64,000 bases of DNA, taken from Secundilactobacillus kimchicus JCM 15530. GTDB lineage: Bacteria > Bacillota > Bacilli > Lactobacillales > Lactobacillaceae. The stretch's first letter is position 1, and each line of letters begins with the position of its first letter. The position numbers and the translations under genes are program-made. The notes below the pieces were generated by a model that did no database searches, had not been told where the DNA came from, and saw nothing but the letters and a program-made list of their open reading frames with translations. The stretch is from assembly GCF_001433995.1 (NCBI RefSeq), contig NZ_AZCX01000010.1:1-64000 (forward strand), written 5' to 3'. Shown in pieces: positions 1 to 64,000 of the stretch.

Positions 1-31
1 TAGGCATTAAAAAATCAAAATTTTCCTTCAT
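1..31 (-). CDS. 5' end of a leftward gene, truncated by the window edge
   Basis: Ten codons (beginning MKENFDF) are open from an ATG at 31 to the window edge, preceded by an AAAGGAG-type ribosome site about 11 nt upstream. This suggests a divergently transcribed neighbour of the pdu operon. Too little is visible to name a product, and the call rests only on the start codon, ribosome site and open frame. Confidence 0.4.
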   Translation of the reverse strand, partial: MKENFDFLMP

Positions 32-452
32 AAACGTTGAACTCCTTTAAATCAATTATTTACAGTCTAAAAGTTAACGCGCATAAGCAACGAATGCAAA
101 TTGGGAATCTTTTTCATAAAAGTATAAAAGAAATTATTTATGTACTTTTATAACAGTAACTTTTTTAAGTCATACTTTAAATATATATAAAATAATTAGC
201 GCTTAGCTTGATTATTTGTGCTATTTTACACTTTTTGATAAAAATTAACATCACTATTGAAAAGTAGGCCTGTTTGTCAAGAAAGTAACAAATTAAAAAA
301 GCCGCTAATTTTATCTTTAGATAATGATAAACAAACGAGTCAGTATTCAAAATGATAGTTTGTTGTTCCAATTATGATAATCCTGCACTTGAGGTGTCTG
401 AATTCAGCTAGTGAAATGTTTAAGTCTCTAAAATAGTGCAAGCAAAATTCAA
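32..452. other. AT-rich divergent intergenic region upstream of pdu
   Basis: About 420 bases of very AT-rich sequence separate the leftward gene fragment from the pdu promoter. A 64-codon open frame on the minus strand (177-371) has no convincing ribosome site and low-complexity composition, so it is not called. The stretch probably holds activator (PocR) sites and the divergent promoter, but I cannot identify a specific operator. Confidence 0.5.
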
Positions 453-471
453 TATAATGTAAGTGCTTTCA
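453..471 (+). promoter_or_regulatory. pdu promoter -10 box overlapped by a cre site
   Basis: A perfect TATAAT lies at 453-458 with no good -35 box at the expected distance, which fits an activator-dependent promoter (PocR is the likely activator). A cre-like 14-mer, TGTAAGTGCTTTCA (458-471), matches the CcpA consensus TGWAANCGNTNWCA except for one C to T change in the core. It begins on the last base of the -10 box and would cover the start site, so CcpA should block initiation when preferred sugar is present. Confidence 0.6.
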
Positions 472-515
472 ATGAGAAAGCTATACTCTGCACAAACTTT
501 AAGGAGGATCTCGTC

Positions 516-803
516 ATGGAACAAGAAGCTTTGGGTTTAATCGAAACAAAAGGTTTAGTTGCTTCAATTGAGGCTGCCGATGCAATGGTTAAGGCCGCAA
601 ATGTTGACCTAGTGGGTCAAGAAAAAATTGGTCATGGGTTAGTGACTGTTATGGTTCGCGGTGATGTTGGCGCCGTTAAAGCATCCGTTGATGCTGGTGT
701 AACTGCAGCTGAAAATATTGGTGAAGTGCTCTCAAGCTACGTTATTCCTCGTCCTCATACTGATGTTGAAAAGATTTTACCAAAAACGACTAAAGAAAAC
801 TAA
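516..803 (+). CDS. pduA: PduA, BMC hexameric shell protein
   Basis: A 95-residue single-BMC-domain protein that forms the hexameric facets of the propanediol-utilisation microcompartment. The N-terminus ([19 protein letters not shown]) is the canonical BMC-H opening, and the strand with [17 protein letters not shown] is the conserved second half. It is nearly identical to the downstream PduJ apart from its ends. AAGGAGG at 501-507 sets the start. It is the first gene of the operon, about 50 bases behind the promoter/cre element. The identity of the pore residues was not assessed. Confidence 0.96.
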
Positions 804-840
804 CTTTCAAATTATAAGTCATTGAGTTAGGAGGCGTGAC

Positions 841-1557
841 ATGAACAATTTTTTAAACTCTACTAGTTCAGTCTCTGAATTTGTAGGTGCAAGCGAAATT
901 GGTGACACCATCGGAATGTGTATTCCAAGCGTTGACCCACTACTGCTTGGTCAATTGAGTGTTCAAAAGCAATATTCTGTTATTGGTGTACTGAGTGCCC
1001 GGACAGGTGCGGGTCCTCAAATTATGGCGATGGATGATGCCGTGAAGGCTACCAACACAGAGGTATTGGACATTGAACTACCACGTGATACCAAGGGCGG
1101 TGCTGGCCATGGATCATTGATTCTAATCGGCGGAAATGATCCTTCGGATGTGCGGCAAGCGATTCAAGTTGCATTGGACGGGTTAAGCAAGCGGTTTGGT
1201 GATGTTTATAATTCACCAGCGGGGCATCTTGAACTGCAATTCACGGCGAGTGCTTCAGGTGCTTGCCACTTAGCTTTTGGGGCGCCAATCGGTAAAGCAT
1301 ATGGATTAATCTGTGGTGCGCCATCTGGTATTGGTGTTGTGATGGGCGATACGGCGGTTAAAACAGCATCCGTTGACGTCTTATCGTTTGCTTCACCAGC
1401 TCACGGAACAAGTTTCTCAAACGAAGGGATTCTTCACATTAGTGGGGACTCAGGAGCCGTCCGTCAAGCAGTTATTGCTGGACGAGAAGTCGGGTTAAAG
1501 TTATTGGCTGAACTTGGGGCCGAACCCGTAAACGACTTCCCTTCATACATTAAGTAG
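841..1557 (+). CDS. pduB: PduB, tandem-domain BMC shell protein
   Basis: A 238-residue trimeric (BMC-T) shell protein with two fused, permuted BMC domains. Glycine-rich stretches such as TGAGPQIMAMDDAVK and the repeated GDxxAVRQAV-type helices mark the two halves. It abuts pduA with a GGAGG site and belongs to the same transcript. In enteric Pdu systems PduB is a major shell protein whose N-terminus links shell to cargo; the N-terminal segment here is short (about 20 residues before the first domain), consistent with lactobacillar versions. Confidence 0.95.
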   Translation: MNNFLNSTSSVSEFVGASEIGDTIGMCIPSVDPLLLGQLSVQKQYSVIGVLSARTGAGPQIMAMDDAVKATNTEVLDIELPRDTKGGAGHGSLILIGGNDPSDVRQAIQVALDGLSKRFGDVYNSPAGHLELQFTASASGACHLAFGAPIGKAYGLICGAPSGIGVVMGDTAVKTASVDVLSFASPAHGTSFSNEGILHISGDSGAVRQAVIAGREVGLKLLAELGAEPVNDFPSYIK

Positions 1558-1572
1558 AAGGAGGTTTAAAAC

Positions 1573-3249
1573 GTGAAACGACAAAAGCGATTTGAAGAAT
1601 TAGAGAAGCGGCCTATTCATGAAGATGGGTTCGTCAAAGAGTGGCCAGATGAAGGTTTAATTGCAATGATGGGGCCTAACGACCCAAAGCCAAGTATCAA
1701 GATTGAGAATGGTGTTGTTACTGAACTGGATAGCAAGAAACGCGACGACTTCGACCTGATTGACATGTATATTGCAACCTACGGAATCGATTTAAAAAAT
1801 GCTGAAAAAGTTATGGCAATGGATTCTATTAAGATTGCAAATATGTTAGTGGATCCCAATGTTTCTCGTAAGGAAGTTATCAACGTTACATTAGCTTTAA
1901 CACCAGCTAAGGCTGAAGAAGTTATTAGCAAATTGAATTTCGGTGAGATGATCATGGCTAGCCAAAAAATGCGACCTCGTCGGACGCCGGCTACTCAAGC
2001 GCATGTGACGAACATTCGTGATAATCCTGTGCTGATTGCAGCCGATGCAGCCGATGCAGCCGAACGTGGTTTTCCGGAGCAAGAAACAACGACGGCGGTT
2101 GCCCGGTACGCACCACTTAATGCCATTGCACTGTTAGTTGGCTCGCAAACCGGACGTCCAGGTGTCTTGACCCAATGTTCTGTTGAAGAAGCGTTGGAAC
2201 TTAACATGGGGATGAAAGGATTCACTGGTTATGCTGAAACGATTTCCGTTTACGGAACCGACCAAGTATTTACAGATGGTGATGACACCCCATGGTCTAA
2301 AGGATTTTTAGCTTCATGTTATGCCTCTCGTGGGTTGAAGATGCGATTTACCTCAGGTTCTGGCTCAGAAGCTATGATGGGTAACACTGAAGGAAAATCA
2401 ATGCTCTACCTTGAAGCAAGATGTATCTTCATTACCAAAGCATCAGGTGTCCAAGGCCTCCAAAACGGTGGTGTGAGTTGTATTGGGATCCCAGGCGCCG
2501 TGCCTTCTGGAATTCGCTCAGTTATGGGTGAAAACCTCTTATGCATGATGATGGATATCGAATGTGCCTCAGGTAATGACCAAGCCTTCTCTCACTCGGA
2601 TATGCGGCGGACTGAACGGCTATTGGGTCAGTTTATTGCCGGGACTGACTACGTTTCATCTGGTTACTCATCAACACCAAACTACGATAATACGTTTGCG
2701 GGTTCAAATACTGATGCCATGGATTACGACGACTACTACATCATGGAACGTGACTTGATGATTAATGGTGGGATCCACCCGGTAGATGAAGCAACAATCA
2801 TCAAAGTTCGGAATAAAGCGGCTAAGGCAGTTCAGGCAGTCTTTGAAGAACTTGGCTTGCCAAAAATTACCGATGAAGAAGTTGAAGCGGCAACTTATGC
2901 CAACACTTCAAAGGACATGCCAGACCGGAACATGGTCGAAGATATGAAAGCTGCTGAAGATCTCTTGAATCGGGGCGTGACAGCAGTTGATATTGTTAAA
3001 GCACTGTATGAATCAGGGTTTAAGGATATTGCGACCGAAGTTTTGAACCTTCAAAAGCAAAAAGTGTGTGGTGACTTCCTTCAAACGTCAGCCATCTTTG
3101 ATAAGGATTGGAATGTCATTTCTGCTGTTAATAACCCTAATGATTATCAAGGCCCTGGTACTGGATACCGGTTGGATGAAGACCCAGAGGAATGGGAACG
3201 GATTAAAGACGTCCCATTTGCACTGGATCCAGGTCACATGAAATTTTAA
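1573..3249 (+). CDS. pduC: B12-dependent propanediol/glycerol dehydratase, large subunit
   Basis: A 558-residue large (alpha) subunit of adenosylcobalamin-dependent diol dehydratase, close to the roughly 555 residues of the family. It carries the substrate-binding TIM barrel and converts 1,2-propanediol to propionaldehyde, or glycerol to 3-hydroxypropionaldehyde (reuterin), inside the microcompartment. Typical stretches are visible ([14 protein letters not shown] near the start, [10 protein letters not shown] in the middle, [15 protein letters not shown]). The start is GTG at 1573 behind GGAGG. PduD and PduE follow directly. Confidence 0.97.
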
Positions 3250-3268
3250 AGAAAAGGGGGTATGTACC

Positions 3269-3985
3269 GTGTCGAATTCAATTGATGAAGACTTGTTAAG
3301 AAGAATTATTAAAGAGGTTATTTCTGAATCAAGTAACGTGGATAAACCAATTTCGTTTGGCGAAGGTCAAGCAAGTACGAGTGTTGCAACTGCTGACGAT
3401 GATCGTTCAACCCTGTCTCACGCTGTGTCGGAGGAGAAATTGGATTGGTTCAAACACGTTGGTGTTGCAAAACCAGGTTTTTCCCAAGACGAAGTTGTCA
3501 TCGGTGTTGCACCGGCCTTTGCCGAGGTGTTGACGAGCAACATGAGAGGCATTCCGCATAAGGATATTTTACGTCAACTGATTGCGGGTATTGAAGAAGA
3601 AGGTCTCAAGGCTCGAGTCGTTAAGATTTACCGGACGTCAGACGTTTCGTTCTGTGGCGCTGAAGCGGATAAATTATCTGGTTCCGGCATTGCGATCGCT
3701 ATCCAGTCAAAGGGAACGACGATTATCCATCAAAAGGATCAAGAGCCGCTTTCAAACTTGGAATTATTCCCGCAAGCCCCCGTTTTGACCCTCGATACTT
3801 ACCGGGCAATTGGGAAGAACGCAGCGGAATACGCTAAGAATATGTCACCAACGCCAGTGCCAACGGTTAACGACCAAATGGCCCGGGTGGCTTATCAAGC
3901 AATCTCGGCGTTGATGCATATCAAAGAAACCAAGCAGGTCGTCCAAGGGAAGCCTGCTGAAGAAATTGAAGTTAACTTCGATTAA
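3269..3985 (+). CDS. pduD: Propanediol dehydratase, medium subunit
   Basis: A 238-residue medium (beta) subunit of the diol dehydratase, part of the cobalamin-binding face. The N-terminal 20 residues ([17 protein letters not shown]) form an amphipathic helix of the encapsulation-peptide type that targets cargo into the shell, followed by a flexible Ser/Thr-rich linker to about residue 50. The GTG start lies behind AAGGGGG. Its position between pduC and pduE is the invariant order of this enzyme. Confidence 0.96.
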
Positions 3986-3997
3986 GGAGGAATCAGA

Positions 3998-4519
3998 ATG
4001 AGCGAAATTGATGATTTAGTTGCTAGAGTGGCGCAACAATTGCAGTCCCAATCTGGTACCGCAACTAGTGGCGCTACCGCTACAACTCACGCAACTTCTG
4101 GTAAGGGTCTTGGTGCCAGCGACTATCCGCTGTACAAGAAGCATCCAGAACTCGTTAAATCACCATCTGGCCAGTCTCTAGATGACATCACAATTGATAA
4201 CGTCTTGAGCGGTAAAGTTGGGTCAAAGGATCTTCGGATTACCTCTGACACATTGCAATATCAAGGTGAAATTGCCGATCATGCAGGTCGGTCAGCTATT
4301 CAACGGAATATGGCGCGGGCTGCTGAATTAACCGCAATTCCAGATGACCGGCTACTTGAAATGTACGGTGCGTTACGGCCATACCGGTCAAGCAAACAGG
4401 ATTTGCTCGACATTTCAGATGAATTGGCAACAAAGTATCACGCAACAATTTGTTCTGGATGGTTTAAAGAAGCTGCTCAGTACTATGAGAAGAATAAAAA
4501 ACTCAAGGGTGACAATTAG
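3998..4519 (+). CDS. pduE: Propanediol dehydratase, small subunit
   Basis: A 173-residue small (gamma) subunit of the diol dehydratase. The N-terminus (SEIDDLVARVAQQLQSQ) again resembles an encapsulation helix and is followed by a Thr/Ser/Ala-rich linker. The conserved core begins near YPLYKKHPELVKSPSGQ. It is preceded by a strong AAGGAGG site 12 bases after the pduD stop, in the same operon. Confidence 0.96.
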   Translation: MSEIDDLVARVAQQLQSQSGTATSGATATTHATSGKGLGASDYPLYKKHPELVKSPSGQSLDDITIDNVLSGKVGSKDLRITSDTLQYQGEIADHAGRSAIQRNMARAAELTAIPDDRLLEMYGALRPYRSSKQDLLDISDELATKYHATICSGWFKEAAQYYEKNKKLKGDN

Positions 4520-4534
4520 TTAGGGGTGGAAGCG

Positions 4535-6364
4535 ATGAAGCGAGTTATCGGTGTCGATATCGGGAATTCGTCGACAGAAACTGCTCTCGCCGAAGTCTCA
4601 GAAGAAGGCCAGATCACATTTCTTGGTTCCGGTATTGCTGACACAACCGGGATTAAAGGCACAAAGCAAAACATGATTGGAATTCGGAAATCCATCGCTC
4701 AGGTTTTACAAAAAACGGGATTAGAGCCGTCAGACATTGATCTCGTTCGAGTAAATGAAGCGACACCGGTTATTGGTGATGTTGCAATGGAGACGATTTC
4801 GGAAACCATTATCACTGAGTCGACAATGATTGGGCATAATCCCAATACACCAGGCGGCTTGGGGATTGGTTCCGGATATACGGTCAGCATTCTAGACTTG
4901 GTTCAAAGTGGCAACTTGTCAGACGCGTACATTGTGGTGGTACCTGGTGGAATTGACTTTGCAGACGCTGCTAAGTTAATCAACATGTATATCCAAAAAG
5001 GCTATAAAGTCACCGCGGCGATTTTGCAAAACGACGATGGTGTATTGATTGACAATCGGTTGGAACACCGAATCCCAATTGTGGATGAGGTGTCTCTAAT
5101 TGATAAGGTGCCGTTAGGGATGCTGGCAGCAGTTGAGGTTGCTGATAAAGGAAAAGTAATCTCACAACTGTCTAATCCGTATGGTGTTGCTACCCTGTTT
5201 GGGTTGACTTCTGACGAGACGAAAAACATTGTCCCCGTATCACGAGCTTTGATTGGCAATCGTTCCGCTGTCGTGATTAAGACGCCAGAAGGCGATGTTA
5301 AGGCCAGAACGATTCCAGCAGGAAGCATTACCATCAAAGGTGACAATGGTTCTGAAAGTGTCAACGTGGCCGGTGGGGCCGAAGCCATCATGCAAAAGGT
5401 GAATACCTTCCACGCCATTAGCGACATTACAGGTGAGTCGGGCACTAACGTTGGCGGCATGCTTGAGAAAGTTCGTCAGACGATGGCGGAATTGACGGGG
5501 AAGCAAAACAGTGAGATTGCCATTCAAGATCTGCTGGCCGTTAACACGTCGGTTCCGGTTAAAGTGCAAGGTGGCTTAGCAGGCGAGTTTTCTAACGAAC
5601 AAGCAGTCGGAATTGCTGCAATGGTGAAGTCAGATCACTTGCAAATGCAACGGATTGCTGACCTGATCAAAGAGACTTTGGATATGCCGGTTGAAATTGG
5701 TGGTGCTGAAGCCGAAGCAGCTATTCTGGGAGCGCTAACAACACCCGGGACAACAAAGCCGATTGCAATCTTGGACCTTGGCGCTGGTTCGACAGATGCT
5801 TCAATCATCAATCGGGACAACGACATCGTCGCCATTCACTTGGCCGGTGCTGGTGACATGGTCACGATGATTATCAACTCGGAACTCGGCTTGGATGATG
5901 TTTACCTTGCTGAGGAGATCAAAAAGTACCCCTTAGCAAAGGTTGAAAATTTGTTCCAGATTCGGCATGAGGACGGGACTGTTCAGTTCTTTGATAAACC
6001 ATTACCTGCTGAAATTTTTGCAAAAGTGGTGGTTATTAAACCTGAAGGCTACTCCCCAATCCCGGGTAATCTAGGGATTGAACAAGTTAAAAATGTCCGC
6101 CAAAGTGCTAAGAAGCGGGTATTCGTTGAAAATGCACGACGGGCACTTCAACATGTGAGCCCTACCGGAAATATTCGGGATATTCCGTTTGTTGTGATTG
6201 TTGGTGGGTCAGCGTTAGACTTTGAAATCCCACAATTTGTCACTGACGAATTATCCCATTACAGCTTAGTAGCTGGTCGCGGAAATGTTCGATCCGTAGA
6301 GGGACCACGGAACGCTGTGGCCACAGGTTTGATCATTTCATACGCCAACGAAAGAAGGGGTTAA
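4535..6364 (+). CDS. pduG: Diol dehydratase reactivase, large subunit
   Basis: A 609-residue ATP-dependent chaperone-like protein that swaps damaged cobalamin out of the dehydratase. An actin-like ATPase fold is indicated by the N-terminal phosphate motif (VIGVDIGNSSTETAL) and a second motif (AILDLGAGSTDASI, near residue 415). An in-frame GTG lies 9 bases upstream, but the ATG at 4535 is better spaced from AGGGGTGG. It is translated just after pduE and just before its partner pduH. Confidence 0.96.
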   Translation: MKRVIGVDIGNSSTETALAEVSEEGQITFLGSGIADTTGIKGTKQNMIGIRKSIAQVLQKTGLEPSDIDLVRVNEATPVIGDVAMETISETIITESTMIGHNPNTPGGLGIGSGYTVSILDLVQSGNLSDAYIVVVPGGIDFADAAKLINMYIQKGYKVTAAILQNDDGVLIDNRLEHRIPIVDEVSLIDKVPLGMLAAVEVADKGKVISQLSNPYGVATLFGLTSDETKNIVPVSRALIGNRSAVVIKTPEGDVKARTIPAGSITIKGDNGSESVNVAGGAEAIMQKVNTFHAISDITGESGTNVGGMLEKVRQTMAELTGKQNSEIAIQDLLAVNTSVPVKVQGGLAGEFSNEQAVGIAAMVKSDHLQMQRIADLIKETLDMPVEIGGAEAEAAILGALTTPGTTKPIAILDLGAGSTDASIINRDNDIVAIHLAGAGDMVTMIINSELGLDDVYLAEEIKKYPLAKVENLFQIRHEDGTVQFFDKPLPAEIFAKVVVIKPEGYSPIPGNLGIEQVKNVRQSAKKRVFVENARRALQHVSPTGNIRDIPFVVIVGGSALDFEIPQFVTDELSHYSLVAGRGNVRSVEGPRNAVATGLIISYANERRG

Positions 6365-6366
6365 TC

Positions 6367-6735
6367 ATGATTGAGACTGACAAACGGATTCCTTCGATCG
6401 TGCTGGCTGTACCCAATGATGATGTTGATTTAAGTGACCTAGACGACCTTTTTAATGGGATTGAAGAAGAGGAAATTCCAGTTTCAATTAGTCCGATTGA
6501 GCAGGGAAACATCGTTTCAAATGCCTACCAAGCGGCATTGTCATCGAAATTATCTGTCGGCCTTGCTTTTGATGCAACCCAAGTGGTCTTACATTATAAG
6601 AACTTGGCCGAACAAGAGCCCTTGTTTACGGTAAAACGCGGAAATCCAACCATTATGAGAATGATGGGGACCAACGCGGCAAGGCTTGTCAAAGGGACAC
6701 CATTCAAGCTTGGTGAAGGAAGTGAATTTAAATGA
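6367..6735 (+). CDS. pduH: Diol dehydratase reactivase, small subunit
   Basis: A 122-residue small subunit of the dehydratase reactivase, which pairs with PduG and can displace the dehydratase beta subunit during reactivation. It starts 2 bases after the pduG stop and overlaps the next gene by 4 bases (ATGA), so translation is probably coupled through all three genes. The length and a Gly-rich C-terminal half match the family. Confidence 0.92.
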   Translation: MIETDKRIPSIVLAVPNDDVDLSDLDDLFNGIEEEEIPVSISPIEQGNIVSNAYQAALSSKLSVGLAFDATQVVLHYKNLAEQEPLFTVKRGNPTIMRMMGTNAARLVKGTPFKLGEGSEFK

Positions 6736-7235
6736 AATCATTGGGTTATTTAGAAGTTGAGGGTCTGTCAACAGCGATCATCGCGGCCGATAAAATGTTA
6801 AAGACCGCGGACGTAGAACTTCAAGTTCTAGAAAACACTCGCGGTGGCGGTTGGATTATGATTTGTATCACCGGCGATGTGGCTGCCGTATCCGTTGCTG
6901 TGGACGCTGGCGCCGAAACAGCCGGAGATAAAACGATTTCCTCAACGGTCATCGCTAATCCGGCTGAAGGGGTTGAAGCCATTGGTCAATCGGATGCTAT
7001 TTTAGGTAAAAAGCAACCGTCAGAGCCAGAAGTAAAGGTAGCCACTGAGACCACGCAGGCAGCGACACCAGATGACACAGTAAAGCCTGATTTACCAAAG
7101 GCCCAGGAACAACCGGAGACGAAGCCGGCTCCTAAGCGGACGACGCCGCGGAATCGTGCTAAACCGTCTAAACCAAGCACTAATAACAAAAATGTAAAAC
7201 CGAAGAATACACCAAATAATAACGACAACAAATAA
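6732..7235 (+). CDS. pduK: PduK-like BMC shell protein with a long basic/Pro-rich tail
   Basis: A 167-residue protein with one BMC domain (residues 1 to about 90: SLGYLEVEGLSTAIIAADKML) followed by about 75 residues rich in Pro, Lys, Thr and Asn that look disordered. Salmonella PduK has a C-terminal Cys-containing extension; no Cys cluster is seen here, so the tail may instead tether the shell to cargo, nucleic acid or the cytoskeleton. The start overlaps pduH by 4 bases. The assignment rests on the BMC domain, size and position between pduH and pduJ. Confidence 0.85.
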   Translation: MKSLGYLEVEGLSTAIIAADKMLKTADVELQVLENTRGGGWIMICITGDVAAVSVAVDAGAETAGDKTISSTVIANPAEGVEAIGQSDAILGKKQPSEPEVKVATETTQAATPDDTVKPDLPKAQEQPETKPAPKRTTPRNRAKPSKPSTNNKNVKPKNTPNNNDNK

Positions 7236-7250
7236 ATGGAGGAATTTATT

Positions 7251-7526
7251 ATGAATAACGCATTAGGAATGATTGAAACCAAGGGTTTAGTAGCATCTAT
7301 TGAAGCAGCCGATGCAATGGTTAAGGCTGCCAACGTTGAAATGGTCGGTCAAGAAAAAATTGGTAGCGGTTTAGTTACTGTTATGGTTCGAGGCGATGTT
7401 GGTGCCGTTAAAGCCGCCGTTGATGCCGGTGTAGCCGCTGCCGAAAACATTGGTGAAGTGATGTCTTCATATGTCATCCCTCGTCCACACGCTGAAGTGG
7501 AAAACATCTTACCAGCTAAGAAATAA
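7251..7526 (+). CDS. pduJ: PduJ, BMC hexameric shell protein
   Basis: A 91-residue BMC-H shell protein almost identical in its core to PduA at 516-803 ([26 protein letters not shown] and the C-terminal SSYVIPRPH). The ATG at 7251 sits 8 bases after GGAGG; an in-frame upstream ATG at 7236 overlaps that ribosome site and is rejected. PduA/PduJ pairs are the major facet proteins, and their different gene positions are known to influence function in Salmonella. Confidence 0.95.
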
Positions 7527-7554
7527 TTAACGAGATACGGGATGGGAATCGACT

Positions 7555-8187
7555 ATGAATGATGAAGAATTAAGAAACATTATCAAGAAAATTATTCTTG
7601 AGGAAACACAACAAAACCAGATTAGAATTGGTGTTTCAAACCATCACATTCATTTGACGGATGCTGATTTTAAGGTTTTGTTCCCCGGTCAAGAAATGAC
7701 GGTATTTAAGCCGTTATATCAACACAATGAATTTGCATCGAACCAGTTTGCTGACGTTGTTGGACCAAAGGGAACCGTTAAGCATGTTCGAATCCTTGGG
7801 CCTAACAGGGATCACTCGCAAGTTGAAATTGCGAAGTCTGAAACCTACACGTTGGGTATCGACGCACCAATCCGTTTGTCTGGTCACTTGGAAGGCGCAC
7901 CGTCAGTCAAATTGGTAACGCCAGACGGTGAAGTCACAGTGCAAGGCGTCATTGTTGCTAAGCGGCATATCCATATGAGCCTTGAAGATGCTCAGCGGTT
8001 TGGCGTTAAGTTAGGCGACTCGGTTTCGGTTGAAATCAAAACGCCAGATCGGACCACCACGTTTGCTGATGTGATTGCTCGCCCACGGGAAGATTTCTTA
8101 CTTGAAATGCATATCGATACGGACGAGGCAAGTGCCGCAAATGTCGGGCCTAACACAACCGGTCGAATTATTGTTGACCCTAAATAA
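7555..8187 (+). CDS. pduL: PduL phosphotransacylase
   Basis: A 210-residue phosphate propanoyltransferase that converts propionyl-CoA to propionyl-phosphate and recycles CoA inside the compartment. Two metal-binding His motifs, VSNHHIHLT and AKRHIHMS, are plainly present, one per domain. The first 20 residues (NDEELRNIIKKIILEE) form an encapsulation helix. The enzyme is unrelated in fold to Pta. It works between PduP and PduW. Confidence 0.96.
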   Translation: MNDEELRNIIKKIILEETQQNQIRIGVSNHHIHLTDADFKVLFPGQEMTVFKPLYQHNEFASNQFADVVGPKGTVKHVRILGPNRDHSQVEIAKSETYTLGIDAPIRLSGHLEGAPSVKLVTPDGEVTVQGVIVAKRHIHMSLEDAQRFGVKLGDSVSVEIKTPDRTTTFADVIARPREDFLLEMHIDTDEASAANVGPNTTGRIIVDPK

Positions 8188-8217
8188 CGGTCGCAACAAT
8201 GGTGGAGGAGTGAGCTT

Positions 8218-8721
8218 ATGGATAACCTAATGGCTAGAGTTGTTGAAAAGATTCAACAACGCCAGACACAATTTCATCAGGTGGTTTATTCCGAGACGCT
8301 TAACGCTCCTGAAATTCAGGTATTCATCGACAATGCGAATGTAGATGTGATGACCACTCCCTTAAATTTTCTCCGTGATCTGTACCAGCTCAATAGCGAT
8401 AACGACTGGGTGAAGTGGGTGATGAAGGGATTCGAGTATGATATTCAATTTCGGTTTGAAGTGTCTGACGAAGTTTCCCGTTTCATTCCCATTAAGATGA
8501 TTCGAGATTGGCCGCTATTGTTCGTGGTTGATGCTAAGCGACCCGTCTATTCACTGGAAGAGCATGTGATATCAAGAGGTCGGATTGCGCAGTTGCCAGA
8601 TCAATCGGTTGTCGTTTTACTTCGGAATCAGAATTTGACTTCTGAAGCGGCGGACCTTGTTCGTAGTAAGGATATTCAATTACAAGTGAGGAATGATGCA
8701 GAGTGTATATGGCAAAAGTAG
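8218..8721 (+). CDS. pduM: PduM-like microcompartment assembly protein
   Basis: A 167-residue protein placed between pduL and pduN, the standard location of pduM, with a helical N-terminus (DNLMARVVEKIQQRQ) resembling a cargo-targeting peptide. PduM is needed for proper compartment assembly in Salmonella; its biochemical role is not known. The assignment relies on position, size and the N-terminal pattern, since no catalytic motif is visible. Its end overlaps the next gene. Confidence 0.78.
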   Translation: MDNLMARVVEKIQQRQTQFHQVVYSETLNAPEIQVFIDNANVDVMTTPLNFLRDLYQLNSDNDWVKWVMKGFEYDIQFRFEVSDEVSRFIPIKMIRDWPLLFVVDAKRPVYSLEEHVISRGRIAQLPDQSVVVLLRNQNLTSEAADLVRSKDIQLQVRNDAECIWQK

Positions 8722-8981
8722 TCGGAAGCGTTGTTTCGACCCAAAAAGATAAGTCGCTCATCGGGCGAAAGCTAATGATCGTCCAACCCGTTGATGCCGA
8801 CGGACAAGCCTCACGAGCTCAAGAAGTGGCCGCTGATACCGTTGGTGCAGGGGTCGGCGAATATGTCTTACTGGTGCGAGGCGCCGGTGCCAGACGGGCC
8901 AATCATGATGTGGAAAAAAATGAACGGGACGTGGTGGATTGTGCCATTGTCGGCATCATTGACCAGTTTCAGACAGGATAG
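8703..8981 (+). CDS. pduN: PduN, pentameric BMC vertex protein
   Basis: A 92-residue EutN/CcmL-family protein that caps the shell vertices. The sequence MYMAKVVGSVVSTQKDKSLIGRKL and the later GAGVGEYVLLVRG follow the family closely. The GTG at 8703 is preferred over ATG at 8709 because it aligns with the family N-terminus (M-x-L/M-A-R/K-V-x-G) and is better spaced from AGTGAGGA. It overlaps pduM by 19 bases. Confidence 0.93.
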   Translation: MYMAKVVGSVVSTQKDKSLIGRKLMIVQPVDADGQASRAQEVAADTVGAGVGEYVLLVRGAGARRANHDVEKNERDVVDCAIVGIIDQFQTG

Positions 8982-8995
8982 GCGGTGACTGCTTT

Positions 8996-9571
8996 TTGGC
9001 AATTTATACAAAGGGCGGCGATAAGGGACAGACAAGCTTGTATGACGGCGCACGAGTCGACAAAGACTCGACTCGAGTGGAAGCTTATGGCATGTTTGAC
9101 GAACTGAATGCAAATGTCAGTGTTGCTGAAAAGCTATGTAAGTCCACAGCAAATCAGCAAATCCTTCGTCGCATTGAATACAAAATGTTTTTTTTACAGG
9201 GTGAAATTGCGACAGCTGATACCGAAAAGTTTTTAAAGAACAGCGTGACGATCGGGGAAGACGACATTAAGTTCCTCGAACAAGTCATTGATCAGTACAC
9301 TGAAGAACTTCCGAAAGTATCCAGCTTCATTTTGCCAGGGACAAGTTTGGCGGGGGCGCAATTGCACGTTTGTCGCACGGTTTGTCGACGCGCAGAACGG
9401 CAATTTGTTCGGTTTCTTAAAACCCAAGACATGCGCCCGGTTTTAGAAAAATACGTCAACCGGATGTCCGACTTTTTCTACATCCTCGCCCGATCGGAGG
9501 ATTTCGAGGCTCAAGTGGATGAGTTGGTCAAAAAAGTATCAGCTAAGTATGATGCAATCAAAGGAGCGTAA
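8996..9571 (+). CDS. pduO: ATP:cob(I)alamin adenosyltransferase, PduO N-terminal domain only
   Basis: A 191-residue PduO-type adenosyltransferase that makes adenosylcobalamin for the dehydratase. The ATP-binding motif YTKGGDKGQTSLYDG is at the N-terminus, and the conserved helix VCRTVCRRAERQFV is in the second half. Unlike enteric PduO (about 336 residues), it lacks the C-terminal HbpS-like domain, which is encoded by the next gene. It starts with TTG, 11 bases after GGCGG, and has no encapsulation peptide of its own. Confidence 0.94.
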   Translation: MAIYTKGGDKGQTSLYDGARVDKDSTRVEAYGMFDELNANVSVAEKLCKSTANQQILRRIEYKMFFLQGEIATADTEKFLKNSVTIGEDDIKFLEQVIDQYTEELPKVSSFILPGTSLAGAQLHVCRTVCRRAERQFVRFLKTQDMRPVLEKYVNRMSDFFYILARSEDFEAQVDELVKKVSAKYDAIKGA

Positions 9572-9573
9572 TC

Positions 9574-10053
9574 GTGATGAACGAAGAACACATTAGTGAA
9601 ATTATTAAAGGAATACTGTCCGAAACAGCAAGCAAGGACCAGCTATTTGACAAACAACGGATGGAAGCCGCGATTAATGATGGCATTAAGAAGGCTGATG
9701 AACTCGGTGTCGGCGTTACCTTCTGCTTTATGGATGCTGGCCGCGTAGAACGGATGCTATACCACATGCCAAACGCTAATTTAGTTAGTAGCGAATTAGC
9801 TCCTAAAAAGGCGTGGTCCGCTATCTCAATGAAGGAACCCACTAAGGATATTAGTAAAGATATCCAACCAGGGGCGCCACTATATCAGATGGAAACAATG
9901 CTTGATGGCAAACTCGTTTCATTTCCTGGTGGCATTCCGCTTACGGTTAATGGTCAAATTATTGGGGCCGTTGGCGTCAGTGGCGGTTTAATCGAAGAAG
10001 ATCAAGCAATCTGTGAAGCGACAGTTGCATCGTTTATGAAGGAGATTCAGTAA
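9574..10053 (+). CDS. HbpS/GlcG-like protein, the detached PduO C-terminal domain
   Basis: A 159-residue protein homologous to the C-terminal (HbpS/GlcG, DUF336) half of enteric PduO, with the signature G(I/V)PLxxNGQIIGAVGVSGG near residues 127-145. In related proteins this fold binds heme or corrinoid. Residues 1-20 (NEEHISEIIKGILSE) look like an encapsulation helix, as on PduD, PduL and PduP, so it is probably compartment cargo. Start is GTG 9574 or ATG 9577, both behind AAGGAG. It is tightly packed between pduO and pduP. Confidence 0.85.
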   Translation: MMNEEHISEIIKGILSETASKDQLFDKQRMEAAINDGIKKADELGVGVTFCFMDAGRVERMLYHMPNANLVSSELAPKKAWSAISMKEPTKDISKDIQPGAPLYQMETMLDGKLVSFPGGIPLTVNGQIIGAVGVSGGLIEEDQAICEATVASFMKEIQ

Positions 10054-10054
10054 T

Positions 10055-11482
10055 ATGGACCAATTGGAAGAGCGAATTAAGAAGATATTAACAGAAGAGC
10101 TAGCAAATATTAGTACGGCACCGACAGCTAATCATGTTGATGCGTCTAATCACGGTATTTTTAAAACGGTTGATGAAGCCATTGCAGCCGCAAAGGCAAC
10201 GGAAGACGTTCTAGTCGACAAGCCCTTAGCATTCCGTGAAAAAATTATTGATGCCATTAAAGATGGCTTTCGGCCTTATATCGAAAAAATGGCCAACGAC
10301 ATTCGCGATGAAACTGGGATGGGAACCGTTGAAGCAAAGATTGCTAAGCTCAACAATGCTTTGTACAACACGCCGGGGACCGAAATTCTTCAACCAGAAG
10401 CCGAAACTGGTGATGGCGGCCTTGTGATGTATGAATATGCACCATTTGGCGTCATTGGTGCGGTTGGTCCAAGTACTAATCCATCAGAAACGGTCATTGC
10501 AAATGGGATCGCAATGATTGCTGGTGGCAATACCGTGTACTTTGGTGCTCATCCTGGTGCCAAGAACATTACGCGTTGGACGGTTGAAAAGCTTAACGAA
10601 TTCGTATTCGAAGCAACTGGTATGACCAACGTTGTGGTTTCAATTGAAGAACCCTCAATTGAATCCGTGCAAGAAATGATGCAACATCCAGATATCGCAA
10701 TGTTATCAATTACTGGTGGCCCAGCCGTTGTTCACCAAGCCATGATTAGTGGCAAGAAGACGATTGGTGCCGGTGCTGGTAATCCGCCTGCTATGGTTGA
10801 TGCCACGGCTAACATTGCATTGGCAGCCCATAACATCGTGGATTCTTCTTCATTCGATAACAACATTTTATGTACCGCTGAAAAAGAAGTTATCGTGGAA
10901 TCCAGTGTTAAAGATGAATTAATTGCAGCTATGCAAAATGAAGGCGCCTTCTTATTGAGCGATCCTGCTGATGCAGACAAAATTGCTAAGATGGCAATTG
11001 GACCGAAGGGTGATCCTGATCGTAAGTTTGTTGGTAAGGACGCAACTTTGATTTTGAACGCTGCTGGGATCGCGTATTCAGGTAGTCCCAAGCTGATTAT
11101 TGTGGAAACCCCACTTGACCATCCGTTGGTGACAACAGAAATGTTGATGCCGGTATTACCGATTGTATCGTGCCCAACCTTTGACCGTGTTTTGGCAGCT
11201 GCAGTAGAAAGCGAACAAGGCTTACATCATACTGCCTCAATTCACTCTGAGAATCTGCCAAACATCAATAAAGCGGCTCATCGAATGAATACGTCAATCT
11301 TTGTTGTCAATGGGCCAACTTATGCTGGTACCGGGGTTTCATCGACTGGTGCGCACTCAGGAGCGTCTGCTTTGACGATTGCAACACCAACTGGTGAAGG
11401 GACGACGACAGCTAAATCGTTTACTCGTCGCCGCCGTTTGAACTCGCCGGAAGCCTTTTCACTTCGTTCATGGGAGGCGTAA
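10055..11482 (+). CDS. pduP: CoA-acylating propionaldehyde dehydrogenase
   Basis: A 475-residue aldehyde dehydrogenase that oxidises propionaldehyde (or 3-hydroxypropionaldehyde) to the acyl-CoA with NAD. The N-terminal helix (DQLEERIKKILTEEL) is the encapsulation peptide. The catalytic Cys lies in NNILCTAEKE, near residue 273. ALDH glycine motifs (GAVGPSTNPSE, SITGGPAVV) are present. It overlaps neither neighbour but lies 1 base after the preceding stop, in the operon. Confidence 0.96.
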   Translation: MDQLEERIKKILTEELANISTAPTANHVDASNHGIFKTVDEAIAAAKATEDVLVDKPLAFREKIIDAIKDGFRPYIEKMANDIRDETGMGTVEAKIAKLNNALYNTPGTEILQPEAETGDGGLVMYEYAPFGVIGAVGPSTNPSETVIANGIAMIAGGNTVYFGAHPGAKNITRWTVEKLNEFVFEATGMTNVVVSIEEPSIESVQEMMQHPDIAMLSITGGPAVVHQAMISGKKTIGAGAGNPPAMVDATANIALAAHNIVDSSSFDNNILCTAEKEVIVESSVKDELIAAMQNEGAFLLSDPADADKIAKMAIGPKGDPDRKFVGKDATLILNAAGIAYSGSPKLIIVETPLDHPLVTTEMLMPVLPIVSCPTFDRVLAAAVESEQGLHHTASIHSENLPNINKAAHRMNTSIFVVNGPTYAGTGVSSTGAHSGASALTIATPTGEGTTTAKSFTRRRRLNSPEAFSLRSWEA

Positions 11483-11485
11483 ATC

Positions 11486-12607
11486 GTGGAAACCATTTCA
11501 ATTCCAACAAAAATTTTGTCTGGTGTTGACAGTCTAGATGAACTGACCAATATTTCCAACGAGAAAATCTTTATGGTCTGCGATTCATTTTTACCAAATA
11601 CGCCGACATTAAAAGAAATTACATCGAAAATCAACAGCAGTAACAGTGTGACTATTTTTTCAGATGTAAAACCTGATCCGCCTTTGGAGAACATTATTCT
11701 GGGGGTCAAAAAGTATCTAAACTTTCAACCGACAGTTGTCATTGCCGTTGGTGGTGGTTCAGCCATTGATACTGGTAAAGCAATTCGGTTCTTTGGCGAA
11801 AAAATTCTGCAAAAGGATATTAAATTTTTTACAGCAATTCCAACCACCAGTGGGACCGGATCTGAAGTGACCAACACCAGTGTGATTTCAGATACGGCTA
11901 ATCATCGGAAATTTCCAATTATGAACGATCACCTGACACCAGACTATGCGCTGCTCGATCCTAAGTTGGTCACGACAGCGCCACAAAGTGTCACGGCGTA
12001 CTCTGGTCTCGACGTCATGACTCACGCACTGGAATCATTGGTTGCCACAAAATCCAACCTATTGACGGATGCGTTAGCTGAAAAAGCGGTTGATACGATT
12101 GCCCACCACTTAGTTGATTGTTACAACGATGGTCAAGATATTCAATCTCGTCAGGTCGTGCATGAAGCCTCATGCGCAGCAGGGATTGCGTTTAATACCG
12201 CTGGATTGGGTATTTGTCACGCCATTGCCCATCAATTGGGGGCAGAATTCCATGTTCCTCATGGGCTGGCAAATGCGATGCTTTTACCATACGTTGTGAC
12301 CTACAACGCAAGTAAGAGTGACCTTGCGTTGGCAAAGTATGCAGCTGCTGCGCGTAAGGCAGGATTAGCTTCAAATGGCATGGGTGATAAGGTCGCGGTT
12401 CGACGATTGGTGGCTTGCATTCAGTCAATGATGCGGCAGATGCACTGCCCAGCTACTTTGAATGCGTTTGGCATTGACGTTGCTGAAGCGGCAAAGATGA
12501 CCGCCCAAATTGTTAGCGGGGCAAAGGCGGATGGGACGTTCCCAGGAAATCCAGTAGTGCCAACCGATGACGACCTAGCTGCAATTTATAAGTCGATTAT
12601 TAAATAG
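11486..12607 (+). CDS. pduQ: Propanol dehydrogenase, iron-type
   Basis: A 373-residue iron-dependent alcohol dehydrogenase that reduces propionaldehyde to 1-propanol (or 3-HPA to 1,3-propanediol) and recycles NADH inside the compartment. The nucleotide motif AVGGGSAIDTGKA and the iron-binding His region (LGICHAIAHQLGAEFHVPHGLAN) are intact. The GTG start at 11486 follows the GGGAGG at the end of pduP. Confidence 0.94.
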   Translation: METISIPTKILSGVDSLDELTNISNEKIFMVCDSFLPNTPTLKEITSKINSSNSVTIFSDVKPDPPLENIILGVKKYLNFQPTVVIAVGGGSAIDTGKAIRFFGEKILQKDIKFFTAIPTTSGTGSEVTNTSVISDTANHRKFPIMNDHLTPDYALLDPKLVTTAPQSVTAYSGLDVMTHALESLVATKSNLLTDALAEKAVDTIAHHLVDCYNDGQDIQSRQVVHEASCAAGIAFNTAGLGICHAIAHQLGAEFHVPHGLANAMLLPYVVTYNASKSDLALAKYAAAARKAGLASNGMGDKVAVRRLVACIQSMMRQMHCPATLNAFGIDVAEAAKMTAQIVSGAKADGTFPGNPVVPTDDDLAAIYKSIIK

Positions 12608-12622
12608 TCTTGGAGGCAAAGT

Positions 12623-13807
12623 ATGTCAAATAAGGTATTAGCAATCAATTCTGGCAGTTCATCTCTTAAATTCAAATTGTTTGAAATGCCAGCCGAGACA
12701 GTGCTTTCAAATGGCCAAATTCAGCGAATTGGGTTCGATGACGCCATTGTTGAATTTGTGCTGAATGGTAAAGCTAGCAAAACCATCGAACCAATCGCCG
12801 ACCACGGGCAAGCAATTAAGAAATTGCTTGAGATGCTTTTAAACAGTGGGATTATTAAGTCTAAGGATGATATCAAAGGCGTGGGCCACCGGGTGTCTCA
12901 TGGTGGTTCGGCTTATGATCAATCGGTGGTCGTGAATGATCAAGTTAAACAAAAAATTGACGAACTCTCCGTGCTATCACCGTTGCATAATCCCGTGAAT
13001 TTGAAGGGAATCGTGGAATTTGAAAAAGCATTGCCGCACGCTGTTCAGGTTGCCGTATTTGATACCTCATTTCATAAGACGATGCCAGAGGAAGCGTACA
13101 TGTACGCCCTACCATACGATTACTATGAAAAAGATGGCATTCGCCGATTTGGATTCCACGGCCCTTCGCACGAATACGTGAGCGAAAAGGCAAAGGAATT
13201 GTTTGGCGAAGAAGTCAGTCACAAAGTGATTACCTGCCACCTCGGTAACGGAAGTAGCCTGTGTGCGATTAAGGATGGCAAGTCCATTGATACGTCAATG
13301 GGGTTCACACCACTAGCAGGCCTAGTGATGGGAAGTCGAACTGGTGACATTGATCCTGAAATTATTCCGTTTATTGAAGAGACTCGGGGACTTGATTCAG
13401 AAGGCGTTCGGCAACTCTTAAATAAGCAGTCGGGATTACTTGGCATTTCTGGTGTTTCGAATGATTTACGGGAAGTTCAAAAGGCGGCAGATTCAGGGAA
13501 TCACCGTGCCCAACTAGCAGTTAAGATGTTTGTTCACCAAATTCAACACTACATTGGTGCTTATGCTGCCGATCTAGATGGCCTGGATACGTTGATTTTT
13601 ACCGCTGGAATTGGTGAGCACAGTAGTAGCATTCGCCAACTGGTCTGCGAGAAACTGGGATACTTGGGTGTTTCGATTGACGATACCAAAAACCAGAATA
13701 ATGAAGTTTCAATTGAAAGTCAGGATAGCCGTGTCAAAGTCGCAGTTATTCCGACTGATGAAGAAATTGTGATTGCCCGGGACGTTGTTAAAACGGCGGG
13801 TCTATAA
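12623..13807 (+). CDS. pduW: Propionate/acetate kinase
   Basis: A 394-residue acetokinase-family enzyme making ATP and propionate from propionyl-phosphate, completing the PduP-PduL-PduW branch. Motifs visible are LAINSGSSSLKFKL at the N-terminus, FHGPSHEYVSEK near residue 175, and TAGIGEHSSSIR near residue 322. Its position within the pdu operon favours PduW over housekeeping AckA, although acetate is a plausible substrate. The ribosome site is TTGGAGG. Confidence 0.92.
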   Translation: MSNKVLAINSGSSSLKFKLFEMPAETVLSNGQIQRIGFDDAIVEFVLNGKASKTIEPIADHGQAIKKLLEMLLNSGIIKSKDDIKGVGHRVSHGGSAYDQSVVVNDQVKQKIDELSVLSPLHNPVNLKGIVEFEKALPHAVQVAVFDTSFHKTMPEEAYMYALPYDYYEKDGIRRFGFHGPSHEYVSEKAKELFGEEVSHKVITCHLGNGSSLCAIKDGKSIDTSMGFTPLAGLVMGSRTGDIDPEIIPFIEETRGLDSEGVRQLLNKQSGLLGISGVSNDLREVQKAADSGNHRAQLAVKMFVHQIQHYIGAYAADLDGLDTLIFTAGIGEHSSSIRQLVCEKLGYLGVSIDDTKNQNNEVSIESQDSRVKVAVIPTDEEIVIARDVVKTAGL

Positions 13808-13823
13808 GTAAGGGGGAGCGGTC

Positions 13824-14168
13824 TTGGCAAGAGAAATCGAACGAACAATTCAGGAGTATGTGCCTGGTAAACAAGTGACCCTTGCTCATATTGTGGCCAA
13901 TCCAACCGCTGATATCTACGAAAAATTGGGGATTCAAGCACCTAAAAATGCGTTGGGAATTCTGACGATTACCCCAGCTGAAGCCTCCATCATCGCAGGG
14001 GATGTCGCCACTAAGACGGGTAATGTTACGCTAGGCTTTATTGATCGGTTCAGCGGATCGGTAGTGGTTGTCGGCGAAGTATCGGAAGTTGAGTCTGCTC
14101 TCAGGCAAGTCATTGATACATTGCACGGAATGCTGGGATTCGATATTCCAAGCATCACAAGAACGTAA
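13824..14168 (+). CDS. pduU: PduU, permuted BMC shell protein
   Basis: A 114-residue circularly permuted BMC-H protein. The N-terminal strand segment ([21 protein letters not shown]) forms the beta-barrel cap seen on PduU/EutS hexamers. The C-terminal half retains the BMC core ([23 protein letters not shown]). It starts with TTG at 13824 behind AGGGGGAG. It is a minor shell protein; in Salmonella it binds the N-terminal peptide of PduV, which is also encoded here. Confidence 0.93.
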
Positions 14169-14178
14169 GGTGATTTTA

Positions 14179-15183
14179 TTGGAAACATCCATGGTATTTA
14201 GTCGAATTGATTTAGGAGCTGGTCTGATCCTGAAGAATCATTTTGTTCTAACTCCCCTTGACATGCAACTCAGTCGGGAAAACGGGCAAATTACCCAACG
14301 TGATCTGGCCTTTCACCGAAGTCGGTCAAGGGATGTTGGGTTGGATGTTGTCGGGTCAGCTTACGTTGATCTCGCTGGAAATACGGCCCCCAATTCGGTG
14401 GCTGTTGACACCGAGGAGGCGATACCGGGACTAACTCAGCTTGCTGAGACGATTCATCAGAACCAAACGAAAGCGGTTTTGCAACTCGTTCATGCTGGAA
14501 GGGCGACAAATAAGGGGGCCACGCAAGGACAAACGATCATAGGACCGAGTTCGATTGCGGCCCCCTTTGCTGGGTTTCCAGTGCCAGAAGCGTTATCAGA
14601 TAGGGCCGTGTCAAAGGTGATGAATCAGTTCATTGACGCTGCGCATCGGGCTGAAAGAGCGGGGTTTGATGGTGTGGAATTGCACGGGGCTAACTCGTTC
14701 TTGCTTCAACAATTCGTTTCACCCGTTTCTAATGCTCGAACGGATAAGTATGGCGGAACGTTGGTTAGAAGACTAAGGTTCCCTGTGGAACTCATGACGC
14801 GGTTAACGGCCCTAGTCAAATCGTTTCACCACGATTTCGCTCTAGGTTACCGACTAAGTCCAGAAGAGCTGATAGCGGATGGTATGAGTTTGGTGGATAC
14901 TTTGGCGTTAGCAAGGGTATTAGATGACTGTGGTATCACGTATTTGAGTCTATCGCTTCGGAATTATGCGCAGACAAGCGCAACAATGCCAGCGACACAA
15001 ACGGAAATCGTGACCTTATTTAAACGGGTTGTTCACTGTCCTGTCATGGTTGCTGGTGGTGTCAAAACGGGTCCAGATGTGATTGATGCTGGGCAACGAT
15101 CAGAACTTATTGGGATTGGTTCGGCCCTAATAAAAGATCCAAATTGGTTAAAAAAGGTGAGGAATGAGTTAAATGTCGATTGA
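14179..15183 (+). CDS. Old Yellow Enzyme-family NAD(P)H:flavin oxidoreductase
   Basis: A 334-residue FMN-dependent TIM-barrel oxidoreductase. The hallmark GFDGVELHGANSFLLQQF and NARTDKYGG are near residues 160-195. It starts at TTG 14179, six bases after AAGGTG; the next ATG is 18 bases from that site. It sits inside the pdu operon between pduU and the phosphatase, overlapping the latter by 11 bases. Its substrate is unknown: it could detoxify unsaturated aldehydes such as acrolein (formed from 3-HPA), or substitute for the missing corrinoid reductase PduS. Both are inferences. Confidence 0.82.
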   Translation: METSMVFSRIDLGAGLILKNHFVLTPLDMQLSRENGQITQRDLAFHRSRSRDVGLDVVGSAYVDLAGNTAPNSVAVDTEEAIPGLTQLAETIHQNQTKAVLQLVHAGRATNKGATQGQTIIGPSSIAAPFAGFPVPEALSDRAVSKVMNQFIDAAHRAERAGFDGVELHGANSFLLQQFVSPVSNARTDKYGGTLVRRLRFPVELMTRLTALVKSFHHDFALGYRLSPEELIADGMSLVDTLALARVLDDCGITYLSLSLRNYAQTSATMPATQTEIVTLFKRVVHCPVMVAGGVKTGPDVIDAGQRSELIGIGSALIKDPNWLKKVRNELNVD

Positions 15184-15955
15184 TTTGAAAATTCCAGGGA
15201 CGTTTAACTTTCGTGACTTTAGTGAGGTGAACGGAACAGACGGCCCTTCGCTTAAACCGCTTCAACTTGTTAGAGGGGGCTTCCTGTCAGACGTGACTGA
15301 TTTAGGGTTGGCCACGTTGGCTGAATATGGCATTAAAACGGTCATCGATTTGCGCTCTCCTAATGAAATGGCCACCTTTCCGGATCGGCTATCGCCGCAA
15401 ATGAGATACCTTAAAATACCAGTGTTTGACGATGATCCGACGAGTAGCACAATGTCGGACAAAGAAATCAAGCGACTTTATGCTGACGATGATCAGTTTG
15501 GGTATAACCGCATGCTGCGATCGTACCGCAAAATGGTGATTGATCCCCATGCAATTGCCGCTTATCAAGATTTCTTTGAAGCTATTATTACCTACGCCGA
15601 AGATGGCGGAATTTTATTTCATTGTTCAGCTGGTAAGGACCGAACCGGGTTTTGCAGTTACTTATTACTGGCGGTGTTAGGCGTATCAGAACAAGCTAAC
15701 ATGGACTTTTACCTAGCCTCAAACGCTGCGTCGACCGATCGAATTAAGTGGCGCCTTGACCAAGCAAAAAAGGACCATTTAGGCAGTTGCTTTATTCAGT
15801 CCGTCCATGATTTGGTCGTTGTCCGACGAGCCTATATTGAACAAGCGGTATCGCTCATAAACGACCAGTTTGGTGGGATTGACGCCTATGTGCGAGATGT
15901 GGTTGGTCTGACAGAATCGCTGATTGATTCGTTGAAACAGGTGTTAATTAAGTAA
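15173..15955 (+). CDS. Tyrosine/dual-specificity protein phosphatase
   Basis: A 260-residue member of the IphP-like tyrosine phosphatase family common in lactobacilli. The active-site loop HCSAGKDRTGF (CX5R) is intact, preceded by the N-terminal NFRDFSEV motif and VIDLRSPNE. It overlaps the preceding flavin reductase gene, so they are co-translated. Its role in propanediol metabolism is unknown; phosphoinositide or protein phosphotyrosine are the substrates described for the family. Confidence 0.88.
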   Translation: MSIDLKIPGTFNFRDFSEVNGTDGPSLKPLQLVRGGFLSDVTDLGLATLAEYGIKTVIDLRSPNEMATFPDRLSPQMRYLKIPVFDDDPTSSTMSDKEIKRLYADDDQFGYNRMLRSYRKMVIDPHAIAAYQDFFEAIITYAEDGGILFHCSAGKDRTGFCSYLLLAVLGVSEQANMDFYLASNAASTDRIKWRLDQAKKDHLGSCFIQSVHDLVVVRRAYIEQAVSLINDQFGGIDAYVRDVVGLTESLIDSLKQVLIK

Positions 15956-15983
15956 GCTAAAATAAAAAGAAACTTGGTGATAA

Positions 15984-16694
15984 ATGATGAATGGATTTAT
16001 TGGAGAATTCTTTGGGACAATGATTTTGATATTATTGGGTGCTGGTACGGGAGCAAGTATCAACCTCAAAAAAGCGTATGCGAAAGGCTCAGACTGGACC
16101 TACGTGACGATTTCTTGGGGATTAGCTGTGACAATGGGCGTCTACGTTGCCGGTTTACTTGGCTCGGACGGTCATTTGAACCCCGCTGTTACAATTGGTT
16201 TTGCATTGGCTGGATTGTTTAAGTGGTCGCTTGTGGGACCATACTTGGCTGGTCAATTCTTAGGCGCCTTCGTTGGTGCAGCCCTTGTTATTATTCAGTT
16301 TTACCCGCACTTTAAGGAAACCACAACAGAAGAGGACGGCAACCAAGTGGGCATCTTCGCAACGGCGCCAGCGATTAAGTCGGCCTTCGCCAATTTCTTA
16401 TCCGAAGTCATTGCGACGTTTGCATTTATCTTTATTCTATTGAACCTAGGCGACTTCACTCAGGGGCTAAAACCACTAATTGTTGGGTTTTTAATTACTG
16501 CAATTGGGATGGCGTTGGGGAGCACCACTGGGTTTGCGTTGAACCCAGCTCGTGATTGGGGACCAAGATTAGCTTATACCATTTTACCCGTTCCAAACCG
16601 AGGTAATACCCATTGGGAATATGCATGGGTGCCAATGGTTGGGCCGATTGTCGGTGGCGCAATTGCTTGTTTCTTGGAAGTCAGCTTAGTGTAA
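15984..16694 (+). CDS. pduF: Glycerol/propanediol facilitator
   Basis: A 236-residue aquaglyceroporin with six predicted membrane helices and both NPA pore motifs (HLNPAVTIG and ALNPARDWGPR). The Asp after the second NPA-Arg is typical of GlpF-type glycerol channels. It lets glycerol or 1,2-propanediol diffuse into the cell. ATG at 15984 or 15987 is possible. It is followed by a strong hairpin terminator. Confidence 0.93.
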   Translation: MMNGFIGEFFGTMILILLGAGTGASINLKKAYAKGSDWTYVTISWGLAVTMGVYVAGLLGSDGHLNPAVTIGFALAGLFKWSLVGPYLAGQFLGAFVGAALVIIQFYPHFKETTTEEDGNQVGIFATAPAIKSAFANFLSEVIATFAFIFILLNLGDFTQGLKPLIVGFLITAIGMALGSTTGFALNPARDWGPRLAYTILPVPNRGNTHWEYAWVPMVGPIVGGAIACFLEVSLV

Positions 16695-16700
16695 CAATTT

Positions 16701-16730
16701 AAAAAACATTCGCTCAGCGAATGTTTTTTT
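16701..16730 (+). terminator. Rho-independent terminator after pduF
   Basis: A near-perfect inverted repeat, AAAAAACATTCGCT, two-base loop, then its complement ending in seven T. It ends the main pdu transcript but lies only 20 bases before pduV, so pduV may depend on read-through. Confidence 0.85.
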
Positions 16731-16750
16731 AGAATAGAAGGAGAGGCATG

Positions 16751-17224
16751 ATGAAAAAGCGACCCATGTTTGTTGGACCAATTGGCTGTGGCAAGACATC
16801 CACCATTCAACGACTCACGCATCAAGAGTTTAAATATAATAAAACCCAGTCGGTAGAATTTTTCCAGGACTATATCGATACGCCAGGTGAGTACATTGAG
16901 CATCGCCGGATGTATACCAATATTGCAACTACGGCCATGGATGCGAATGTTGTCGTTATTATTTTAGGCGTCAACGATCAACGGCTAATCTTTCCTCAAG
17001 GTTTCTCGACCATGTTCGCGATGCCAATGATTGGGGTGGTTAACAAGATGGACCTGGTAAACTACGATGTGCAGCACCCAGATTATCTGAGAGTGGCGGC
17101 CCAGTTAAAAGCGGCTGGCGCTAAAGAGATTGTCGCGGTATCGGCTAAGGATGGGGAAAACATCCCAGTTTTAGAAGAAGCCATCAAAAAAGCTGCATCC
17201 AAGGAATCGAATACAGCAAAATGA
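16751..17224 (+). CDS. pduV: PduV-like Ras-type GTPase
   Basis: A 157-residue P-loop GTPase (EutP/PduV family) with GPIGCGKTS at residues 8-16, NKMD and SAKDG guanine-specificity motifs. PduV associates with the outer face of the compartment through PduU in Salmonella and affects its movement. ATG 16751 is chosen over 16748 for spacing from AGGAG. It ends one base before the convergent pocR stop. Confidence 0.85.
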   Translation: MKKRPMFVGPIGCGKTSTIQRLTHQEFKYNKTQSVEFFQDYIDTPGEYIEHRRMYTNIATTAMDANVVVIILGVNDQRLIFPQGFSTMFAMPMIGVVNKMDLVNYDVQHPDYLRVAAQLKAAGAKEIVAVSAKDGENIPVLEEAIKKAASKESNTAK

Positions 17225-17225
17225 A

Positions 17226-18323
17226 TCAAATATTTTGTAAATCGGTATAAAGCCACTGAATTTCTGAAATCGTCTGAACCGGGATTTCATTGACGGACTT
17301 TGTGGGCTGTTGGCCATCGATTGTAAATAACCAGCCACGGTTTTCAGCGGAGTCGGTCAGGTTGTCAATGCTGTTCACGTACAAGAACGTGTTAGCCGTT
17401 TGGTAGAAAAAGTCGATGCCTTGTTTATTAAAAAAGCGTTTCGACACGTCAAACACGGTATCGTCAGTTGCCCAATCAATGGTATGAGGAATCGTGAAAA
17501 TCTTTGCGGTTGGTGTGTTTTGACGCCGGAACTTAGAGGGAGTAGTTCCCGTCATTTTTTTAAAGGTTTTGGTGAAGTAGCTTGTTTGGGTAAAGCCTAC
17601 GTCAGCTGAAATGACGTTAATTGGCCGGGTTGTCAGTGCCAACTTTTCCTTAGCTCTGGCAATTTTGATGTGATTGACGTAGTCAACAAAAGTGACGTTA
17701 AGGTACTTTTTGAACAATCGACTCAAGTATGAAGGCGATAAGTACACTTTATTGGCAACTTCATTTAGCGAGAGTGGCTTCACGATATTTTGTAAAACAT
17801 ATTCGCTAGCCTTCTTTAAACTGGTGTAGGACTCCGTTCGATCGTAAATAATTTGCGGTTCGTGAGCGTCATTTTCGTTTCCTTTATCCTGAACGCGGGG
17901 GGACATTTTTAGCAGGATACTGAGATAGTTGATCTGGCTAAATTCGTCTTTACTTAAGGGATCCAAAACCTTTGAGTCAGTACAGTTATGGACTTCGCTA
18001 AAAACCTGTTGGAAAACGTTTGATAGGTAGTCTTTTGACAACTTAATTCGTTGCTGAGACACTTTTTCTGAATTACACAGGATAAATCCCCAAAAATTAG
18101 CATTATATGTGACGGGGAAAATGGTGTAATTAATCATTTGCTCTAAGTCTAATTGTTGTTGAATGAGTTTTTCATCGGTAAAAACATGATTTTTATGCAC
18201 AAGAATCCCAGATAACCCGTAAAACATGGCATCAATTTGGGTAATATCAGAAAATGACTGTAAATAATCACCGAGGCTCGTGTATTCGGGTAATGTTGGC
18301 ATATCTAGTGAAACTTTAGGCAT
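17226..18323 (-). CDS. pocR: PocR-like AraC-family activator with a C-terminal DUF4430-like domain
   Basis: A 365-residue regulator. Residues 10-110 match the PocR ligand-sensing domain (proposed sensor for propanediol/glycerol), and residues 168-268 form the AraC DNA-binding domain (SLNEVANKVYLSPSYLSRLF and PINVISADVGFTQTSYF). The last 80 residues (about 284-360) are not a usual part of AraC proteins. They follow the DUF4430 pattern of the neighbouring exported proteins: DxTVFDVxK, then YVxxI, then GWLFTIDGxxP, then IQWLYTD. This suggests a corrinoid-sensing module, which is an inference. A cre site lies upstream. It probably activates pdu and the corrinoid genes. Confidence 0.88.
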   Translation of the reverse strand: MPKVSLDMPTLPEYTSLGDYLQSFSDITQIDAMFYGLSGILVHKNHVFTDEKLIQQQLDLEQMINYTIFPVTYNANFWGFILCNSEKVSQQRIKLSKDYLSNVFQQVFSEVHNCTDSKVLDPLSKDEFSQINYLSILLKMSPRVQDKGNENDAHEPQIIYDRTESYTSLKKASEYVLQNIVKPLSLNEVANKVYLSPSYLSRLFKKYLNVTFVDYVNHIKIARAKEKLALTTRPINVISADVGFTQTSYFTKTFKKMTGTTPSKFRRQNTPTAKIFTIPHTIDWATDDTVFDVSKRFFNKQGIDFFYQTANTFLYVNSIDNLTDSAENRGWLFTIDGQQPTKSVNEIPVQTISEIQWLYTDLQNI

Positions 18324-18342
18324 GCTGATAATCCCCTTTCTG

Positions 18343-18356
18343 TAAAAACGCTTACA
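18343..18356 (-). promoter_or_regulatory. cre site upstream of pocR
   Basis: On the minus strand TGTAAGCGTTTTTA matches the CcpA cre consensus with one deviation near its end. It lies 20 bases before the pocR start, in the promoter/leader zone, so the activator itself is probably repressed by glucose. Confidence 0.6.
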
Positions 18357-18398
18357 CTATTTCTATTCGCCCCAAGTTTAACATAAAAAGACAGCAAA

Positions 18399-18454
18399 AA
18401 AATAGTACTATCAGCCTTAAAATGGCGTTATTTTGTGATTGATAGTACTATTTT
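18399..18454 (-). terminator. Terminator after glpK
   Basis: A 15-bp inverted repeat (arms 18399-18413 and 18440-18454, core ATAGTACTAT) followed on the minus strand by a T run. It ends the glpK transcript before pocR. The arms are themselves near-palindromic, which is unusual for a plain terminator. Confidence 0.65.
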
Positions 18455-18508
18455 GTTCTTGAATTAAAAGTTATGCCATTCACAATGTGAAAACGTCCGA
18501 ATAATAAG

Positions 18509-20008
18509 TTAGGATTCTGTATAAAATTCAACTGCTTTTACTGCCCGTTGCCAGCCATGATACCTTTTTTTTCTTGTTTCTGGTGACATATTGGGTTGAA
18601 GTGCTTCATCATTCTGCTGGAGTTGTGAGATTTCGTTAAAATCACGCCATAACCCGACCGCTAATCCAGCCAAGTAAGCGACACCTAAAGAGTCAATGTT
18701 AGGGGCCGTTTTTTTGTGGAGCGTCGTACCGGTTAGATCCGCTAAAAACTGCGGTAAGTAGCCGTTTTTAACGACCTCACCGTTGACGCGGATATTTTTA
18801 ATAGGCATGTTTGAGTCTTTCACCATGCTCGTTAGAATATCATTCGTTTGATAGGCAATTGATTCAAGTGTTGCCCGAACATAGTCGTATTTTGTCGATT
18901 TTTGCGTCATGCCGAAAGTGGCGGCGTTAGCGTTGGCATTCCAGTATGGTGCACTTAAGCCAGTAAACGATGGCACAACGTATAAGCGACCGTCGTCGGT
19001 TGATTTTTTGGCCAATTGTTCGACGTCATCAACGTTGTCAATCATTTCTAGATTATCTTTCAACCACTGGAGGGCCGATCCGGCAACGAATATGCTACCT
19101 TCGATGGCGTAGGTGCACTCACCGTTAATACTATAAGCGATAGTGGTCAGTAAATGTCGTTTGGACATCACGAGCTGTTTGCCGGTATTCATAATGATGA
19201 AGGCGCCTGTCCCGTACGACCCCTCCACTTCGCCGACACTGGTTGCTAAACCGCCAACTAGTGCCGCCTGTTGGTCACCCGCTAGTGCTGCAATGGGGAT
19301 CTCAGCGTTAAAAAAGACGTCGGCGTTCGTATTCCCATAAACCTCTGAATTTGATTTTACCTCTGGTAATAGCGAGGCCGGAATGTTAAAAATTTTCAAT
19401 AAGTCAGCATCCCATTGCAGGGTGTGGATATTAAACATCATCGTTCTACTAGCATTGGTGTAATCCGTAATATGGAGTGCACCTTTTGTTAACTTCCAAA
19501 CGATCCATGAATCGATTGTTCCAAATAGTAGTTGGCCGTGTTCTGCCATTTTACGGGCGTTATCAACTTGACTCAAAATCCAAATAATTTTGGTGGCGGA
19601 GAAGTAGGGGTCAATGAAAAGCCCGGTTTTGTCATGGATGGTATCAGTATATCCAGCATTAATCAGGTTTTGAACGAGTGGTTCCGTTTGGCGAGATTCC
19701 CAAGCTAACGCGTTATAAATGGGTTTTCCAGTTGTCTTGTCCCAGACAATCGTGGTTTCTCGCTGGTTAGAAATCCCAATTCCAGCAATCTCTGAAGGCT
19801 TACATTTGCTAATAATTAATAAATTAGTGACACAAGACATGAGTTTCTCCCAAATTTCATCGGGATCTTGTTCGTACCAGCCTGGTTGAGGTGAGTACTG
19901 GTTGAGATGCTTACTGGAAGAAAAGAGCGCATTAAAATTGCGGTCGTACAAGGTTGCGGACGCTCGCGTGGTTCCGATATCAAGCGACAATATATAGTTT
20001 TGCGTCAT
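18509..20008 (-). CDS. glpK: Glycerol kinase
   Basis: A 499-residue FGGY-family kinase that phosphorylates glycerol to glycerol-3-phosphate. The motifs LSLDIGTTRASATLYD at the start, GIGISNQRETTIVWDK near residue 80 and GSYGTGAFIIMN near residue 262 are typical. The start is ATG 20008, eight bases after GGAGG; a GTG three bases upstream is less well spaced. Its location beside pduF and pocR suggests that glycerol entering for the dehydratase can also feed glycolysis. Confidence 0.92.
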   Translation of the reverse strand: MTQNYILSLDIGTTRASATLYDRNFNALFSSSKHLNQYSPQPGWYEQDPDEIWEKLMSCVTNLLIISKCKPSEIAGIGISNQRETTIVWDKTTGKPIYNALAWESRQTEPLVQNLINAGYTDTIHDKTGLFIDPYFSATKIIWILSQVDNARKMAEHGQLLFGTIDSWIVWKLTKGALHITDYTNASRTMMFNIHTLQWDADLLKIFNIPASLLPEVKSNSEVYGNTNADVFFNAEIPIAALAGDQQAALVGGLATSVGEVEGSYGTGAFIIMNTGKQLVMSKRHLLTTIAYSINGECTYAIEGSIFVAGSALQWLKDNLEMIDNVDDVEQLAKKSTDDGRLYVVPSFTGLSAPYWNANANAATFGMTQKSTKYDYVRATLESIAYQTNDILTSMVKDSNMPIKNIRVNGEVVKNGYLPQFLADLTGTTLHKKTAPNIDSLGVAYLAGLAVGLWRDFNEISQLQQNDEALQPNMSPETRKKRYHGWQRAVKAVEFYTES

Positions 20009-20414
20009 CACACTAACCTCCCTTTATCGATGAATCCGGTTCACCTGCATTTTACACTAAATTGACAGTTATGTGAGCTTAAATTTAGATATTGTGATTT
20101 TGTGATCATAGTCAGTTTATGACAATTTTAGTCGAGATTTCCGGTTAGTAAATAGCCAAAATTGTTCTATTTTAGTCTGGGGTCGGCAAGATTGAGCCAT
20201 TTTCTTGTTCACTTCTGCCGATTGCTAGCTTAGAAAGGACAACTCCGGATGATTCGCCGAATTAAAAAGGGTTCTAGGATAAAATAGGATTATCAAAACA
20301 AACATTGAACATGGTGATTGGCCTTGAATGAAAGCGCTATCCGAAGTGCGATGACCATCAGATATTGGTTAGTCAGCTATGCCTAAACGATGAATTTTTA
20401 AGGAGGCCCCAATA
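20009..20414. other. Divergent intergenic region with cre site, glpK versus corrinoid locus
   Basis: About 400 bases between divergent transcripts. A cre-like element TGAAAGCGCTATCC (20329-20342), with a perfect AGCGCT centre and one mismatch, lies 70 bases before the first corrinoid gene. I looked for a cobalamin riboswitch here and saw neither a B12 box nor a convincing multi-stem leader, so control by PocR and CcpA is more likely. Confidence 0.55.
20329..20342 (+). promoter_or_regulatory. cre site upstream of the corrinoid uptake operon
   Basis: TGAAAGCGCTATCC differs from the cre consensus only at its last base. The same type of site lies before pduA and pocR, pointing to joint catabolite control of the pathway, its activator and its cofactor supply. 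Confidence 0.55.
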
Positions 20415-21122
20415 ATGTCCAAGCGAAAAATAACCTTACTCGTTGTTAGTCTATTCGTGATATTTGGATTGGGATTTGCTGGCTACTCGGTCATGAGCAA
20501 GAGCGATAGTCAGGAAGTTTCGAATTCTTATAACGGTGATCAGAGTTCCAAGGCGAGTAGTAGTTCGGCTACATCCACAAGCTCTGTAACTCCAGAGAAA
20601 AAGGTTGCGGCTAAAGTTAAGGATACAAAAACAAGTAGTGATCCGTCGCATAAGCAAACCACAAAAAGCAAAGTTGTTGCAATTACCTCAACGAAAAAGG
20701 GCACGAAGGCGACCGCTCAAAAAAAGAACCATTCTGCACAAAAAACAAATAAGATCAATGGACAAACTTGCTCATTAACTGTCCGAGGTCCGATGACTCA
20801 AGGCAATAAGGTCATGATGCAGGCCACCAATGTCCGTTTTAAAACCGGCGACGTTGTCAGTACGGTCTTGAAAAATGTTGCGAAAGAGAAACATGTTGCA
20901 GTTGCCTACCAAGGAGGTGGCGGAACGACCTATATTCGCGGAATTAGTGGGTTGTTTGAATTTGACCGTGGTTCTGGCAGTGGCTGGCTTTATTCGGTTA
21001 ATAACAAATTCCCAGGGTTTTCATCGGGTAAGTATAAAGTGAAGAACGGTGACCATATCCAATGGCTATACACCGAAAACTTAGGTAAGGACCGGGATGC
21101 GCCACAGGTCAGTCAACGGTAA
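20415..21122 (+). CDS. Membrane-anchored DUF4430 (transcobalamin beta-domain-like) protein
   Basis: A 235-residue protein with an N-terminal membrane helix (residues 5-27, no lipobox Cys), a Ser/Thr/Lys-rich linker (30-115) and one DUF4430 domain (118-226). The domain shows GPMTQGNKV, FKTGDVVSTVL, TYIRGI, GSGWLYSVN and IQWLYTE. DUF4430 is the family of the C-terminal beta domain of intrinsic factor and transcobalamin. It is followed 16 bases later by an alpha-barrel partner gene and then the B12 ECF transporter, so it probably captures corrinoid at the cell surface. Binding itself is inferred. Confidence 0.8.
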   Translation: MSKRKITLLVVSLFVIFGLGFAGYSVMSKSDSQEVSNSYNGDQSSKASSSSATSTSSVTPEKKVAAKVKDTKTSSDPSHKQTTKSKVVAITSTKKGTKATAQKKNHSAQKTNKINGQTCSLTVRGPMTQGNKVMMQATNVRFKTGDVVSTVLKNVAKEKHVAVAYQGGGGTTYIRGISGLFEFDRGSGSGWLYSVNNKFPGFSSGKYKVKNGDHIQWLYTENLGKDRDAPQVSQR

Positions 21123-21138
21123 AGGGAGGAACTAAAAA

Positions 21139-22098
21139 GTGAAAAAAAGAAATTTGATTAAATCAACCTTGCTGGTACTAGGAACAATTTTATTGTCTAG
21201 CGCACTATTTACAGGTCGGACCAAAGCAACAACGCCTTATTACACGCAATCAATTAATAAAGGGGCCAGCTTCATTAAAAGCCATACTGCGAAGCAAAGT
21301 TTGGATAGTTGGGATGCACTGGCCGTTCGCCGTTCGCCGTATGGGATGAGCTCAGCCGCCAGAAAGGTGTTTGTTAAGAATTTGGCGGGGCAATTCAGTA
21401 ATTTACAGGGCCACTACGCCGCAGTGGATTATGAACGCAGTTTGATTGGTGCAGTATCAGTCGGGTACAATCCCACCAAGTATCAGGGGAAGAATTTGGT
21501 AACCGGCATTATTAAAACAGCACCAAAGTCAAACTCCGGGATCACGGCCAAGATTTTTGGCATTATTGCACTAAGCACAAAGAATTACGGTACAACGAGC
21601 AATGCCACTATCAAGACGTTATTAAGTCAAGTTGTAAAGGCTCAAAACACTCAGGGTGGATGGGCTTTGACCGGAACTGGGAGCGACGTTGATATTACGG
21701 GGATGGCCCTGATGGCGTTAGGGATGCACAGAAGCTATTCAAGCGTGAAAACGGCCATTACAAAGGCGGTTAATCTACTAAAGAATACGGCTTTCCAAAA
21801 AACGACGGGAGATTTTGTGATTAGTAGTGCATTTACCAAAAAGGCAAATGCCAATTCCGATGCCATGGCAATTGCTGGATTATCGGCGGTTGGTATCGAT
21901 ACTGAAAAGACGCTCAAGACAAAGAGTGGGGTCACCCCTATTCGACGACTCATCAAATATCAAAAATCAAACGGGCAGTTTAGATGGCTTGTCGGTAGTA
22001 ATAGCGGATCACTTCAAATGGCCACTCAGCAAGCGACCTACGCGATGGAACAATATCGTAATTTGAAGTTGAAAAAAGGCTCAATTTTTAATTTTTAA
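21139..22098 (+). CDS. Secreted alpha/alpha-barrel protein, transcobalamin alpha-domain-like
   Basis: A 319-residue exported protein with a signal peptide (1-30, ending near TKA). The mature part consists of helical repeats of the terpene-cyclase/prenyltransferase type: LDSWDALAVRRSP near residue 54, QGGWALTGTGSDVDITGMALMALG near 172-195, and a C-terminal GSIFNF. The N-terminal domain of human intrinsic factor has the same fold and D-x-D/T-A-M-A style repeats. Starts with GTG behind GGGAGG. It has no catalytic Asp-rich motif that would support a real cyclase. It probably forms a clamp with a DUF4430 protein. Confidence 0.75.
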   Translation: MKKRNLIKSTLLVLGTILLSSALFTGRTKATTPYYTQSINKGASFIKSHTAKQSLDSWDALAVRRSPYGMSSAARKVFVKNLAGQFSNLQGHYAAVDYERSLIGAVSVGYNPTKYQGKNLVTGIIKTAPKSNSGITAKIFGIIALSTKNYGTTSNATIKTLLSQVVKAQNTQGGWALTGTGSDVDITGMALMALGMHRSYSSVKTAITKAVNLLKNTAFQKTTGDFVISSAFTKKANANSDAMAIAGLSAVGIDTEKTLKTKSGVTPIRRLIKYQKSNGQFRWLVGSNSGSLQMATQQATYAMEQYRNLKLKKGSIFNF

Positions 22099-22117
22099 TG
22101 GTTAGATCGAACCTGAT

Positions 22118-22138
22118 CTGCTGAACGAAGCAGTTTTT
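22118..22138 (+). terminator. Weak hairpin with T run between surface genes and ECF genes
   Basis: CTGCT, a six-base loop, AGCAG and then five T. The stem is only 5 bp, so it may reduce rather than block transcription into the ECF genes and so set the surface-to-transporter ratio. Confidence 0.35.
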
Positions 22139-22191
22139 GGAAAACATCAAACAGAAACTTAGTCTGGATAGGTAACGTGGAGGTGTTTTTA

Positions 22192-23124
22192 ATGGACCAG
22201 CAGATGGCGAAACAGCGATCACGGGCAACTGGTGCGGTGCGTTCACGACTCGTTTTTGAACAACTAAACCCGTGGGTGACTTTCAGTTACTACGTGGTCA
22301 CTATTGCGTGTTCAATGGTTTTTTTACACCCCATTTTTTTGCTGGTTGAACTTCTGATTGTGGTTGGCGTGAACTACGTTGCTCGCGTTAGAAAGCAAAT
22401 GGTCATGGTGTTGGAAGGCAGCATTTTCATGGTGGCGTTTATTATGGTTTTAAATCCACTCATTAATAACCGCGGGGCCCATGTCATTTGGACGTTTGGC
22501 GGAACGTTAATTACGGTTGAGGCTATCTTTTACGGCTTTATGATGGCGTTATCGCTAGTGATCGTCTTGCTGACTTTCTTGTCATATAACAAGGTGTTAA
22601 CGAGTCAGAAGTTTATGTATCTCTTTTCAAGAATATCGCCCAAGTTAACCTTGTTGACGATGATTACGTTGCGATTTGTCCCACTTTTCATCAGGCGATT
22701 AAAAAACATTTCACAAGCTCAAACCGTCCGGGGTATCAATGTCAATCGTGGTAGTTCGCGCCAACGGAGTATTGGCGTTGTGAAAATGATGGAGGTTTTA
22801 TTAGTTCGATCATTTACGGATGCGCTACAGACAGCTGATTCGATGAATGCTCGTGGATATGGTAGTGGTCAGCGTTCGAGTTATCAGCGTTACCGGTTCA
22901 AACAACGCGATCTTTTATGTCTTGGCTGGTTTATTCCGCTTAGCGGTCTGTGCTTCTATGCTGCCAGTCAAGGAATTGGCCGAATGGTTGTGTATCCCGC
23001 ATTGGGATCACTCGGCTTATCGCTTACGGGTTGGCTCGTTTTGTTGGGGGTCGCTGTACTGTTTAGTTTTCCATTAATCTTAGAGGCTTGGGAGTGGCTG
23101 TGGTGGAACTTATTAAAGTCGTAA
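22192..23124 (+). CDS. ECF transporter transmembrane component (EcfT)
   Basis: A 310-residue membrane protein with about five to six hydrophobic segments and the two Ala/x-Arg-Gly coupling motifs of EcfT (QTVRG near residue 183 and NARGYG near residue 220) that contact the ATPases. The ATG at 22192 lies eight bases after GGAGG; an in-frame GTG at 22177 overlaps that site. It appears dedicated to the CbrT-like S component in the same operon (group I ECF arrangement). Confidence 0.85.
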   Translation: MDQQMAKQRSRATGAVRSRLVFEQLNPWVTFSYYVVTIACSMVFLHPIFLLVELLIVVGVNYVARVRKQMVMVLEGSIFMVAFIMVLNPLINNRGAHVIWTFGGTLITVEAIFYGFMMALSLVIVLLTFLSYNKVLTSQKFMYLFSRISPKLTLLTMITLRFVPLFIRRLKNISQAQTVRGINVNRGSSRQRSIGVVKMMEVLLVRSFTDALQTADSMNARGYGSGQRSSYQRYRFKQRDLLCLGWFIPLSGLCFYAASQGIGRMVVYPALGSLGLSLTGWLVLLGVAVLFSFPLILEAWEWLWWNLLKS

Positions 23125-24758
23125 ACTTCAACTTTGAGTATGCATTAGCAAAGAAAAGAAGTCTGATTAACATCAACCTGGCAATAAATTCGGGTGATTT
23201 TATTACCATTGCTGGTGATTCGGGAAGTGGGAAAACGACCCTGTTACGGCAATTTAAGCCAGAGCTGTGGCCCGTGGGTAAACGTGAAGGCCAAATTCTG
23301 TTTGAAGGGCAATCGATTTCTGAATTGGCAAAACGGCAAAGTGCCCAAAGCATTGGAATGGTTTTTCAAAATCCCGATGATCAATTAGTGATGGATAATG
23401 TCATTCAAGAACTGGCCTTTTCACTAGAAAACATTGACGTGCCCGCTGACGTGATTCAGCAACGGATTGCTGAATTAGTGAGTTTTTTGGGACTGCAAGA
23501 AATTTTGTATGAGGATGTCCACAACTTATCTGGTGGTCAGAAACAGATGGTCAACTTAGCCGCCGTATTAATTCTTCGTCCGAAACTGCTTATTTTAGAT
23601 GAACCAACGGCGCAACTAGATCCGATCGCAACGAAAGAGTTCATTTCTTTATTGAATCGAGTTCATGATGAATTAGGGATTGCTATTGTGATGAGCGAAC
23701 ATATCTTAGATGATGTGTTGCCGCTGTCTAACAAACTTTGGATTCTTAAGCAGGGGGAGTTGATGGCTGATGGGCCAACCACTGCCGTTTTAAAGCAGCT
23801 TTGGACGGAACCCCACTTAAGGAACTTTATTCCAGACGTTCCCTTTTTATTTTTAAATCAGCAAATAGCAGCGCAGTTACCTGTGTCAGACCTACCGTTA
23901 ACGGTGCTTACTGGTCGTGAACTGATGCAACGAGGACACGTCGAGGTGCAAGCAGAAGCAAAGTCACGGATTAGCCATGATGAAAATGGCGTTGTGGCGA
24001 AACTAAGTCACCTGTCGTTTGAGTACGATAAAAATGGTCACTATATTTTAGACGATCTCAATTTGAGTGTTCATCAAAAAGACTGGTTGGCGATTATTGG
24101 TAAAAACGGGACCGGTAAAACGACGCTGTTAAAGGCAATTATGGGATTTATTACCCTTCGACGTGGTAGCGTCAAGTTACTTGATAAGAAACTCGCGACT
24201 TGGACTAAAAAAACGGATCAATTTTATCGTGAAGTGTCCTATTTATCGCAAACACCGAGCGACTATTTCAGCTACGATACCGTTCAGGAGGAATATGAGG
24301 AACGTGCTAAACAGCTAAACATGGCGACGCCTGTAGAAGCAGCTCAAAATATGATGCGAGACATGACGATCGATCAAATTGCTAATCGTAACCCGCACGA
24401 TGCGAGTGGGGGTGAGCAACAACTCATTGCATTGGGTCTCTTGTTGATGTCGAATCCCAAGTTGTTATTACTTGATGAGCCAACGAAGGGATTAGATCCG
24501 ATTCGGCGCCAAAAATTGGGTGATATTTTACAGAAGCGGCAGACTGAGCAGAATCTAACCATCATCATGGTCAGTCATGACATGAACTTCAGTGCCCAGT
24601 TTGCCAACCGCTGTGCCTTGCTTTTTGACGGTAAGTTGGTTGCGCAAGCCGAACCACACCAGTTCTTTGCTGACAATTTCTTCTATACCACAACGGTGAA
24701 CCGACTTCTTCGTTATCAGTTGCCCAACGTTATTGAACGGGGGGAGGTTATTCCATGA
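23103..24758 (+). CDS. ECF transporter ATPase, two domains fused (EcfA-EcfA)
   Basis: A 551-residue protein with two complete ABC ATPase domains. Domain 1 (1 to about 230) has GDSGSGKTT, LSGGQKQM and LILDEPT. Domain 2 (about 295 to 540) has GKNGTGKTT, SGGEQQL and LLLDEPT. Housekeeping ECF modules use two separate ATPases; here they are one chain. GTG 23103 is preferred because it is eight bases from GGAG; the gene overlaps ecfT by 22 bases and the next gene by 4 bases. Confidence 0.9.
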   Translation: MELIKVVNFNFEYALAKKRSLININLAINSGDFITIAGDSGSGKTTLLRQFKPELWPVGKREGQILFEGQSISELAKRQSAQSIGMVFQNPDDQLVMDNVIQELAFSLENIDVPADVIQQRIAELVSFLGLQEILYEDVHNLSGGQKQMVNLAAVLILRPKLLILDEPTAQLDPIATKEFISLLNRVHDELGIAIVMSEHILDDVLPLSNKLWILKQGELMADGPTTAVLKQLWTEPHLRNFIPDVPFLFLNQQIAAQLPVSDLPLTVLTGRELMQRGHVEVQAEAKSRISHDENGVVAKLSHLSFEYDKNGHYILDDLNLSVHQKDWLAIIGKNGTGKTTLLKAIMGFITLRRGSVKLLDKKLATWTKKTDQFYREVSYLSQTPSDYFSYDTVQEEYEERAKQLNMATPVEAAQNMMRDMTIDQIANRNPHDASGGEQQLIALGLLLMSNPKLLLLDEPTKGLDPIRRQKLGDILQKRQTEQNLTIIMVSHDMNFSAQFANRCALLFDGKLVAQAEPHQFFADNFFYTTTVNRLLRYQLPNVIERGEVIP

Positions 24759-25489
24759 AATCCTTGTCGCAAACTTTTAAACCAAGTATGGGTTACGCCA
24801 TCTCAATTGGTGTGTTTGTTCTTTGTCTAGTTTGGATTACTTTTTTTAATGGGGACCAACACTATTTGATTTTGAGTTTTATTTGTCTAGCTGCCAGCAT
24901 GTTACCGTTCTATTGGCATTTTGAAACCCGGGAATCGGAAGCTAGAGAAATTGTGTTTTTGGCTGTCTTAGCGACGGTGGCAGCACTTGGCCGGGTTGCG
25001 ATGGCGGCTGTTCCCGACGTGAAACCGACCAGCTTTGTCATTGTGATGACCGGATTGACGCTTGGACCGGAAGCGGGGTTTATCGTGGGCTCAACTTCGG
25101 CGGTCGTATCGAACCTGTTTTTAGGACAGGGGCCTTGGACTCCTTGGCAAATGTTTGCGTGGGGTGCAATGGGCATTTCCGCCGGGCTAATCCGTAATTT
25201 TAAGATCGCACATAACCGTTATTTTTTAGCTATATTGGGACTTGTTTACGGGTTCTTGTTCGGTTGGATTATGGATTTATGGTACGTGATGGTCTACGTG
25301 CAGCCACTCAACATAAAGACTTTTATCGCTGCCTACCTTGCTAGTTTTTACTTTGATCTTGCTCATGGTGTTACCACTGCCATTTTACTTTATTTATTCT
25401 ATCAATCGTGGTACCGCATTATTACGCGATTTAAGTACAAATATGGACTGGCAGGCGTTCAAGATGAGATCAATCAACAAAGTTTTTGA
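24755..25489 (+). CDS. cbrT: CbrT-like ECF substrate-binding component for cobalamin
   Basis: A 244-residue hydrophobic protein with about six to seven membrane segments. It resembles the B12-specific S component CbrT of Lactobacillus ECF-CbrT (family features: GRVAMAAVPDVKPTSFVI and LGPEAGFIVGSTSAVVSNLF). It is coupled by ATGA overlap to the fused ATPase gene. The context of pdu and cobalamin salvage genes supports cobalamin/cobinamide as substrate. Confidence 0.8.
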   Translation: MKSLSQTFKPSMGYAISIGVFVLCLVWITFFNGDQHYLILSFICLAASMLPFYWHFETRESEAREIVFLAVLATVAALGRVAMAAVPDVKPTSFVIVMTGLTLGPEAGFIVGSTSAVVSNLFLGQGPWTPWQMFAWGAMGISAGLIRNFKIAHNRYFLAILGLVYGFLFGWIMDLWYVMVYVQPLNIKTFIAAYLASFYFDLAHGVTTAILLYLFYQSWYRIITRFKYKYGLAGVQDEINQQSF

Positions 25490-25515
25490 AATTGATAGGT
25501 GTCTGTTGAATGAGA

Positions 25516-25547
25516 AAGCGCAATTCGTCGTAAGATTGCGCTTTTTG
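25516..25547 (+). terminator. Hairpin terminator between cbrT and cblT
   Basis: AAAGCGCAAT, a ten-base loop, ATTGCGCTTTTT. It lies 35 bases before the next ribosome site, so it probably partitions transport from salvage genes or acts with partial read-through. Confidence 0.65.
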
Positions 25548-25590
25548 GAAGTTAGAGGACTAATCACGAAAATTTGGGAGGATGATTCCA

Positions 25591-26094
25591 TTGCAACGTA
25601 CTGACCAATTAAAACGACTTGTTTTAGCGGCGATGTTTCTGGCGCTTTGCGTCATTGGTGCTAACTTAAAAATGATGGGGTCCATTGCCTTTGATTCGAT
25701 GCCAGCATTTCTAGGCGCAATTCTAATGGGGCCGTGGTACGGTGCTATTTTAGGTATTTTTGGCCATTTGTTATCAGCCGGTTTAGCAGGATTTCCCCTT
25801 TCACTACCCGTCCATGGGGTCATTGCAGGATGCATGGGTGTTTGTATGTTTCTTTTCGGTAAAATGCGCCATGGATTTGAATTTTCAACAATATCGCGAG
25901 TCCTCTTATCAGACTTTGTCGGCTACGCCGTTAACGTTCCCTTAGCTTTAGTTATTTTATATCCCATTATGGGCGCCGCGGTTTTGGCCTTTTTTGTTCC
26001 TCTAACGCTAGCGACTGTAGCCAATATTGTGATTTGTGAAGTGGTGTACGTCGCGCTGCCATCACGCATGACACACGCCTCATTTTTAGTGTGA
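25591..26094 (+). CDS. cblT: CblT-like alpha-ribazole transporter
   Basis: A 167-residue integral membrane protein of ECF S-component type, with about five to six hydrophobic helices and ALCVIGANLKMMGSIAFDSMPAFLGA at the N-terminus. Immediately followed by cblS, it matches the CblT/CblS pair known from Listeria and Geobacillus, which imports and phosphorylates alpha-ribazole, the nucleoside of the lower cobalamin ligand. TTG 25591 is chosen because it is nine bases after GGGAGG, while ATG 25582 abuts that site. Function is inferred from the pair and family. Confidence 0.75.
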   Translation: MQRTDQLKRLVLAAMFLALCVIGANLKMMGSIAFDSMPAFLGAILMGPWYGAILGIFGHLLSAGLAGFPLSLPVHGVIAGCMGVCMFLFGKMRHGFEFSTISRVLLSDFVGYAVNVPLALVILYPIMGAAVLAFFVPLTLATVANIVICEVVYVALPSRMTHASFLV

Positions 26095-26116
26095 ATGACC
26101 TGAAAGGGGTGGTTTT

Positions 26117-26854
26117 GTGGGACAATACCGGGATTTAACGTTGCTTCAAATAGCACCGGATAAGACACTGGTTGTTGCATGTGATTCAAGTGCTGGCATT
26201 GGCGAAAAACCACTGGACAATGTTCGAACGGCAACTGAAACCGTCGCTGCTTTTTCGCTTCGGGTACCACTCCTAGAATTATTGTGTTACGGGGCAACGC
26301 CTCTGATGGTGGTTGATACGTTGGGAAACGAAATGCAACCGACAGGGGCCGCAGTGATTCGAGGACTCAAACAAGAGTTGGCGCGGGCGGGCTACGCTGA
26401 TCTGCCAATCAACGGCAGTACGGAAGACAACATGGAGACGCAAACGACTTCCGTTGGGGTGACGGTCGTTGCCGAAAGTGTGAGTCATAGAATATCGGAT
26501 CGAATCGATCAGGCGGAAGTTTATCAAATCGGAGTCCCATACGTTGGCGAAGACCTGCTGGCACACCTCGACGAAGTGGTTTCGTACGAAACTGTTCGGC
26601 AGATTAAACAGTGTCCGGGTGTTGTTGATTTAATACCAGTTGGCTCGCGAGGAATCGCCCATGAAGTTGCCGAATTAGCCCATACCAATAGACTTGAATA
26701 CGATTCTAAACAGTTGGATAGGCCAGTTTATCGTCGGTCAGCCGGACCATCAACGGTCATTTTAGCGCTGGTTTCAACCAGTGCCGCTTCCCACTTCGAG
26801 ATATTGTTTCCGACAGCGACTCCCGTCATTCATCTGAAGGCGGTTAACCGTTAA
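26117..26854 (+). CDS. cblS: CblS-like alpha-ribazole kinase
   Basis: A 245-residue AIR-synthase/ThiL-related protein. The N-terminal RDLTLLQIAPDKTLVVACDSSAGIG and the GSTEDNMET stretch are typical of CblS, which phosphorylates alpha-ribazole to alpha-ribazole-5'-phosphate for CobS. Starts with GTG 26117 behind AAAGGGG. It lets the cell bypass CobT and use a scavenged nucleoside. It lies between cblT and cobS. Confidence 0.8.
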   Translation: MGQYRDLTLLQIAPDKTLVVACDSSAGIGEKPLDNVRTATETVAAFSLRVPLLELLCYGATPLMVVDTLGNEMQPTGAAVIRGLKQELARAGYADLPINGSTEDNMETQTTSVGVTVVAESVSHRISDRIDQAEVYQIGVPYVGEDLLAHLDEVVSYETVRQIKQCPGVVDLIPVGSRGIAHEVAELAHTNRLEYDSKQLDRPVYRRSAGPSTVILALVSTSAASHFEILFPTATPVIHLKAVNR

Positions 26855-26883
26855 ACGATAATTTAATTAAACGAGGACATAGC

Positions 26884-27651
26884 ATGACACTGTTTAAGAG
26901 TATGGTTGCGTACTTTCGATTTTTCACCCGAATTTATATTCCGGGCGACTTAGGCAATGAACTTTATTACCTTAACCATGGGAGTAAATTCTTACCAGTA
27001 TTTGGGTTACTGATTGGCCTAATTGAGGCCTCAATTTATTATTTATGTGCACTGGTCGTTCACGCCCCGTTAGCGTTTATGGTGGTGTTATTGGCCGACG
27101 TTTGTTTAACGGGTGCCATGCATCAGGACGGGTTTGCGGATCTCTCAGACGGGATCTTTTCTTCCAGAAAACAAGACCGAATGCTTGAGATTATGAAGGA
27201 TAGCCGTCTCGGAACGATGGGGGCCTTAGCGCTCATTTTTTACTATCTATTTATGGTTGGGATTTTTACCAACTATGTCGATCAGTTTCAGCTATGGGAC
27301 GGTTATATTGCGATTCTATTGATGCACATGGTTGGAAAAAGTGACATTGTGCTGTTGTTTTATAAAATGAAGTATCGTAACGCGACTCACGGTGGTCTTG
27401 GCCAAATTTGGTCGAATGTTGCCACCAGCAACATCGTGATTGCACAGGTCATTGCCATTGCTTTTCTAGTCGGATTTTACCAGGTTGCTGGGGTGATCAT
27501 TTATCTCATTCAGGTGTTGTTTTTACTGGTCTATCGCCGATTTATTTTGAAAAAATTAGGTGGCTTTAGCGGGGATTCTTTGGGTGGTGTTGTGCCAATG
27601 ACGAACGTAATTTTCTTGTTCTCGGTGGGTGCTTTGGGGACGTGGCTATGA
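26884..27651 (+). CDS. cobS: Adenosylcobalamin-5'-phosphate synthase
   Basis: A 255-residue membrane enzyme that joins adenosyl-GDP-cobinamide to alpha-ribazole (phosphate). The conserved segment LTGAMHQDGFADLSDG corresponds to the metal-binding GGLHxDGLAD region of CobS, and GGFSGDSLGG matches the C-terminal G-D-x-LGA-like motif. Several hydrophobic helices follow. It overlaps cobC by 4 bases. Confidence 0.92.
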   Translation: MTLFKSMVAYFRFFTRIYIPGDLGNELYYLNHGSKFLPVFGLLIGLIEASIYYLCALVVHAPLAFMVVLLADVCLTGAMHQDGFADLSDGIFSSRKQDRMLEIMKDSRLGTMGALALIFYYLFMVGIFTNYVDQFQLWDGYIAILLMHMVGKSDIVLLFYKMKYRNATHGGLGQIWSNVATSNIVIAQVIAIAFLVGFYQVAGVIIYLIQVLFLLVYRRFILKKLGGFSGDSLGGVVPMTNVIFLFSVGALGTWL

Positions 27652-28223
27652 GACTTTATTTTATGCGCCATGGTGAAACGGACTATAACCGGCAACGAAA
27701 GTTTTACGGCACTACGGATGTGGGCATTAATGAAGTCGGCCGTCATCAGTGCCGGGAAGTTGAAACGAAACTGGCGGCGACACGCGTTGACCAAATATTA
27801 ACTAGTAGTCGCCGACGAACTCACGAGTCAGCAGCCATAATTTTTCCAAATCGCCAGTATGACCAGGCCCTTTTTTTAGACGAGTGGGGATTTGGCCGGT
27901 GGGAAGGGCTTGATGCTGATCAAATTCAAGCTCAGTTTCCCGTTAAGTGGGAACGGTGGTTGGCCGATCCATTCGGCTACACACCGCCGGAAGCAGAACC
28001 ATATGCCATTCACGAGGCGCGAATCATTGACGGATTTAACCAGCTCGTGACCGCTAGTCAGCAAAAGACGGTGGCGTTGGTCACCCATTTGGGAACGATT
28101 CGGGTGATTTTACACCACTTGTTTCCAGATCGGGAGTTCTGGGATATTACGTTGACGCAAGGACATTACACATGCCTAGAAATGACGGATGGGACGGTTA
28201 AAGTGATTGAGTGGGATCGATAA
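27648..28223 (+). CDS. cobC: Alpha-ribazole/cobalamin-5'-phosphate phosphatase
   Basis: A 191-residue histidine phosphatase (RHG family): LYFMRHGETDYNR at the N-terminus and LVTHLGTIRVIL near residue 144 supply the two catalytic His. It removes the 5'-phosphate in the last step of nucleotide loop assembly. ATG 27648 overlaps the cobS stop (ATGA) and is better spaced than GTG 27642. Context separates it from housekeeping phosphoglycerate mutases. Confidence 0.9.
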   Translation: MRLYFMRHGETDYNRQRKFYGTTDVGINEVGRHQCREVETKLAATRVDQILTSSRRRTHESAAIIFPNRQYDQALFLDEWGFGRWEGLDADQIQAQFPVKWERWLADPFGYTPPEAEPYAIHEARIIDGFNQLVTASQQKTVALVTHLGTIRVILHHLFPDREFWDITLTQGHYTCLEMTDGTVKVIEWDR

Positions 28224-28257
28224 ATAAACCCACGAATAAAAGTTAGGGGTTGTTAGA

Positions 28258-28992
28258 ATGAAGTATTATCGGTTTATGAGGGCGTTTGTTTTAGGAATCT
28301 TAGTTGTGATGGGGGTGCTGATAGCGGGGAGTTTCTCGACCACAGCTCCTCAACCTGTCCAGGCCCAATCAGCTAAGGTTGTTCGGGTTAAGACGATGAA
28401 CATCAGTAAAAAAGCAACTCACGTTTCTCGGGGTGTGATGTATTCATCAAATCGATTAACCAAAATGGTCCATAATGGTGCCAACTATAGGGGCACGACG
28501 TTTTACACTTACCGGCAAGCCCAGGTGACTCGAAGTAACAAGAAGACGACCGCATATGTCTATATCAGATCAGCCAATGGTCGGGTCGCTGGCTGGATTT
28601 GGAAAGGGTACCTAAAAGCTGGTAAAGCAACGGTCACCAATGTGTCTAACAAGAAGGTGACCGTTCAGGTGAATGGTCCTTTGAGTGAGGGAAATAAGAT
28701 CATTGCATCAGGTCCCGTTTCTTTTAAAACAGGTGCGACTGCATTTAGTGTTCTGCAGTCGTTGACTAAAAGAAAAGGGATTAAGATCGCTTATACCGGT
28801 CGAGGGAGTTCGACATACGTCACGATGATTGCTGGCAAAAAAACTGGTAGTGGCGGTGTTGGTGGTGGCTGGGTATATCAGGTGAACGGGCACTACTCAA
28901 ACCGCAGTGCTGGTGCTTATAAGCTTAAGAATGGCGATAAGGTTCAGTGGGCCTGGAGTGAAAAGGCTGGCGACCGTGGCTGGCAAGGATAG
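28258..28992 (+). CDS. Secreted DUF4430 protein with a surface-attachment domain
   Basis: A 244-residue exported protein: signal peptide (1-36, AQA cleavage), an SLAP/GW-like beta domain (about 48-120, VMYSSNRLTK and TTFYTYRQAQVTR, GWIWKGYLK) and a DUF4430 domain (134-240: GPLSEGNKI, FKTGATAFSVL, TYVTMI, GGGWVYQVN, VQWAWSE). The N-terminal domain resembles cell-wall-binding modules of lactobacilli. It is the last rightward gene of the corrinoid operon, closely similar to the leftward gene at 29137-30018. Confidence 0.8.
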   Translation: MKYYRFMRAFVLGILVVMGVLIAGSFSTTAPQPVQAQSAKVVRVKTMNISKKATHVSRGVMYSSNRLTKMVHNGANYRGTTFYTYRQAQVTRSNKKTTAYVYIRSANGRVAGWIWKGYLKAGKATVTNVSNKKVTVQVNGPLSEGNKIIASGPVSFKTGATAFSVLQSLTKRKGIKIAYTGRGSSTYVTMIAGKKTGSGGVGGGWVYQVNGHYSNRSAGAYKLKNGDKVQWAWSEKAGDRGWQG

Positions 28993-29057
28993 CCAGACTA
29001 CCTTGAGCGGGAATCGATGCGGGCCGCGAACTATTGTGTAACCGCATATCAAAAGCC

Positions 29058-29109
29058 AAAAAAGAAGTTCTTTCAGATCAGATACTGGTCTGAGAGAGCT
29101 TCTTTTTTT
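29058..29109. terminator. Bidirectional terminator between convergent DUF4430 genes
   Basis: A long hairpin, AAAAAAGAAG plus TTCTTTCAGA paired to TCTGAGAGAG plus CTTCTTTTTTT, with A and T runs on opposite sides so that it can end both converging transcripts. Confidence 0.75.
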
Positions 29110-29136
29110 ATAGGGTGAGTAGATTTGATGAGTTGA

Positions 29137-30018
29137 TTATGAGCTCTGGCTGCTGCCGGTCCAGCCACGATCGCCAAGCGTAGAAGTCCAAACCCATTGG
29201 ACAAGATCGCCGCTCTTAACTTTGTAAGATCCAGCGCTTGCGTTTGGATAAGAGCCGTTGACGTTGTACAACCAACCGCCGCCGACACCACCGGAACCAG
29301 CAGTATAGCTACCAATCCGAGTGACATAAGTTGATGATCCAGAACCGGTGTAGGAAATGTCGCTGTCGAGTTGTTTCAAAACATCAAACGCCGTATCGCC
29401 GTCCTTGATGGCGACATTCCCAGATTTAAGCACCTTGTTGCCCTCTTCGAGAGGTCCGAAAATTTGAACTTGAACCTGTTCGGTATTGACGTTGGTGTTA
29501 GTTGACGTACCAGTATTGCCAACGAGTGGCGTAATTGGTGCTTGAGAGCCAGTTGTGGTTGTTGTTGGTGCTGTTGGCGTAGTTACCGTGGTCGTCGTAG
29601 TTGTGGTGGTTGTTTGACTTGCAGGTGTCTTTTTGACAGCCGGAGCACTACCTTTCTTTAAATATCCGTGCCAAATCCACCCCTTTACTTTGTGGTTGCT
29701 GGTTGTCATGTAGTAGTAAACGGATCGTTTACCGTTTGCGCGAGTAATCGTGGCCTGACTATAGGTGTAAAAAGTTGTGTGGGGATAATTAACGGCGTAG
29801 TGGTTTGCCCGCGTTAATTTGCTAGTGCTATAGAAGACGCCACTTGTGACGTGGTAGGCTTTTTTTGTAAGGCGCTTGTAAGTCGCTTTGACCACCTTGG
29901 TGCTCTTTGTTTTAGCCTGAGCGGATGGGGCGGTTGAACTGGTGCCGGTTCCAAGCGCTAATCCACCAAGTAAAAGCGCGGTAACGGTTAATAACTTTGT
30001 TAAACGAAGTCGTTTCAT
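29137..30018 (-). CDS. Secreted DUF4430 protein with surface-attachment domain and Thr-rich linker
   Basis: A 293-residue exported protein: signal peptide (1 to about 38), a cell-wall-binding-like domain (about 45-125, FYSTSKLTR, GWIWHGYLKKG), a Thr-rich linker (about 130-170) and a DUF4430 domain (182-290: GPLEEGNKV, KDGDTAFDVLKQL, TYVTRI, GGGWLYNVNG, VQWVWTS). It is a paralogue of the rightward gene at 28258-28992 with a longer linker, so the pair likely arose by inverted duplication. A corrinoid-capture role is inferred. Confidence 0.8.
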   Translation of the reverse strand: MKRLRLTKLLTVTALLLGGLALGTGTSSTAPSAQAKTKSTKVVKATYKRLTKKAYHVTSGVFYSTSKLTRANHYAVNYPHTTFYTYSQATITRANGKRSVYYYMTTSNHKVKGWIWHGYLKKGSAPAVKKTPASQTTTTTTTTTVTTPTAPTTTTTGSQAPITPLVGNTGTSTNTNVNTEQVQVQIFGPLEEGNKVLKSGNVAIKDGDTAFDVLKQLDSDISYTGSGSSTYVTRIGSYTAGSGGVGGGWLYNVNGSYPNASAGSYKVKSGDLVQWVWTSTLGDRGWTGSSQSS

Positions 30019-30106
30019 TTTGCATATCTCCTTACTGTATGAGCCATTGTATTTTTATGTTGCACATTGTGACCAAATAGAGGAATGGTGGTACGGGATT
30101 AATTCG

Positions 30107-32251
30107 CTAGTAGGCGGTGCTGATGACCAGTTTTTTGTTGGCGGTGACGTAGCTCCCATTCATCAACTGGAACCGCGTCATGGTGCCGCTTTTGATAAGT
30201 TTATGAACCTTCAAGCTTTGTCCTTTCTGATAGTGATGTTGCTTGCCAGAAAGCGTCGACTTTTTGTACAGGTTAAGGCCACCGTTAGAGATGACTCTAA
30301 TCTGCTTAGGGGTTGTTTGGTAATAGGTGTAAGCCACCGATTTGGCGTTGGTTGTGATGTACCCCTTTTTGCCGCTAACTTGGTTTTGCACGTAGTAGGC
30401 TTTCTTTCCAGCGTCATTTTTAACCGTTCTCAGCACTTTGAAAACGGGTCGGTTAGTACGTCGATGTTTGACATAGGATGCAATGACCTTGCCTTTCAAC
30501 TGATTACTCTGATAGAGTTTCAAACTTGAGATGGCATAAACTAGTTTTTGGTTAGTTGGTTTGATGATGGTTGTTTTTGTAGTTATCAGCTGTGTTACAG
30601 GGCTGGTGGTTGTTACCGACTGAGTTGCTTGAAAGTTGGTGATTGCTGTGACACCCGCACTCTGAACCTGGCTTAAGGCCGTGGTCGTCGTTGCTTGTTT
30701 AAGTTGATTGGTGTAAGTGGTTACCAATCCATCAATTGCGGTGTACGCTGCTTCTTTGTCAGTGGCTAATAGAGCTGGGTCATTTTGAATGACGGTCTTT
30801 TTAGCATTTCCAGCCGTAATGATGGCGTTGGTGGCAGTGTTAAGTTGACTGGCGGTGACCGTTTTAGTGGTTAGGTCGTGGATTGGAGTGATGGCTTTGA
30901 GACTTGAAACGGAAGCCGTTTGGATGGTTTTTAGAACTTGTAACGTGATGTTTTTGGCTTGGGCGTTTTGGCTATAGTGCGAGGTAATATTCTTAACGGT
31001 CGTGATTGCGGTGGTCTTAGCTGAATCCGAGGCGCCTGTGTCAGCATTGATGCTGGCAATTTGAGCTGCGGCGGCATCATCAATCATTTTGACGGTGGCC
31101 GTTACATCATCATTAGTCGGGTAAAGGTAACTAGCCGATTTAATCTTATTTTTACCGGTGTTTAGAATAGTGTTCACGTCGCTTAAGCTAGTGGCAGCAT
31201 TGATTTGACTCGTATACTGATTCAATAACGTTTTGGCATTTGCTAACGCGGTTTTTACAGCATCATCGAAGCCGGAAACAGCATCGAGCGTTTGCTTGGT
31301 CGTATCGTAGGCAGCTTTTAGGGCGGCAATGGCGTTAGTCTTGCTAGAGTCACTAGCAGCATTACCATCCGTTGTAGGAACAATGTTGCTAAATTGTTTG
31401 TAAAAATTTGGCAACATCTGTTGGAGATCACTTAGTGTGACACTCGGCGCATTTAGCTGATTTTTGTCGTCAGAATACGCGGTTTTAAGGGCATTAACGG
31501 CCTCGTTCTTCTGGTCTTCAGTAGGGGTGACAAGAGCGTTTATGGCATCTTCTCTAGACTCAGCCATGCTATCAAGAATGAAGTTAGCAAATTTTAAATC
31601 TTGAGTACTTGGTGTGGATGTTGAATTAGTTCCTTGGAGGCTCTTACTAAGTAAAGGAATACCGATGATTGTGTTACATATTGAGGTTATCGAGCTTTTT
31701 TTGGACTTAGTTTTCGCAAGGGTCTCGATAGGTTTCAACTTTCCGGTTCCCATGGCATCCTTGTTGGTTTTCGCCGCTGCATTATCGGGATCAGTCTCAG
31801 TTATTTCGTTAATTTCATTGGTTCGTTCGGCAAATATTTTTGTCTGCAGATTAATTGCTGATTGCCAATCATTTGGAGTGGCTACGTCGTTAATAAATAG
31901 AATTAAAGTATCAACAACACTTTGGAAGGTGGATTGAGTGCCCCCTTGTTTATAGGTGTTAACAGCAGAATCAAGTTGTTTTTGTAGTTTTGCAAGATTG
32001 TTGATAGCAATCTGTTTTACTGGTTCTGAGGCATCAGAGTTGTTGATCTCAGTAGTTATATTAGAAGCCAAGTCGTTCACTCTTGCTGTGGCTGCGTCAA
32101 TATCCGCCTGCTGAGTATCCGAGGTAGAGTCGGCAGATACCTCAGTATCCTTGAAAAAGGAAACCAGTGTTGAAATTTTTGAAGTTGGAAGCAATAATCC
32201 GAGCAAGGTTGACAGTAATAATAAATTTGACGCTAAAACAGTTTTTTTCAT
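30107..32251 (-). CDS. Large secreted helical-repeat surface protein
   Basis: A 714-residue exported protein. It has a signal sequence (1 to about 41), then about 520 residues of degenerate helical repeats with Ala/Lys/Asp-rich segments such as DSSKTNAIAALKAAYDTTKQ (resembling DUF1542/FIVAR-type stalks), and two C-terminal beta modules (about 570-714; YAISSLKLYQSNQLKGK and GGLNLYKKSTLSGK) resembling lactobacillar DUF5776/SLAP wall-binding domains. Its function is not recognisable. It may be a surface scaffold or adhesin; location amid transcobalamin-like genes is suggestive only. Confidence 0.7.
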   Translation of the reverse strand: MKKTVLASNLLLLSTLLGLLLPTSKISTLVSFFKDTEVSADSTSDTQQADIDAATARVNDLASNITTEINNSDASEPVKQIAINNLAKLQKQLDSAVNTYKQGGTQSTFQSVVDTLILFINDVATPNDWQSAINLQTKIFAERTNEINEITETDPDNAAAKTNKDAMGTGKLKPIETLAKTKSKKSSITSICNTIIGIPLLSKSLQGTNSTSTPSTQDLKFANFILDSMAESREDAINALVTPTEDQKNEAVNALKTAYSDDKNQLNAPSVTLSDLQQMLPNFYKQFSNIVPTTDGNAASDSSKTNAIAALKAAYDTTKQTLDAVSGFDDAVKTALANAKTLLNQYTSQINAATSLSDVNTILNTGKNKIKSASYLYPTNDDVTATVKMIDDAAAAQIASINADTGASDSAKTTAITTVKNITSHYSQNAQAKNITLQVLKTIQTASVSSLKAITPIHDLTTKTVTASQLNTATNAIITAGNAKKTVIQNDPALLATDKEAAYTAIDGLVTTYTNQLKQATTTTALSQVQSAGVTAITNFQATQSVTTTSPVTQLITTKTTIIKPTNQKLVYAISSLKLYQSNQLKGKVIASYVKHRRTNRPVFKVLRTVKNDAGKKAYYVQNQVSGKKGYITTNAKSVAYTYYQTTPKQIRVISNGGLNLYKKSTLSGKQHHYQKGQSLKVHKLIKSGTMTRFQLMNGSYVTANKKLVISTAY

Positions 32252-32286
32252 AAGTTAGATGTGCCTTTCTTAGATTTCTAAAAACA

Positions 32287-32300
32287 CTAAAACGCTTACA
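32287..32300 (-). promoter_or_regulatory. Possible cre site upstream of the large surface protein gene
   Basis: On the minus strand TGTAAGCGTTTTAG contains the conserved TGTAAGCGTT half but deviates at its last bases. It is 36 bases upstream of the start at 32251. Confidence 0.35.
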
Positions 32301-32453
32301 TATATTCTAAAAAAACAACATTATGAATACAATTATTTCAGAAAGTCTTGCAAAATTGTATTACGAATTGCCCGGAATGCGATAAGAGCTACGATTAATT
32401 AGCTTAAATAAACGGTTATAGTAAAATCGTATCATTAGAGTCTTGTTTTCACG

Positions 32454-32490
32454 AAAAAACAGGGTAGCCCTTTCCGGGGCGCCCTGTTTT
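32454..32490 (-). terminator. Terminator after the alpha-barrel gene at 32510
   Basis: A hairpin with arms AAAACAGGG and CCCTGTTTT and a GC-rich inner part, followed by T on the minus strand. Confidence 0.7.
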
Positions 32491-32509
32491 ATAAAGTTTG
32501 ATATCTGGC

Positions 32510-33627
32510 TTAGTTAACTGGATTTGCGGTAAAGTCAAAGATTGATCCTTTACCATCGACGCTATAGCTATATTGATCTAGCGCATAAACGGCTTGTTGT
32601 GTTGAAAGTTGTCTATCGTATGTCATTTCTGGTGTCCAATTAAAGCTACCAGCGTCAGTTCCATGTAGAACTTGGAAAGATAAAAGAGCACTTAGTGGTG
32701 ACTCGTCTGGGAGTTCAGTGCCACAAGCTGCCAACCCGGCAATCAGCATTGCATCACTTGAACTATTGACGGCTGCATCAGCAACAAACGGATCTTTGAA
32801 GTTACCGTCTTCTTGTAAAGCACCGTTACCGCCAATGAGAGTAATGGTATTGAATGCTGAGTTAACAGCATTAGTAATGCGTCCATCGGTGTCAAATTCT
32901 GAATTTCCAAGATAAAGCGCTAAGGCTTGTAAAGCCATCCCAGTGGTATCCAAGGTGTACCCGTATTGATCCGTCCAATACCCCGTCTCGGAATTTTGCA
33001 TACCCAGCAAGTTGGTCACCATAATCTGGAGATCGGCAGTTTGAACATTGCCAAGATTACTTGATTGTGCCGCAGTAGCAGCGATTAAGCCATAAGTGAC
33101 CGCATAGACATCGGCGTCTGCGGCAATACCGTTTGTGACGGCTTCTTGAACCAGGTTTTGGCCGTTCACGTTTGTTGGATCAGCGCCGACGCAAATTAAG
33201 CCAATGACATCACGGGCGTAATCGGTAGGTTGGTGTTGGGTACTTGGATCTGCGTAATTTGTTTCAATGTTGGTTTGAATTTGAGTTTTTTGAGCATCGG
33301 TAATGCCGGTTGAACTACGAACGAGAGCTAGCGCATCCCATCCCGTCAATTTTTCGGCGGCGACTTGGGTGTTGATCCAGTTGACCTCTTGGGTAATTGC
33401 GGTTGCGTAATCATCAGCTTGGACGACCTGGTTAATGGATTTAACTGAGGTGGTGAAGGTTGCGTGCGCCTTTGGCGTGCTAGTTTTCACGTTTTGAACA
33501 ACCGCTGTGGGCGTTTCCGTTGCTTGGGCCTGCGTATTGCCTACGACAGTGAAACCAAAGGTACTAGAGAAAAGCAAGAAGCTGAACGTCATTTTAAGCG
33601 TCGATTGTTTGGCTGTTGTTTTTTCAT
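32510..33627 (-). pseudogene. Alpha-barrel protein (transcobalamin alpha-like), frameshifted in the signal peptide
   Basis: The open frame from ATG 33592 (360 residues) has no ribosome site and starts in the hydrophobic core of a signal peptide (TFSFLLFSSTFGF...AQA). The perfect start, AAAGGAG seven to eight bases before ATG 33627, encodes a basic n-region (MKKQQPNNRRLK) and then meets TGA in the other frame at an AAAATGA junction. One added A would fuse the two into a normal signal peptide. The mature part is intact (LTGWDALALVRSS, GYTLDTTGMALQALAL, GSIFDF) and parallels the protein at 21139-22098. It may be a sequencing error, a phase-variable A tract, or coupled reinitiation. Confidence 0.65.
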
Positions 33628-34105
33628 GGTTTATGGCTCCTTTGATTTGTGATTGGTAGTAGCAGTTAGTAAGTTGTTGAAAAGCGTTGCCAGTGTCGCT
33701 TTCAGATTAGTGTTACGCTATATTGAAGCAGACTGACCTCCATTTCGACCATCACCCATTCTCTAATAGATTATCGCTTAAAAATTTAAACCAGCGATTG
33801 ATACGAAAAAGTTGGGGCACAGAGGTGGCCGTTTTCGATAACACGACTTATATACCGAATGATTGAAAAGGTCATCTATATGTAAGCGCTTTTCCTATCT
33901 GTAGTTTTAACTATAAATTAAAATTATGTTTAATTTGTGGCCGATTTATGATTTTTTATAGATATTTGATTACCGTATAAAACGGTTGCTTCACTTTAAT
34001 GGCATTCTGTAATGAAAATGATTTAAATGGCTGAATCACCAGTGGTTATAAGCATAGAGGTTGTGGCTAGCCACGTTCTCATAAGCAGTCCTAATTTTCA
34101 TTTAT
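33628..34105. other. AT-rich intergenic region with cre-like site
   Basis: About 480 bases with no coding frame. It must hold the promoter for the leftward alpha-barrel gene. A cre-like TGTAAGCGCTTTTC lies at 33881-33894 with deviations at the last two bases. Nothing else was recognised. Confidence 0.45.
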
Positions 34106-34156
34106 AAAAACACCCAATCTTGCGGGATGCTACGCACTGCAAGATTGGGTGTTTTT
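34106..34156 (-). terminator. Strong terminator after the alpha-barrel gene at 34182
   Basis: A 16-bp hairpin (AAACACCCAATCTTGC and its complement) flanked by A and T runs on opposite sides; it can work in both directions. Confidence 0.8.
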
Positions 34157-34181
34157 AGGAGGATATTGTATAAAGGGGTGG

Positions 34182-35231
34182 CTAGTTAATCGTATACACC
34201 GACCGGTGATGCAGGGCGGTTTTATAAGCAGCAATGGCTAGGTTAACTTGGCCAATGCCGTATAACTGGCTAGACGCGCCTTTGATAGAGCCGGTTGAGT
34301 TAACGTATTTGAATAATGCAGTTAATGGGGAGACGTTTTGGGTCTTGATTGATCGTGAATGGTTGACGTATTTTACGGTGTTCAATTTTGTTGCGTAGGC
34401 TAATACGGCTTCCGCTGTGGAATTGGCATTGAGGACCGTTTTACCGAGATACTGATACCCAAAGGCGCCAGTAGTCGCAACCTTTGATTTGAGGTAGTTC
34501 TGGCCCTGAATTAGGCTGGCCTTAACTTGCTGAGTCGTTGACTTTGACCGTGCTAGGGCAATGATAGCCATGGCCGTTGTATCCGTATCAACGTTTGATA
34601 GTTGGTTGTCATAGGCCCATCCATGATTAGTTTGTTGGAGGGCTGAAAGCGTCATAGCTAATTTTGTTCGACTAAATTTTGCGTTTTTCGGTTGTTTATA
34701 ATTTCCCGTAGATACGGCGATTAATACCTGGCTTAAGGCACTAGTCGTCTGGTTGTTGATATTTGATTGATACAGCTGGGCGACTAAGTTTAGCGTTTTT
34801 TGACTCCCATACGGACGGAATTTTTGGGGATTATAGCCAATTGCTTTTAGCCCCACAATGGCCTTCGATAAAGTGGCAGCGTCACTTTTTGAATTAAGCA
34901 CAAGGTTCTTTCGGATAAAGGCTTTCTGACGACCGGTGAACTTGTAACCGTTTCCTTTTAATCCCAAAAGAAAATCAGAATAGCCGTCAGCGGCGCCACT
35001 AGTTGGGTAGGCTGAACGACTAAAAATCGGTGCAGCATCAGTCGTAAAGCCGTTTTTGTTAGTGGCAAGCATTTCTTTCGCGTAACGAACAGTTGCGCTA
35101 GTTTTCGACTTAACCACTTTACTTGTCGACGTCTTAAACGTCGTAGCGGCGTGAGCCGAATCGCGCTGTAGACCGCCAACAACGAACAATGTTGAGGTAA
35201 GGATGGTTGCGAGTAAGATGTGTTTTTTCAA
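34182..35231 (-). CDS. Secreted alpha-barrel protein, transcobalamin alpha-domain-like
   Basis: A 349-residue exported protein starting at TTG 35231, seven bases after AGGAGG. A signal peptide ends near SAHA (residues 25-29). The mature part has helical repeats including GWAYDNQLSNVDTDTTAMAIIALA (about 200-224), which is the D-x-D-T-A-M-A pattern of prenyltransferase/intrinsic-factor barrels. It is the most divergent of the three such proteins and lacks the GSIF(N/D)F tail. No enzymatic motif was seen. Confidence 0.72.
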   Translation of the reverse strand: MKKHILLATILTSTLFVVGGLQRDSAHAATTFKTSTSKVVKSKTSATVRYAKEMLATNKNGFTTDAAPIFSRSAYPTSGAADGYSDFLLGLKGNGYKFTGRQKAFIRKNLVLNSKSDAATLSKAIVGLKAIGYNPQKFRPYGSQKTLNLVAQLYQSNINNQTTSALSQVLIAVSTGNYKQPKNAKFSRTKLAMTLSALQQTNHGWAYDNQLSNVDTDTTAMAIIALARSKSTTQQVKASLIQGQNYLKSKVATTGAFGYQYLGKTVLNANSTAEAVLAYATKLNTVKYVNHSRSIKTQNVSPLTALFKYVNSTGSIKGASSQLYGIGQVNLAIAAYKTALHHRSVYTIN

Positions 35232-35400
35232 GGGAGTCCCTCCTAAAAGTTTCTGTTAGTATTTTAGCATCAAGCAGTAGAGGTTCTTTGTCGACTTAGC
35301 GTCAGAATTAGCACTTTTTTGTACTGGTTAATCAAATGGTGTCGATGACGATAATTTCGTGCCATTATTAAGGCCAGATGACCAATGTTCAAATTCCCAG

Positions 35401-35429
35401 TTGACATCTCCACTCAAACCTCGTACACT
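35401..35429 (+). promoter_or_regulatory. Promoter of the cysK-ctl-cysE operon
   Basis: TTGACA (35401-35406), a 17-base spacer and TACACT (35424-35429) form a good sigma-A promoter. It would start transcription near 35436, giving a leader of about 220 bases. Confidence 0.65.
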
Positions 35430-35435
35430 AACACC

Positions 35436-35637
35436 AATTACCAGAGCGGAGGAAAGCTCATGACCAACGAAATGTTCAATGCTAGCGTTAACTGTTGTCA
35501 AATGTCGCGCAACTTGCGATGTTTGGCCTGTTAAGCATTGACTTTTGAAGGTGGAGTTAACCTAAAAGTCGCTAGCTGAAAGGCTAGATGGACTAGGGGC
35601 GCGCGAATTCTGAAACGAATTCCGTGCCCCTTTTTTT
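35436..35637 (+). promoter_or_regulatory. Structured attenuator-like leader of cysK, unclassified
   Basis: The leader ends in a strong terminator (35596-35637: GGGGC with an inner GAATTC stem, then seven T) placed before the cysK start. Upstream are mutually exclusive pairings. GCTAGC-GTTAAC at 35481-35492 can pair with GTTAAC (35556-35561) and GCTAGC (35571-35576). CTAGC at 35572 can also fold back on GCTAG at 35583-35587. GACTTTT at 35540-35546 pairs with AAAAGTC at 35564-35570. It has no AGGGTGGNACCGCG T-box and no SAM-riboswitch motif that I could find. It probably senses sulfur amino acid supply by an unidentified mechanism. Confidence 0.5.
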
Positions 35638-35659
35638 GTACCCAGAAAGGAAGATTCGG

Positions 35660-36571
35660 ATGATTATCCAGTCAATTAACGACCTAATTGGTCACACGCC
35701 ATTACTTGATTTAGCGATTGAAGTGCCCAATCATAGTCACATTTACGCCAAGTTAGAAATGTTTAATCCAGGTGGCAGCATCAAGGATCGGCTTGGTCAG
35801 TACCTCATCAAAGACGGGATCGAGCGAGGGAAAATTAACGATGCAACGACCATCATTGAACCGACTGCTGGTAATACGGGGATTGGCGTTGCACTCGCCG
35901 CACAACAACACGGGCTTAAGACCATTTTAGTGGTGCCAGAAAAGTTTAGTTTTGAAAAGCAGACACTGATGCGTGCATTGGGTGCGCAGTTGGTTAATAC
36001 GCCGTCCGAAAAGGGAATCAAAGGGGCGATTGCCAAAGCTCGTGACATTGCGGCGGCGACGCCCAATAGTTACGTCCCAATGCAGTTCGAAAACCCGGCG
36101 AATCCGGCGGCTTATTATCACACACTAGCCCCCGAGTTAGTGGCAGATTTGGCGCAACCTATTGATGCTTTTATCGCTGGCGCAGGCAGCGGTGGGACGT
36201 TTGCGGGGATTGCAAAATACCTGAAAGAACAAAATGCAAACATCCAAACGGTCGTTGTTGAGCCCGCTGGATCCATTTTAAACGGTGGTCCCGCCCATCC
36301 GCACAAGACGGAAGGCATCGGCGTTGAATTTATACCACCTTTTTTTGAGGATGTTGTACCAGACAAAATTTTAACAATTTCAGACGAGGACGCGTTTACT
36401 CAGGTTCGTGAAATGGCCCGCCACCAAGGCCTGTTTATTGGGAGCTCATCAGGGGCGGCGCTGGCAGCCAGTCTGCAGGTAGCCAAAGATTTACCAGACC
36501 ACAGTACGATTGTCACGGTCTTTCCAGATAGCAGCGAGCGTTACATGAGTGAAAACATTTACGATAATTAG
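35660..36571 (+). CDS. cysK: Cysteine synthase
   Basis: A 303-residue PLP enzyme of the O-acetylserine sulfhydrylase / cystathionine beta-synthase family. The Lys in [10 protein letters not shown] binds PLP, and [10 protein letters not shown] plus [15 protein letters not shown] are the phosphate-binding loops. The ATG at 35660 follows GAAAGGAAG; a longer in-frame start at 35624 lies inside the terminator and is rejected. It is first gene of a cysK-ctl-cysE operon of the type shared among dairy and plant lactobacilli. It could use either O-acetylserine plus sulfide or homocysteine. Confidence 0.92.
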
Positions 36572-36585
36572 GGAGGATGATTCAA

Positions 36586-37770
36586 ATGGAATTTGAAACG
36601 AAATTATTGCACGGCGGGATTAGCGAAGATTCAGCAACGGGCGCGACTTCGGTGCCGATTTACATGGCATCGACTTTCCGGCAAAAAAAGATCGGTGAAA
36701 ACAAGTACGAGTATTCACGGACTGGTAATCCAACGCGGGACGCTGTTGAGGCGTTAATCGCGGAATTGGAGGGTGGCTCGGACGGCTTTGCCTTCGCATC
36801 CGGATCGGCGGCTATTAATACCGTCTTTTCAATGTTTCAAGCTGGCGACCATTTTGTGATTGGTGATGACGTTTACGGTGGCACGTTCCGCTTGATTGAC
36901 TCGGTTTTAAAGCGCTTCGGGTTGACCTTTACAGTTGTTGATACCCGGGATTTAGAAGCGGTAACCGCCGCGATTACGCCAGCAACCAAGGCCATTTACC
37001 TTGAGACACCGACCAATCCCCTGTTACGGGTGACCGATATTTCCGCCGTAGCAGAAATTGCGCACCATCATGAGTTGCTGACCATTATCGACAATACGTT
37101 CAGTTCACCGTACGTCCAACGACCACTAGAGTTGGGTGTCGATATCGTTTTGCATTCGGCTTCTAAATACCTGGGGGGCCATTCCGATGTCATCGGTGGG
37201 TTAGTCGTCACTAAGGATCACGCGCTCGGTGAAAAAATTGGGTACCTGCAAAACGCCATCGGCAGTATTTTAGCACCCCAAGAAAGCTGGCTATTACAAC
37301 GGGGGATGAAGACGCTAGCCCTTAGAATGCGCGCCCATTTAGCTAACGCGGAAGCGGTCTTTAACTTCCTAAAGAACGAACCGGCCGTTGCCAAAATTTA
37401 CTATCCCGGTGACCCCGACAACCCGGATTACGCCGTTGCTAAGAAGCAAATGCACGGGTTCGGTGCCATGATTTCGTTTGAACTTCAAGATGGTCTCAAT
37501 CCGGAAACGTTTGTTGAAAACTTACAGGTCATCACGTTAGCTGAAAGTTTAGGCGCGTTAGAAAGCTTGATTGAGATTCCGGCGTTGATGACCCACGGTG
37601 CCATTCCGCGGGAAACACGGCTCAAGAACGGCATCAAAGATGAGTTAATTCGCCTCTCCGTCGGGGTCGAAGACCAACGGGACTTACTGGCGGATCTGAC
37701 GCGGGGGTTTCAAAGTGTAAAGGAGCAGGCTGATGATGTGGCAAACGGCAAGGTCCATTCTCAAGCGTGA
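36586..37770 (+). CDS. ctl: Cystathionine gamma-lyase/synthase family enzyme
   Basis: A 394-residue Cys/Met-metabolism PLP enzyme with SRTGNPTRDAVE near the start and the PLP-Lys in HSASKYLGGHSD. It is expected to interconvert cystathionine, homocysteine and cysteine. The ATG at 36586, nine bases after GGGAGG, is preferred over 36577, which abuts that site. It overlaps cysE by 38 bases, so expression is coupled. Confidence 0.9.
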   Translation: MEFETKLLHGGISEDSATGATSVPIYMASTFRQKKIGENKYEYSRTGNPTRDAVEALIAELEGGSDGFAFASGSAAINTVFSMFQAGDHFVIGDDVYGGTFRLIDSVLKRFGLTFTVVDTRDLEAVTAAITPATKAIYLETPTNPLLRVTDISAVAEIAHHHELLTIIDNTFSSPYVQRPLELGVDIVLHSASKYLGGHSDVIGGLVVTKDHALGEKIGYLQNAIGSILAPQESWLLQRGMKTLALRMRAHLANAEAVFNFLKNEPAVAKIYYPGDPDNPDYAVAKKQMHGFGAMISFELQDGLNPETFVENLQVITLAESLGALESLIEIPALMTHGAIPRETRLKNGIKDELIRLSVGVEDQRDLLADLTRGFQSVKEQADDVANGKVHSQA

Positions 37771-38275
37771 TCCTGCGGCGCATTCCCTTGCCCAAGTGAT
37801 CTTGACCTACCCGGGCTTGCACGCCCTTTTTTGGCACCGCATCGCCCATTTTTGTGCGCGGTATCACCGTTATGTACTGGCCGGGATTGTCAGTCGGTGG
37901 TCGGCCATGACGACCGGGATTTCAATTGATCCAGAAGCGGTGATCGGGCACCGGGTCTTTATTGACCACGGGGTGGGCGTTGTGATTGGGGCGACGGCAA
38001 TTGTGGAAGATGACGTGACGATTTTGCACGGCGTCACGTTGGGCGCACGTTATCCAACGGATGTCGGCCGGCGCCATCCGGTCGTTAAACACGGTGCGTT
38101 TTTGGGCGCCAATGCGCTTATTCTGGGCGCAATCACCATTGGTGAGGGCGCAAAGATTGGCGCTGGTGCGGTTGTTTTAAGAGATGTTGCCCCGCATACC
38201 ACCGCAGTGGGCAACCCCGCGCGCCCGTTACAGTCGGCCTCTCGAAAGGTGCTGACCTTCCGCCAATTGAGTTAA
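37733..38275 (+). CDS. cysE: Serine O-acetyltransferase
   Basis: A 180-residue left-handed beta-helix acyltransferase with the hexapeptide core GISIDPEAVIGHRVFIDHG and HGVTLGA. It makes O-acetylserine for CysK. It lacks the long N-terminal domain of enteric CysE, as is usual in Firmicutes. It begins inside ctl behind AAGGAG. Confidence 0.9.
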   Translation: MMWQTARSILKRDPAAHSLAQVILTYPGLHALFWHRIAHFCARYHRYVLAGIVSRWSAMTTGISIDPEAVIGHRVFIDHGVGVVIGATAIVEDDVTILHGVTLGARYPTDVGRRHPVVKHGAFLGANALILGAITIGEGAKIGAGAVVLRDVAPHTTAVGNPARPLQSASRKVLTFRQLS

Positions 38276-38350
38276 TTTTCGGCTAGTTGAAATTTTTTTC
38301 AAAATCAGATTGACAGATTAAAAAACAGTGAGCATTATAACTGTAATTAA

Positions 38351-38608
38351 ATGAAGTGATGAAGAGAAGAGTAGGCCAATCATTATGGTGCAGAGAGCGC
38401 GAGCTACGGTGAAATCGCGACGTTAAGGGTTGGTTGAAGATGATCTTGGAGCTTTTAACCGGTGCAAGCTAGTTAAGCGGTAGAAACCCGTTATTGTTTT
38501 GGACTTTCCAGTTGGAGAGTTTCTGAGGTGGTCAGCGTGAGTTGGCTGCAAATTCGGGTGGTACCACGTGTCAACGTCCTGTTACAGCAATGTAGCAGGG
38601 CGTTTTTT
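38351..38608 (+). promoter_or_regulatory. T-box riboswitch, apparent Met specifier, before an OppA-like gene
   Basis: Stem I elements (GATGAAGAGAAGAGTA, then an upper helix GGCCAATC paired to GGTTGGTT) are followed by GAAG-ATG-A before the lower helix. By comparison with the known glycyl T-box layout the specifier is ATG (Met). The T-box GGGTGGTACCACG is at 38556-38568, and the terminator at 38574-38608 ends in six T. TTGACA at 38310 is a likely -35. It would allow expression when tRNA-Met is uncharged. Confidence 0.85.
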
Positions 38609-38630
38609 GATGAAGAAGGGACGGTTGAGC

Positions 38631-40241
38631 ATGAAGGGTAAGTTAGCAGGCATCGGGACCATTTTGGTTTTAGGCGGTCTTTTGGCGGGTTGTGGCAATC
38701 AGGCAAGTGGGACGAGTCGAACGTTGAATGTGACGTCGCAAGCCAATGTGTTGACGTTGGACCCCAGTCGAGTGAGTGACGTGGGGAGCGACTTCATGTT
38801 GGAACAGACGCTGGATGGGCTATACAAGACGAACAATAAGGGCACAATCGTCCCAGCTCTAGCAACTAAAATTGTTAAACCAACGAACGATGGCAAGACA
38901 TACACCTTTGAGCTAAGAAAGGATGCCAAGTGGGACGATGGGTCGCAAGTCACGGCCAACGATTTTGTGGTCGCCCTCCAACGGCAGGTGAACCCAAAGA
39001 CGAAGTCCCAACGGGCCCAACGGCTTCAAGACTTCGTGGGTTACAAGAACGCCTCGACTGGTAAGGCAAAGCCAAGTACGTTAGGCGTTAAAGCACTCGG
39101 AAAATATAAACTGCAAATTCAATTAACGCATGCTGTTCCGTATTTTGACTACATCTTAGCTTCCCAAATTTATCCGGTGAATATCGAAGCACTAAATAAG
39201 TGGGGAAGTAAATACGACACTGACGCAGCGCATGCCGTGTCGAACAGCGCTTATAAAATCAAGGACTGGAATTCCTCAAAGGATAGCTGGAATCTCGAGA
39301 AAAACAAGCAATACTACGATGCGGACAAGGTCAAAATCAAGAAGATTAATTTCCAAGTGGTCAAGACCCCACAAACCGGCCTTAATTTATTTGAAGCTAA
39401 AAAAGTTCAAGAAACTCAGATTTCTGGCAATACCGTCGCCATGGCCGCTAAACAGTATAAAGATGAGTTGGTCCAAAGTAAGTATGGCCAGTTGGCCTTC
39501 CTGCCTTGGAGTAATACGGATGCCACTACTAAGAATCAGAACCTTAGAAAGGCAGTCAGCGCTGCCATTGACCGCGAAGACCTCGTTAAAAACGTCTTGA
39601 AGGATGGCTCGATTGCTGCGAAGTCCATTGTGCCGGAAGGTGAGGTTAAACAAGCTGATGGTCAAGACTTTAACGCTGGGGTTGGCGATGGATTGGCGTA
39701 TAATCCAACCCAAGCCAAAGCAGATTTTGCTAAGGCTCAACAGGAGTTAGGTAAGAAGACCATCAACTTAGAAATTGTGACGGCTGATACGGATGCGTAT
39801 AAGCAGGTTGGCGAATACCTTCAAGGGCAGTTAGAAAAGCAGCTCCCCGGGTTGAAGGTGACGATTAAGACGGAACCACTGTCACAGGAAGTTAACACGT
39901 TTTCTAGCGGGAATTTCCAGACGTTGACAATGGGTTGGAGCACGGATTATCCCGATCCAATCGATTATTTAAACATTGCGGCCGATGGTGGCACGATTAA
40001 TTTCACGAAATGGCACAACGCTGAGTATCAGAAATTGATTGATCAGATTAACGATACGGATCATCAAACGGCTGCTCAACGGGTGGTGTTACAACAGAAA
40101 GCCGCTAAACTTTTGAACGCCGAGCAAGGGGTCACACCGCTGTACCAATACGCATCAGTTCATTTGCGGTCAACAGATCTGAAGGGGTTGGAATATCCCC
40201 TGATTGGGTATCAACGTTACGAGTATGTGAGTTGGAAATAG
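38631..40241 (+). CDS. OppA-like peptide-binding lipoprotein
   Basis: A 536-residue extracellular solute-binding protein of family 5. The lipobox LLAGC is at residues 16-20 after a short basic N-terminus. Family stretches include TLDPSRVSDVGSD, YTFELRKDAKWDDGS and TMGWSTDYPDP. The ATG at 38631 gives a classical lipoprotein signal; the ATG at 38610 and an upstream frame lie in the T-box terminator. No permease or ATPase is encoded next to it, so it probably delivers peptides to an Opp system elsewhere. A Met T-box suggests it scavenges Met-containing peptides. Confidence 0.88.
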   Translation: MKGKLAGIGTILVLGGLLAGCGNQASGTSRTLNVTSQANVLTLDPSRVSDVGSDFMLEQTLDGLYKTNNKGTIVPALATKIVKPTNDGKTYTFELRKDAKWDDGSQVTANDFVVALQRQVNPKTKSQRAQRLQDFVGYKNASTGKAKPSTLGVKALGKYKLQIQLTHAVPYFDYILASQIYPVNIEALNKWGSKYDTDAAHAVSNSAYKIKDWNSSKDSWNLEKNKQYYDADKVKIKKINFQVVKTPQTGLNLFEAKKVQETQISGNTVAMAAKQYKDELVQSKYGQLAFLPWSNTDATTKNQNLRKAVSAAIDREDLVKNVLKDGSIAAKSIVPEGEVKQADGQDFNAGVGDGLAYNPTQAKADFAKAQQELGKKTINLEIVTADTDAYKQVGEYLQGQLEKQLPGLKVTIKTEPLSQEVNTFSSGNFQTLTMGWSTDYPDPIDYLNIAADGGTINFTKWHNAEYQKLIDQINDTDHQTAAQRVVLQQKAAKLLNAEQGVTPLYQYASVHLRSTDLKGLEYPLIGYQRYEYVSWK

Positions 40242-40250
40242 GAGGATGAC

Positions 40251-40964
40251 ATGGCAGTCAAAATTGGAATAGCAAGCAACCACTGGATTCACCCGAGCGA
40301 TCGGTTTGATACGAACTACATTGACTACATCCAGATTGATTATGTGGATGGCATTCGTGAATCGGGCGGGGTCCCGTTCATCTTACCGCTGGGCCAGCCT
40401 GACGAAGCGGAAACGTATATCGAGTCGGTCGACGCACTGTTGCTAACGGGTGGACAAGGGGTCACACCGATTCTGTACGGCGCGGAGCCAATTAAAGAGG
40501 TTGAAGAAACCGATATCTACCGAGACGAATTTGAAATTGCGCTGGTGAAAGCGGCGGTCAAAGCGGGGAAGCCGGTTCTAGGAATCTGCCGCGGCCTGCA
40601 AATCGTCAACGTGGCGTTGGGGGGCACCCTTTATCAAGACATCTACACGCAGATCGGGGCCACTGGTAAGCACAACCAACACCCAACGTCGTGGGAAATT
40701 CCAACGCAGCATGTGACCGCTACAGCGGGGTCCTGGCTTCAAGCCAAGTTTGGTGACCGGTTCTTAGTCAACAGCTTCCACCATCAAGCCATTGACCAAT
40801 TGGGGGCTGACTTGACGACCACTGCAGTCAGTGACGACAAGGTCATTGAAGCGTTTGAATCAGCCGATGGTCAGGTTTTTGGAGTTCAGTTCCATCCTGA
40901 GATGATGTTTAAGACCCACCCGGAATTCCGCGAGGTGTTCCAGCATTTGGTGGATTTGGTTTAA
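40251..40964 (+). CDS. Class I glutamine amidotransferase-like gamma-glutamyl hydrolase (C26)
   Basis: A 237-residue peptidase C26 protein. The nucleophile Cys is in GICRGLQIVN, near residue 115, and the partner His in VQFHPE, near residue 220. The family includes PuuD-type gamma-glutamyl-GABA hydrolases. Cotranscribed with the Met-controlled peptide-binding lipoprotein, so it may release Met or Cys from gamma-glutamyl peptides; this is an inference from context. Confidence 0.82.
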   Translation: MAVKIGIASNHWIHPSDRFDTNYIDYIQIDYVDGIRESGGVPFILPLGQPDEAETYIESVDALLLTGGQGVTPILYGAEPIKEVEETDIYRDEFEIALVKAAVKAGKPVLGICRGLQIVNVALGGTLYQDIYTQIGATGKHNQHPTSWEIPTQHVTATAGSWLQAKFGDRFLVNSFHHQAIDQLGADLTTTAVSDDKVIEAFESADGQVFGVQFHPEMMFKTHPEFREVFQHLVDLV

Positions 40965-40977
40965 TCAGTTTAATTAA

Positions 40978-41241
40978 TGAAGATGAAGAGAAGAGTAGTG
41001 GGTTAGGAAATTAACAGCGAATCCCGGTGTTGATGAGAAGGGATAGTTTCTAGGACTAACGAAGATGAACTCTGAATATCTGACATGAGTGCAAGCTTCT
41101 GCCACGGTTGGATCCGTTATAATCCCAGACATCAACAGGTGTCGTAGAGGCTGCATTAGTAATAGTGCGGCGAAGTAGGGTGGTATCGCGAGTTTTCGTC
41201 CCTTAACCAGATTGTTTGGTTAGGGGGCGGAAACTTTTTTT
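40978..41241 (+). promoter_or_regulatory. T-box riboswitch, apparent Met specifier, before the M20 gene
   Basis: Stem I (GATGAAGAGAAGAGTA, helix GTTAG paired to CTAAC) leads to GAAG-ATG-A, so the specifier reads ATG as in the preceding T-box. T-box sequence AGGGTGGTATCGCG is at 41177-41190, and the terminator at 41191-41241 ends in seven T. It controls the long operon 41266-47324. Confidence 0.85.
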
Positions 41242-41265
41242 GTTGAAAGGAAAGGTGACGTCACA

Positions 41266-42411
41266 ATGACAGCAACTCAGACGGATTTAGAAACAACGAT
41301 TCGCGAGACACGGCATTACTTACATCAGTATCCCGAATTGTCGGACCACGAAGTCCAGACGACAGCGTATCTCACGAAACGATTAGTGGCACTGGGGTAT
41401 CGGATCATCACACCAGCGGGGTTAAGGACCGGGGTCATCGCTGAAATTGGTCATGGTCAACCGGTTGTTGGCTTGCGCTCCGACATTGACGCACTGCCGA
41501 TTAAAGAAGCGACCGGGCTAACCTTTAGTTCCGAAAATGACGGGGTCATGCACGCTTGTGGGCACGATTTTCACATGGCGGCATTACTGGGAGCCGCTGA
41601 GTTACTAGCTGGAGAAGCGGCGTCGTTGAACGGTACCATTCGCCTCGTTTTTCAACCGGCTGAAGAGACCCACGTCGGTGCCCAAGAGGTTCGCGATGCC
41701 GGGGGCGTTGAGGGGCTAGACGCCATTATCGGGTTCCACAATAAACCCGATTTGCCAGCGGGCACGATTGGTTTATTACCCGGTGGTCTGATGGCCGCCG
41801 TTGATGAATTCAAGGTGACGTTTACCGGGGTGGGTACCCATGCCGCCATGCCGCAGTTTGGCCGTGATCCAATTATCGCCCTGACACACACGGTTAATGC
41901 CCTGCAGACCATCGTCAGTCGAAACGAGGATCCCCAACAAACAGCGGTTATCTCGGTGACTCATATTGAAGGAGGCAACACTTGGAATGTCATTCCGGGC
42001 TCTTCGTGGTTTGAAGGGACCGTTAGAACCTTTGATCATCAGGCAAGGGCGGTTGCAAAACAGCGATTTACGGAAGTTATCAATGGTCAAGCTGCAACCT
42101 TTGGGGTTCAAGCTGAAATTAATTGGCAGACGGGGCCGGACGTCGTGGATAACAATCCAGAACTAGAAGCGGTCGTTGAAGCGGAGAGTCGCGAGCACTT
42201 CGACGTGGTGGCGCCTCAGCCATCAAATGCGGGGGAAGATTTTGCATTTTTTAGTCAGCGGATTCCAAGCGTTTTTGCCTTTATTGGCAGTCATGGTAAT
42301 TCTGATTGGCACCATGCTGATTTAAGACTAGACGATGCTGGCTTGCTTCCTGCCGCTAAGTGGTACTACTACAACGCTAAAGCCTTATTGACTTATCTTT
42401 CAACCAAATAA
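41266..42411 (+). CDS. M20-family amidohydrolase / N-acyl amino acid deacylase
   Basis: A 381-residue metallopeptidase of the M20D type. The metal ligands are in HACGHDFHMA, near residue 99, and in VFQPAEE, near residue 127. This family removes acyl groups from N-acetyl-amino acids, including N-acetylated cysteine conjugates in Bacillus. With a GNAT and an amino-acid ABC transporter in the same operon, a role in N-acetyl-S-substituted cysteine salvage is likely but not proven. Confidence 0.85.
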   Translation: MTATQTDLETTIRETRHYLHQYPELSDHEVQTTAYLTKRLVALGYRIITPAGLRTGVIAEIGHGQPVVGLRSDIDALPIKEATGLTFSSENDGVMHACGHDFHMAALLGAAELLAGEAASLNGTIRLVFQPAEETHVGAQEVRDAGGVEGLDAIIGFHNKPDLPAGTIGLLPGGLMAAVDEFKVTFTGVGTHAAMPQFGRDPIIALTHTVNALQTIVSRNEDPQQTAVISVTHIEGGNTWNVIPGSSWFEGTVRTFDHQARAVAKQRFTEVINGQAATFGVQAEINWQTGPDVVDNNPELEAVVEAESREHFDVVAPQPSNAGEDFAFFSQRIPSVFAFIGSHGNSDWHHADLRLDDAGLLPAAKWYYYNAKALLTYLSTK

Positions 42412-42428
42412 AATGGAGTGTGACGATA

Positions 42429-43397
42429 ATGACAGAATTATTGTATAAATCTGAAATTGCAACGAACGGAAAATTTGAACGGCAAGGCAATGAATTTAGT
42501 ACACCGTTTGGGGACCAAGCTGGTCAATTACCCGTGGTTGCCGGCAAGTACCGGTTAATTTGGTCAGCCGCTTGTCCCTGGGCCACCCGATCCGCAATTG
42601 TCATTAAACTTCTGGGACTAGAAGACGCTATCAGCATTGGCAAAGCCAGCCCGCTTCGGCCTAAGAAAGAATTTGCGGATTGGAATTTTGACCTAGACGA
42701 CGGGGGTGTGGATCCGGTACTGGGCATTCATGAATTATCCGAAGCCTATTTAAAGGCCGATCCTAACTATGACGGTCGCCCGACAGTGCCAGCGATTGTT
42801 GATATTGAGAGTGGAAAGGTTGTCCAGAACGACTATTTCAAACTGACGAACTACTACGAAGTTGAATGGCAAAAATTTCAAAGAAAAGATGCCCCAGACC
42901 TTTACCCAGAAAAGTTGCGGCCAGATATTGATGCTTTAAATGACATTATTTTTCACGATGTTAATAACGGTGTCTATAAAGCGGGATTTGCCACGTCACA
43001 GGCAGCTTACGAAGCGGCGTATGACCGGCTGTTTTACCGGTTAGACTGGTTGGAAGAACGCTTGAGTCATCACCGATACTTATTTGGCAATCAACTGACG
43101 GATTCGGATGTCCGGCTATATACGACGTTAGCACGATTTGACGCTGCCTACTATGACAAGTTCCGTTGCAACAAGCGCCGCCTTCGTGACTATGACAACC
43201 TTTGGGAATACGCTAAGGATCTGTATAGTATTCCAGCATTTAAGGAAGCGACGGAATTTGATGCCATTAAAATCCACTATCATACCTCGGGTCATTTGAC
43301 GGGAACAACTGATGAGTTTAAAGCCATTCCTAAAGGCCCTGATGAATCGGTTTGGCTCGCACCCAATAATCGCAATCGCTTTGAAGCACAAGCCTAA
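42429..43397 (+). CDS. ECM4/YqjG-like glutathionyl-hydroquinone reductase
   Basis: A 322-residue glutathione transferase-like protein. The active-site motif CPWATR (near residue 53) is the xi-class CPWA site whose Cys removes thiol groups from quinone or other S-conjugates. ATG 42429 is ten bases after GGAG. It is followed 13 bases later by a paralogue. Lactobacilli make little or no glutathione, so the real thiol partner is uncertain. Confidence 0.82.
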   Translation: MTELLYKSEIATNGKFERQGNEFSTPFGDQAGQLPVVAGKYRLIWSAACPWATRSAIVIKLLGLEDAISIGKASPLRPKKEFADWNFDLDDGGVDPVLGIHELSEAYLKADPNYDGRPTVPAIVDIESGKVVQNDYFKLTNYYEVEWQKFQRKDAPDLYPEKLRPDIDALNDIIFHDVNNGVYKAGFATSQAAYEAAYDRLFYRLDWLEERLSHHRYLFGNQLTDSDVRLYTTLARFDAAYYDKFRCNKRRLRDYDNLWEYAKDLYSIPAFKEATEFDAIKIHYHTSGHLTGTTDEFKAIPKGPDESVWLAPNNRNRFEAQA

Positions 43398-43410
43398 GGA
43401 GGCGTTAAAG

Positions 43411-44466
43411 ATGACAGAAAAAGAACTATCTCAAGAATTACAAGCTATTGATACAAGTGACGCAAACGCCTTTTGTGTCGTTGATTTTTCTTCCGGGAAA
43501 GCCGTTAAACGGGAAGTTGACGCGTATCAATATGAGATCTTAAGTAGCCATATTTCGACCAGTGAAAAGGCCAAAGAAGTTGCTGATGACGGAACGTTTG
43601 AACGCCAGACCAACCAATTTACCCAACGCTTTGGTGACGGCCCCGATGAACTAGCCGCTGAACCCAACCGTTATCGCTTAATTTGGGGTGAGATTTGCCC
43701 GTGGTCAAACCGGGCCGCTATTGTGCGCAAATTGTTGGGATTGGAAGACGTGATTAGTGTCGGGAAAGTCTCACCGATTCGGACGTCTGAGGGCTGGGAT
43801 TTTACGCTGGATCTGGATGACGTCGACCCGGTATTAGGGATTCACTACCTCGGCGAGGCGTACTTAAAAGCGGATGCCGAGTACAGTAATCGGGCAACGA
43901 TTCCAGCTTTAATTGATATCACGTCAGGAAAAGTCGTGAATAACGATTACCATACGTTAACTAATCAGTTTGAAGTGGCCTTTAAAGACTATCAAAAAGC
44001 CGATGCTCCCGATCTTTACCCGGTCGACTTGCGAGAAGAGATTGATCAACTCAACAGCATCTTGTTTCATGAGGTCAATAACGCGGTTTATCAAGCAGGT
44101 TTTGCTGAATCTCAACAGGCCTACGAGACCGCTTATGATAAGTTGTTTAAACGGTTGGATTGGCTGGAAGAGCGGTTGGCGACCCGGCGGTTTTTATTCG
44201 GCGACCAGCTAACCGACTCAGACGTGCGCCTCTACGTGACCCTTGCCCGGTTTGATACGGCCTACTATCCCGTCTTTCACTGCAATCGTAATCGCCTCAT
44301 TGATTTTCCTAACTTGTGGCGGTATGCCAAGACGTTGTATCGTATTCCGGCATTTCGTGATACGACGAACTTTGAAGCAATCAAAAAGGGCTATCAGTTG
44401 ATTAAGGACAATCCGTACAACATCTTGTCAAAGGGTCCGGATCAACGGATCTGGGATGAAGACTAA
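43411..44466 (+). CDS. ECM4/YqjG-like reductase, second copy with N-terminal extension
   Basis: A 351-residue paralogue of the preceding gene with CPWSNR as active-site motif. It has an extra N-terminal segment of about 30-60 residues. The ATG at 43411 follows AAGGAGG; the frame remains open upstream inside the preceding gene, but without a ribosome site. A tandem pair with CPWA and CPWS suggests two substrates in one pathway. Confidence 0.82.
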   Translation: MTEKELSQELQAIDTSDANAFCVVDFSSGKAVKREVDAYQYEILSSHISTSEKAKEVADDGTFERQTNQFTQRFGDGPDELAAEPNRYRLIWGEICPWSNRAAIVRKLLGLEDVISVGKVSPIRTSEGWDFTLDLDDVDPVLGIHYLGEAYLKADAEYSNRATIPALIDITSGKVVNNDYHTLTNQFEVAFKDYQKADAPDLYPVDLREEIDQLNSILFHEVNNAVYQAGFAESQQAYETAYDKLFKRLDWLEERLATRRFLFGDQLTDSDVRLYVTLARFDTAYYPVFHCNRNRLIDFPNLWRYAKTLYRIPAFRDTTNFEAIKKGYQLIKDNPYNILSKGPDQRIWDED

Positions 44467-44480
44467 GTGGAGGAAGACAA

Positions 44481-45329
44481 ATGAAAATAAGACAGCGTTT
44501 AACCGTTTTAGCAGCGGCCGCCCTGATTATCCTCGGTGGGTTGGGCCTTTCAGGCTGTTCAAAATCAACTAAAGCCGACAATAAGACCCAGACCATTACG
44601 GTCGGAACGTCCGGCGCGCCCAAGCCGTTTACGTACGTGAACAGTCACCAAAAGTTGGTGGGGTATGACATTGACACGGTGCGAGCCATTGCAAAAGAGA
44701 TCCCGGGATTAAAAGTGAATTTTCAAAAGACCGAGATTCCCTCAATTTTGGCGGGCCTTGATTCGGGACGCTTCCAGGTGGGGGCCAATAACTTCGCGTC
44801 CAATCCGCAACGGCGCGAAAAGTATTACTATTCAAAGCCGACGTTTAAGGACCAGTATGTGATTGTTGTGAAAAAAAACAATCATACCATCAAATCGTTT
44901 GATGACATTGCGGGTAAAACAACGATTAGCGCGCCCGGCGTCAATTTTACGACCGCCGTTGAAACGTTTAACAAAAAGGCGAAGGTTAAATCAAAGATTA
45001 CCTATTCAAACGAAGATCCGGCTAAGACGCTGCAGGACGTTCAAGATGGCAAGTACGACTACGTGTTAATCGATAAACCACTTTATCAAAATTATCAAAA
45101 GACGTACCATCTATCAGGAATCAAGGCAGTCAATTTAACTCAGTTAGATAGTAAACAGATTTCGGCAAGTACCCCGTACAGCTATTTGTTGGTCGAAAAA
45201 ACGCCAGAGGGTAAAAAATTGCTAAAAAAAATCAACGCTGCGATTACTAAAATTCAAGCGAATGGCACTGCCAAGAAAATTAGTGAAACGTACTTTTACG
45301 GTGACTATACCCCCAAAGAAGGCGATTAA
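44481..45329 (+). CDS. Amino-acid ABC transporter, substrate-binding lipoprotein
   Basis: A 282-residue family 3 solute-binding protein with lipobox LSGC (residues 23-26). It shows the family order of GTSGAPKPFTYV, LVGYDIDTVRAIA and a C-terminal KISETYFYGDY. It is followed directly by its permease and ATPase. Cystine or an S-modified cysteine is a reasonable substrate, given the operon, but the sequence alone does not decide. Confidence 0.88.
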   Translation: MKIRQRLTVLAAAALIILGGLGLSGCSKSTKADNKTQTITVGTSGAPKPFTYVNSHQKLVGYDIDTVRAIAKEIPGLKVNFQKTEIPSILAGLDSGRFQVGANNFASNPQRREKYYYSKPTFKDQYVIVVKKNNHTIKSFDDIAGKTTISAPGVNFTTAVETFNKKAKVKSKITYSNEDPAKTLQDVQDGKYDYVLIDKPLYQNYQKTYHLSGIKAVNLTQLDSKQISASTPYSYLLVEKTPEGKKLLKKINAAITKIQANGTAKKISETYFYGDYTPKEGD

Positions 45330-46112
45330 ATGCAACACCTTATTGATTTTAAGCTGATATTCACCCAAATTCCGACGTTACTTCAATACTTGCCCAACAC
45401 GTTAATGATCACTTTTTTCTCAATGATTATCGGGTTGGCAGTGGGGCTCGTCCTCGCCATCGTCAAGCTTAACCGCATCCCCGTCTTGAGTCAGGTTGTT
45501 GCAGTCTTTGTGTCCTTTATTCGGGGGACGCCCATTATCGTGCAGTTGTATTTAACCTATTACGGCATCCCAATTTTTTTGAAATATCTGAATTACTATC
45601 AGGGGACAACTTACAGTGTGAACGCCATTCCGGCCTTAGCTTTTGTCTTATTAGCCTTTTCGCTTAATGAAGCAGCTTATAATTCGGAAAACATCAGAGC
45701 GGCCATCTTGGCAGTTGATAAAGGAGAACTGGAAGCGGCCCAATCGCTTGGGATGACTCGTTGGGAAGTGCTGCGCCGGGTGACGATACCCGAAGCGTTC
45801 GTGGTGGCGCTTCCAACACTTGGGAACGCCTTTATTGGCTTAATGAAAAACACGTCATTGGCATTTGTGGCCTCCGTGGTCGACCTAACGGCGGAAGGCC
45901 AAATCTTGGCCGGTAATAGTTATCGTTATTTTGAATCTTACCTTTCACTAGCGATTATTTATTGGGGATTAACGATTATTACTGAGCAAATTTTACGGCT
46001 ATTAGAACGGCGGCTTACAGTTTTTGAACGTGCATCTGAGTTACGAGTGGCCAATCATGATCAGCAATCTGGGCTAAACCGGTTCTTCATTAGGAAGCGG
46101 GTGACACAGTGA
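45330..46112 (+). CDS. Amino-acid ABC transporter, permease
   Basis: A 260-residue HisM/GlnP-type permease with about five membrane helices and the EAA-loop region NEAAYNSENIRAAI and EAAQSLGMTRWEVL. It begins on the base after the binding-protein stop and overlaps the ATPase gene by 4 bases. Confidence 0.9.
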   Translation: MQHLIDFKLIFTQIPTLLQYLPNTLMITFFSMIIGLAVGLVLAIVKLNRIPVLSQVVAVFVSFIRGTPIIVQLYLTYYGIPIFLKYLNYYQGTTYSVNAIPALAFVLLAFSLNEAAYNSENIRAAILAVDKGELEAAQSLGMTRWEVLRRVTIPEAFVVALPTLGNAFIGLMKNTSLAFVASVVDLTAEGQILAGNSYRYFESYLSLAIIYWGLTIITEQILRLLERRLTVFERASELRVANHDQQSGLNRFFIRKRVTQ

Positions 46113-46858
46113 TCGAATTAAAGGGATTAACGAAGTCGTTTAACCGCCAACTTATATTTAAGGACTTAAACTTACGGATCGAGTCGGGTGAAGTCATTGG
46201 ATTAATTGGCCCTTCAGGGGCTGGAAAGTCAACGTTGCTACGTTGTTTGAATTTACTAGAAACCCCAGATAGTGGCTCGTTAACGATCGATGGATTAACA
46301 TACCACGCACCTAAAATTTCTAACCGGCAAAAAATCCAATTTCGGCGTCAATCGAGCATGGTTTTTCAGCAATTTAATTTGTTCAGGCAAAAGAACATAT
46401 TAGGAAATGTTAGCGAGGGATTGGTGACAGTGAAAGGGCTATCACGATCTGAAGCACAGAAGGTTGCAGTAGAACAGATTCAACGGGTTCGATTGGCAGA
46501 TCATATCAATAAGTACCCGGGGCAACTATCAGGGGGTCAAAAGCAGCGAGTCGGCATTGCGAGGGCGCTGTCGATGGGGACAAACGTCTTGCTGTTGGAT
46601 GAGCCAACATCAGCCCTAGATACAGAGTTGGTCGGTGATGTCCTGGACACAATTAAAGATGTCATCAGGCAGGATACTAACCAGACCGTTATTATTATTT
46701 CTCATGAATTGTCGTTTATCAAAGAAGTCGCATCACGAGTGTTGTTTTTTGATCAGGGTCAAATTTTGGAGGACGGGTCGCCTAGCGATGTGTTTGATCA
46801 CCCCCAAAATGATCGGGTCAAGCAGTTCTTACAGCGGTATCAAGCACGGGCTATCTAG
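46109..46858 (+). CDS. Amino-acid ABC transporter, ATPase
   Basis: A 249-residue ABC ATPase: Walker A GPSGAGKST, signature LSGGQKQR, Walker B VLLLDEPTSALD. GTG start at 46109 overlapping the permease stop. It forms one importer with the two genes upstream. Confidence 0.92.
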   Translation: MIELKGLTKSFNRQLIFKDLNLRIESGEVIGLIGPSGAGKSTLLRCLNLLETPDSGSLTIDGLTYHAPKISNRQKIQFRRQSSMVFQQFNLFRQKNILGNVSEGLVTVKGLSRSEAQKVAVEQIQRVRLADHINKYPGQLSGGQKQRVGIARALSMGTNVLLLDEPTSALDTELVGDVLDTIKDVIRQDTNQTVIIISHELSFIKEVASRVLFFDQGQILEDGSPSDVFDHPQNDRVKQFLQRYQARAI

Positions 46859-46871
46859 GAGGCGGACTAAA

Positions 46872-47324
46872 ATGACAGTTGAAGTTTACCGAGTGAGCCA
46901 AATCTGGCAACTTGCCGATGTTTATACCATCCGTCGGCAGACTAAGATTCATGGTAGCATTCCAGCTAAGCAGATTGAGTTTGATGAGGTGTGGGATCAA
47001 CCATACCACTATTTATTGATTGAACAAGACGGTCAGCCAGTGGGGACATGCCGGTTGAATTTTACCCACACCGACTTTGCTAAAATTGAGCGAGTGTCAG
47101 TCATTGACGGCTACCAAGGCCAGGGATTTGGTCGGTTGTTGATTGAAAAGGCAGAACAGTGGTCCCAGGAGCGTGGTTATCACCAGGTGGTCATTACCAG
47201 TTTGGATACGGCAATCGGCTTTTATCAGAAACTTGGCTACGTTCCTCAAGGCGGCGCGGTTGTCCAAGATGATGGGGTTTCAACAATTTATACGGAGAAG
47301 CAGCTGTTGCCAGCTGAAGTTTAA
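46872..47324 (+). CDS. GNAT-family N-acetyltransferase
   Basis: A 150-residue acetyltransferase with the acetyl-CoA loop VIDGYQGQGFGRLL near residue 77 and the C-terminal FYQKLGYVPQG. ATG 46872 follows AGGAGG; the frame is open upstream but overlaps the ATPase gene. It closes the operon and could acetylate the imported amino acid, making a substrate for the M20 deacylase at 41266. Confidence 0.85.
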   Translation: MTVEVYRVSQIWQLADVYTIRRQTKIHGSIPAKQIEFDEVWDQPYHYLLIEQDGQPVGTCRLNFTHTDFAKIERVSVIDGYQGQGFGRLLIEKAEQWSQERGYHQVVITSLDTAIGFYQKLGYVPQGGAVVQDDGVSTIYTEKQLLPAEV

Positions 47325-47339
47325 ATTGGTGGTATTGTA

Positions 47340-47477
47340 GAAAAAAGGCTCGTATTGATTAAGTCAAAAATGGTAAAAGTCAGGTCCCAGGATTAGGGTC
47401 TGGGGTAAGAACGGGTACCACCGCACAAAAAGACGCAACATTCCTGATTGATTGGGATGTTGTGTCTTTTTGTGCGG
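47340..47477 (+). terminator. Long terminator with a possible T-box relic
   Basis: A 24-bp inverted repeat (47421-47444 and 47454-47477; CGCACAAAAAGACGCAACATTCC and complement) forms a strong hairpin, suited to either direction. Just before it, ACGGGTACCACCGC looks like a T-box core (GGGTGGTACCACG) from which TGG is missing, so the hairpin may be what remains of a degenerate T-box leader. Confidence 0.45.
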
Positions 47478-47503
47478 TGCCGAGTAAGCCTTTATGTTGT
47501 GGG

Positions 47504-48065
47504 CTATTGAGCCATATACCCACCCTCAACCGGTAACTCGACACCGGTAATGAATGAGGCTTCATAGAAAGCTAAAAACAACGCGGCACGGGCGATTTCT
47601 GCGGTTTTTCCCCGGGCCATTGGATGGTAACTGTCCTCTAATTGGTCCTTAGGGGCTTGGTACTTATTTGCCGCGTAATCGGCCATTTGGGGTATCACTG
47701 ATTTCATCCCTAAAAAGACGCCCTTTGCGTCAATATTAATGAGCCAGTCCCATTGTTTAACGGTGTGTCAGCCATACTAATTAACCGGAAACCCCCGGCG
47801 TTATTGCCTAAAGTATTAATTGGTCCCAATTTGTGCTCGGTTTTGGTGACGGCGTGATCCCAATCCGCTTCGTAACTTGTATCCTGTTTGAGAAAGACGG
47901 TTTTGGGGGAGTTAAGCGCATTTTCAAGCTATTTCCTGATGCTTCGTTAATGTCGGTGAAAACAACCGTTGCCTCCTCAGCCACGAACCGTTCGATGATG
48001 GCTTTACCGATACCGGTAGCACCACCAGTGACAATGGCAATTTTATCCGCTAATTGACGTGTCAT
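47504..48065 (-). pseudogene. Short-chain dehydrogenase remnant
   Basis: On the minus strand the N-terminus (KIAIVTGGATGIGKAI, VFTDIN) is a clear SDR Rossmann start. Then the frame breaks, and INTLGNNAGGF, INIDAKGVFLGMKSVIPQM and the C-terminal FITGVELPVEGGYMAQ follow in different frames. The segment that should carry the Ser-Tyr-x3-Lys catalytic residues (about 80 residues) is absent. Frameshifts plus an internal deletion make this a dead gene. Confidence 0.85.
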
Positions 48066-48124
48066 AAGACAAGCCCGCCTTTAGATAGTGGCTTAGTATC
48101 CGACTTATTAATAACTGGGGATTC

Positions 48125-48170
48125 TAAAAAACGTAGCCTAGGTCGTAATGACCATAATGGCTACGTCTTT
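48125..48170 (-). terminator. Terminator of the second amino-acid ABC operon
   Basis: Arms ACGTAGCC and GGCTACGT with a T run on the minus-strand exit, 25 bases after the UroD-like stop. Confidence 0.7.
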
Positions 48171-48190
48171 GACTAAACAGTTTGAGAGTA

Positions 48191-49234
48191 CTATCCGAAT
48201 TCTGCCGTGATATTTGATTCTCCTAAAACAGCTGATCGAATAGCATAAATGTTTTTTTCTGGAATTGATTGGCTTGCAACACAGCCGGGGCCAATAATGA
48301 TTCCTTTAGCGTCAACTTCTCTGATAGCTTCTTGAACGTGGGTGAGAATTTGCTTTGGATTGCCTGACTTTAAAATGCTAGGTTGTTCGATCTCTCCGGT
48401 ATCTTTATTACGGTATGGCAATTCATGTAACCCACCAATCAGTGTTTTGTTTGTTAACTTCCGAGCTTCTGATAAACTTGGTGATACAGATCTATCATGC
48501 CAATTTAGTGCCTGAACGGGGTATTTTGATACAATATCGAAATAAGTATGATCGCCATGAATGTGAGCAATGTTGAACCAAGTTTTATCCTTAAAAGCAT
48601 CAAGTACAACTTTGTCGAAAGGTTCACCAAACTCAAGATATTCTTCTCTTGTGAAAAGGTTAGAAGTTGCAGTTTGTGTCGCGAAAAAGAAACCGTCTAC
48701 GCCAGCGTTGATATTTTCTTTAATAAAGTTAATCGTGGTTTCAGCCAGAACACTTAAGGCATATTTAACAGCTTCGGGATGTTCTTTAATGTCTAAAAGC
48801 AATCGATCTCCAGAAAGTTTTAAAGCGTTAGTAAGTGGAGTGAAAATGGTTTGCACGATTGGAAATTGGTTCTTTGAAAAGTCTCGAGCGTAGTTGGCCA
48901 GTTCTACTTGCTTTCCGTAGGTGCCGTATGTTCCAGATAGGGGTTGTAGGCGATTCCAATCTTGATAGGTTGTAATGCCTGGTCGATGTAAAACTGCTGG
49001 ATGGTCTAATTTGGTAAAATACTTAACTTCGGCTCCATAGTCTTCGACACCATACAGCCCGAATGGCATTAGTTTGATGAAATCGAAGTCGTATTTTTTT
49101 GCGAATTCGATTTGTTTTCGAGCTAGGAGTTTCGGATTTTGATCAACCTCTGGCATGTGGGCCCATAAGTTGACCGGGACTCGATCAACAGGGTGTTGTT
49201 GCAAGGTGGCTTTAATGCGTTCATAGTGGTTCAT
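48191..49234 (-). CDS. UroD/MtaA-family methyltransferase-like protein
   Basis: A 347-residue protein of the uroporphyrinogen decarboxylase superfamily. It lacks the RQAGR-type substrate motif of true UroD and looks more like the MtaA/MtbA/CmuA methyltransferases that act on methyl-corrinoids or thiols. Those have a His-x-Cys...Cys zinc site. Here the aligned residues are H224-x-H226 (AHIHGD) and C318 (GPGCVAS). It ends a Met T-box operon and overlaps the permease gene by 4 bases. A methyl transfer to homocysteine or from an S-methyl compound is a reasonable hypothesis. Confidence 0.7.
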   Translation of the reverse strand: MNHYERIKATLQQHPVDRVPVNLWAHMPEVDQNPKLLARKQIEFAKKYDFDFIKLMPFGLYGVEDYGAEVKYFTKLDHPAVLHRPGITTYQDWNRLQPLSGTYGTYGKQVELANYARDFSKNQFPIVQTIFTPLTNALKLSGDRLLLDIKEHPEAVKYALSVLAETTINFIKENINAGVDGFFFATQTATSNLFTREEYLEFGEPFDKVVLDAFKDKTWFNIAHIHGDHTYFDIVSKYPVQALNWHDRSVSPSLSEARKLTNKTLIGGLHELPYRNKDTGEIEQPSILKSGNPKQILTHVQEAIREVDAKGIIIGPGCVASQSIPEKNIYAIRSAVLGESNITAEFG

Positions 49235-49935
49235 GCGGCATTGCTCCTTTCAAATCGACGAAGGTATTTTTCATAGTTTGAGAATAGTAGCGTCAATGCA
49301 ATACATAAAATCCAATAAACAAGTGCAGCAGCGAGAAACGATTCAATATAGTAGAAATTATCAGCAGATTCTAATTTTGATTTTGCAAAAATATCGACAA
49401 CAGAAACCAAAAATGCTAGTGATAGTTGGCGGATTAACAAGGTGTAGTAATTTAAAATTTTGGGTATGGCATCTGTTAATGCTTGTGGCAGTTTAATGGC
49501 GAAAAACTGTTGGTACTTGGTGTAACCAAGTGCTGCTGCAGCTTCAAGTTGATCTTTGCCAACTGATTTGAAAGAACTGCGAATAATTTCGGATAAAAAA
49601 CTTGCGGCGTAAAGAGTGTAAGAAATCAAGACGGCGTAGATTGGATTTAGGTGTAGTGTGTCTACATGCAGGTTAAGATGATCGCTAAAGAGTTTAACAA
49701 TCGGTGGTAGTGCGTAATAGAAAACGAGTAGGTGAATTAATAGAGGGACACCCCTGAAATACGAAATGTAAATACGATAAATAATTCGCGTAAGTCGATT
49801 TTGGGATTGACGTAATAGGGTTAACCCCGTGCCCAAAATAATACTAAGGAGTAGAATTAGTAGACTTAAAAAAAGAGTTTGAGGAACCACTGTCCATATA
49901 TTCCAGAAATCAGATAGAAAAATTTTTTGATTCAT
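49231..49935 (-). CDS. Amino-acid ABC transporter, permease 2
   Basis: A 234-residue HisM-type permease with about five membrane helices and EIIRSSFKSVGKDQLEAAAALGY as the EAA loop. It overlaps both neighbours by 4 bases (ATGA). It partners with the next permease as a heterodimer. Confidence 0.88.
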   Translation of the reverse strand: MNQKIFLSDFWNIWTVVPQTLFLSLLILLLSIILGTGLTLLRQSQNRLTRIIYRIYISYFRGVPLLIHLLVFYYALPPIVKLFSDHLNLHVDTLHLNPIYAVLISYTLYAASFLSEIIRSSFKSVGKDQLEAAAALGYTKYQQFFAIKLPQALTDAIPKILNYYTLLIRQLSLAFLVSVVDIFAKSKLESADNFYYIESFLAAALVYWILCIALTLLFSNYEKYLRRFERSNAA

Positions 49936-50642
49936 CGTATAAGACTCCTTTCAGATGGGAGATCACGAAATTTGTCAATTCTAACCTCAAGAAAAGAAAG
50001 GACAAGGTTCAAAATAATGACAATTGCCCAGTAGATTAGACCTGCGCAAAAATAAGTTAATAGTGGTGATGAGGTGTAGTCATTAGAGACAATTGTGTCA
50101 GCTTGCCCCATCAAATCAACAGTACCCAATACAAAGAGAATGGATGATTGGTGAACCAGATTAATAATTTCGTTTCCAAGGCCAGGAATTGCAATGGACA
50201 AGGTCTGCGGAATCAAAACGTGAATATCAGCTTGTAGGGGTGTATAACCCATGGATAAAGCAGCATCTCGTTGTTCAGCGGATACTGTTAAGTAAGAAGG
50301 TCGCAGAATTTCAGATAGGTAAGCGCCATAGTACAGTGTAAATGTAATTACACAAAACAACATTTTACTAACTGAAGATAAATCGATTCCAAGGCTAAGT
50401 TTCACAACTAACGGAAGCCCGTAATAGACTAAAAATAGCTGTAAAACAATAGGAACGCTGCGAATAAAAGAAACGTAGACGGTTAAAATAGCTCTCAACC
50501 ATTGATGTTGACTTAGCCGTCCAGCGGTTACAAGAATGGATAAGGATGATCCTAAAATCCAAGCAAAGATGATAAAGGTTAATGTCACAGGGACTCCTTT
50601 AAATAATTGGACAAACGTATTAAGAACTACTGAAAAAGTCAT
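49932..50642 (-). CDS. Amino-acid ABC transporter, permease 1
   Basis: A 236-residue HisQ-type permease; ASVSAEQRDAALSMGYTP-like EAA loop (SAEQRDAALSMGY) and five hydrophobic segments. It lies 15 bases after the binding-protein gene. Confidence 0.88.
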   Translation of the reverse strand: MTFSVVLNTFVQLFKGVPVTLTFIIFAWILGSSLSILVTAGRLSQHQWLRAILTVYVSFIRSVPIVLQLFLVYYGLPLVVKLSLGIDLSSVSKMLFCVITFTLYYGAYLSEILRPSYLTVSAEQRDAALSMGYTPLQADIHVLIPQTLSIAIPGLGNEIINLVHQSSILFVLGTVDLMGQADTIVSNDYTSSPLLTYFCAGLIYWAIVIILNLVLSFLEVRIDKFRDLPSERSLIR

Positions 50643-50657
50643 GATATCGCCTCATTT

Positions 50658-51479
50658 TTATTTTTCTTTAACGGCGTACTTAAAAACATTTTCACCAAAA
50701 TACTTATTTGATAGTTTTGCCAATGTGCCATCATCTTTTAAGCTTTTTAGTGCTTTATCGACTCTCTTTGCAATCGAAGCGTTGTCTTTTGTAAACAAGA
50801 AGAAGGTTGGAAATGCTCGAACAGGGGCTGAGGTCGCAACGTTTGACAACTTCAATCCTTTAATAATATCTTCTTGACCAAGGTTAGAGGGATCAATTAA
50901 GGCATCGTATTTGCCACTATTTACATCTTTAAGTAATTGTTGCAGTGGAAATTCGTCGCTTGTTTTAATATTAATTTTGCTTTCCGGATGCTCTTTGTTC
51001 CAAGTAGTTAGGAGATTGTACATGCCTCCGTTGGGACTAACTGGAGCAAGATTAAGTTTTTTTAGATCATCTAGATTGGAAATCTTGTTTTTTACGTTCT
51101 TTTTGTTGGTGTATATTTTGACTAAACTTAATCCATCATTTTCTTGACCAACGTGGTATTTTTTAATTCGTTCTGGGTTACTATAAAAACCATTGGCTGC
51201 AAAGTCATACTTTTTTGAATCAAGTCCAACTAATTCTGCAGTCTGAGAAACCGCGTTAAAATTAAATTTGACGTTTCCCAGTTCTTTTTCAACGGCCTTT
51301 AGAACGTCCACTTCGTATCCTGTGAGTTTTCCGTTTTCTGTATAACTAAGTGGTTTGCTAGCAGATGAAACAGCGACCTGATAGTCATTTTTATTTTGGC
51401 TAGAAGCCTTTCCGCAAGCTGTTAATGTGATGAGTATCAGTGTTAAGATAAGGCTAAATCTGATTCTATGCTTTGACAT
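50658..51479 (-). CDS. Amino-acid ABC transporter, substrate-binding lipoprotein
   Basis: A 273-residue family 3 binding protein with lipobox LTAC (residues 19-22). Stretches SASKPLSYTENGKLTGYEVDV and YFGENVF are typical. Its substrate is probably Met, cystine or an S-methyl amino acid, because the operon is under a Met T-box; this is not determined by sequence. Confidence 0.88.
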   Translation of the reverse strand: MSKHRIRFSLILTLILITLTACGKASSQNKNDYQVAVSSASKPLSYTENGKLTGYEVDVLKAVEKELGNVKFNFNAVSQTAELVGLDSKKYDFAANGFYSNPERIKKYHVGQENDGLSLVKIYTNKKNVKNKISNLDDLKKLNLAPVSPNGGMYNLLTTWNKEHPESKINIKTSDEFPLQQLLKDVNSGKYDALIDPSNLGQEDIIKGLKLSNVATSAPVRAFPTFFLFTKDNASIAKRVDKALKSLKDDGTLAKLSNKYFGENVFKYAVKEK

Positions 51480-51482
51480 GAA

Positions 51483-52283
51483 TTAAACCACCTTTATTTT
51501 TTTGATTGAGGAGAACCGGGATGATGCATCAACTGTTTTGATACTAGGCAGCTGAACGTAGTGTTTTAAAAATGCCTGTGTGCGTTGCTTTTGAGGATGA
51601 TGGAAAATTTGCTCGGGAGTCCCATTTTCAACGATGATACCTTTTTCCATGAAGACTACTTGATCGGATATTTCTTCGGCAAATCGCATTTCATGGGTAG
51701 CCAGTATGATAGTGATACCTGCTTGCTTAACTTTCCGAATGGCAGTTAATACTTCCTGGGACAACTCTGGATCTAGTGCGCTTGTCGGTTCATCGAACAA
51801 AATGACCTCGGGGTTTAGTGCTAAGGCTCTGGCAATGCTAACGCGCTGCTGTTGTCCTCCAGATAGTTGACTAGGGTAAGATTTCAGATAATCTTGCATA
51901 CCAACCTGCTTTAACGCTTCTATGGCAATCTGATGAGCTTCAATTTTGCTGCGCTTTTTAACTAGCAACTGAGGCTGGACAACATTTTGAAAAACAGTTT
52001 CATTTTTGAAAAGATTGTATTGTTGAAAAACCATAGCCGTCTTACGTCGTAAGGCAAGTTTATCGTTTTTTGATAAATTGGGGGCTTCCAGAGATAAGTC
52101 ATCAATTTCTATTTTTCCCTCAAGCGGGACTTCAAGTAAATTAATGGTTCTGAGTAGAGTCGTTTTTCCAGTTCCACTTGGTCCAATAAGGGTGACGACT
52201 TCACCTTTTTTAGCGTCTAAATCAATTCCATTCAATACTGTTCTATCAGAATATTGCTTATGGATATTTCGTAACTTTAGCAT
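51483..52283 (-). CDS. Amino-acid ABC transporter, ATPase
   Basis: A 266-residue ABC ATPase: GPSGTGKTT, LSGGQQQR and VILFDEPTSALDP. ATG 52283 is eight bases after GAGG; a TTG six bases upstream is closer to that site. It is the first gene after the T-box. Confidence 0.9.
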   Translation of the reverse strand: MLKLRNIHKQYSDRTVLNGIDLDAKKGEVVTLIGPSGTGKTTLLRTINLLEVPLEGKIEIDDLSLEAPNLSKNDKLALRRKTAMVFQQYNLFKNETVFQNVVQPQLLVKKRSKIEAHQIAIEALKQVGMQDYLKSYPSQLSGGQQQRVSIARALALNPEVILFDEPTSALDPELSQEVLTAIRKVKQAGITIILATHEMRFAEEISDQVVFMEKGIIVENGTPEQIFHHPQKQRTQAFLKHYVQLPSIKTVDASSRFSSIKKIKVV

Positions 52284-52321
52284 TTTCAAGACCTCGCTTT
52301 CTTAAATATTCAGAGAAATCG

Positions 52322-52600
52322 AAAAAACGCCTCTTTACTGACTAAAAGCCAGTAAAGGGACGTTTTCTCGCGGTACCACCCTAATTTATTTACCTTGTTA
52401 CCAAAGTAAATCTCAACAACTCGTGTTCAAGTTAGGGATGATAACGCATCCTTGCGATTTAGAAGCTTGCACTTCTAAATGATATCCAGGCTCATATTCC
52501 CCATGACCCAATCCCCCCTTTTCCATCGTCCGGGTTTTCTAGTGGATTGGCAATCTTAGGTACTCTTCCCATCAACATCAATTATTAAAATTCGATTACA
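52322..52600 (-). promoter_or_regulatory. T-box riboswitch, apparent Met specifier
   Basis: On the minus strand, TTGATGTTGATGGGAAGAGTA starts stem I, and GGAAT-ATG-A precedes its closing strand, giving ATG as the best specifier. The T-box AGGGTGGTACCGCG is at 52369-52382. The terminator at 52322-52366 has arms AACGTCCCTTTACTG/CAGTAAAGAGGCGTT and T6. A promoter lies immediately upstream: -35 TTGACA (52642-52637), 17 bases, -10 TATTGT (52619-52614). Confidence 0.85.
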
Positions 52601-52862
52601 TCTGAATGTGATTACAATAAGTCTAAGTGAGCTTATTGTCAATGATGAATTTTAGAAAATAAATGTGAAAAATGCTGAAAATCCCATTGCAGCGCTGATT
52701 TATCAGATTAAATTTCTGATAAATAGAACCGGAGAAACAAACTTATTCATAATTAATTGTGCACTATTAATTTTCCAATTCATATCAATTGCCTTCGTCA
52801 GTCCAAATAAGTTACGCTAAACTTGTATGGTAACGTTTCCGAATTGATAAGGAGGATGACGG

Positions 52863-54191
52863 ATGGCAGATTATGATTACGATGTTTTATACCTTGGCTG
52901 TGGTCACGGGACTTTTGATGGTGCGATTCCATTGGCTCAGTCGGGCAAGAAAGTTGGCGTCATTGAAAGCCGGTTAATTGGTGGGACGTGTCCGAACCGC
53001 GGGTGCAACGCAAAGATTACGTTGGATGCCCCGGTTAAATTGACGCGGGCCAAAGAACGGCTGGAAGGCATTGTTAATGGCGACTGGTCGTTGGATTGGG
53101 GCCAAATGGTCGCTCAAAAGCAGGCCGTCATTGATCCGCTCCCCGACATGATTAGCGGGTTGCTGACCGGTGTTGGTGTCCAAATTATCACGGGTCGTGG
53201 TGAATTAACGGATGCGCACACCATTGAGGTGGACGGCAAGCCAATCACGGCCGATAAGCTCGTGATTGCGACGGGGCTCCGGCCAAACAAGTTGGCCATT
53301 CCGGGCACGGAACTTGCGCATGACAGTGAAGATTTTATGAATCTGACGACGCTACCAAAACGGCTGGCGATCGTTGGTTCGGGTTACATCAGCATGGAAT
53401 TTGCCACCATGGCGAATGCTGCTGGGGCAGCGGTGACGGTGCTGATGCACGGCGACCGAGCGCTGCGACAGTTCCACCAACCGTTCGTTGAAACGGTTAT
53501 CGATGATCTGACTAAGCGTGGGGTGACGTTTGTTAAAAATGCCGAGGTGAGCGAGTTTGCTCAGTCCGGTGACGCCTACACGGTCATATACGGTGATGGC
53601 CAAAGTCTGACAGTGGATTGGATTTTAGATGCAACGGGCCGGATTCCTAACGTGGAAAACATTGGCCTTGAAACGGTTGGCGTGGTGTTTAACGAACACG
53701 GGATCGAGGTTAACAATCATCTACAAACCAGTGTGGCTAACATTTATGCGTCGGGTGATGTCATTGATAAACAACAGCCGAAGCTAACACCAACGGCCAT
53801 TTTTGAATCAGTCTACCTGATGCAGTTATTCTCAGGGCAAACGGATCAGCCAATTGACTATCCAGCGATTCCGTCGACGGTTTTCACCTCGCCACGAATT
53901 GCTAAGGTGGGTGAATCGGTGGAAACGGCCGAGAAAAAGGGTGATAAAGTCGTGACGAATCAGATCAAGGATGATTGGTACCGGCAAGTTGACCGGCAAA
54001 CGTTGGGTGCTAGCAAGTTAGTCTTTGACGCTGATCATAAGCTGATTGGGGCCACTGAATGTAGTGAAGAGGCGGACAATGCCATCGACACCTTATTACC
54101 GGCTATTGAGTTTGGGCTGGATGCCAGTCAAATTGGCCGGATTGTCCATTTATTCCCAACGATTGCAGCGTCGGCGTGGGAAAAATTATAG
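52863..54191 (+). CDS. FAD-dependent pyridine nucleotide-disulfide oxidoreductase
   Basis: A 442-residue flavoprotein of the glutathione reductase / dihydrolipoamide dehydrogenase family. The FAD loop YLGCGHGTFDGAI is at the N-terminus, the redox disulfide in GGTCPNRGCNAK near residue 43, the NAD(P) loop IVGSGYISMEF near 170, and FAD motif YASGDV near 295. The physiological disulfide is unknown. ATG follows AAGGAGG. Monocistronic, with a terminator behind it. Confidence 0.85.
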   Translation: MADYDYDVLYLGCGHGTFDGAIPLAQSGKKVGVIESRLIGGTCPNRGCNAKITLDAPVKLTRAKERLEGIVNGDWSLDWGQMVAQKQAVIDPLPDMISGLLTGVGVQIITGRGELTDAHTIEVDGKPITADKLVIATGLRPNKLAIPGTELAHDSEDFMNLTTLPKRLAIVGSGYISMEFATMANAAGAAVTVLMHGDRALRQFHQPFVETVIDDLTKRGVTFVKNAEVSEFAQSGDAYTVIYGDGQSLTVDWILDATGRIPNVENIGLETVGVVFNEHGIEVNNHLQTSVANIYASGDVIDKQQPKLTPTAIFESVYLMQLFSGQTDQPIDYPAIPSTVFTSPRIAKVGESVETAEKKGDKVVTNQIKDDWYRQVDRQTLGASKLVFDADHKLIGATECSEEADNAIDTLLPAIEFGLDASQIGRIVHLFPTIAASAWEKL

Positions 54192-54230
54192 CGGATGAGC
54201 TCGTATCAGTGACGTCCGAATGAAGACCAC

Positions 54231-54267
54231 AAAAAAATCCCCGAGATACTATCTCGAGGATTTTTTT
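54231..54267. terminator. Bidirectional terminator
   Basis: AAAAAAATCCCCGAGATA, a short loop, TATCTCGAGGATTTTTTT. It serves the disulfide oxidoreductase and the convergent DoxX gene, whose stop lies within it. Confidence 0.8.
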
Positions 54268-54772
54268 ATTCAACCGACCGTTTCAAAAACGAAACGTGAT
54301 CCCGTAACCATGGGATGATCCAACGATCCAAACCAATCTTACTTGCATTAAAGCCAGCTACTAAAATAAAAATTTCAATAATAATAAATAGCGGGTTAAC
54401 CGAAACAGTGCCAGCAAATAAGTAAGCGAAGTTCATCACCATCCCGAAGAAGGCAGCCGCAGTTGCTAATGTGCCGAAGAATAAGCCTAAACCGACTAAT
54501 AATTCGCCCCATGAGACCATGACGTTGAACAACGACATGTGAGGTTGAACAAACCCCTTCAAAAAGCTGGTATACCAGCCGTATGCGGGTTGCCCTTCAG
54601 GGGTCATCACCGGGTTTTTGATGGCATTAGTAATAAAACCAGTCGCATCAAATCCCTTTGACACCTTTGACCAGCCATCGCCAATCCATAAGAATCCAAC
54701 GTACAAGCGAAGCAACGTTGTGATAACCATGCCGCTTGTCGAATGACGTAACCATTTAACCATTGTACTCAC
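54266..54772 (-). CDS. DoxX-family membrane protein
   Basis: A 168-residue membrane protein with four predicted helices and the DoxX-type opening LLRLYVGFLWIGDGWSKVSKGFD and GELLVGLGLFFG. The role of this family in lactobacilli is not settled (links to thiol/oxidative stress are reported). It is a single-gene unit with AAGGAG upstream of ATG. Confidence 0.8.
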   Translation of the reverse strand: MSTMVKWLRHSTSGMVITTLLRLYVGFLWIGDGWSKVSKGFDATGFITNAIKNPVMTPEGQPAYGWYTSFLKGFVQPHMSLFNVMVSWGELLVGLGLFFGTLATAAAFFGMVMNFAYLFAGTVSVNPLFIIIEIFILVAGFNASKIGLDRWIIPWLRDHVSFLKRSVE

Positions 54773-54844
54773 TCCTTGTAAGTATTTTTAGTAAGTATAT
54801 GACTGATTATGTGAAAAATCAAACAATAACGTTCGATGCCCACT

Positions 54845-54876
54845 AAAAAATCCCCCCAGCATCATGCTGAAGGGAT
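54845..54876 (-). terminator. Terminator after the MacB-like gene
   Basis: AATCCC...AGCAT / ATGCT...GGGATT hairpin, followed by TTTTTT on the minus strand. Confidence 0.7.
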
Positions 54877-54897
54877 TAGCGTTGTTAAAATTAAGGG

Positions 54898-56877
54898 TTA
54901 ATCGGCAGAAAGGGCGTCGATTGGGTTCAGCCGTGAAGCCCGCCGTGCTGGTAATAGCGCAGCTAGGAAAGCGATGATCAAGGCAATGACAAACGTGCCA
55001 ATCACATTACCAGGAGTGATTTGAACCATGTTGTACTTCACGATACCGTACAGCATACTGTTCAATCCACTACCAATTAGCCAGGTCACGACTACTGCAA
55101 GAACAGCACTAAAGACACCAATTAGGAGTGACTCAGCAGTGAAGAGACGTCGGATATCCTTCTTCCGTTCACCCAACGCCCGCAAGATTCCGATTTCTTT
55201 GGTTCGTTCAGAAACGGACATGTACATGGTGACGATGATCATGAGCGCGGAGACCACTAGCGAAATGCCAGCGATTGCAGCGAGAACAATCGAGGCAATC
55301 TGAACGTATTGGTTGACGGTGTCTAGAATGTCACCAACCGTCGTTGCGCCAAATAGATACTTGCCGTTATCTTTCAGGTTCCGAATATCTTCCGCAGCTT
55401 TTTTAACTTTCGTGGCACTCGATGCGTTAACTGACACAAAGTTCGCATCAGTGACCGCGTGACTGCGTTCCAAGAGGCGGCGCATCGTGGTGTAGTTGGT
55501 CCCAACAATTGAGTTTCCTTGCCCACCACTTGTAATTCCAACAACCTTAACCTTACCGTGAACTTGAACGGGGCGGTTGTTTTTAGTCACAGTGGCTAAC
55601 GTTAACGAGACCGTTTTACCTAGGGCTTTCTTGTAGTCGCTACCGACAAGGTTGATGGCTTGGTTCTTATCAATAGCAATTTCGTTATTACCTGGTTTAT
55701 GACCAGACTTAACGGTGTCTGATGCGTAGGCTTTTGTCCACGTTTGGAAGTTAGAGCCCGTCACGTTTTTCTTGTTGTAAGCTAATGTGAAGTTACTGAA
55801 TTGGTAACCCGCTTCAACACTATCTACATTTTTAACGGTGTTCAATTTTTTAAGTTTAGTATCGCTGATTAACAGCTTTTGAGGTTGATTAGCGTACTGA
55901 CTCATCTTCTGCTGCAACTGGGTTGACGAGAGGTGTTTTCCGGTCGGGTTATTAATGACGGTAATTGAGGTCGGATTGATCATCGAACTGATCTGGTCTT
56001 GGATGAAGGCGTTAACCCCGTTTCCTAACCCGGTGAATAACATGACTGCGAACAGTCCAATGGCGGTCCCAATCATAATGATAGAATTTCGCCAGAAGTT
56101 ATACATCAAGTGTTGAAAGGCGTTTTTATAGCTTGCCGTTGCTGAGAGCGGCTTGGATTTAAATGCCGGTTGGGGTTGCGCGACGTCGTAAGCGGGCCGA
56201 ACGCGCATGTCATCGTTGATCTTACCATCCACTAACTGCACGATTCGGGTCCCGTGGTCAGCCACGTCTTGGGAGTGGGTGACGGCGATGACGAGCTTGC
56301 CGTCAGCGGCGATGCCCTTTAAGATTTCGAGGACCTCAGCCGTATTCACAGAATCAAGCGCTCCGGTTGGTTCATCAGCAATGATGATTTCAGGGTCGCT
56401 GGCGAGGGCCCGGGCAATGGCCACCCGTTGCTTTTGCCCACCGGATAACTGGTTCGGGTGTTTCTTAAGTTGATCACCAAGACCAACTTTTGTCAGCAGT
56501 TCTTCAGCGCGCTTACGTCGGTCACCACTGTTTAACGTGGTCATGTTTAACGAAACCATGACGTTGTCGACAATGTTGAGGTGTGAAATGAGGTTATAGG
56601 CTTGATAGATATAGCCGATGGTTCCCCGACGATAATCGTCTAGCTGTTTTTGTTTTTTATGATCAAGCTTGGTGCCGTCAATCATGACATCCCCTTCGAA
56701 GTTACGATCGAGACCGCCAATAATGTTCATTAAGGTCGATTTACCACCACCGGATTCACCAAGAATAGAAACGAATTCACCGAGTTCAAAGTTCAGATCA
56801 ATGCCCTTTAGAACTGGAAATTCTTCTTGCCCGAGGTAGTAGGACTTGTGAATGTTGTGTAATTCTAAAAATGCCAA
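54898..56877 (-). CDS. MacB-like ABC transporter, ATPase fused to FtsX-type permease
   Basis: A 659-residue fusion. The ATPase covers residues 1 to about 230 ([29 protein letters not shown]). A membrane helix near 265-290 leads into an extracellular MacB-PCD domain, then three C-terminal helices (about 530-650). Members export peptides, antibiotics or lipoproteins, or act as mechanotransmitters. No accessory gene lies nearby, so the substrate cannot be assigned. Confidence 0.9.
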
Positions 56878-57000
56878 TGTGGTACCTCCCTAGAATTTCT
56901 GTTAAACCTTGCAACCTGCTAACTATAATGTATGTGTTATACCACGTCAACCGTAAATCCGGCGACTTAGTTAAATCATGAGAAATGCGGTAAATGAGTC

Positions 57001-57052
57001 TTGACCGGCCGAACAAATGTTTGTATTATGATTATAAACAAACACATGTTCG
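57001..57052 (+). promoter_or_regulatory. SOS-controlled promoter with two LexA boxes
   Basis: Promoter: TTGACC (57001-57006), 17 bases, TATTAT (57024-57029). A perfect Gram-positive LexA box CGAACAAATGTTTG (57010-57023) lies between -35 and -10. A second box with one mismatch, CAAACACATGTTCG (57039-57052), covers the start site. Together they indicate tight LexA repression relieved by DNA damage. Confidence 0.85.
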
Positions 57053-57066
57053 GGTGGTGAAGTAAG

Positions 57067-58374
57067 ATGGATTATGATTATAAAAAGGAACCTCGCGGCG
57101 TCTTTTTCTTAATCGACAACAAATCGTTTTACGCGAGTGTGGAAGCTGTGATGCGCGGCTTGAATCCGCTAAAGGTGGCGTTGGTCGTGATGAGTGAACA
57201 GGAGAACACGAATGGTGGCCTGATTTTAGCCACGTCACCGGAGGCTAAAAAATTGTTTCACCTTCAGGCCAATGTGTCGCGTCAACGGGATTTACCGCAG
57301 GACTCCCGGTTAAAAGTGGTCCCGCCCCGAATGAACCTATATATTCAGCGCAACCTGCAAATCAATAATATTTTTCGGCGGTTCGTGGCCGATGAGGATC
57401 TCTGGTCCTACTCAATTGATGAATCAATTCTAGATTTGACCCACTCGTGGCGATTGTTCGGGGACTCACCCCGGGAGGTCGCCCAACTAATTCAGCATAC
57501 GGTGCGCAAGGAATTGGGGTTGTACACCACCATTGGCATTGGTGACAACCCGGTTCAAGCAAAGATTGCCTTAGACATTTACGCGAAGCACACACCGACC
57601 TTCATCAGTGAGATTCACTATGAGACCGTGGCGGACAAAATTTGGACGGTGCCCGACATGACCGACATTTGGAGTATTGCCCATCGAACAGCTGCCCACC
57701 TGAACCGGATGGGCATTCATAACATGAAAGAACTGGCTCACGCGAACCCGTTTTATCTGCGAAGTGAAATGGGAATCGTAGGGACCCAACTTTTTGCGAT
57801 TGCATGGGGCGTTGATCGGACGCAACTTAGTCGCCGGCCCCGAGTCAAGGAGGCTAGTATTGGTAACTCGCAGGTGTTACCAAGGGATTACCGGGACCAA
57901 CAAGAGATTGAAACGGTCATTAAGGAAATCGGAGAACAAGTGGCTTCGCGGCTGCGACACCACCATAAGCAAGCGGGGTGCTTGTCGCTGGGCATTGGGT
58001 TTTCGTACGCGGCCAGCGAGGCAGATGGTCGTGATGGGTTTAGTCAATCCATTAAAATTGATGCGACGGATAGCAACGTTGCCATTGTCCGACAGCTCAT
58101 CCAATTATTTCGCAAACATTGGGAGGGTCAAACTGTTAGGAACGTTGCGGTTTATACGTCGCGGCTCAACACGAAACAGGGGCAGCAGCTCACGTTATTT
58201 ACCAATCCGGAACGACAGATTAAAGACGCTAATTTTGAGGGAATCGTCGATCAGATTCGCGACCGGTTTGGTTTTAAGGCGCTGATTTACGCCAGCAGTT
58301 TGCTGCGCGGCGGTACGGCCGTCCAACGGGCATCGTTAGTTGGGGGCCATAATGGAGGAAATGCGTATGAATAA
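57067..58374 (+). CDS. Y-family translesion DNA polymerase (UmuC/UvrX-like)
   Basis: A 435-residue polymerase of the UmuC/DinB superfamily, UvrX/YqjW-like rather than DinB. The N-terminal FFLIDNKSFYASVEAV and the catalytic acidic pair in YSIDESILDL (near residue 117) are intact. It is transcribed from an SOS promoter. Such genes are common on mobile elements, but nothing mobile is seen here. It overlaps the next gene by 8 bases. Confidence 0.88.
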   Translation: MDYDYKKEPRGVFFLIDNKSFYASVEAVMRGLNPLKVALVVMSEQENTNGGLILATSPEAKKLFHLQANVSRQRDLPQDSRLKVVPPRMNLYIQRNLQINNIFRRFVADEDLWSYSIDESILDLTHSWRLFGDSPREVAQLIQHTVRKELGLYTTIGIGDNPVQAKIALDIYAKHTPTFISEIHYETVADKIWTVPDMTDIWSIAHRTAAHLNRMGIHNMKELAHANPFYLRSEMGIVGTQLFAIAWGVDRTQLSRRPRVKEASIGNSQVLPRDYRDQQEIETVIKEIGEQVASRLRHHHKQAGCLSLGIGFSYAASEADGRDGFSQSIKIDATDSNVAIVRQLIQLFRKHWEGQTVRNVAVYTSRLNTKQGQQLTLFTNPERQIKDANFEGIVDQIRDRFGFKALIYASSLLRGGTAVQRASLVGGHNGGNAYE

Positions 58375-58687
58375 TGATCTGAAGCTTATCGAAGAGCGAA
58401 TCACGATGCTGTTCAAACGCCGGTCGAAAACCCGCTATTGGTTACAGGTCGTAGACGATCCCTATGATCGGACTTATAACTTCTTTTTTAATAGTCAACG
58501 GAAATGGGAACGGCAAAAGTCGGTGCCCCTACACACAATTGCCCAACACGACCTTAGCTATCTGGAAACAATCATTGTGGCGCTTCAATCGTTCACCCAA
58601 CTCACAATTCAATATGATGGCTTCACCGGCCAGCGATGGCCGTCGTCGTTTCAGCTGATTCAACGAAAGCGGCATCATGATGAATGA
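58367..58687 (+). CDS. Small protein cotranscribed with the SOS polymerase
   Basis: A 106-residue protein I do not recognise, rich in Arg and aromatic residues (MLFKRRSKTRYWLQV). ATG 58367 is eight bases after GGAGG and overlaps the polymerase stop; it also overlaps the next gene. Such three-gene cassettes (polymerase, small protein, YolD-like) are frequent in lactobacilli, which supports a role in translesion synthesis. Confidence 0.75.
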   Translation: MNNDLKLIEERITMLFKRRSKTRYWLQVVDDPYDRTYNFFFNSQRKWERQKSVPLHTIAQHDLSYLETIIVALQSFTQLTIQYDGFTGQRWPSSFQLIQRKRHHDE

Positions 58688-59060
58688 AAGCGACTATGAA
58701 TACGATCCTAAAATGGTCCAAATCTTTTTTGAACGATACTACCAAGACCGCGGCATGGTGAAATGGCAGGGCTACTACCTATCTGATCATACCGCAGCGT
58801 TAAAAAAAGAGGCTCATGAACTGGCGAAGCGGTATCCGCCTAAGTCTCATCAGAGCCTCGAAAAAAGGGCTAGCATATTGGCCGAAGCCTACGCTAATCA
58901 TAAAACTGTGAGTATTCAACTTGATACACTGGACCTCAACGGTAACTTTCAACCAGATCTAGTGGGGAAATTACTGGGCTATCATGAGGATACCCTCTTT
59001 TTAGATAACGAACAGTTCGTCAGCCTCAGTGAAATTCGCCACGTGACGTTGCTGGATTAA
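58677..59060 (+). CDS. YolD-like protein
   Basis: A 127-residue protein of the YolD-like type often paired with UvrX/YqjW polymerases. The N-terminal half (RGMVKWQGYYLSDHTAAL) and the C-terminal beta-strand part (VSIQLDTLDLNG, LLGYHEDTLFLDNEQFVSLSEIRHV) match that layout. It overlaps the preceding gene by 11 bases and ends overlapping the convergent gene by 4 bases. Confidence 0.75.
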   Translation: MMNESDYEYDPKMVQIFFERYYQDRGMVKWQGYYLSDHTAALKKEAHELAKRYPPKSHQSLEKRASILAEAYANHKTVSIQLDTLDLNGNFQPDLVGKLLGYHEDTLFLDNEQFVSLSEIRHVTLLD

Positions 59061-60013
59061 GGGGTGAGTACGATGCGATGCCCATGGTCAGTGCCAGATT
59101 CAAGCGCATCATGAGCCCAGGGGGCGTCTTTAAAGGATTTGATCAACAAAGTGTCATCCAAGAGTTGGCCGTCAGCAAATTGGTGGTTTAACTGCTCGGC
59201 TGCTCGCTGCAACTGAACAGTGGTTGCATGGCTAATAACAAAGCCGTTAATGTGTTTAAGCGCCATGTAAAAAGCGGGACCATCAAAGGTGAAAGGTCGA
59301 TCAGCCGGCGCCGTAATGAGGGTGACCTCGCCACCCTGAGTCAGTACTGTTAAATTGGCGTTTAACGCAATGCGCCCCGAAGTATCAATGGCGTGTTGAA
59401 CGGGTTCGTCAACGCTGGTTGTGATCGGGTCATGGTAGTCGAAACAACGGTCGCTACCCAATTGCGTGAGCTTGGAAAAATCCCGTGGTGCGCTAGTAGT
59501 TAAGACCCGAAGCCCCATGTGATGCGCCAAGCTGACAAGCTTCGTGCCAACATGGCCTGCTGCGCCTTCGATGAGGAGGGTGTTGTTTGGCCCGGCCGCC
59601 ATGACGTCCCTCAAGACAATACTAGCTGTAGCGGCGGAGTGGACAGCTACGACGAGTTGGTGATGGTCAACGCCTTCAGGCACCGGAAATAGCAGCGGTG
59701 CTGGGACGACGACATACTCGGCCGTGGCGCCCATCCGGCCATCATAACCCATGGCATTACTCCAAACAGCTTGGCCGGGGGTAAATGCAGCCACATTTGA
59801 AGCCACGACGGTTCCGACAAGGTCGCGGCCAACAATATGGGGTGACGCTAAAGCGGTTTTGAAGCGCCCGTTGCGCACAAATGTATCGACATGGTCAACG
59901 GCCACGGCTTCCACCTGAACCAACACTGAATTTGGCACTAGCTGTGGTGCCGGTATCTCACCAGTGGTGATGACGTCAGGTGAGCCAAAGGATTCAAACC
60001 AACTGGCTAACAA
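59057..60013 (-). CDS. MDR-family NADPH:quinone oxidoreductase
   Basis: A 318-residue zinc-independent medium-chain reductase. DHVDTFVRNGRF and VGRDLVGTVV occur in the N-terminal domain, and IEGAAGHVGTKLVSLA is the cofactor loop near residue 150. Start is TTG 60013, seven bases after AGGAGG. It lies 20 bases downstream of the aldo/keto reductase in the same direction, so they likely form an operon for carbonyl/quinone detoxification. Confidence 0.85.
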   Translation of the reverse strand: MLASWFESFGSPDVITTGEIPAPQLVPNSVLVQVEAVAVDHVDTFVRNGRFKTALASPHIVGRDLVGTVVASNVAAFTPGQAVWSNAMGYDGRMGATAEYVVVPAPLLFPVPEGVDHHQLVVAVHSAATASIVLRDVMAAGPNNTLLIEGAAGHVGTKLVSLAHHMGLRVLTTSAPRDFSKLTQLGSDRCFDYHDPITTSVDEPVQHAIDTSGRIALNANLTVLTQGGEVTLITAPADRPFTFDGPAFYMALKHINGFVISHATTVQLQRAAEQLNHQFADGQLLDDTLLIKSFKDAPWAHDALESGTDHGHRIVLTP

Positions 60014-60032
60014 TTATTTTCCTCCTAACCTA

Positions 60033-61013
60033 TTAATCCGGATCAGCGAGTGACTTGCCAGACGTTGTCGCTTTGAATTCGGCGAAAGCGGCGTCAATAA
60101 CATCGTAGTCCGATGGCGTGAGCGTCACCGTCATCGCTTGGGCGTTAGCTGCAACCTGGGCTGCTTTTTTGGCACCCGGAATCACCACGCTAATGTGAGG
60201 GTTAGCCATGTACCAGGCTAAAATGGTCTGGGCCACCGTGGCCTCGTGCGCATCAGCGATGGGCCGGACTTTGTCGATCGCTGCCAAGATGTGGGAATAA
60301 CGGGGTTCTTGAAAGTCAGCGATCTGGCTGCGGATGTCATCTTCTGGAAAATGAATGTTCTGGTCGTACTTACCCGTTAATAAACCGGAAGCAAGTGGGA
60401 AGTACGGTACAAAGCTAATTTGGTGGTCCTTTAAGTATGGGAGTAAGTCGGCACCGTGGTCTTGGTGCAACAGGCTGAATTCGTCTTCAACGACGTCTAA
60501 ATACCCGTCTGCGTTGGCCGCTTTAACCTGATCGACGCTGAAGTTAGAAACGCCAATCGCCCGGATTTTGCCCTGTTCACGCAAGCGTTGTAAAGCGCCA
60601 ACTGCTTCGGCCTTTGGGGTGTCTTTGTCAGGAAAATGAATATAGTAAATATCAAGGTAGTCGGTTCCTAAACGTTTGAGACTAGCCTCAACTTGGGCGG
60701 TCAGAAATTTTGGATCGTTGTTAATGACTTGTTCGCCACTAGAAAAATCGTGAGCGCCCTTGGTAGCAAGGATAATTTTAGACCGGTCAAAGTCTTTAAT
60801 GGCTTGACCAACGAGCTCCTCAGAGTGGCCTAAACCATAGACGTAGGCGGTATCAAGTAGCGTAATGCCACTTCGTAACCCCGTTTTGACAATTTCGAGA
60901 CCAACTTCATCTTTCAAATTTGGAAATAAATTATAACCGCCGACCGCATTGGTACCGAGCCCCAGTGCAGTGGACGTGACGTCTGTGTGGCCAATTGTTA
61001 CGGATTGTGCCAT
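60033..61013 (-). CDS. Aldo/keto reductase
   Basis: A 326-residue NADPH-dependent reductase with DTAYVYGLGHSEE (catalytic Asp/Tyr), the Lys in LATKGAHD and the His in YIHFPD. The ATG at 61013 lies behind GGAGGAA; the frame extends 15 codons upstream without a ribosome site. Its substrate is not predictable. Confidence 0.9.
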   Translation of the reverse strand: MAQSVTIGHTDVTSTALGLGTNAVGGYNLFPNLKDEVGLEIVKTGLRSGITLLDTAYVYGLGHSEELVGQAIKDFDRSKIILATKGAHDFSSGEQVINNDPKFLTAQVEASLKRLGTDYLDIYYIHFPDKDTPKAEAVGALQRLREQGKIRAIGVSNFSVDQVKAANADGYLDVVEDEFSLLHQDHGADLLPYLKDHQISFVPYFPLASGLLTGKYDQNIHFPEDDIRSQIADFQEPRYSHILAAIDKVRPIADAHEATVAQTILAWYMANPHISVVIPGAKKAAQVAANAQAMTVTLTPSDYDVIDAAFAEFKATTSGKSLADPD

Positions 61014-61213
61014 AATCAAATTCCTCCTTATCACGATTGTGACAATCAACACCATCATTATAGCTGAAAATATCGTGGGTGCCTACGGGTTCAACCGTTT
61101 CCTTTTTACAAGGGGCGTGGTAACATATAGGAGAGATATTGACAACAATCATAGGGGACAATCTGGTCCGGATTGGTCGTATCGAGACTTTGAAATCGAG
61201 GGGAGGGTTTCAC

Positions 61214-61324
61214 ATGCTCGAAGGTTTAATCGGTACTTTAGTTGGGTTAGTTTTGACACCATTAGCATGGTTGGCAAAGCCATTCGCAGTTATTAACTCA
61301 TTTTTTGGCAACAACGTTAAATAA
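61214..61324 (+). CDS. 36-residue hydrophobic membrane peptide
   Basis: A short gene with a very strong GGGAGGG ribosome site six bases before ATG 61214. The product has one hydrophobic helix (residues 4-31; LIGTLVGLVLTPLAWLAKPF) and a polar C-terminus (GNNVK). A terminator follows at 61364. It has no leader-type double glycine. It could be a small regulatory membrane protein, a toxin-like peptide or a bacteriocin; I do not recognise a family. Confidence 0.6.
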   Translation: MLEGLIGTLVGLVLTPLAWLAKPFAVINSFFGNNVK

Positions 61325-61363
61325 TTGTGCGTGACGGGGATATTTCCCCTTAACCAATAGTTG

Positions 61364-61402
61364 AAACGTCGGGGGGCGATATGCCGTTGCCCGACGTTTT
61401 TT
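61364..61402 (+). terminator. Terminator after the small peptide gene
   Basis: AACGTCGGG, a loop, CCCGACGTT and T6. Just downstream begins the promoter of the next T-box. Confidence 0.8.
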
Positions 61403-61422
61403 AGTTTGTTTTGAAATTGCGG

Positions 61423-61451
61423 TTGACAAATAGTTGCCAGCCGATTATAGT
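61423..61451 (+). promoter_or_regulatory. Promoter of the T-box-controlled OppA-like operon
   Basis: TTGACA (61423-61428), 17-base spacer, TATAGT (61446-61451): near-consensus sigma-A promoter immediately before the T-box leader. Confidence 0.8.
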
Positions 61452-61467
61452 GAGTAACATTAAATAC

Positions 61468-61738
61468 CGATGAGAAATCGCTGAGATGATTTAGGGAGTT
61501 CGTACTAAGAGGTTTTCAGAGAGCGTCAGGGTCTGCGATGACGCAACGTCTTAGGATGGTAAAGCTAAATTTGAGCGAGGCCGCTTGTTAAGAGCGACTA
61601 GGGTGCGCCCGATACAGCGCCAACGTTATGCCGAGTCGACCGGCCGTACGTGAGTGGTTGCAGTGATGCAACAATGAAGGTGGTACCGCGCAAAAGCGTC
61701 CTTTCGAAAGTGAGAACTTTCTGAGAGGACGCTTTTTT
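61468..61738 (+). promoter_or_regulatory. T-box riboswitch, specifier uncertain
   Basis: The T-box AAGGTGGTACCGCG is at 61677-61690, and the terminator AAAAGCGTCC...GGACGCTTTTTT at 61692-61738. Stem I carries ATTTAG (5') paired to CTAAAT (3'). The specifier loop reads GGTAAAG just before CTAAAT, so the codon could be AAA (Lys); aligning by distance to the GAGC end instead gives GCT (Ala). Unlike the other three T-boxes there is no ATG in this position. Confidence 0.82.
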
Positions 61739-61836
61739 CGTTGCTAAAAGGGGTCTTGAGTCACTCATCGGTAGTTTGATTAGACAAGGGGTGACAGGGG
61801 TTATTCCGTCACAACCAGATATGAGGAGGAGTCGCT

Positions 61837-63462
61837 ATGAATAAACGTAAAGGAACAATCATCATCGCAAGTCTGGCAGTGGGGATGATGGTTGCCTTAT
61901 TAGGCGGCTGCGCGTCGACTGCGGAAGGATCTGGTGATAAGGCACTCAAGGTGACAATTCCAGGGGAACCCATGACCATTGATCCCAATAAATCAATTGA
62001 AACCAATGGTGGTGCGGTTATCGCTCAAATTAGCGAAGGCATTTATCGGCGGGATGCGGATAATAAGGTGGTCCCCGGGGTCGTTGAAAAAATCGTTAAG
62101 CCAACCGAGAACGGGACCAAGTACACGTTTACCATTAAAAAGCAGGCGAAGTGGCAAAACGGTAAGCCAGTCACGTCACAGGACTTTGTCACTGCCATGC
62201 AGCGAAATGCTGATCCTGCGACTAAGTCCCAGGCAACGACGGATACCCAGTACATTCAAAATTTCACGGCGATTAACGCCGGTAAGATGGATAAGAGCAA
62301 ACTAGGCGTTCACGCCATTACTAGTCGAACATTTACCATCAAGCTGTCCCGCCCCGTTCCTTATATGGACTACGAGTTTGTTAACTACCGACCATTGAAT
62401 ACGGCCGCCATTAAGAAGTATGGGGCCAAGTACGGGTCGAGCACAAGTACGGTCGTTGCCAACGGGGCCTATACGATTAGCGGCTGGAGCGGTTCCAATG
62501 ATTCGTGGCACTACACGAAGAACCCGTATTACTGGGATGCCAAGAACGTGAAAATTGCGGATGTTGATGTTCAGGTGGTTAAAGATGATAATACGGCTCA
62601 AAACCTGTTCAACGCCGGTTCCGTTGATTTGACCGCTATTAGCGGCCAGTACGTTAAGGCGAACGCCAACAATAAGAACATGGTCGTGACTAAGAACGGT
62701 CGTAATAACTACATTTACTTTAATTCAAAGAAAAAAGCACCGGCTAATGAAAATTTCCGGAAAGCGATTAGTATGGTGATCGACCGCAAACAATTGGCCG
62801 AAAACGTGCTGCAAGATGGGTCGAGCGCCTCGACCAATATCGTGCCAAAGGATTATGCGACGAACCCGACTAATGGCAAAGACTTCATCGATGAGGTCGG
62901 CGACTTGGCACCAACGGATGTTGCCAAGGCCAAGACGTACTGGGCGAAGGCGCAAAAAGAGATTGGTGAAGATAAGGTTAGCCTTGATTTTCTGGTTGAT
63001 GACATTGACACCGAGAAAAAGATTGCGGAGTACGTTCAAGGAACGGTCCAAAAGAATTTGCCAGGTGTCACGGTTAACATTGAGTCCGTTCCCCATGCCA
63101 CCCACGTGTCTCGTGACTTTACCACGGACTTTGATATCACAACGGTGGGCTGGGGCCCGGACTATCCAGACGCACAGAATTTCTTGGATGGGATGCAGTC
63201 AAGTAACTCAATCAACTTCGCCCACACCAAGGACGCCCAATATGACGCGTTGATGGCGAAGGTTAACGACACAGCGAAGTACACAACGGCGCAACGCTAC
63301 GAATTTGAAAAGCAAGCCGATCAACGGTTGATGGCCATTGCGGCGGTGGCGCCAACGTTCCAAACGGCGCAAGCGCACCTCGTTTCAAGCAAACTGGGCG
63401 GTCTCAAGTGGGATGAATTGGCTAGCGCTGCCGGTCAGTTGCAATACGCTTATTGGAAGTAA
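61837..63462 (+). CDS. OppA-like peptide-binding lipoprotein
   Basis: A 541-residue family 5 solute-binding protein. Lipobox LLGGC lies at residues 21-25. It aligns along its length with the lipoprotein at 38631-40241 (shared MTIDPNKSIETNG-like opening, KKQAKWQNGKPV, TVGWGPDYPDAQNFLD). No permease gene adjoins. It is followed by an amidohydrolase gene, suggesting uptake and hydrolysis of a specific peptide-like compound. Confidence 0.88.
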   Translation: MNKRKGTIIIASLAVGMMVALLGGCASTAEGSGDKALKVTIPGEPMTIDPNKSIETNGGAVIAQISEGIYRRDADNKVVPGVVEKIVKPTENGTKYTFTIKKQAKWQNGKPVTSQDFVTAMQRNADPATKSQATTDTQYIQNFTAINAGKMDKSKLGVHAITSRTFTIKLSRPVPYMDYEFVNYRPLNTAAIKKYGAKYGSSTSTVVANGAYTISGWSGSNDSWHYTKNPYYWDAKNVKIADVDVQVVKDDNTAQNLFNAGSVDLTAISGQYVKANANNKNMVVTKNGRNNYIYFNSKKKAPANENFRKAISMVIDRKQLAENVLQDGSSASTNIVPKDYATNPTNGKDFIDEVGDLAPTDVAKAKTYWAKAQKEIGEDKVSLDFLVDDIDTEKKIAEYVQGTVQKNLPGVTVNIESVPHATHVSRDFTTDFDITTVGWGPDYPDAQNFLDGMQSSNSINFAHTKDAQYDALMAKVNDTAKYTTAQRYEFEKQADQRLMAIAAVAPTFQTAQAHLVSSKLGGLKWDELASAAGQLQYAYWK

Positions 63463-63575
63463 TCATACAGGCAGGAAAGGTGGTGGTTGACATGTCGTAT
63501 GCGTTAGTCTCAACACAAGATGATGGTCCGTTACAGTTACGCAAGCTTATTAACTTATTAAAAGGGGAAGATATT

Positions 63576-64000
63576 ATGACAAAAATCAACTACACCAACG
63601 CTGCAATTTATAACCACGCTGCTCAAACCTTTGAAACCAATCGGTATATGATCGTGGATACTGATACCGGAAAAATTATCGAAACCGGTGAAGGAAAAGG
63701 CCCAGCATCAGTCGATGAAACCGTTGATATGAAGGGAAAATATGTGATGCCCGGTATCATGAACGCCCATACCCATATCACCAGTATTCCGACTTACTGG
63801 TGGCATGACGGTGAAGAAGATCGGCATTCTGATTCGCGGGAATTTAACACCATGTACGCCATTCGAAACATGCAAGACGCAATCAATAATGGCATCACAT
63901 ACATTCGAAACGTTGGTGCCGCGTACGATATTGATATGGAAATCCAAAAAATGCAGGAAAAGGGCATGATCGCGGGTCCAAAAGTGATGACATCAGGCCG
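63576..64000 (+). CDS. Amidohydrolase, N-terminal part (truncated by window end)
   Basis: The first 141 residues of a metal-dependent amidohydrolase (imidazolonepropionase/Xaa-Pro dipeptidase-like, urease superfamily). The metal site NAHTHI is near residue 62. ATG 63576 follows AAAGGGGA at good spacing; the frame stays open back to ATG 63492, adding 28 residues that are less family-like. Downstream of an OppA-like lipoprotein under T-box control, it probably degrades the imported compound. Confidence 0.75.
   Translation, partial: MTKINYTNAAIYNHAAQTFETNRYMIVDTDTGKIIETGEGKGPASVDETVDMKGKYVMPGIMNAHTHITSIPTYWWHDGEEDRHSDSREFNTMYAIRNMQDAINNGITYIRNVGAAYDIDMEIQKMQEKGMIAGPKVMTSG

Follow-up and report, generated by a model that had tools for sequence, protein, structure and literature searches.

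The regulator gene at the end of the pdu cluster of Secundilactobacillus kimchicus JCM 15530 raises the question of why a PocR-like transcription factor should carry a domain resembling the beta domain of transcobalamin, and whether such a tail could report on vitamin B12 in the cell.

The regulator and its C-terminal domain

The window analyzed here is a stretch of 64,000 nucleotides. The regulator is encoded by an open reading frame of 365 aa on its minus strand (17226-18323), between an EutP/PduV-like gene, whose product scored just beneath its cut-off, and a glycerol kinase gene. The pdu cluster that ends there contains the large subunit of a B12-dependent propanediol/glycerol (diol) dehydratase (1573-3249, plus strand; NCBIfam NF011979, E 2.3e-295), the reactivase PduG, a PduO adenosyltransferase and an aldehyde dehydrogenase. 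The AraC-type HTH domain was matched by Pfam HTH_18 at residues 190-268 (17520-17756, minus strand; E 2.2e-23). Against the NCBIfam equivalog TransRegPocR the protein reached 96.1 bits, short of the cut-off of 500, so we regard it as PocR-like in its working but outside that equivalog. The nearest named relative is S. yichangensis (77% identity).

An initial sequence-only reading had noticed that the tail of the regulator is patterned like exported DUF4430 proteins, and the motifs on which it relied, DDTVFDVSKRFF, YVNSI, GWLFTIDGQQP and IQWLYTD, were all found in the regulator. The profile comparison that it proposed gave a match of the whole protein to DUF4430 (Pfam PF14478) at residues 287-360 (17244-17465, minus strand) with an E-value of 1.2e-12. 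The score was 48.5 bits (cut-off 23.8), and the tail by itself scored 52.0 bits. The domain had been placed at 17229-17486, which does correspond to residues 280-365, but the first strand of the domain in the predicted model starts earlier, at residue 274. A six-frame search of the whole genome found four DUF4430 matches, every one inside the window: 17244-17465 on the minus strand (the regulator), 20847-21074 and 28732-28959 on the plus strand, and 29185-29400 on the minus strand.

The full regulator was modeled with a pLDDT of 83 (below 50 at residues 1-5 and 140-161), and its Foldseek matches were led by AraC-type proteins, with transcobalamin chains at ranks 46-48 and 50 (E 0.08-0.1). When the tail was modeled alone (pLDDT 91, pTM 0.83), a beta-grasp domain was predicted, with strands at 5-10, 36-41, 44-50, 60-66 and 85-92 and a helix at 21-32 in tail numbering; in the full model the helix spans residues 290-300 and is followed by strands at 305-310 and 313-319. 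The first 18 PDB matches of the tail model were chains of transcobalamin, intrinsic factor and haptocorrin together with 3u7z (probability 0.96-1.00, E 0.016-0.25, TM-score by query length 0.51-0.67). No PDB match was found at E 0.001, which counts against a corrinoid reading of the tail; the structural signal of the model is uniform in kind and modest to weak by E-value. At the sequence level, the tail found no believable relative among PDB chains (two matches, best E 0.12, both to unrelated proteins), and a combined profile of tails and exported domains did not reach transcobalamin among PDB sequences. With a profile built from the exported domains, haptocorrin (E 0.09) and transcobalamin-2 (E 1.5) came up amid false matches of similar score. 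What connects the tail to transcobalamin is the Pfam match, the fold prediction and the exported forms as intermediates. These findings support the assignment of the tail as a DUF4430 domain with a beta fold. The regulator appears to consist of a shrunken PocR sensor, an AraC DNA-binding domain and a transcobalamin-beta-type domain, in that order.

Further genes of interest follow the glycerol kinase gene in the window. An exported DUF4430 protein (20415-21122, plus strand; domain at 20847-21074, E 3.2e-16; export judged by eye from the N-terminus) is followed by an apparently exported protein (21139-22098, plus strand), which has no Pfam match of its own and was assigned indirectly as alpha-toroid-related: it shares 30% identity with residues 112-342 of L152, a 646-aa protein in which a Prenyltrans alpha-alpha toroid match (157-311) precedes DUF4430 (559-638), and 31% with part of L145, another DUF4430-bearing protein. 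Then come the T component of an ECF transporter (CbiQ family; 22177-23124, plus strand; PF02361, E 5.2e-15), its double ATPase (23088-24758, plus strand; TIGR04520, E 2.7e-102, in two stretches) and an S component that is probably for cobalamin, judging from its neighbors (24755-25489, plus strand; ECF-ribofla_trS, E 5.9e-11); the transporter has two S components. A gene at 26117-26854, with an AIR-synthase-type Pfam match just beneath cut-off, adjoins the S component and the CobS-like gene, and we take it to be perhaps an alpha-ribazole kinase of the CblS kind. The CobS-like adenosylcobinamide-GDP ribazoletransferase (26884-27651, plus strand) was below all cut-offs (NF001277, E 6.2e-39; TIGR00317, 109.9 of 110 bits). 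After it lie a histidine phosphatase gene and two further genes for apparently exported DUF4430 proteins (28258-28992, plus strand, E 7.9e-18; 29137-30018, minus strand, E 4.1e-14). The regions 20415-22098 and 28258-35231 resemble a split transcobalamin-like uptake kit around the ECF transporter, in which DUF4430 proteins and relatives of alpha-toroid stretches, three of each, are all apparently exported. Neither a CbiC match nor a cobalamin riboswitch match (RF00174) was found in the genome, which suggests corrinoid salvage without such a riboswitch. Elsewhere in the window, a T-box leader (38350-38584) lies just 5' of a gene (38568-40241) whose product looks, by eye, like a peptide-binding protein.

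Distribution, conservation and gene neighborhoods

When 397 genomes of Lactobacillaceae were surveyed, matches to the regulator at E 1e-20 or better were found in 64, and in 35 of these, with 48 copies, the match ran far beyond the HTH (the frame of the G387 copy is broken). Alignment A1 holds 46 copies, leaving out G387 and a copy whose reading frame was called short (G325:C28); the addition of 16 named loci gave 62 regulators (alignment A2). DUF4430 was matched in 57 of the 62 at E 0.001, and in 45 of the 46 at E 1. The five that miss it at E 0.001, one of them with a wrecked tail, count against the corrinoid reading. The wrecked tail belongs to a second PocR copy in Levilactobacillus brevis ATCC 14869 (L120:8001-8939, equivalent to L048:8304-9242), in which the HTH still matches; this copy adjoins an exported DUF4430 gene and an ECF transporter. 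Among 61 regulators, the tail (mean pairwise identity 46.8%) is almost as conserved as the DNA-binding HTH (52.9%), the N-terminal region being more variable (29.2%).

In an unrooted tree of 61 tails and 37 exported domains (alignment A6, 95 columns), the tails formed one group with 100/100 support; this alignment omits the wrecked tail, exported rows weaker than E 1e-13, rows that were incomplete or duplicated, and three sequences that are both short and divergent (L119, L194 and L196). The fusion therefore arose once in this sample and was kept. A recent copying of the tail from the adjoining exported gene was ruled out by the same tree, in which the tails stand apart from the exported domains. 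When one genome per species was scanned across 84,980 species, within the bounds of two peptide patterns, 80 of 84 relatives were kept and the HTH-plus-tail proteins among these were from Lactobacillaceae. The window regulator is the usual PocR-type activator of one Lactobacillaceae branch, whose tailed species include Limosilactobacillus reuteri (L113, 359 aa). Among 14 loci from other groups (L141-L154), the 10 checked by Pfam all had DUF4430 without an HTH, and the other four (L144, L146, L148 and L149) are proteins of 142-143 aa. In Sporolactobacillus (L143, L144, L146, L148, L149 and L150), a DUF4430 protein of about 140 aa follows an ECF-S-like gene, and the small gene precedes a PduO-like adenosyltransferase in 4 of the 6 loci. 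A Lentilactobacillus kosonis record (L074/L082) has pduQ, ackA and pocR each frame-split, by decay or sequencing error.

Diol dehydratase was found in 46 of the 397 genomes and in 34 of the 35 tailed ones. The exception, G155, has its regulator 10.4 kb from the B12 enzyme EutB and 7.5 kb from CbiC. By raw counts over the 48 copies, 33 had pduC within 25 kb, 3 had eutB, 14 had cbiC and 20 had an exported DUF4430 gene, the last taken from a partial list of 24 entries; 44 copies had at least one of these. The other four were near no tested gene, and two of them start less than 400 bases from a contig end. The theme common to the neighborhoods is B12, more than propanediol. A role of the tail as a marker of B12 auxotrophs was ruled out, for CbiC occurs in 21 of 35 tailed genomes and in 5 of 12 tail-less, dehydratase-positive ones. 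As a separate observation, 6 of the 11 cobalamin riboswitch matches in tailed genomes lie about 5 kb from an EutB match (G346:C4:178974-179107, G282:C2:87383-87524, G264:C214:361-527, G363:C64:221572-221703, G155:C2:656840-656960 and G084:C4:470263-470323). Regulation of eut genes by B12 is known in other genera.

The PocR sensor and cobalamin riboswitches

It had been proposed from the sequence that pdu expression is coupled to the cofactor as well as to propanediol. The part concerning propanediol is uncertain: a shortened PocR-sensor-like domain is kept at residues 10-137 (17913-18296, minus strand), but Pfam gave no match to the PocR sensor PF10114 in the window regulator even at E 10, and none in the 62 tailed-family regulators at E 0.001. 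With hhalign, the N-terminal parts showed a weak similarity to canonical PocR domains (78%, score 37.4), where 60 column shuffles reached at most 24.3 and the reversed profile scored 13.3. Canonical Cys79, Cys82 and Cys101 face gaps in this alignment; of five Cys invariant in six canonical PocR proteins only the last, Cys124, faces a Cys in the tailed family, at Cys83 of the window regulator (Cys in 43 of 62). The missing Pfam match and the weak profile similarity suggest that the old sensor is reduced where the tail is present. Sensor loss also occurs in some tail-less relatives. The full PF10114 domain was found in tail-less PocR of Loigolactobacillus (L130 and L186) and Vagococcus (L132) with E-values of 2e-38 to 5.3e-42, the Furfurilactobacillus type (L135 and L185) has a fragment under cut-off, and Pfam found none in L187, L191 and L192, from two other genera.

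In Listeria, antisense RNA to pocR is driven by a cobalamin riboswitch, which leads to repression of PocR at low B12, and a similar riboswitch was reported in Vagococcus carniphilus (PMC9943018). An antisense cobalamin riboswitch was found approximately 100-200 bases 3' of a tail-less pocR in four cases: Loigolactobacillus jiayinensis (L130, genome G170; L130:8421-8531, minus strand), Vagococcus humatus (L132:8461-8627, minus strand), Enterococcus (L136:8803-8972, minus strand) and a second Loigolactobacillus genome (G123:C1:850527-850683). The tail-less set comprises 16 cases, namely 12 dehydratase-positive genomes and the loci L132, L133, L134 and L136; in the stretches examined, three of the genomes (G360, G366 and G384) have no clear PocR gene and two of the loci (L133 and L134) have no pdu genes. 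Any cobalamin riboswitch match at E 0.001 was present in 10 of the 35 tailed genomes, the nearest on a contig shared with a tailed regulator being 7.1 kb off (G335). A further 17 tailed loci were searched, two of them from genomes already counted, and the other 15 (12 genomes) had no riboswitch at the gathering score. A riboswitch beside pocR was thus found in 4 of 16 tail-less cases and in 0 of 47 tailed genomes (p = 0.003 with descent ignored), a contrast whose true weight is smaller because the cases are related, some perhaps of the same species, and contig ends can conceal a riboswitch.

A strict exchange of riboswitch for tail was not borne out, since 12 of the 16 tail-less cases lack a riboswitch beside pocR. 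Because of the contrast between the two sets, we tentatively suggest a looser change from RNA to protein, in which an ancestral antisense-riboswitch control of pocR might have been replaced in one Lactobacillaceae branch by the fused transcobalamin-type domain while the PocR sensor decayed. If this were true, a transcription factor would read coenzyme B12 with the fold of blood transcobalamin.

Candidate ligands of the tail

The human beta domain by itself binds cobalamin, with virtually no structural change upon binding according to the authors (PMC5599065). In the haptocorrin beta domain the bulky residues 357, 359 and 362 contact the corrinoid, and transcobalamin-2 has Tyr362 (PMC4350170). 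In the full model, the strands at 305-310 and 313-319 form a beta-hairpin at residues 305-319 (17367-17411, minus strand), taken here as the insert described as typical of the transcobalamin-like clade (PMC1796856). The profile alignment shows R, W and Y of haptocorrin at the 357/359/362 spacing and places the Tyr, the counterpart of Tyr362 in haptocorrin and transcobalamin, on Tyr315 of the regulator (codon 17379-17381, minus strand). This register was obtained with the exported-only profile (91.7%) and the combined profile (88.6%). The regulator-only profile arrived at this register too, but not significantly (6.2%; score 19.8, best shuffle 21.3); 1 of 100 shuffles scored higher, so that this profile does not exceed chance against haptocorrin, and this counts against the corrinoid reading. 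At position 315, 52 of 62 regulators have Tyr and 8 have Cys, one more having Phe and one a gap; the eight Cys also count against that reading. Gly330-Trp331 is common to all 98 aligned domains, Gly330 being invariant. Gly312 occurs in 54 of 62 regulators, the window regulator having Thr there, and its place as the second family glycine is uncertain. Moreover, the regulator lacks an alpha domain, which in transcobalamin completes the binding site, and this is a further point against a corrinoid; another part of the regulator would have to stand in for that domain, or nothing would.

It is unlikely that the ligand of the tail is not a corrinoid but, for instance, alpha-ribazole, a metal, a diol or an aldehyde. 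Other ligands for HTH-fused forms were allowed by a reviewer and the authors of an earlier analysis (PMC1796856), 3u7z, which alone among the tail's top 18 matches is a bacterial structure, is titled 'putative metal binding protein', and Cys337 occurs in 32 of 62 regulators at a site where 81% of the 37 exported domains have Gly. The common factor of the neighboring genes (pdu, eut, cbi, ECF and CobS) is nevertheless B12. It is rather improbable that the tail is a structural part, a beta-grasp fold that contacts the dimer partner or RNA polymerase with no ligand at all: the hairpin Tyr of most rows and the Gly-Trp motif are retained in common with the exported forms, although Gln339 and Gln356 are each present in 61 of 62 regulators compared to 37% and 10% of the exported set. 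Rob and STM3175 (Foldseek ranks 28 and 2) likewise have a C-terminal partner domain after the HTH, as the window regulator does, but its fold, presumably GyrI-like, differs from that of the tail. A passenger without function would be in keeping with the L. brevis paralogue, whose HTH still matches ahead of a wrecked tail; this is very improbable because the tail is conserved, with the identity, single tree group and DUF4430 matches given above.

We consider it probable that the tail binds corrinoid in the cytoplasm and that the regulator is gated in this way. The ligand, coenzyme B12 or something closely related, would sit on the hairpin face, and we infer that the bound corrinoid would alter DNA binding or activation by the regulator. 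The regulator would then turn on B12-dependent use of diols or ethanolamine, together with B12 supply, only under suitable cofactor conditions. The sign of the effect is a guess by analogy with Listeria, namely activation. A coupling of pdu expression to corrinoid availability via this predicted sensor is plausible and fits the neighborhoods, the conservation and the fold.

The view that no regulator of such composition had been described did not stand. AraC and ArsR fusions of a transcobalamin-like SLBB domain, the AraC one from Lactobacillus, were published by Burroughs et al. (2007), who proposed one-component sensing of B12, its precursors or another ligand (PMC1796856). That fusion is like the window regulator in architecture, genus group and proposed role; the parts of the paper drawn on here give one example and no physiological role, whereas the present family is tied to pdu, eut and cob neighborhoods and was counted over 397 genomes. 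Disruption, complementation and overexpression experiments by Santos et al. (2011) showed that reuterin, pdu and B12 genes are under the control of PocR in L. reuteri, which activates pdu and cbi/cob (PMC3162504). This PocR (Lreu_1750, 359 aa) has a C-terminus about 60 residues longer than that of Salmonella, with the domain left unnamed in the part of that paper drawn on (PMC3162504). Its same-length relative L113 has the tail and shares 35% identity with the window regulator across residues 22-361. B12 is made by L. reuteri, while no CbiC match was found in the window genome. The main text of a 2014 study of the L. reuteri clade contains neither DUF4430 nor the word 'domain' (PMC4122935). 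In the open-access literature, as far as it was covered, no paper naming both DUF4430 and AraC and no published test of B12 sensing by the tail were found. The fusion architecture and the idea of B12 sensing are thus already known, and the proposed mechanism is likely.

Canonical PocR of Listeria, Vagococcus, Enterococcus and Loigolactobacillus is, as here, an AraC activator, and adjoins pduBCDEG in Vagococcus, Enterococcus, 3 of 5 Loigolactobacillus loci or genomes and, per the literature, Listeria. Unlike the window regulator, it has the PF10114 sensor in the three tested (L130, L132 and L186) and no DUF4430 tail, and some have the antisense riboswitch after the gene. The tail appears, from the model, alike in fold and hairpin to the beta domain of transcobalamin, intrinsic factor and haptocorrin and to the exported DUF4430 proteins of Gram-positives. 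The latter are exported and sometimes fused to or beside an alpha-toroid-type protein, whereas the regulator tails sit behind an HTH and form their own group.

What is new here, prior publication being possible, is the joining of the 2007 and 2011 lines, the distribution, the reduced sensor, the riboswitch contrast and the finding of copies near other B12 genes. The idea of B12 sensing is directly testable in the strain with a published pocR mutant and complementation. If the tail senses a corrinoid, the regulators that govern reuterin and B12 synthesis in lactobacilli of food and the gut would gauge their own cofactor via a transcobalamin fold.
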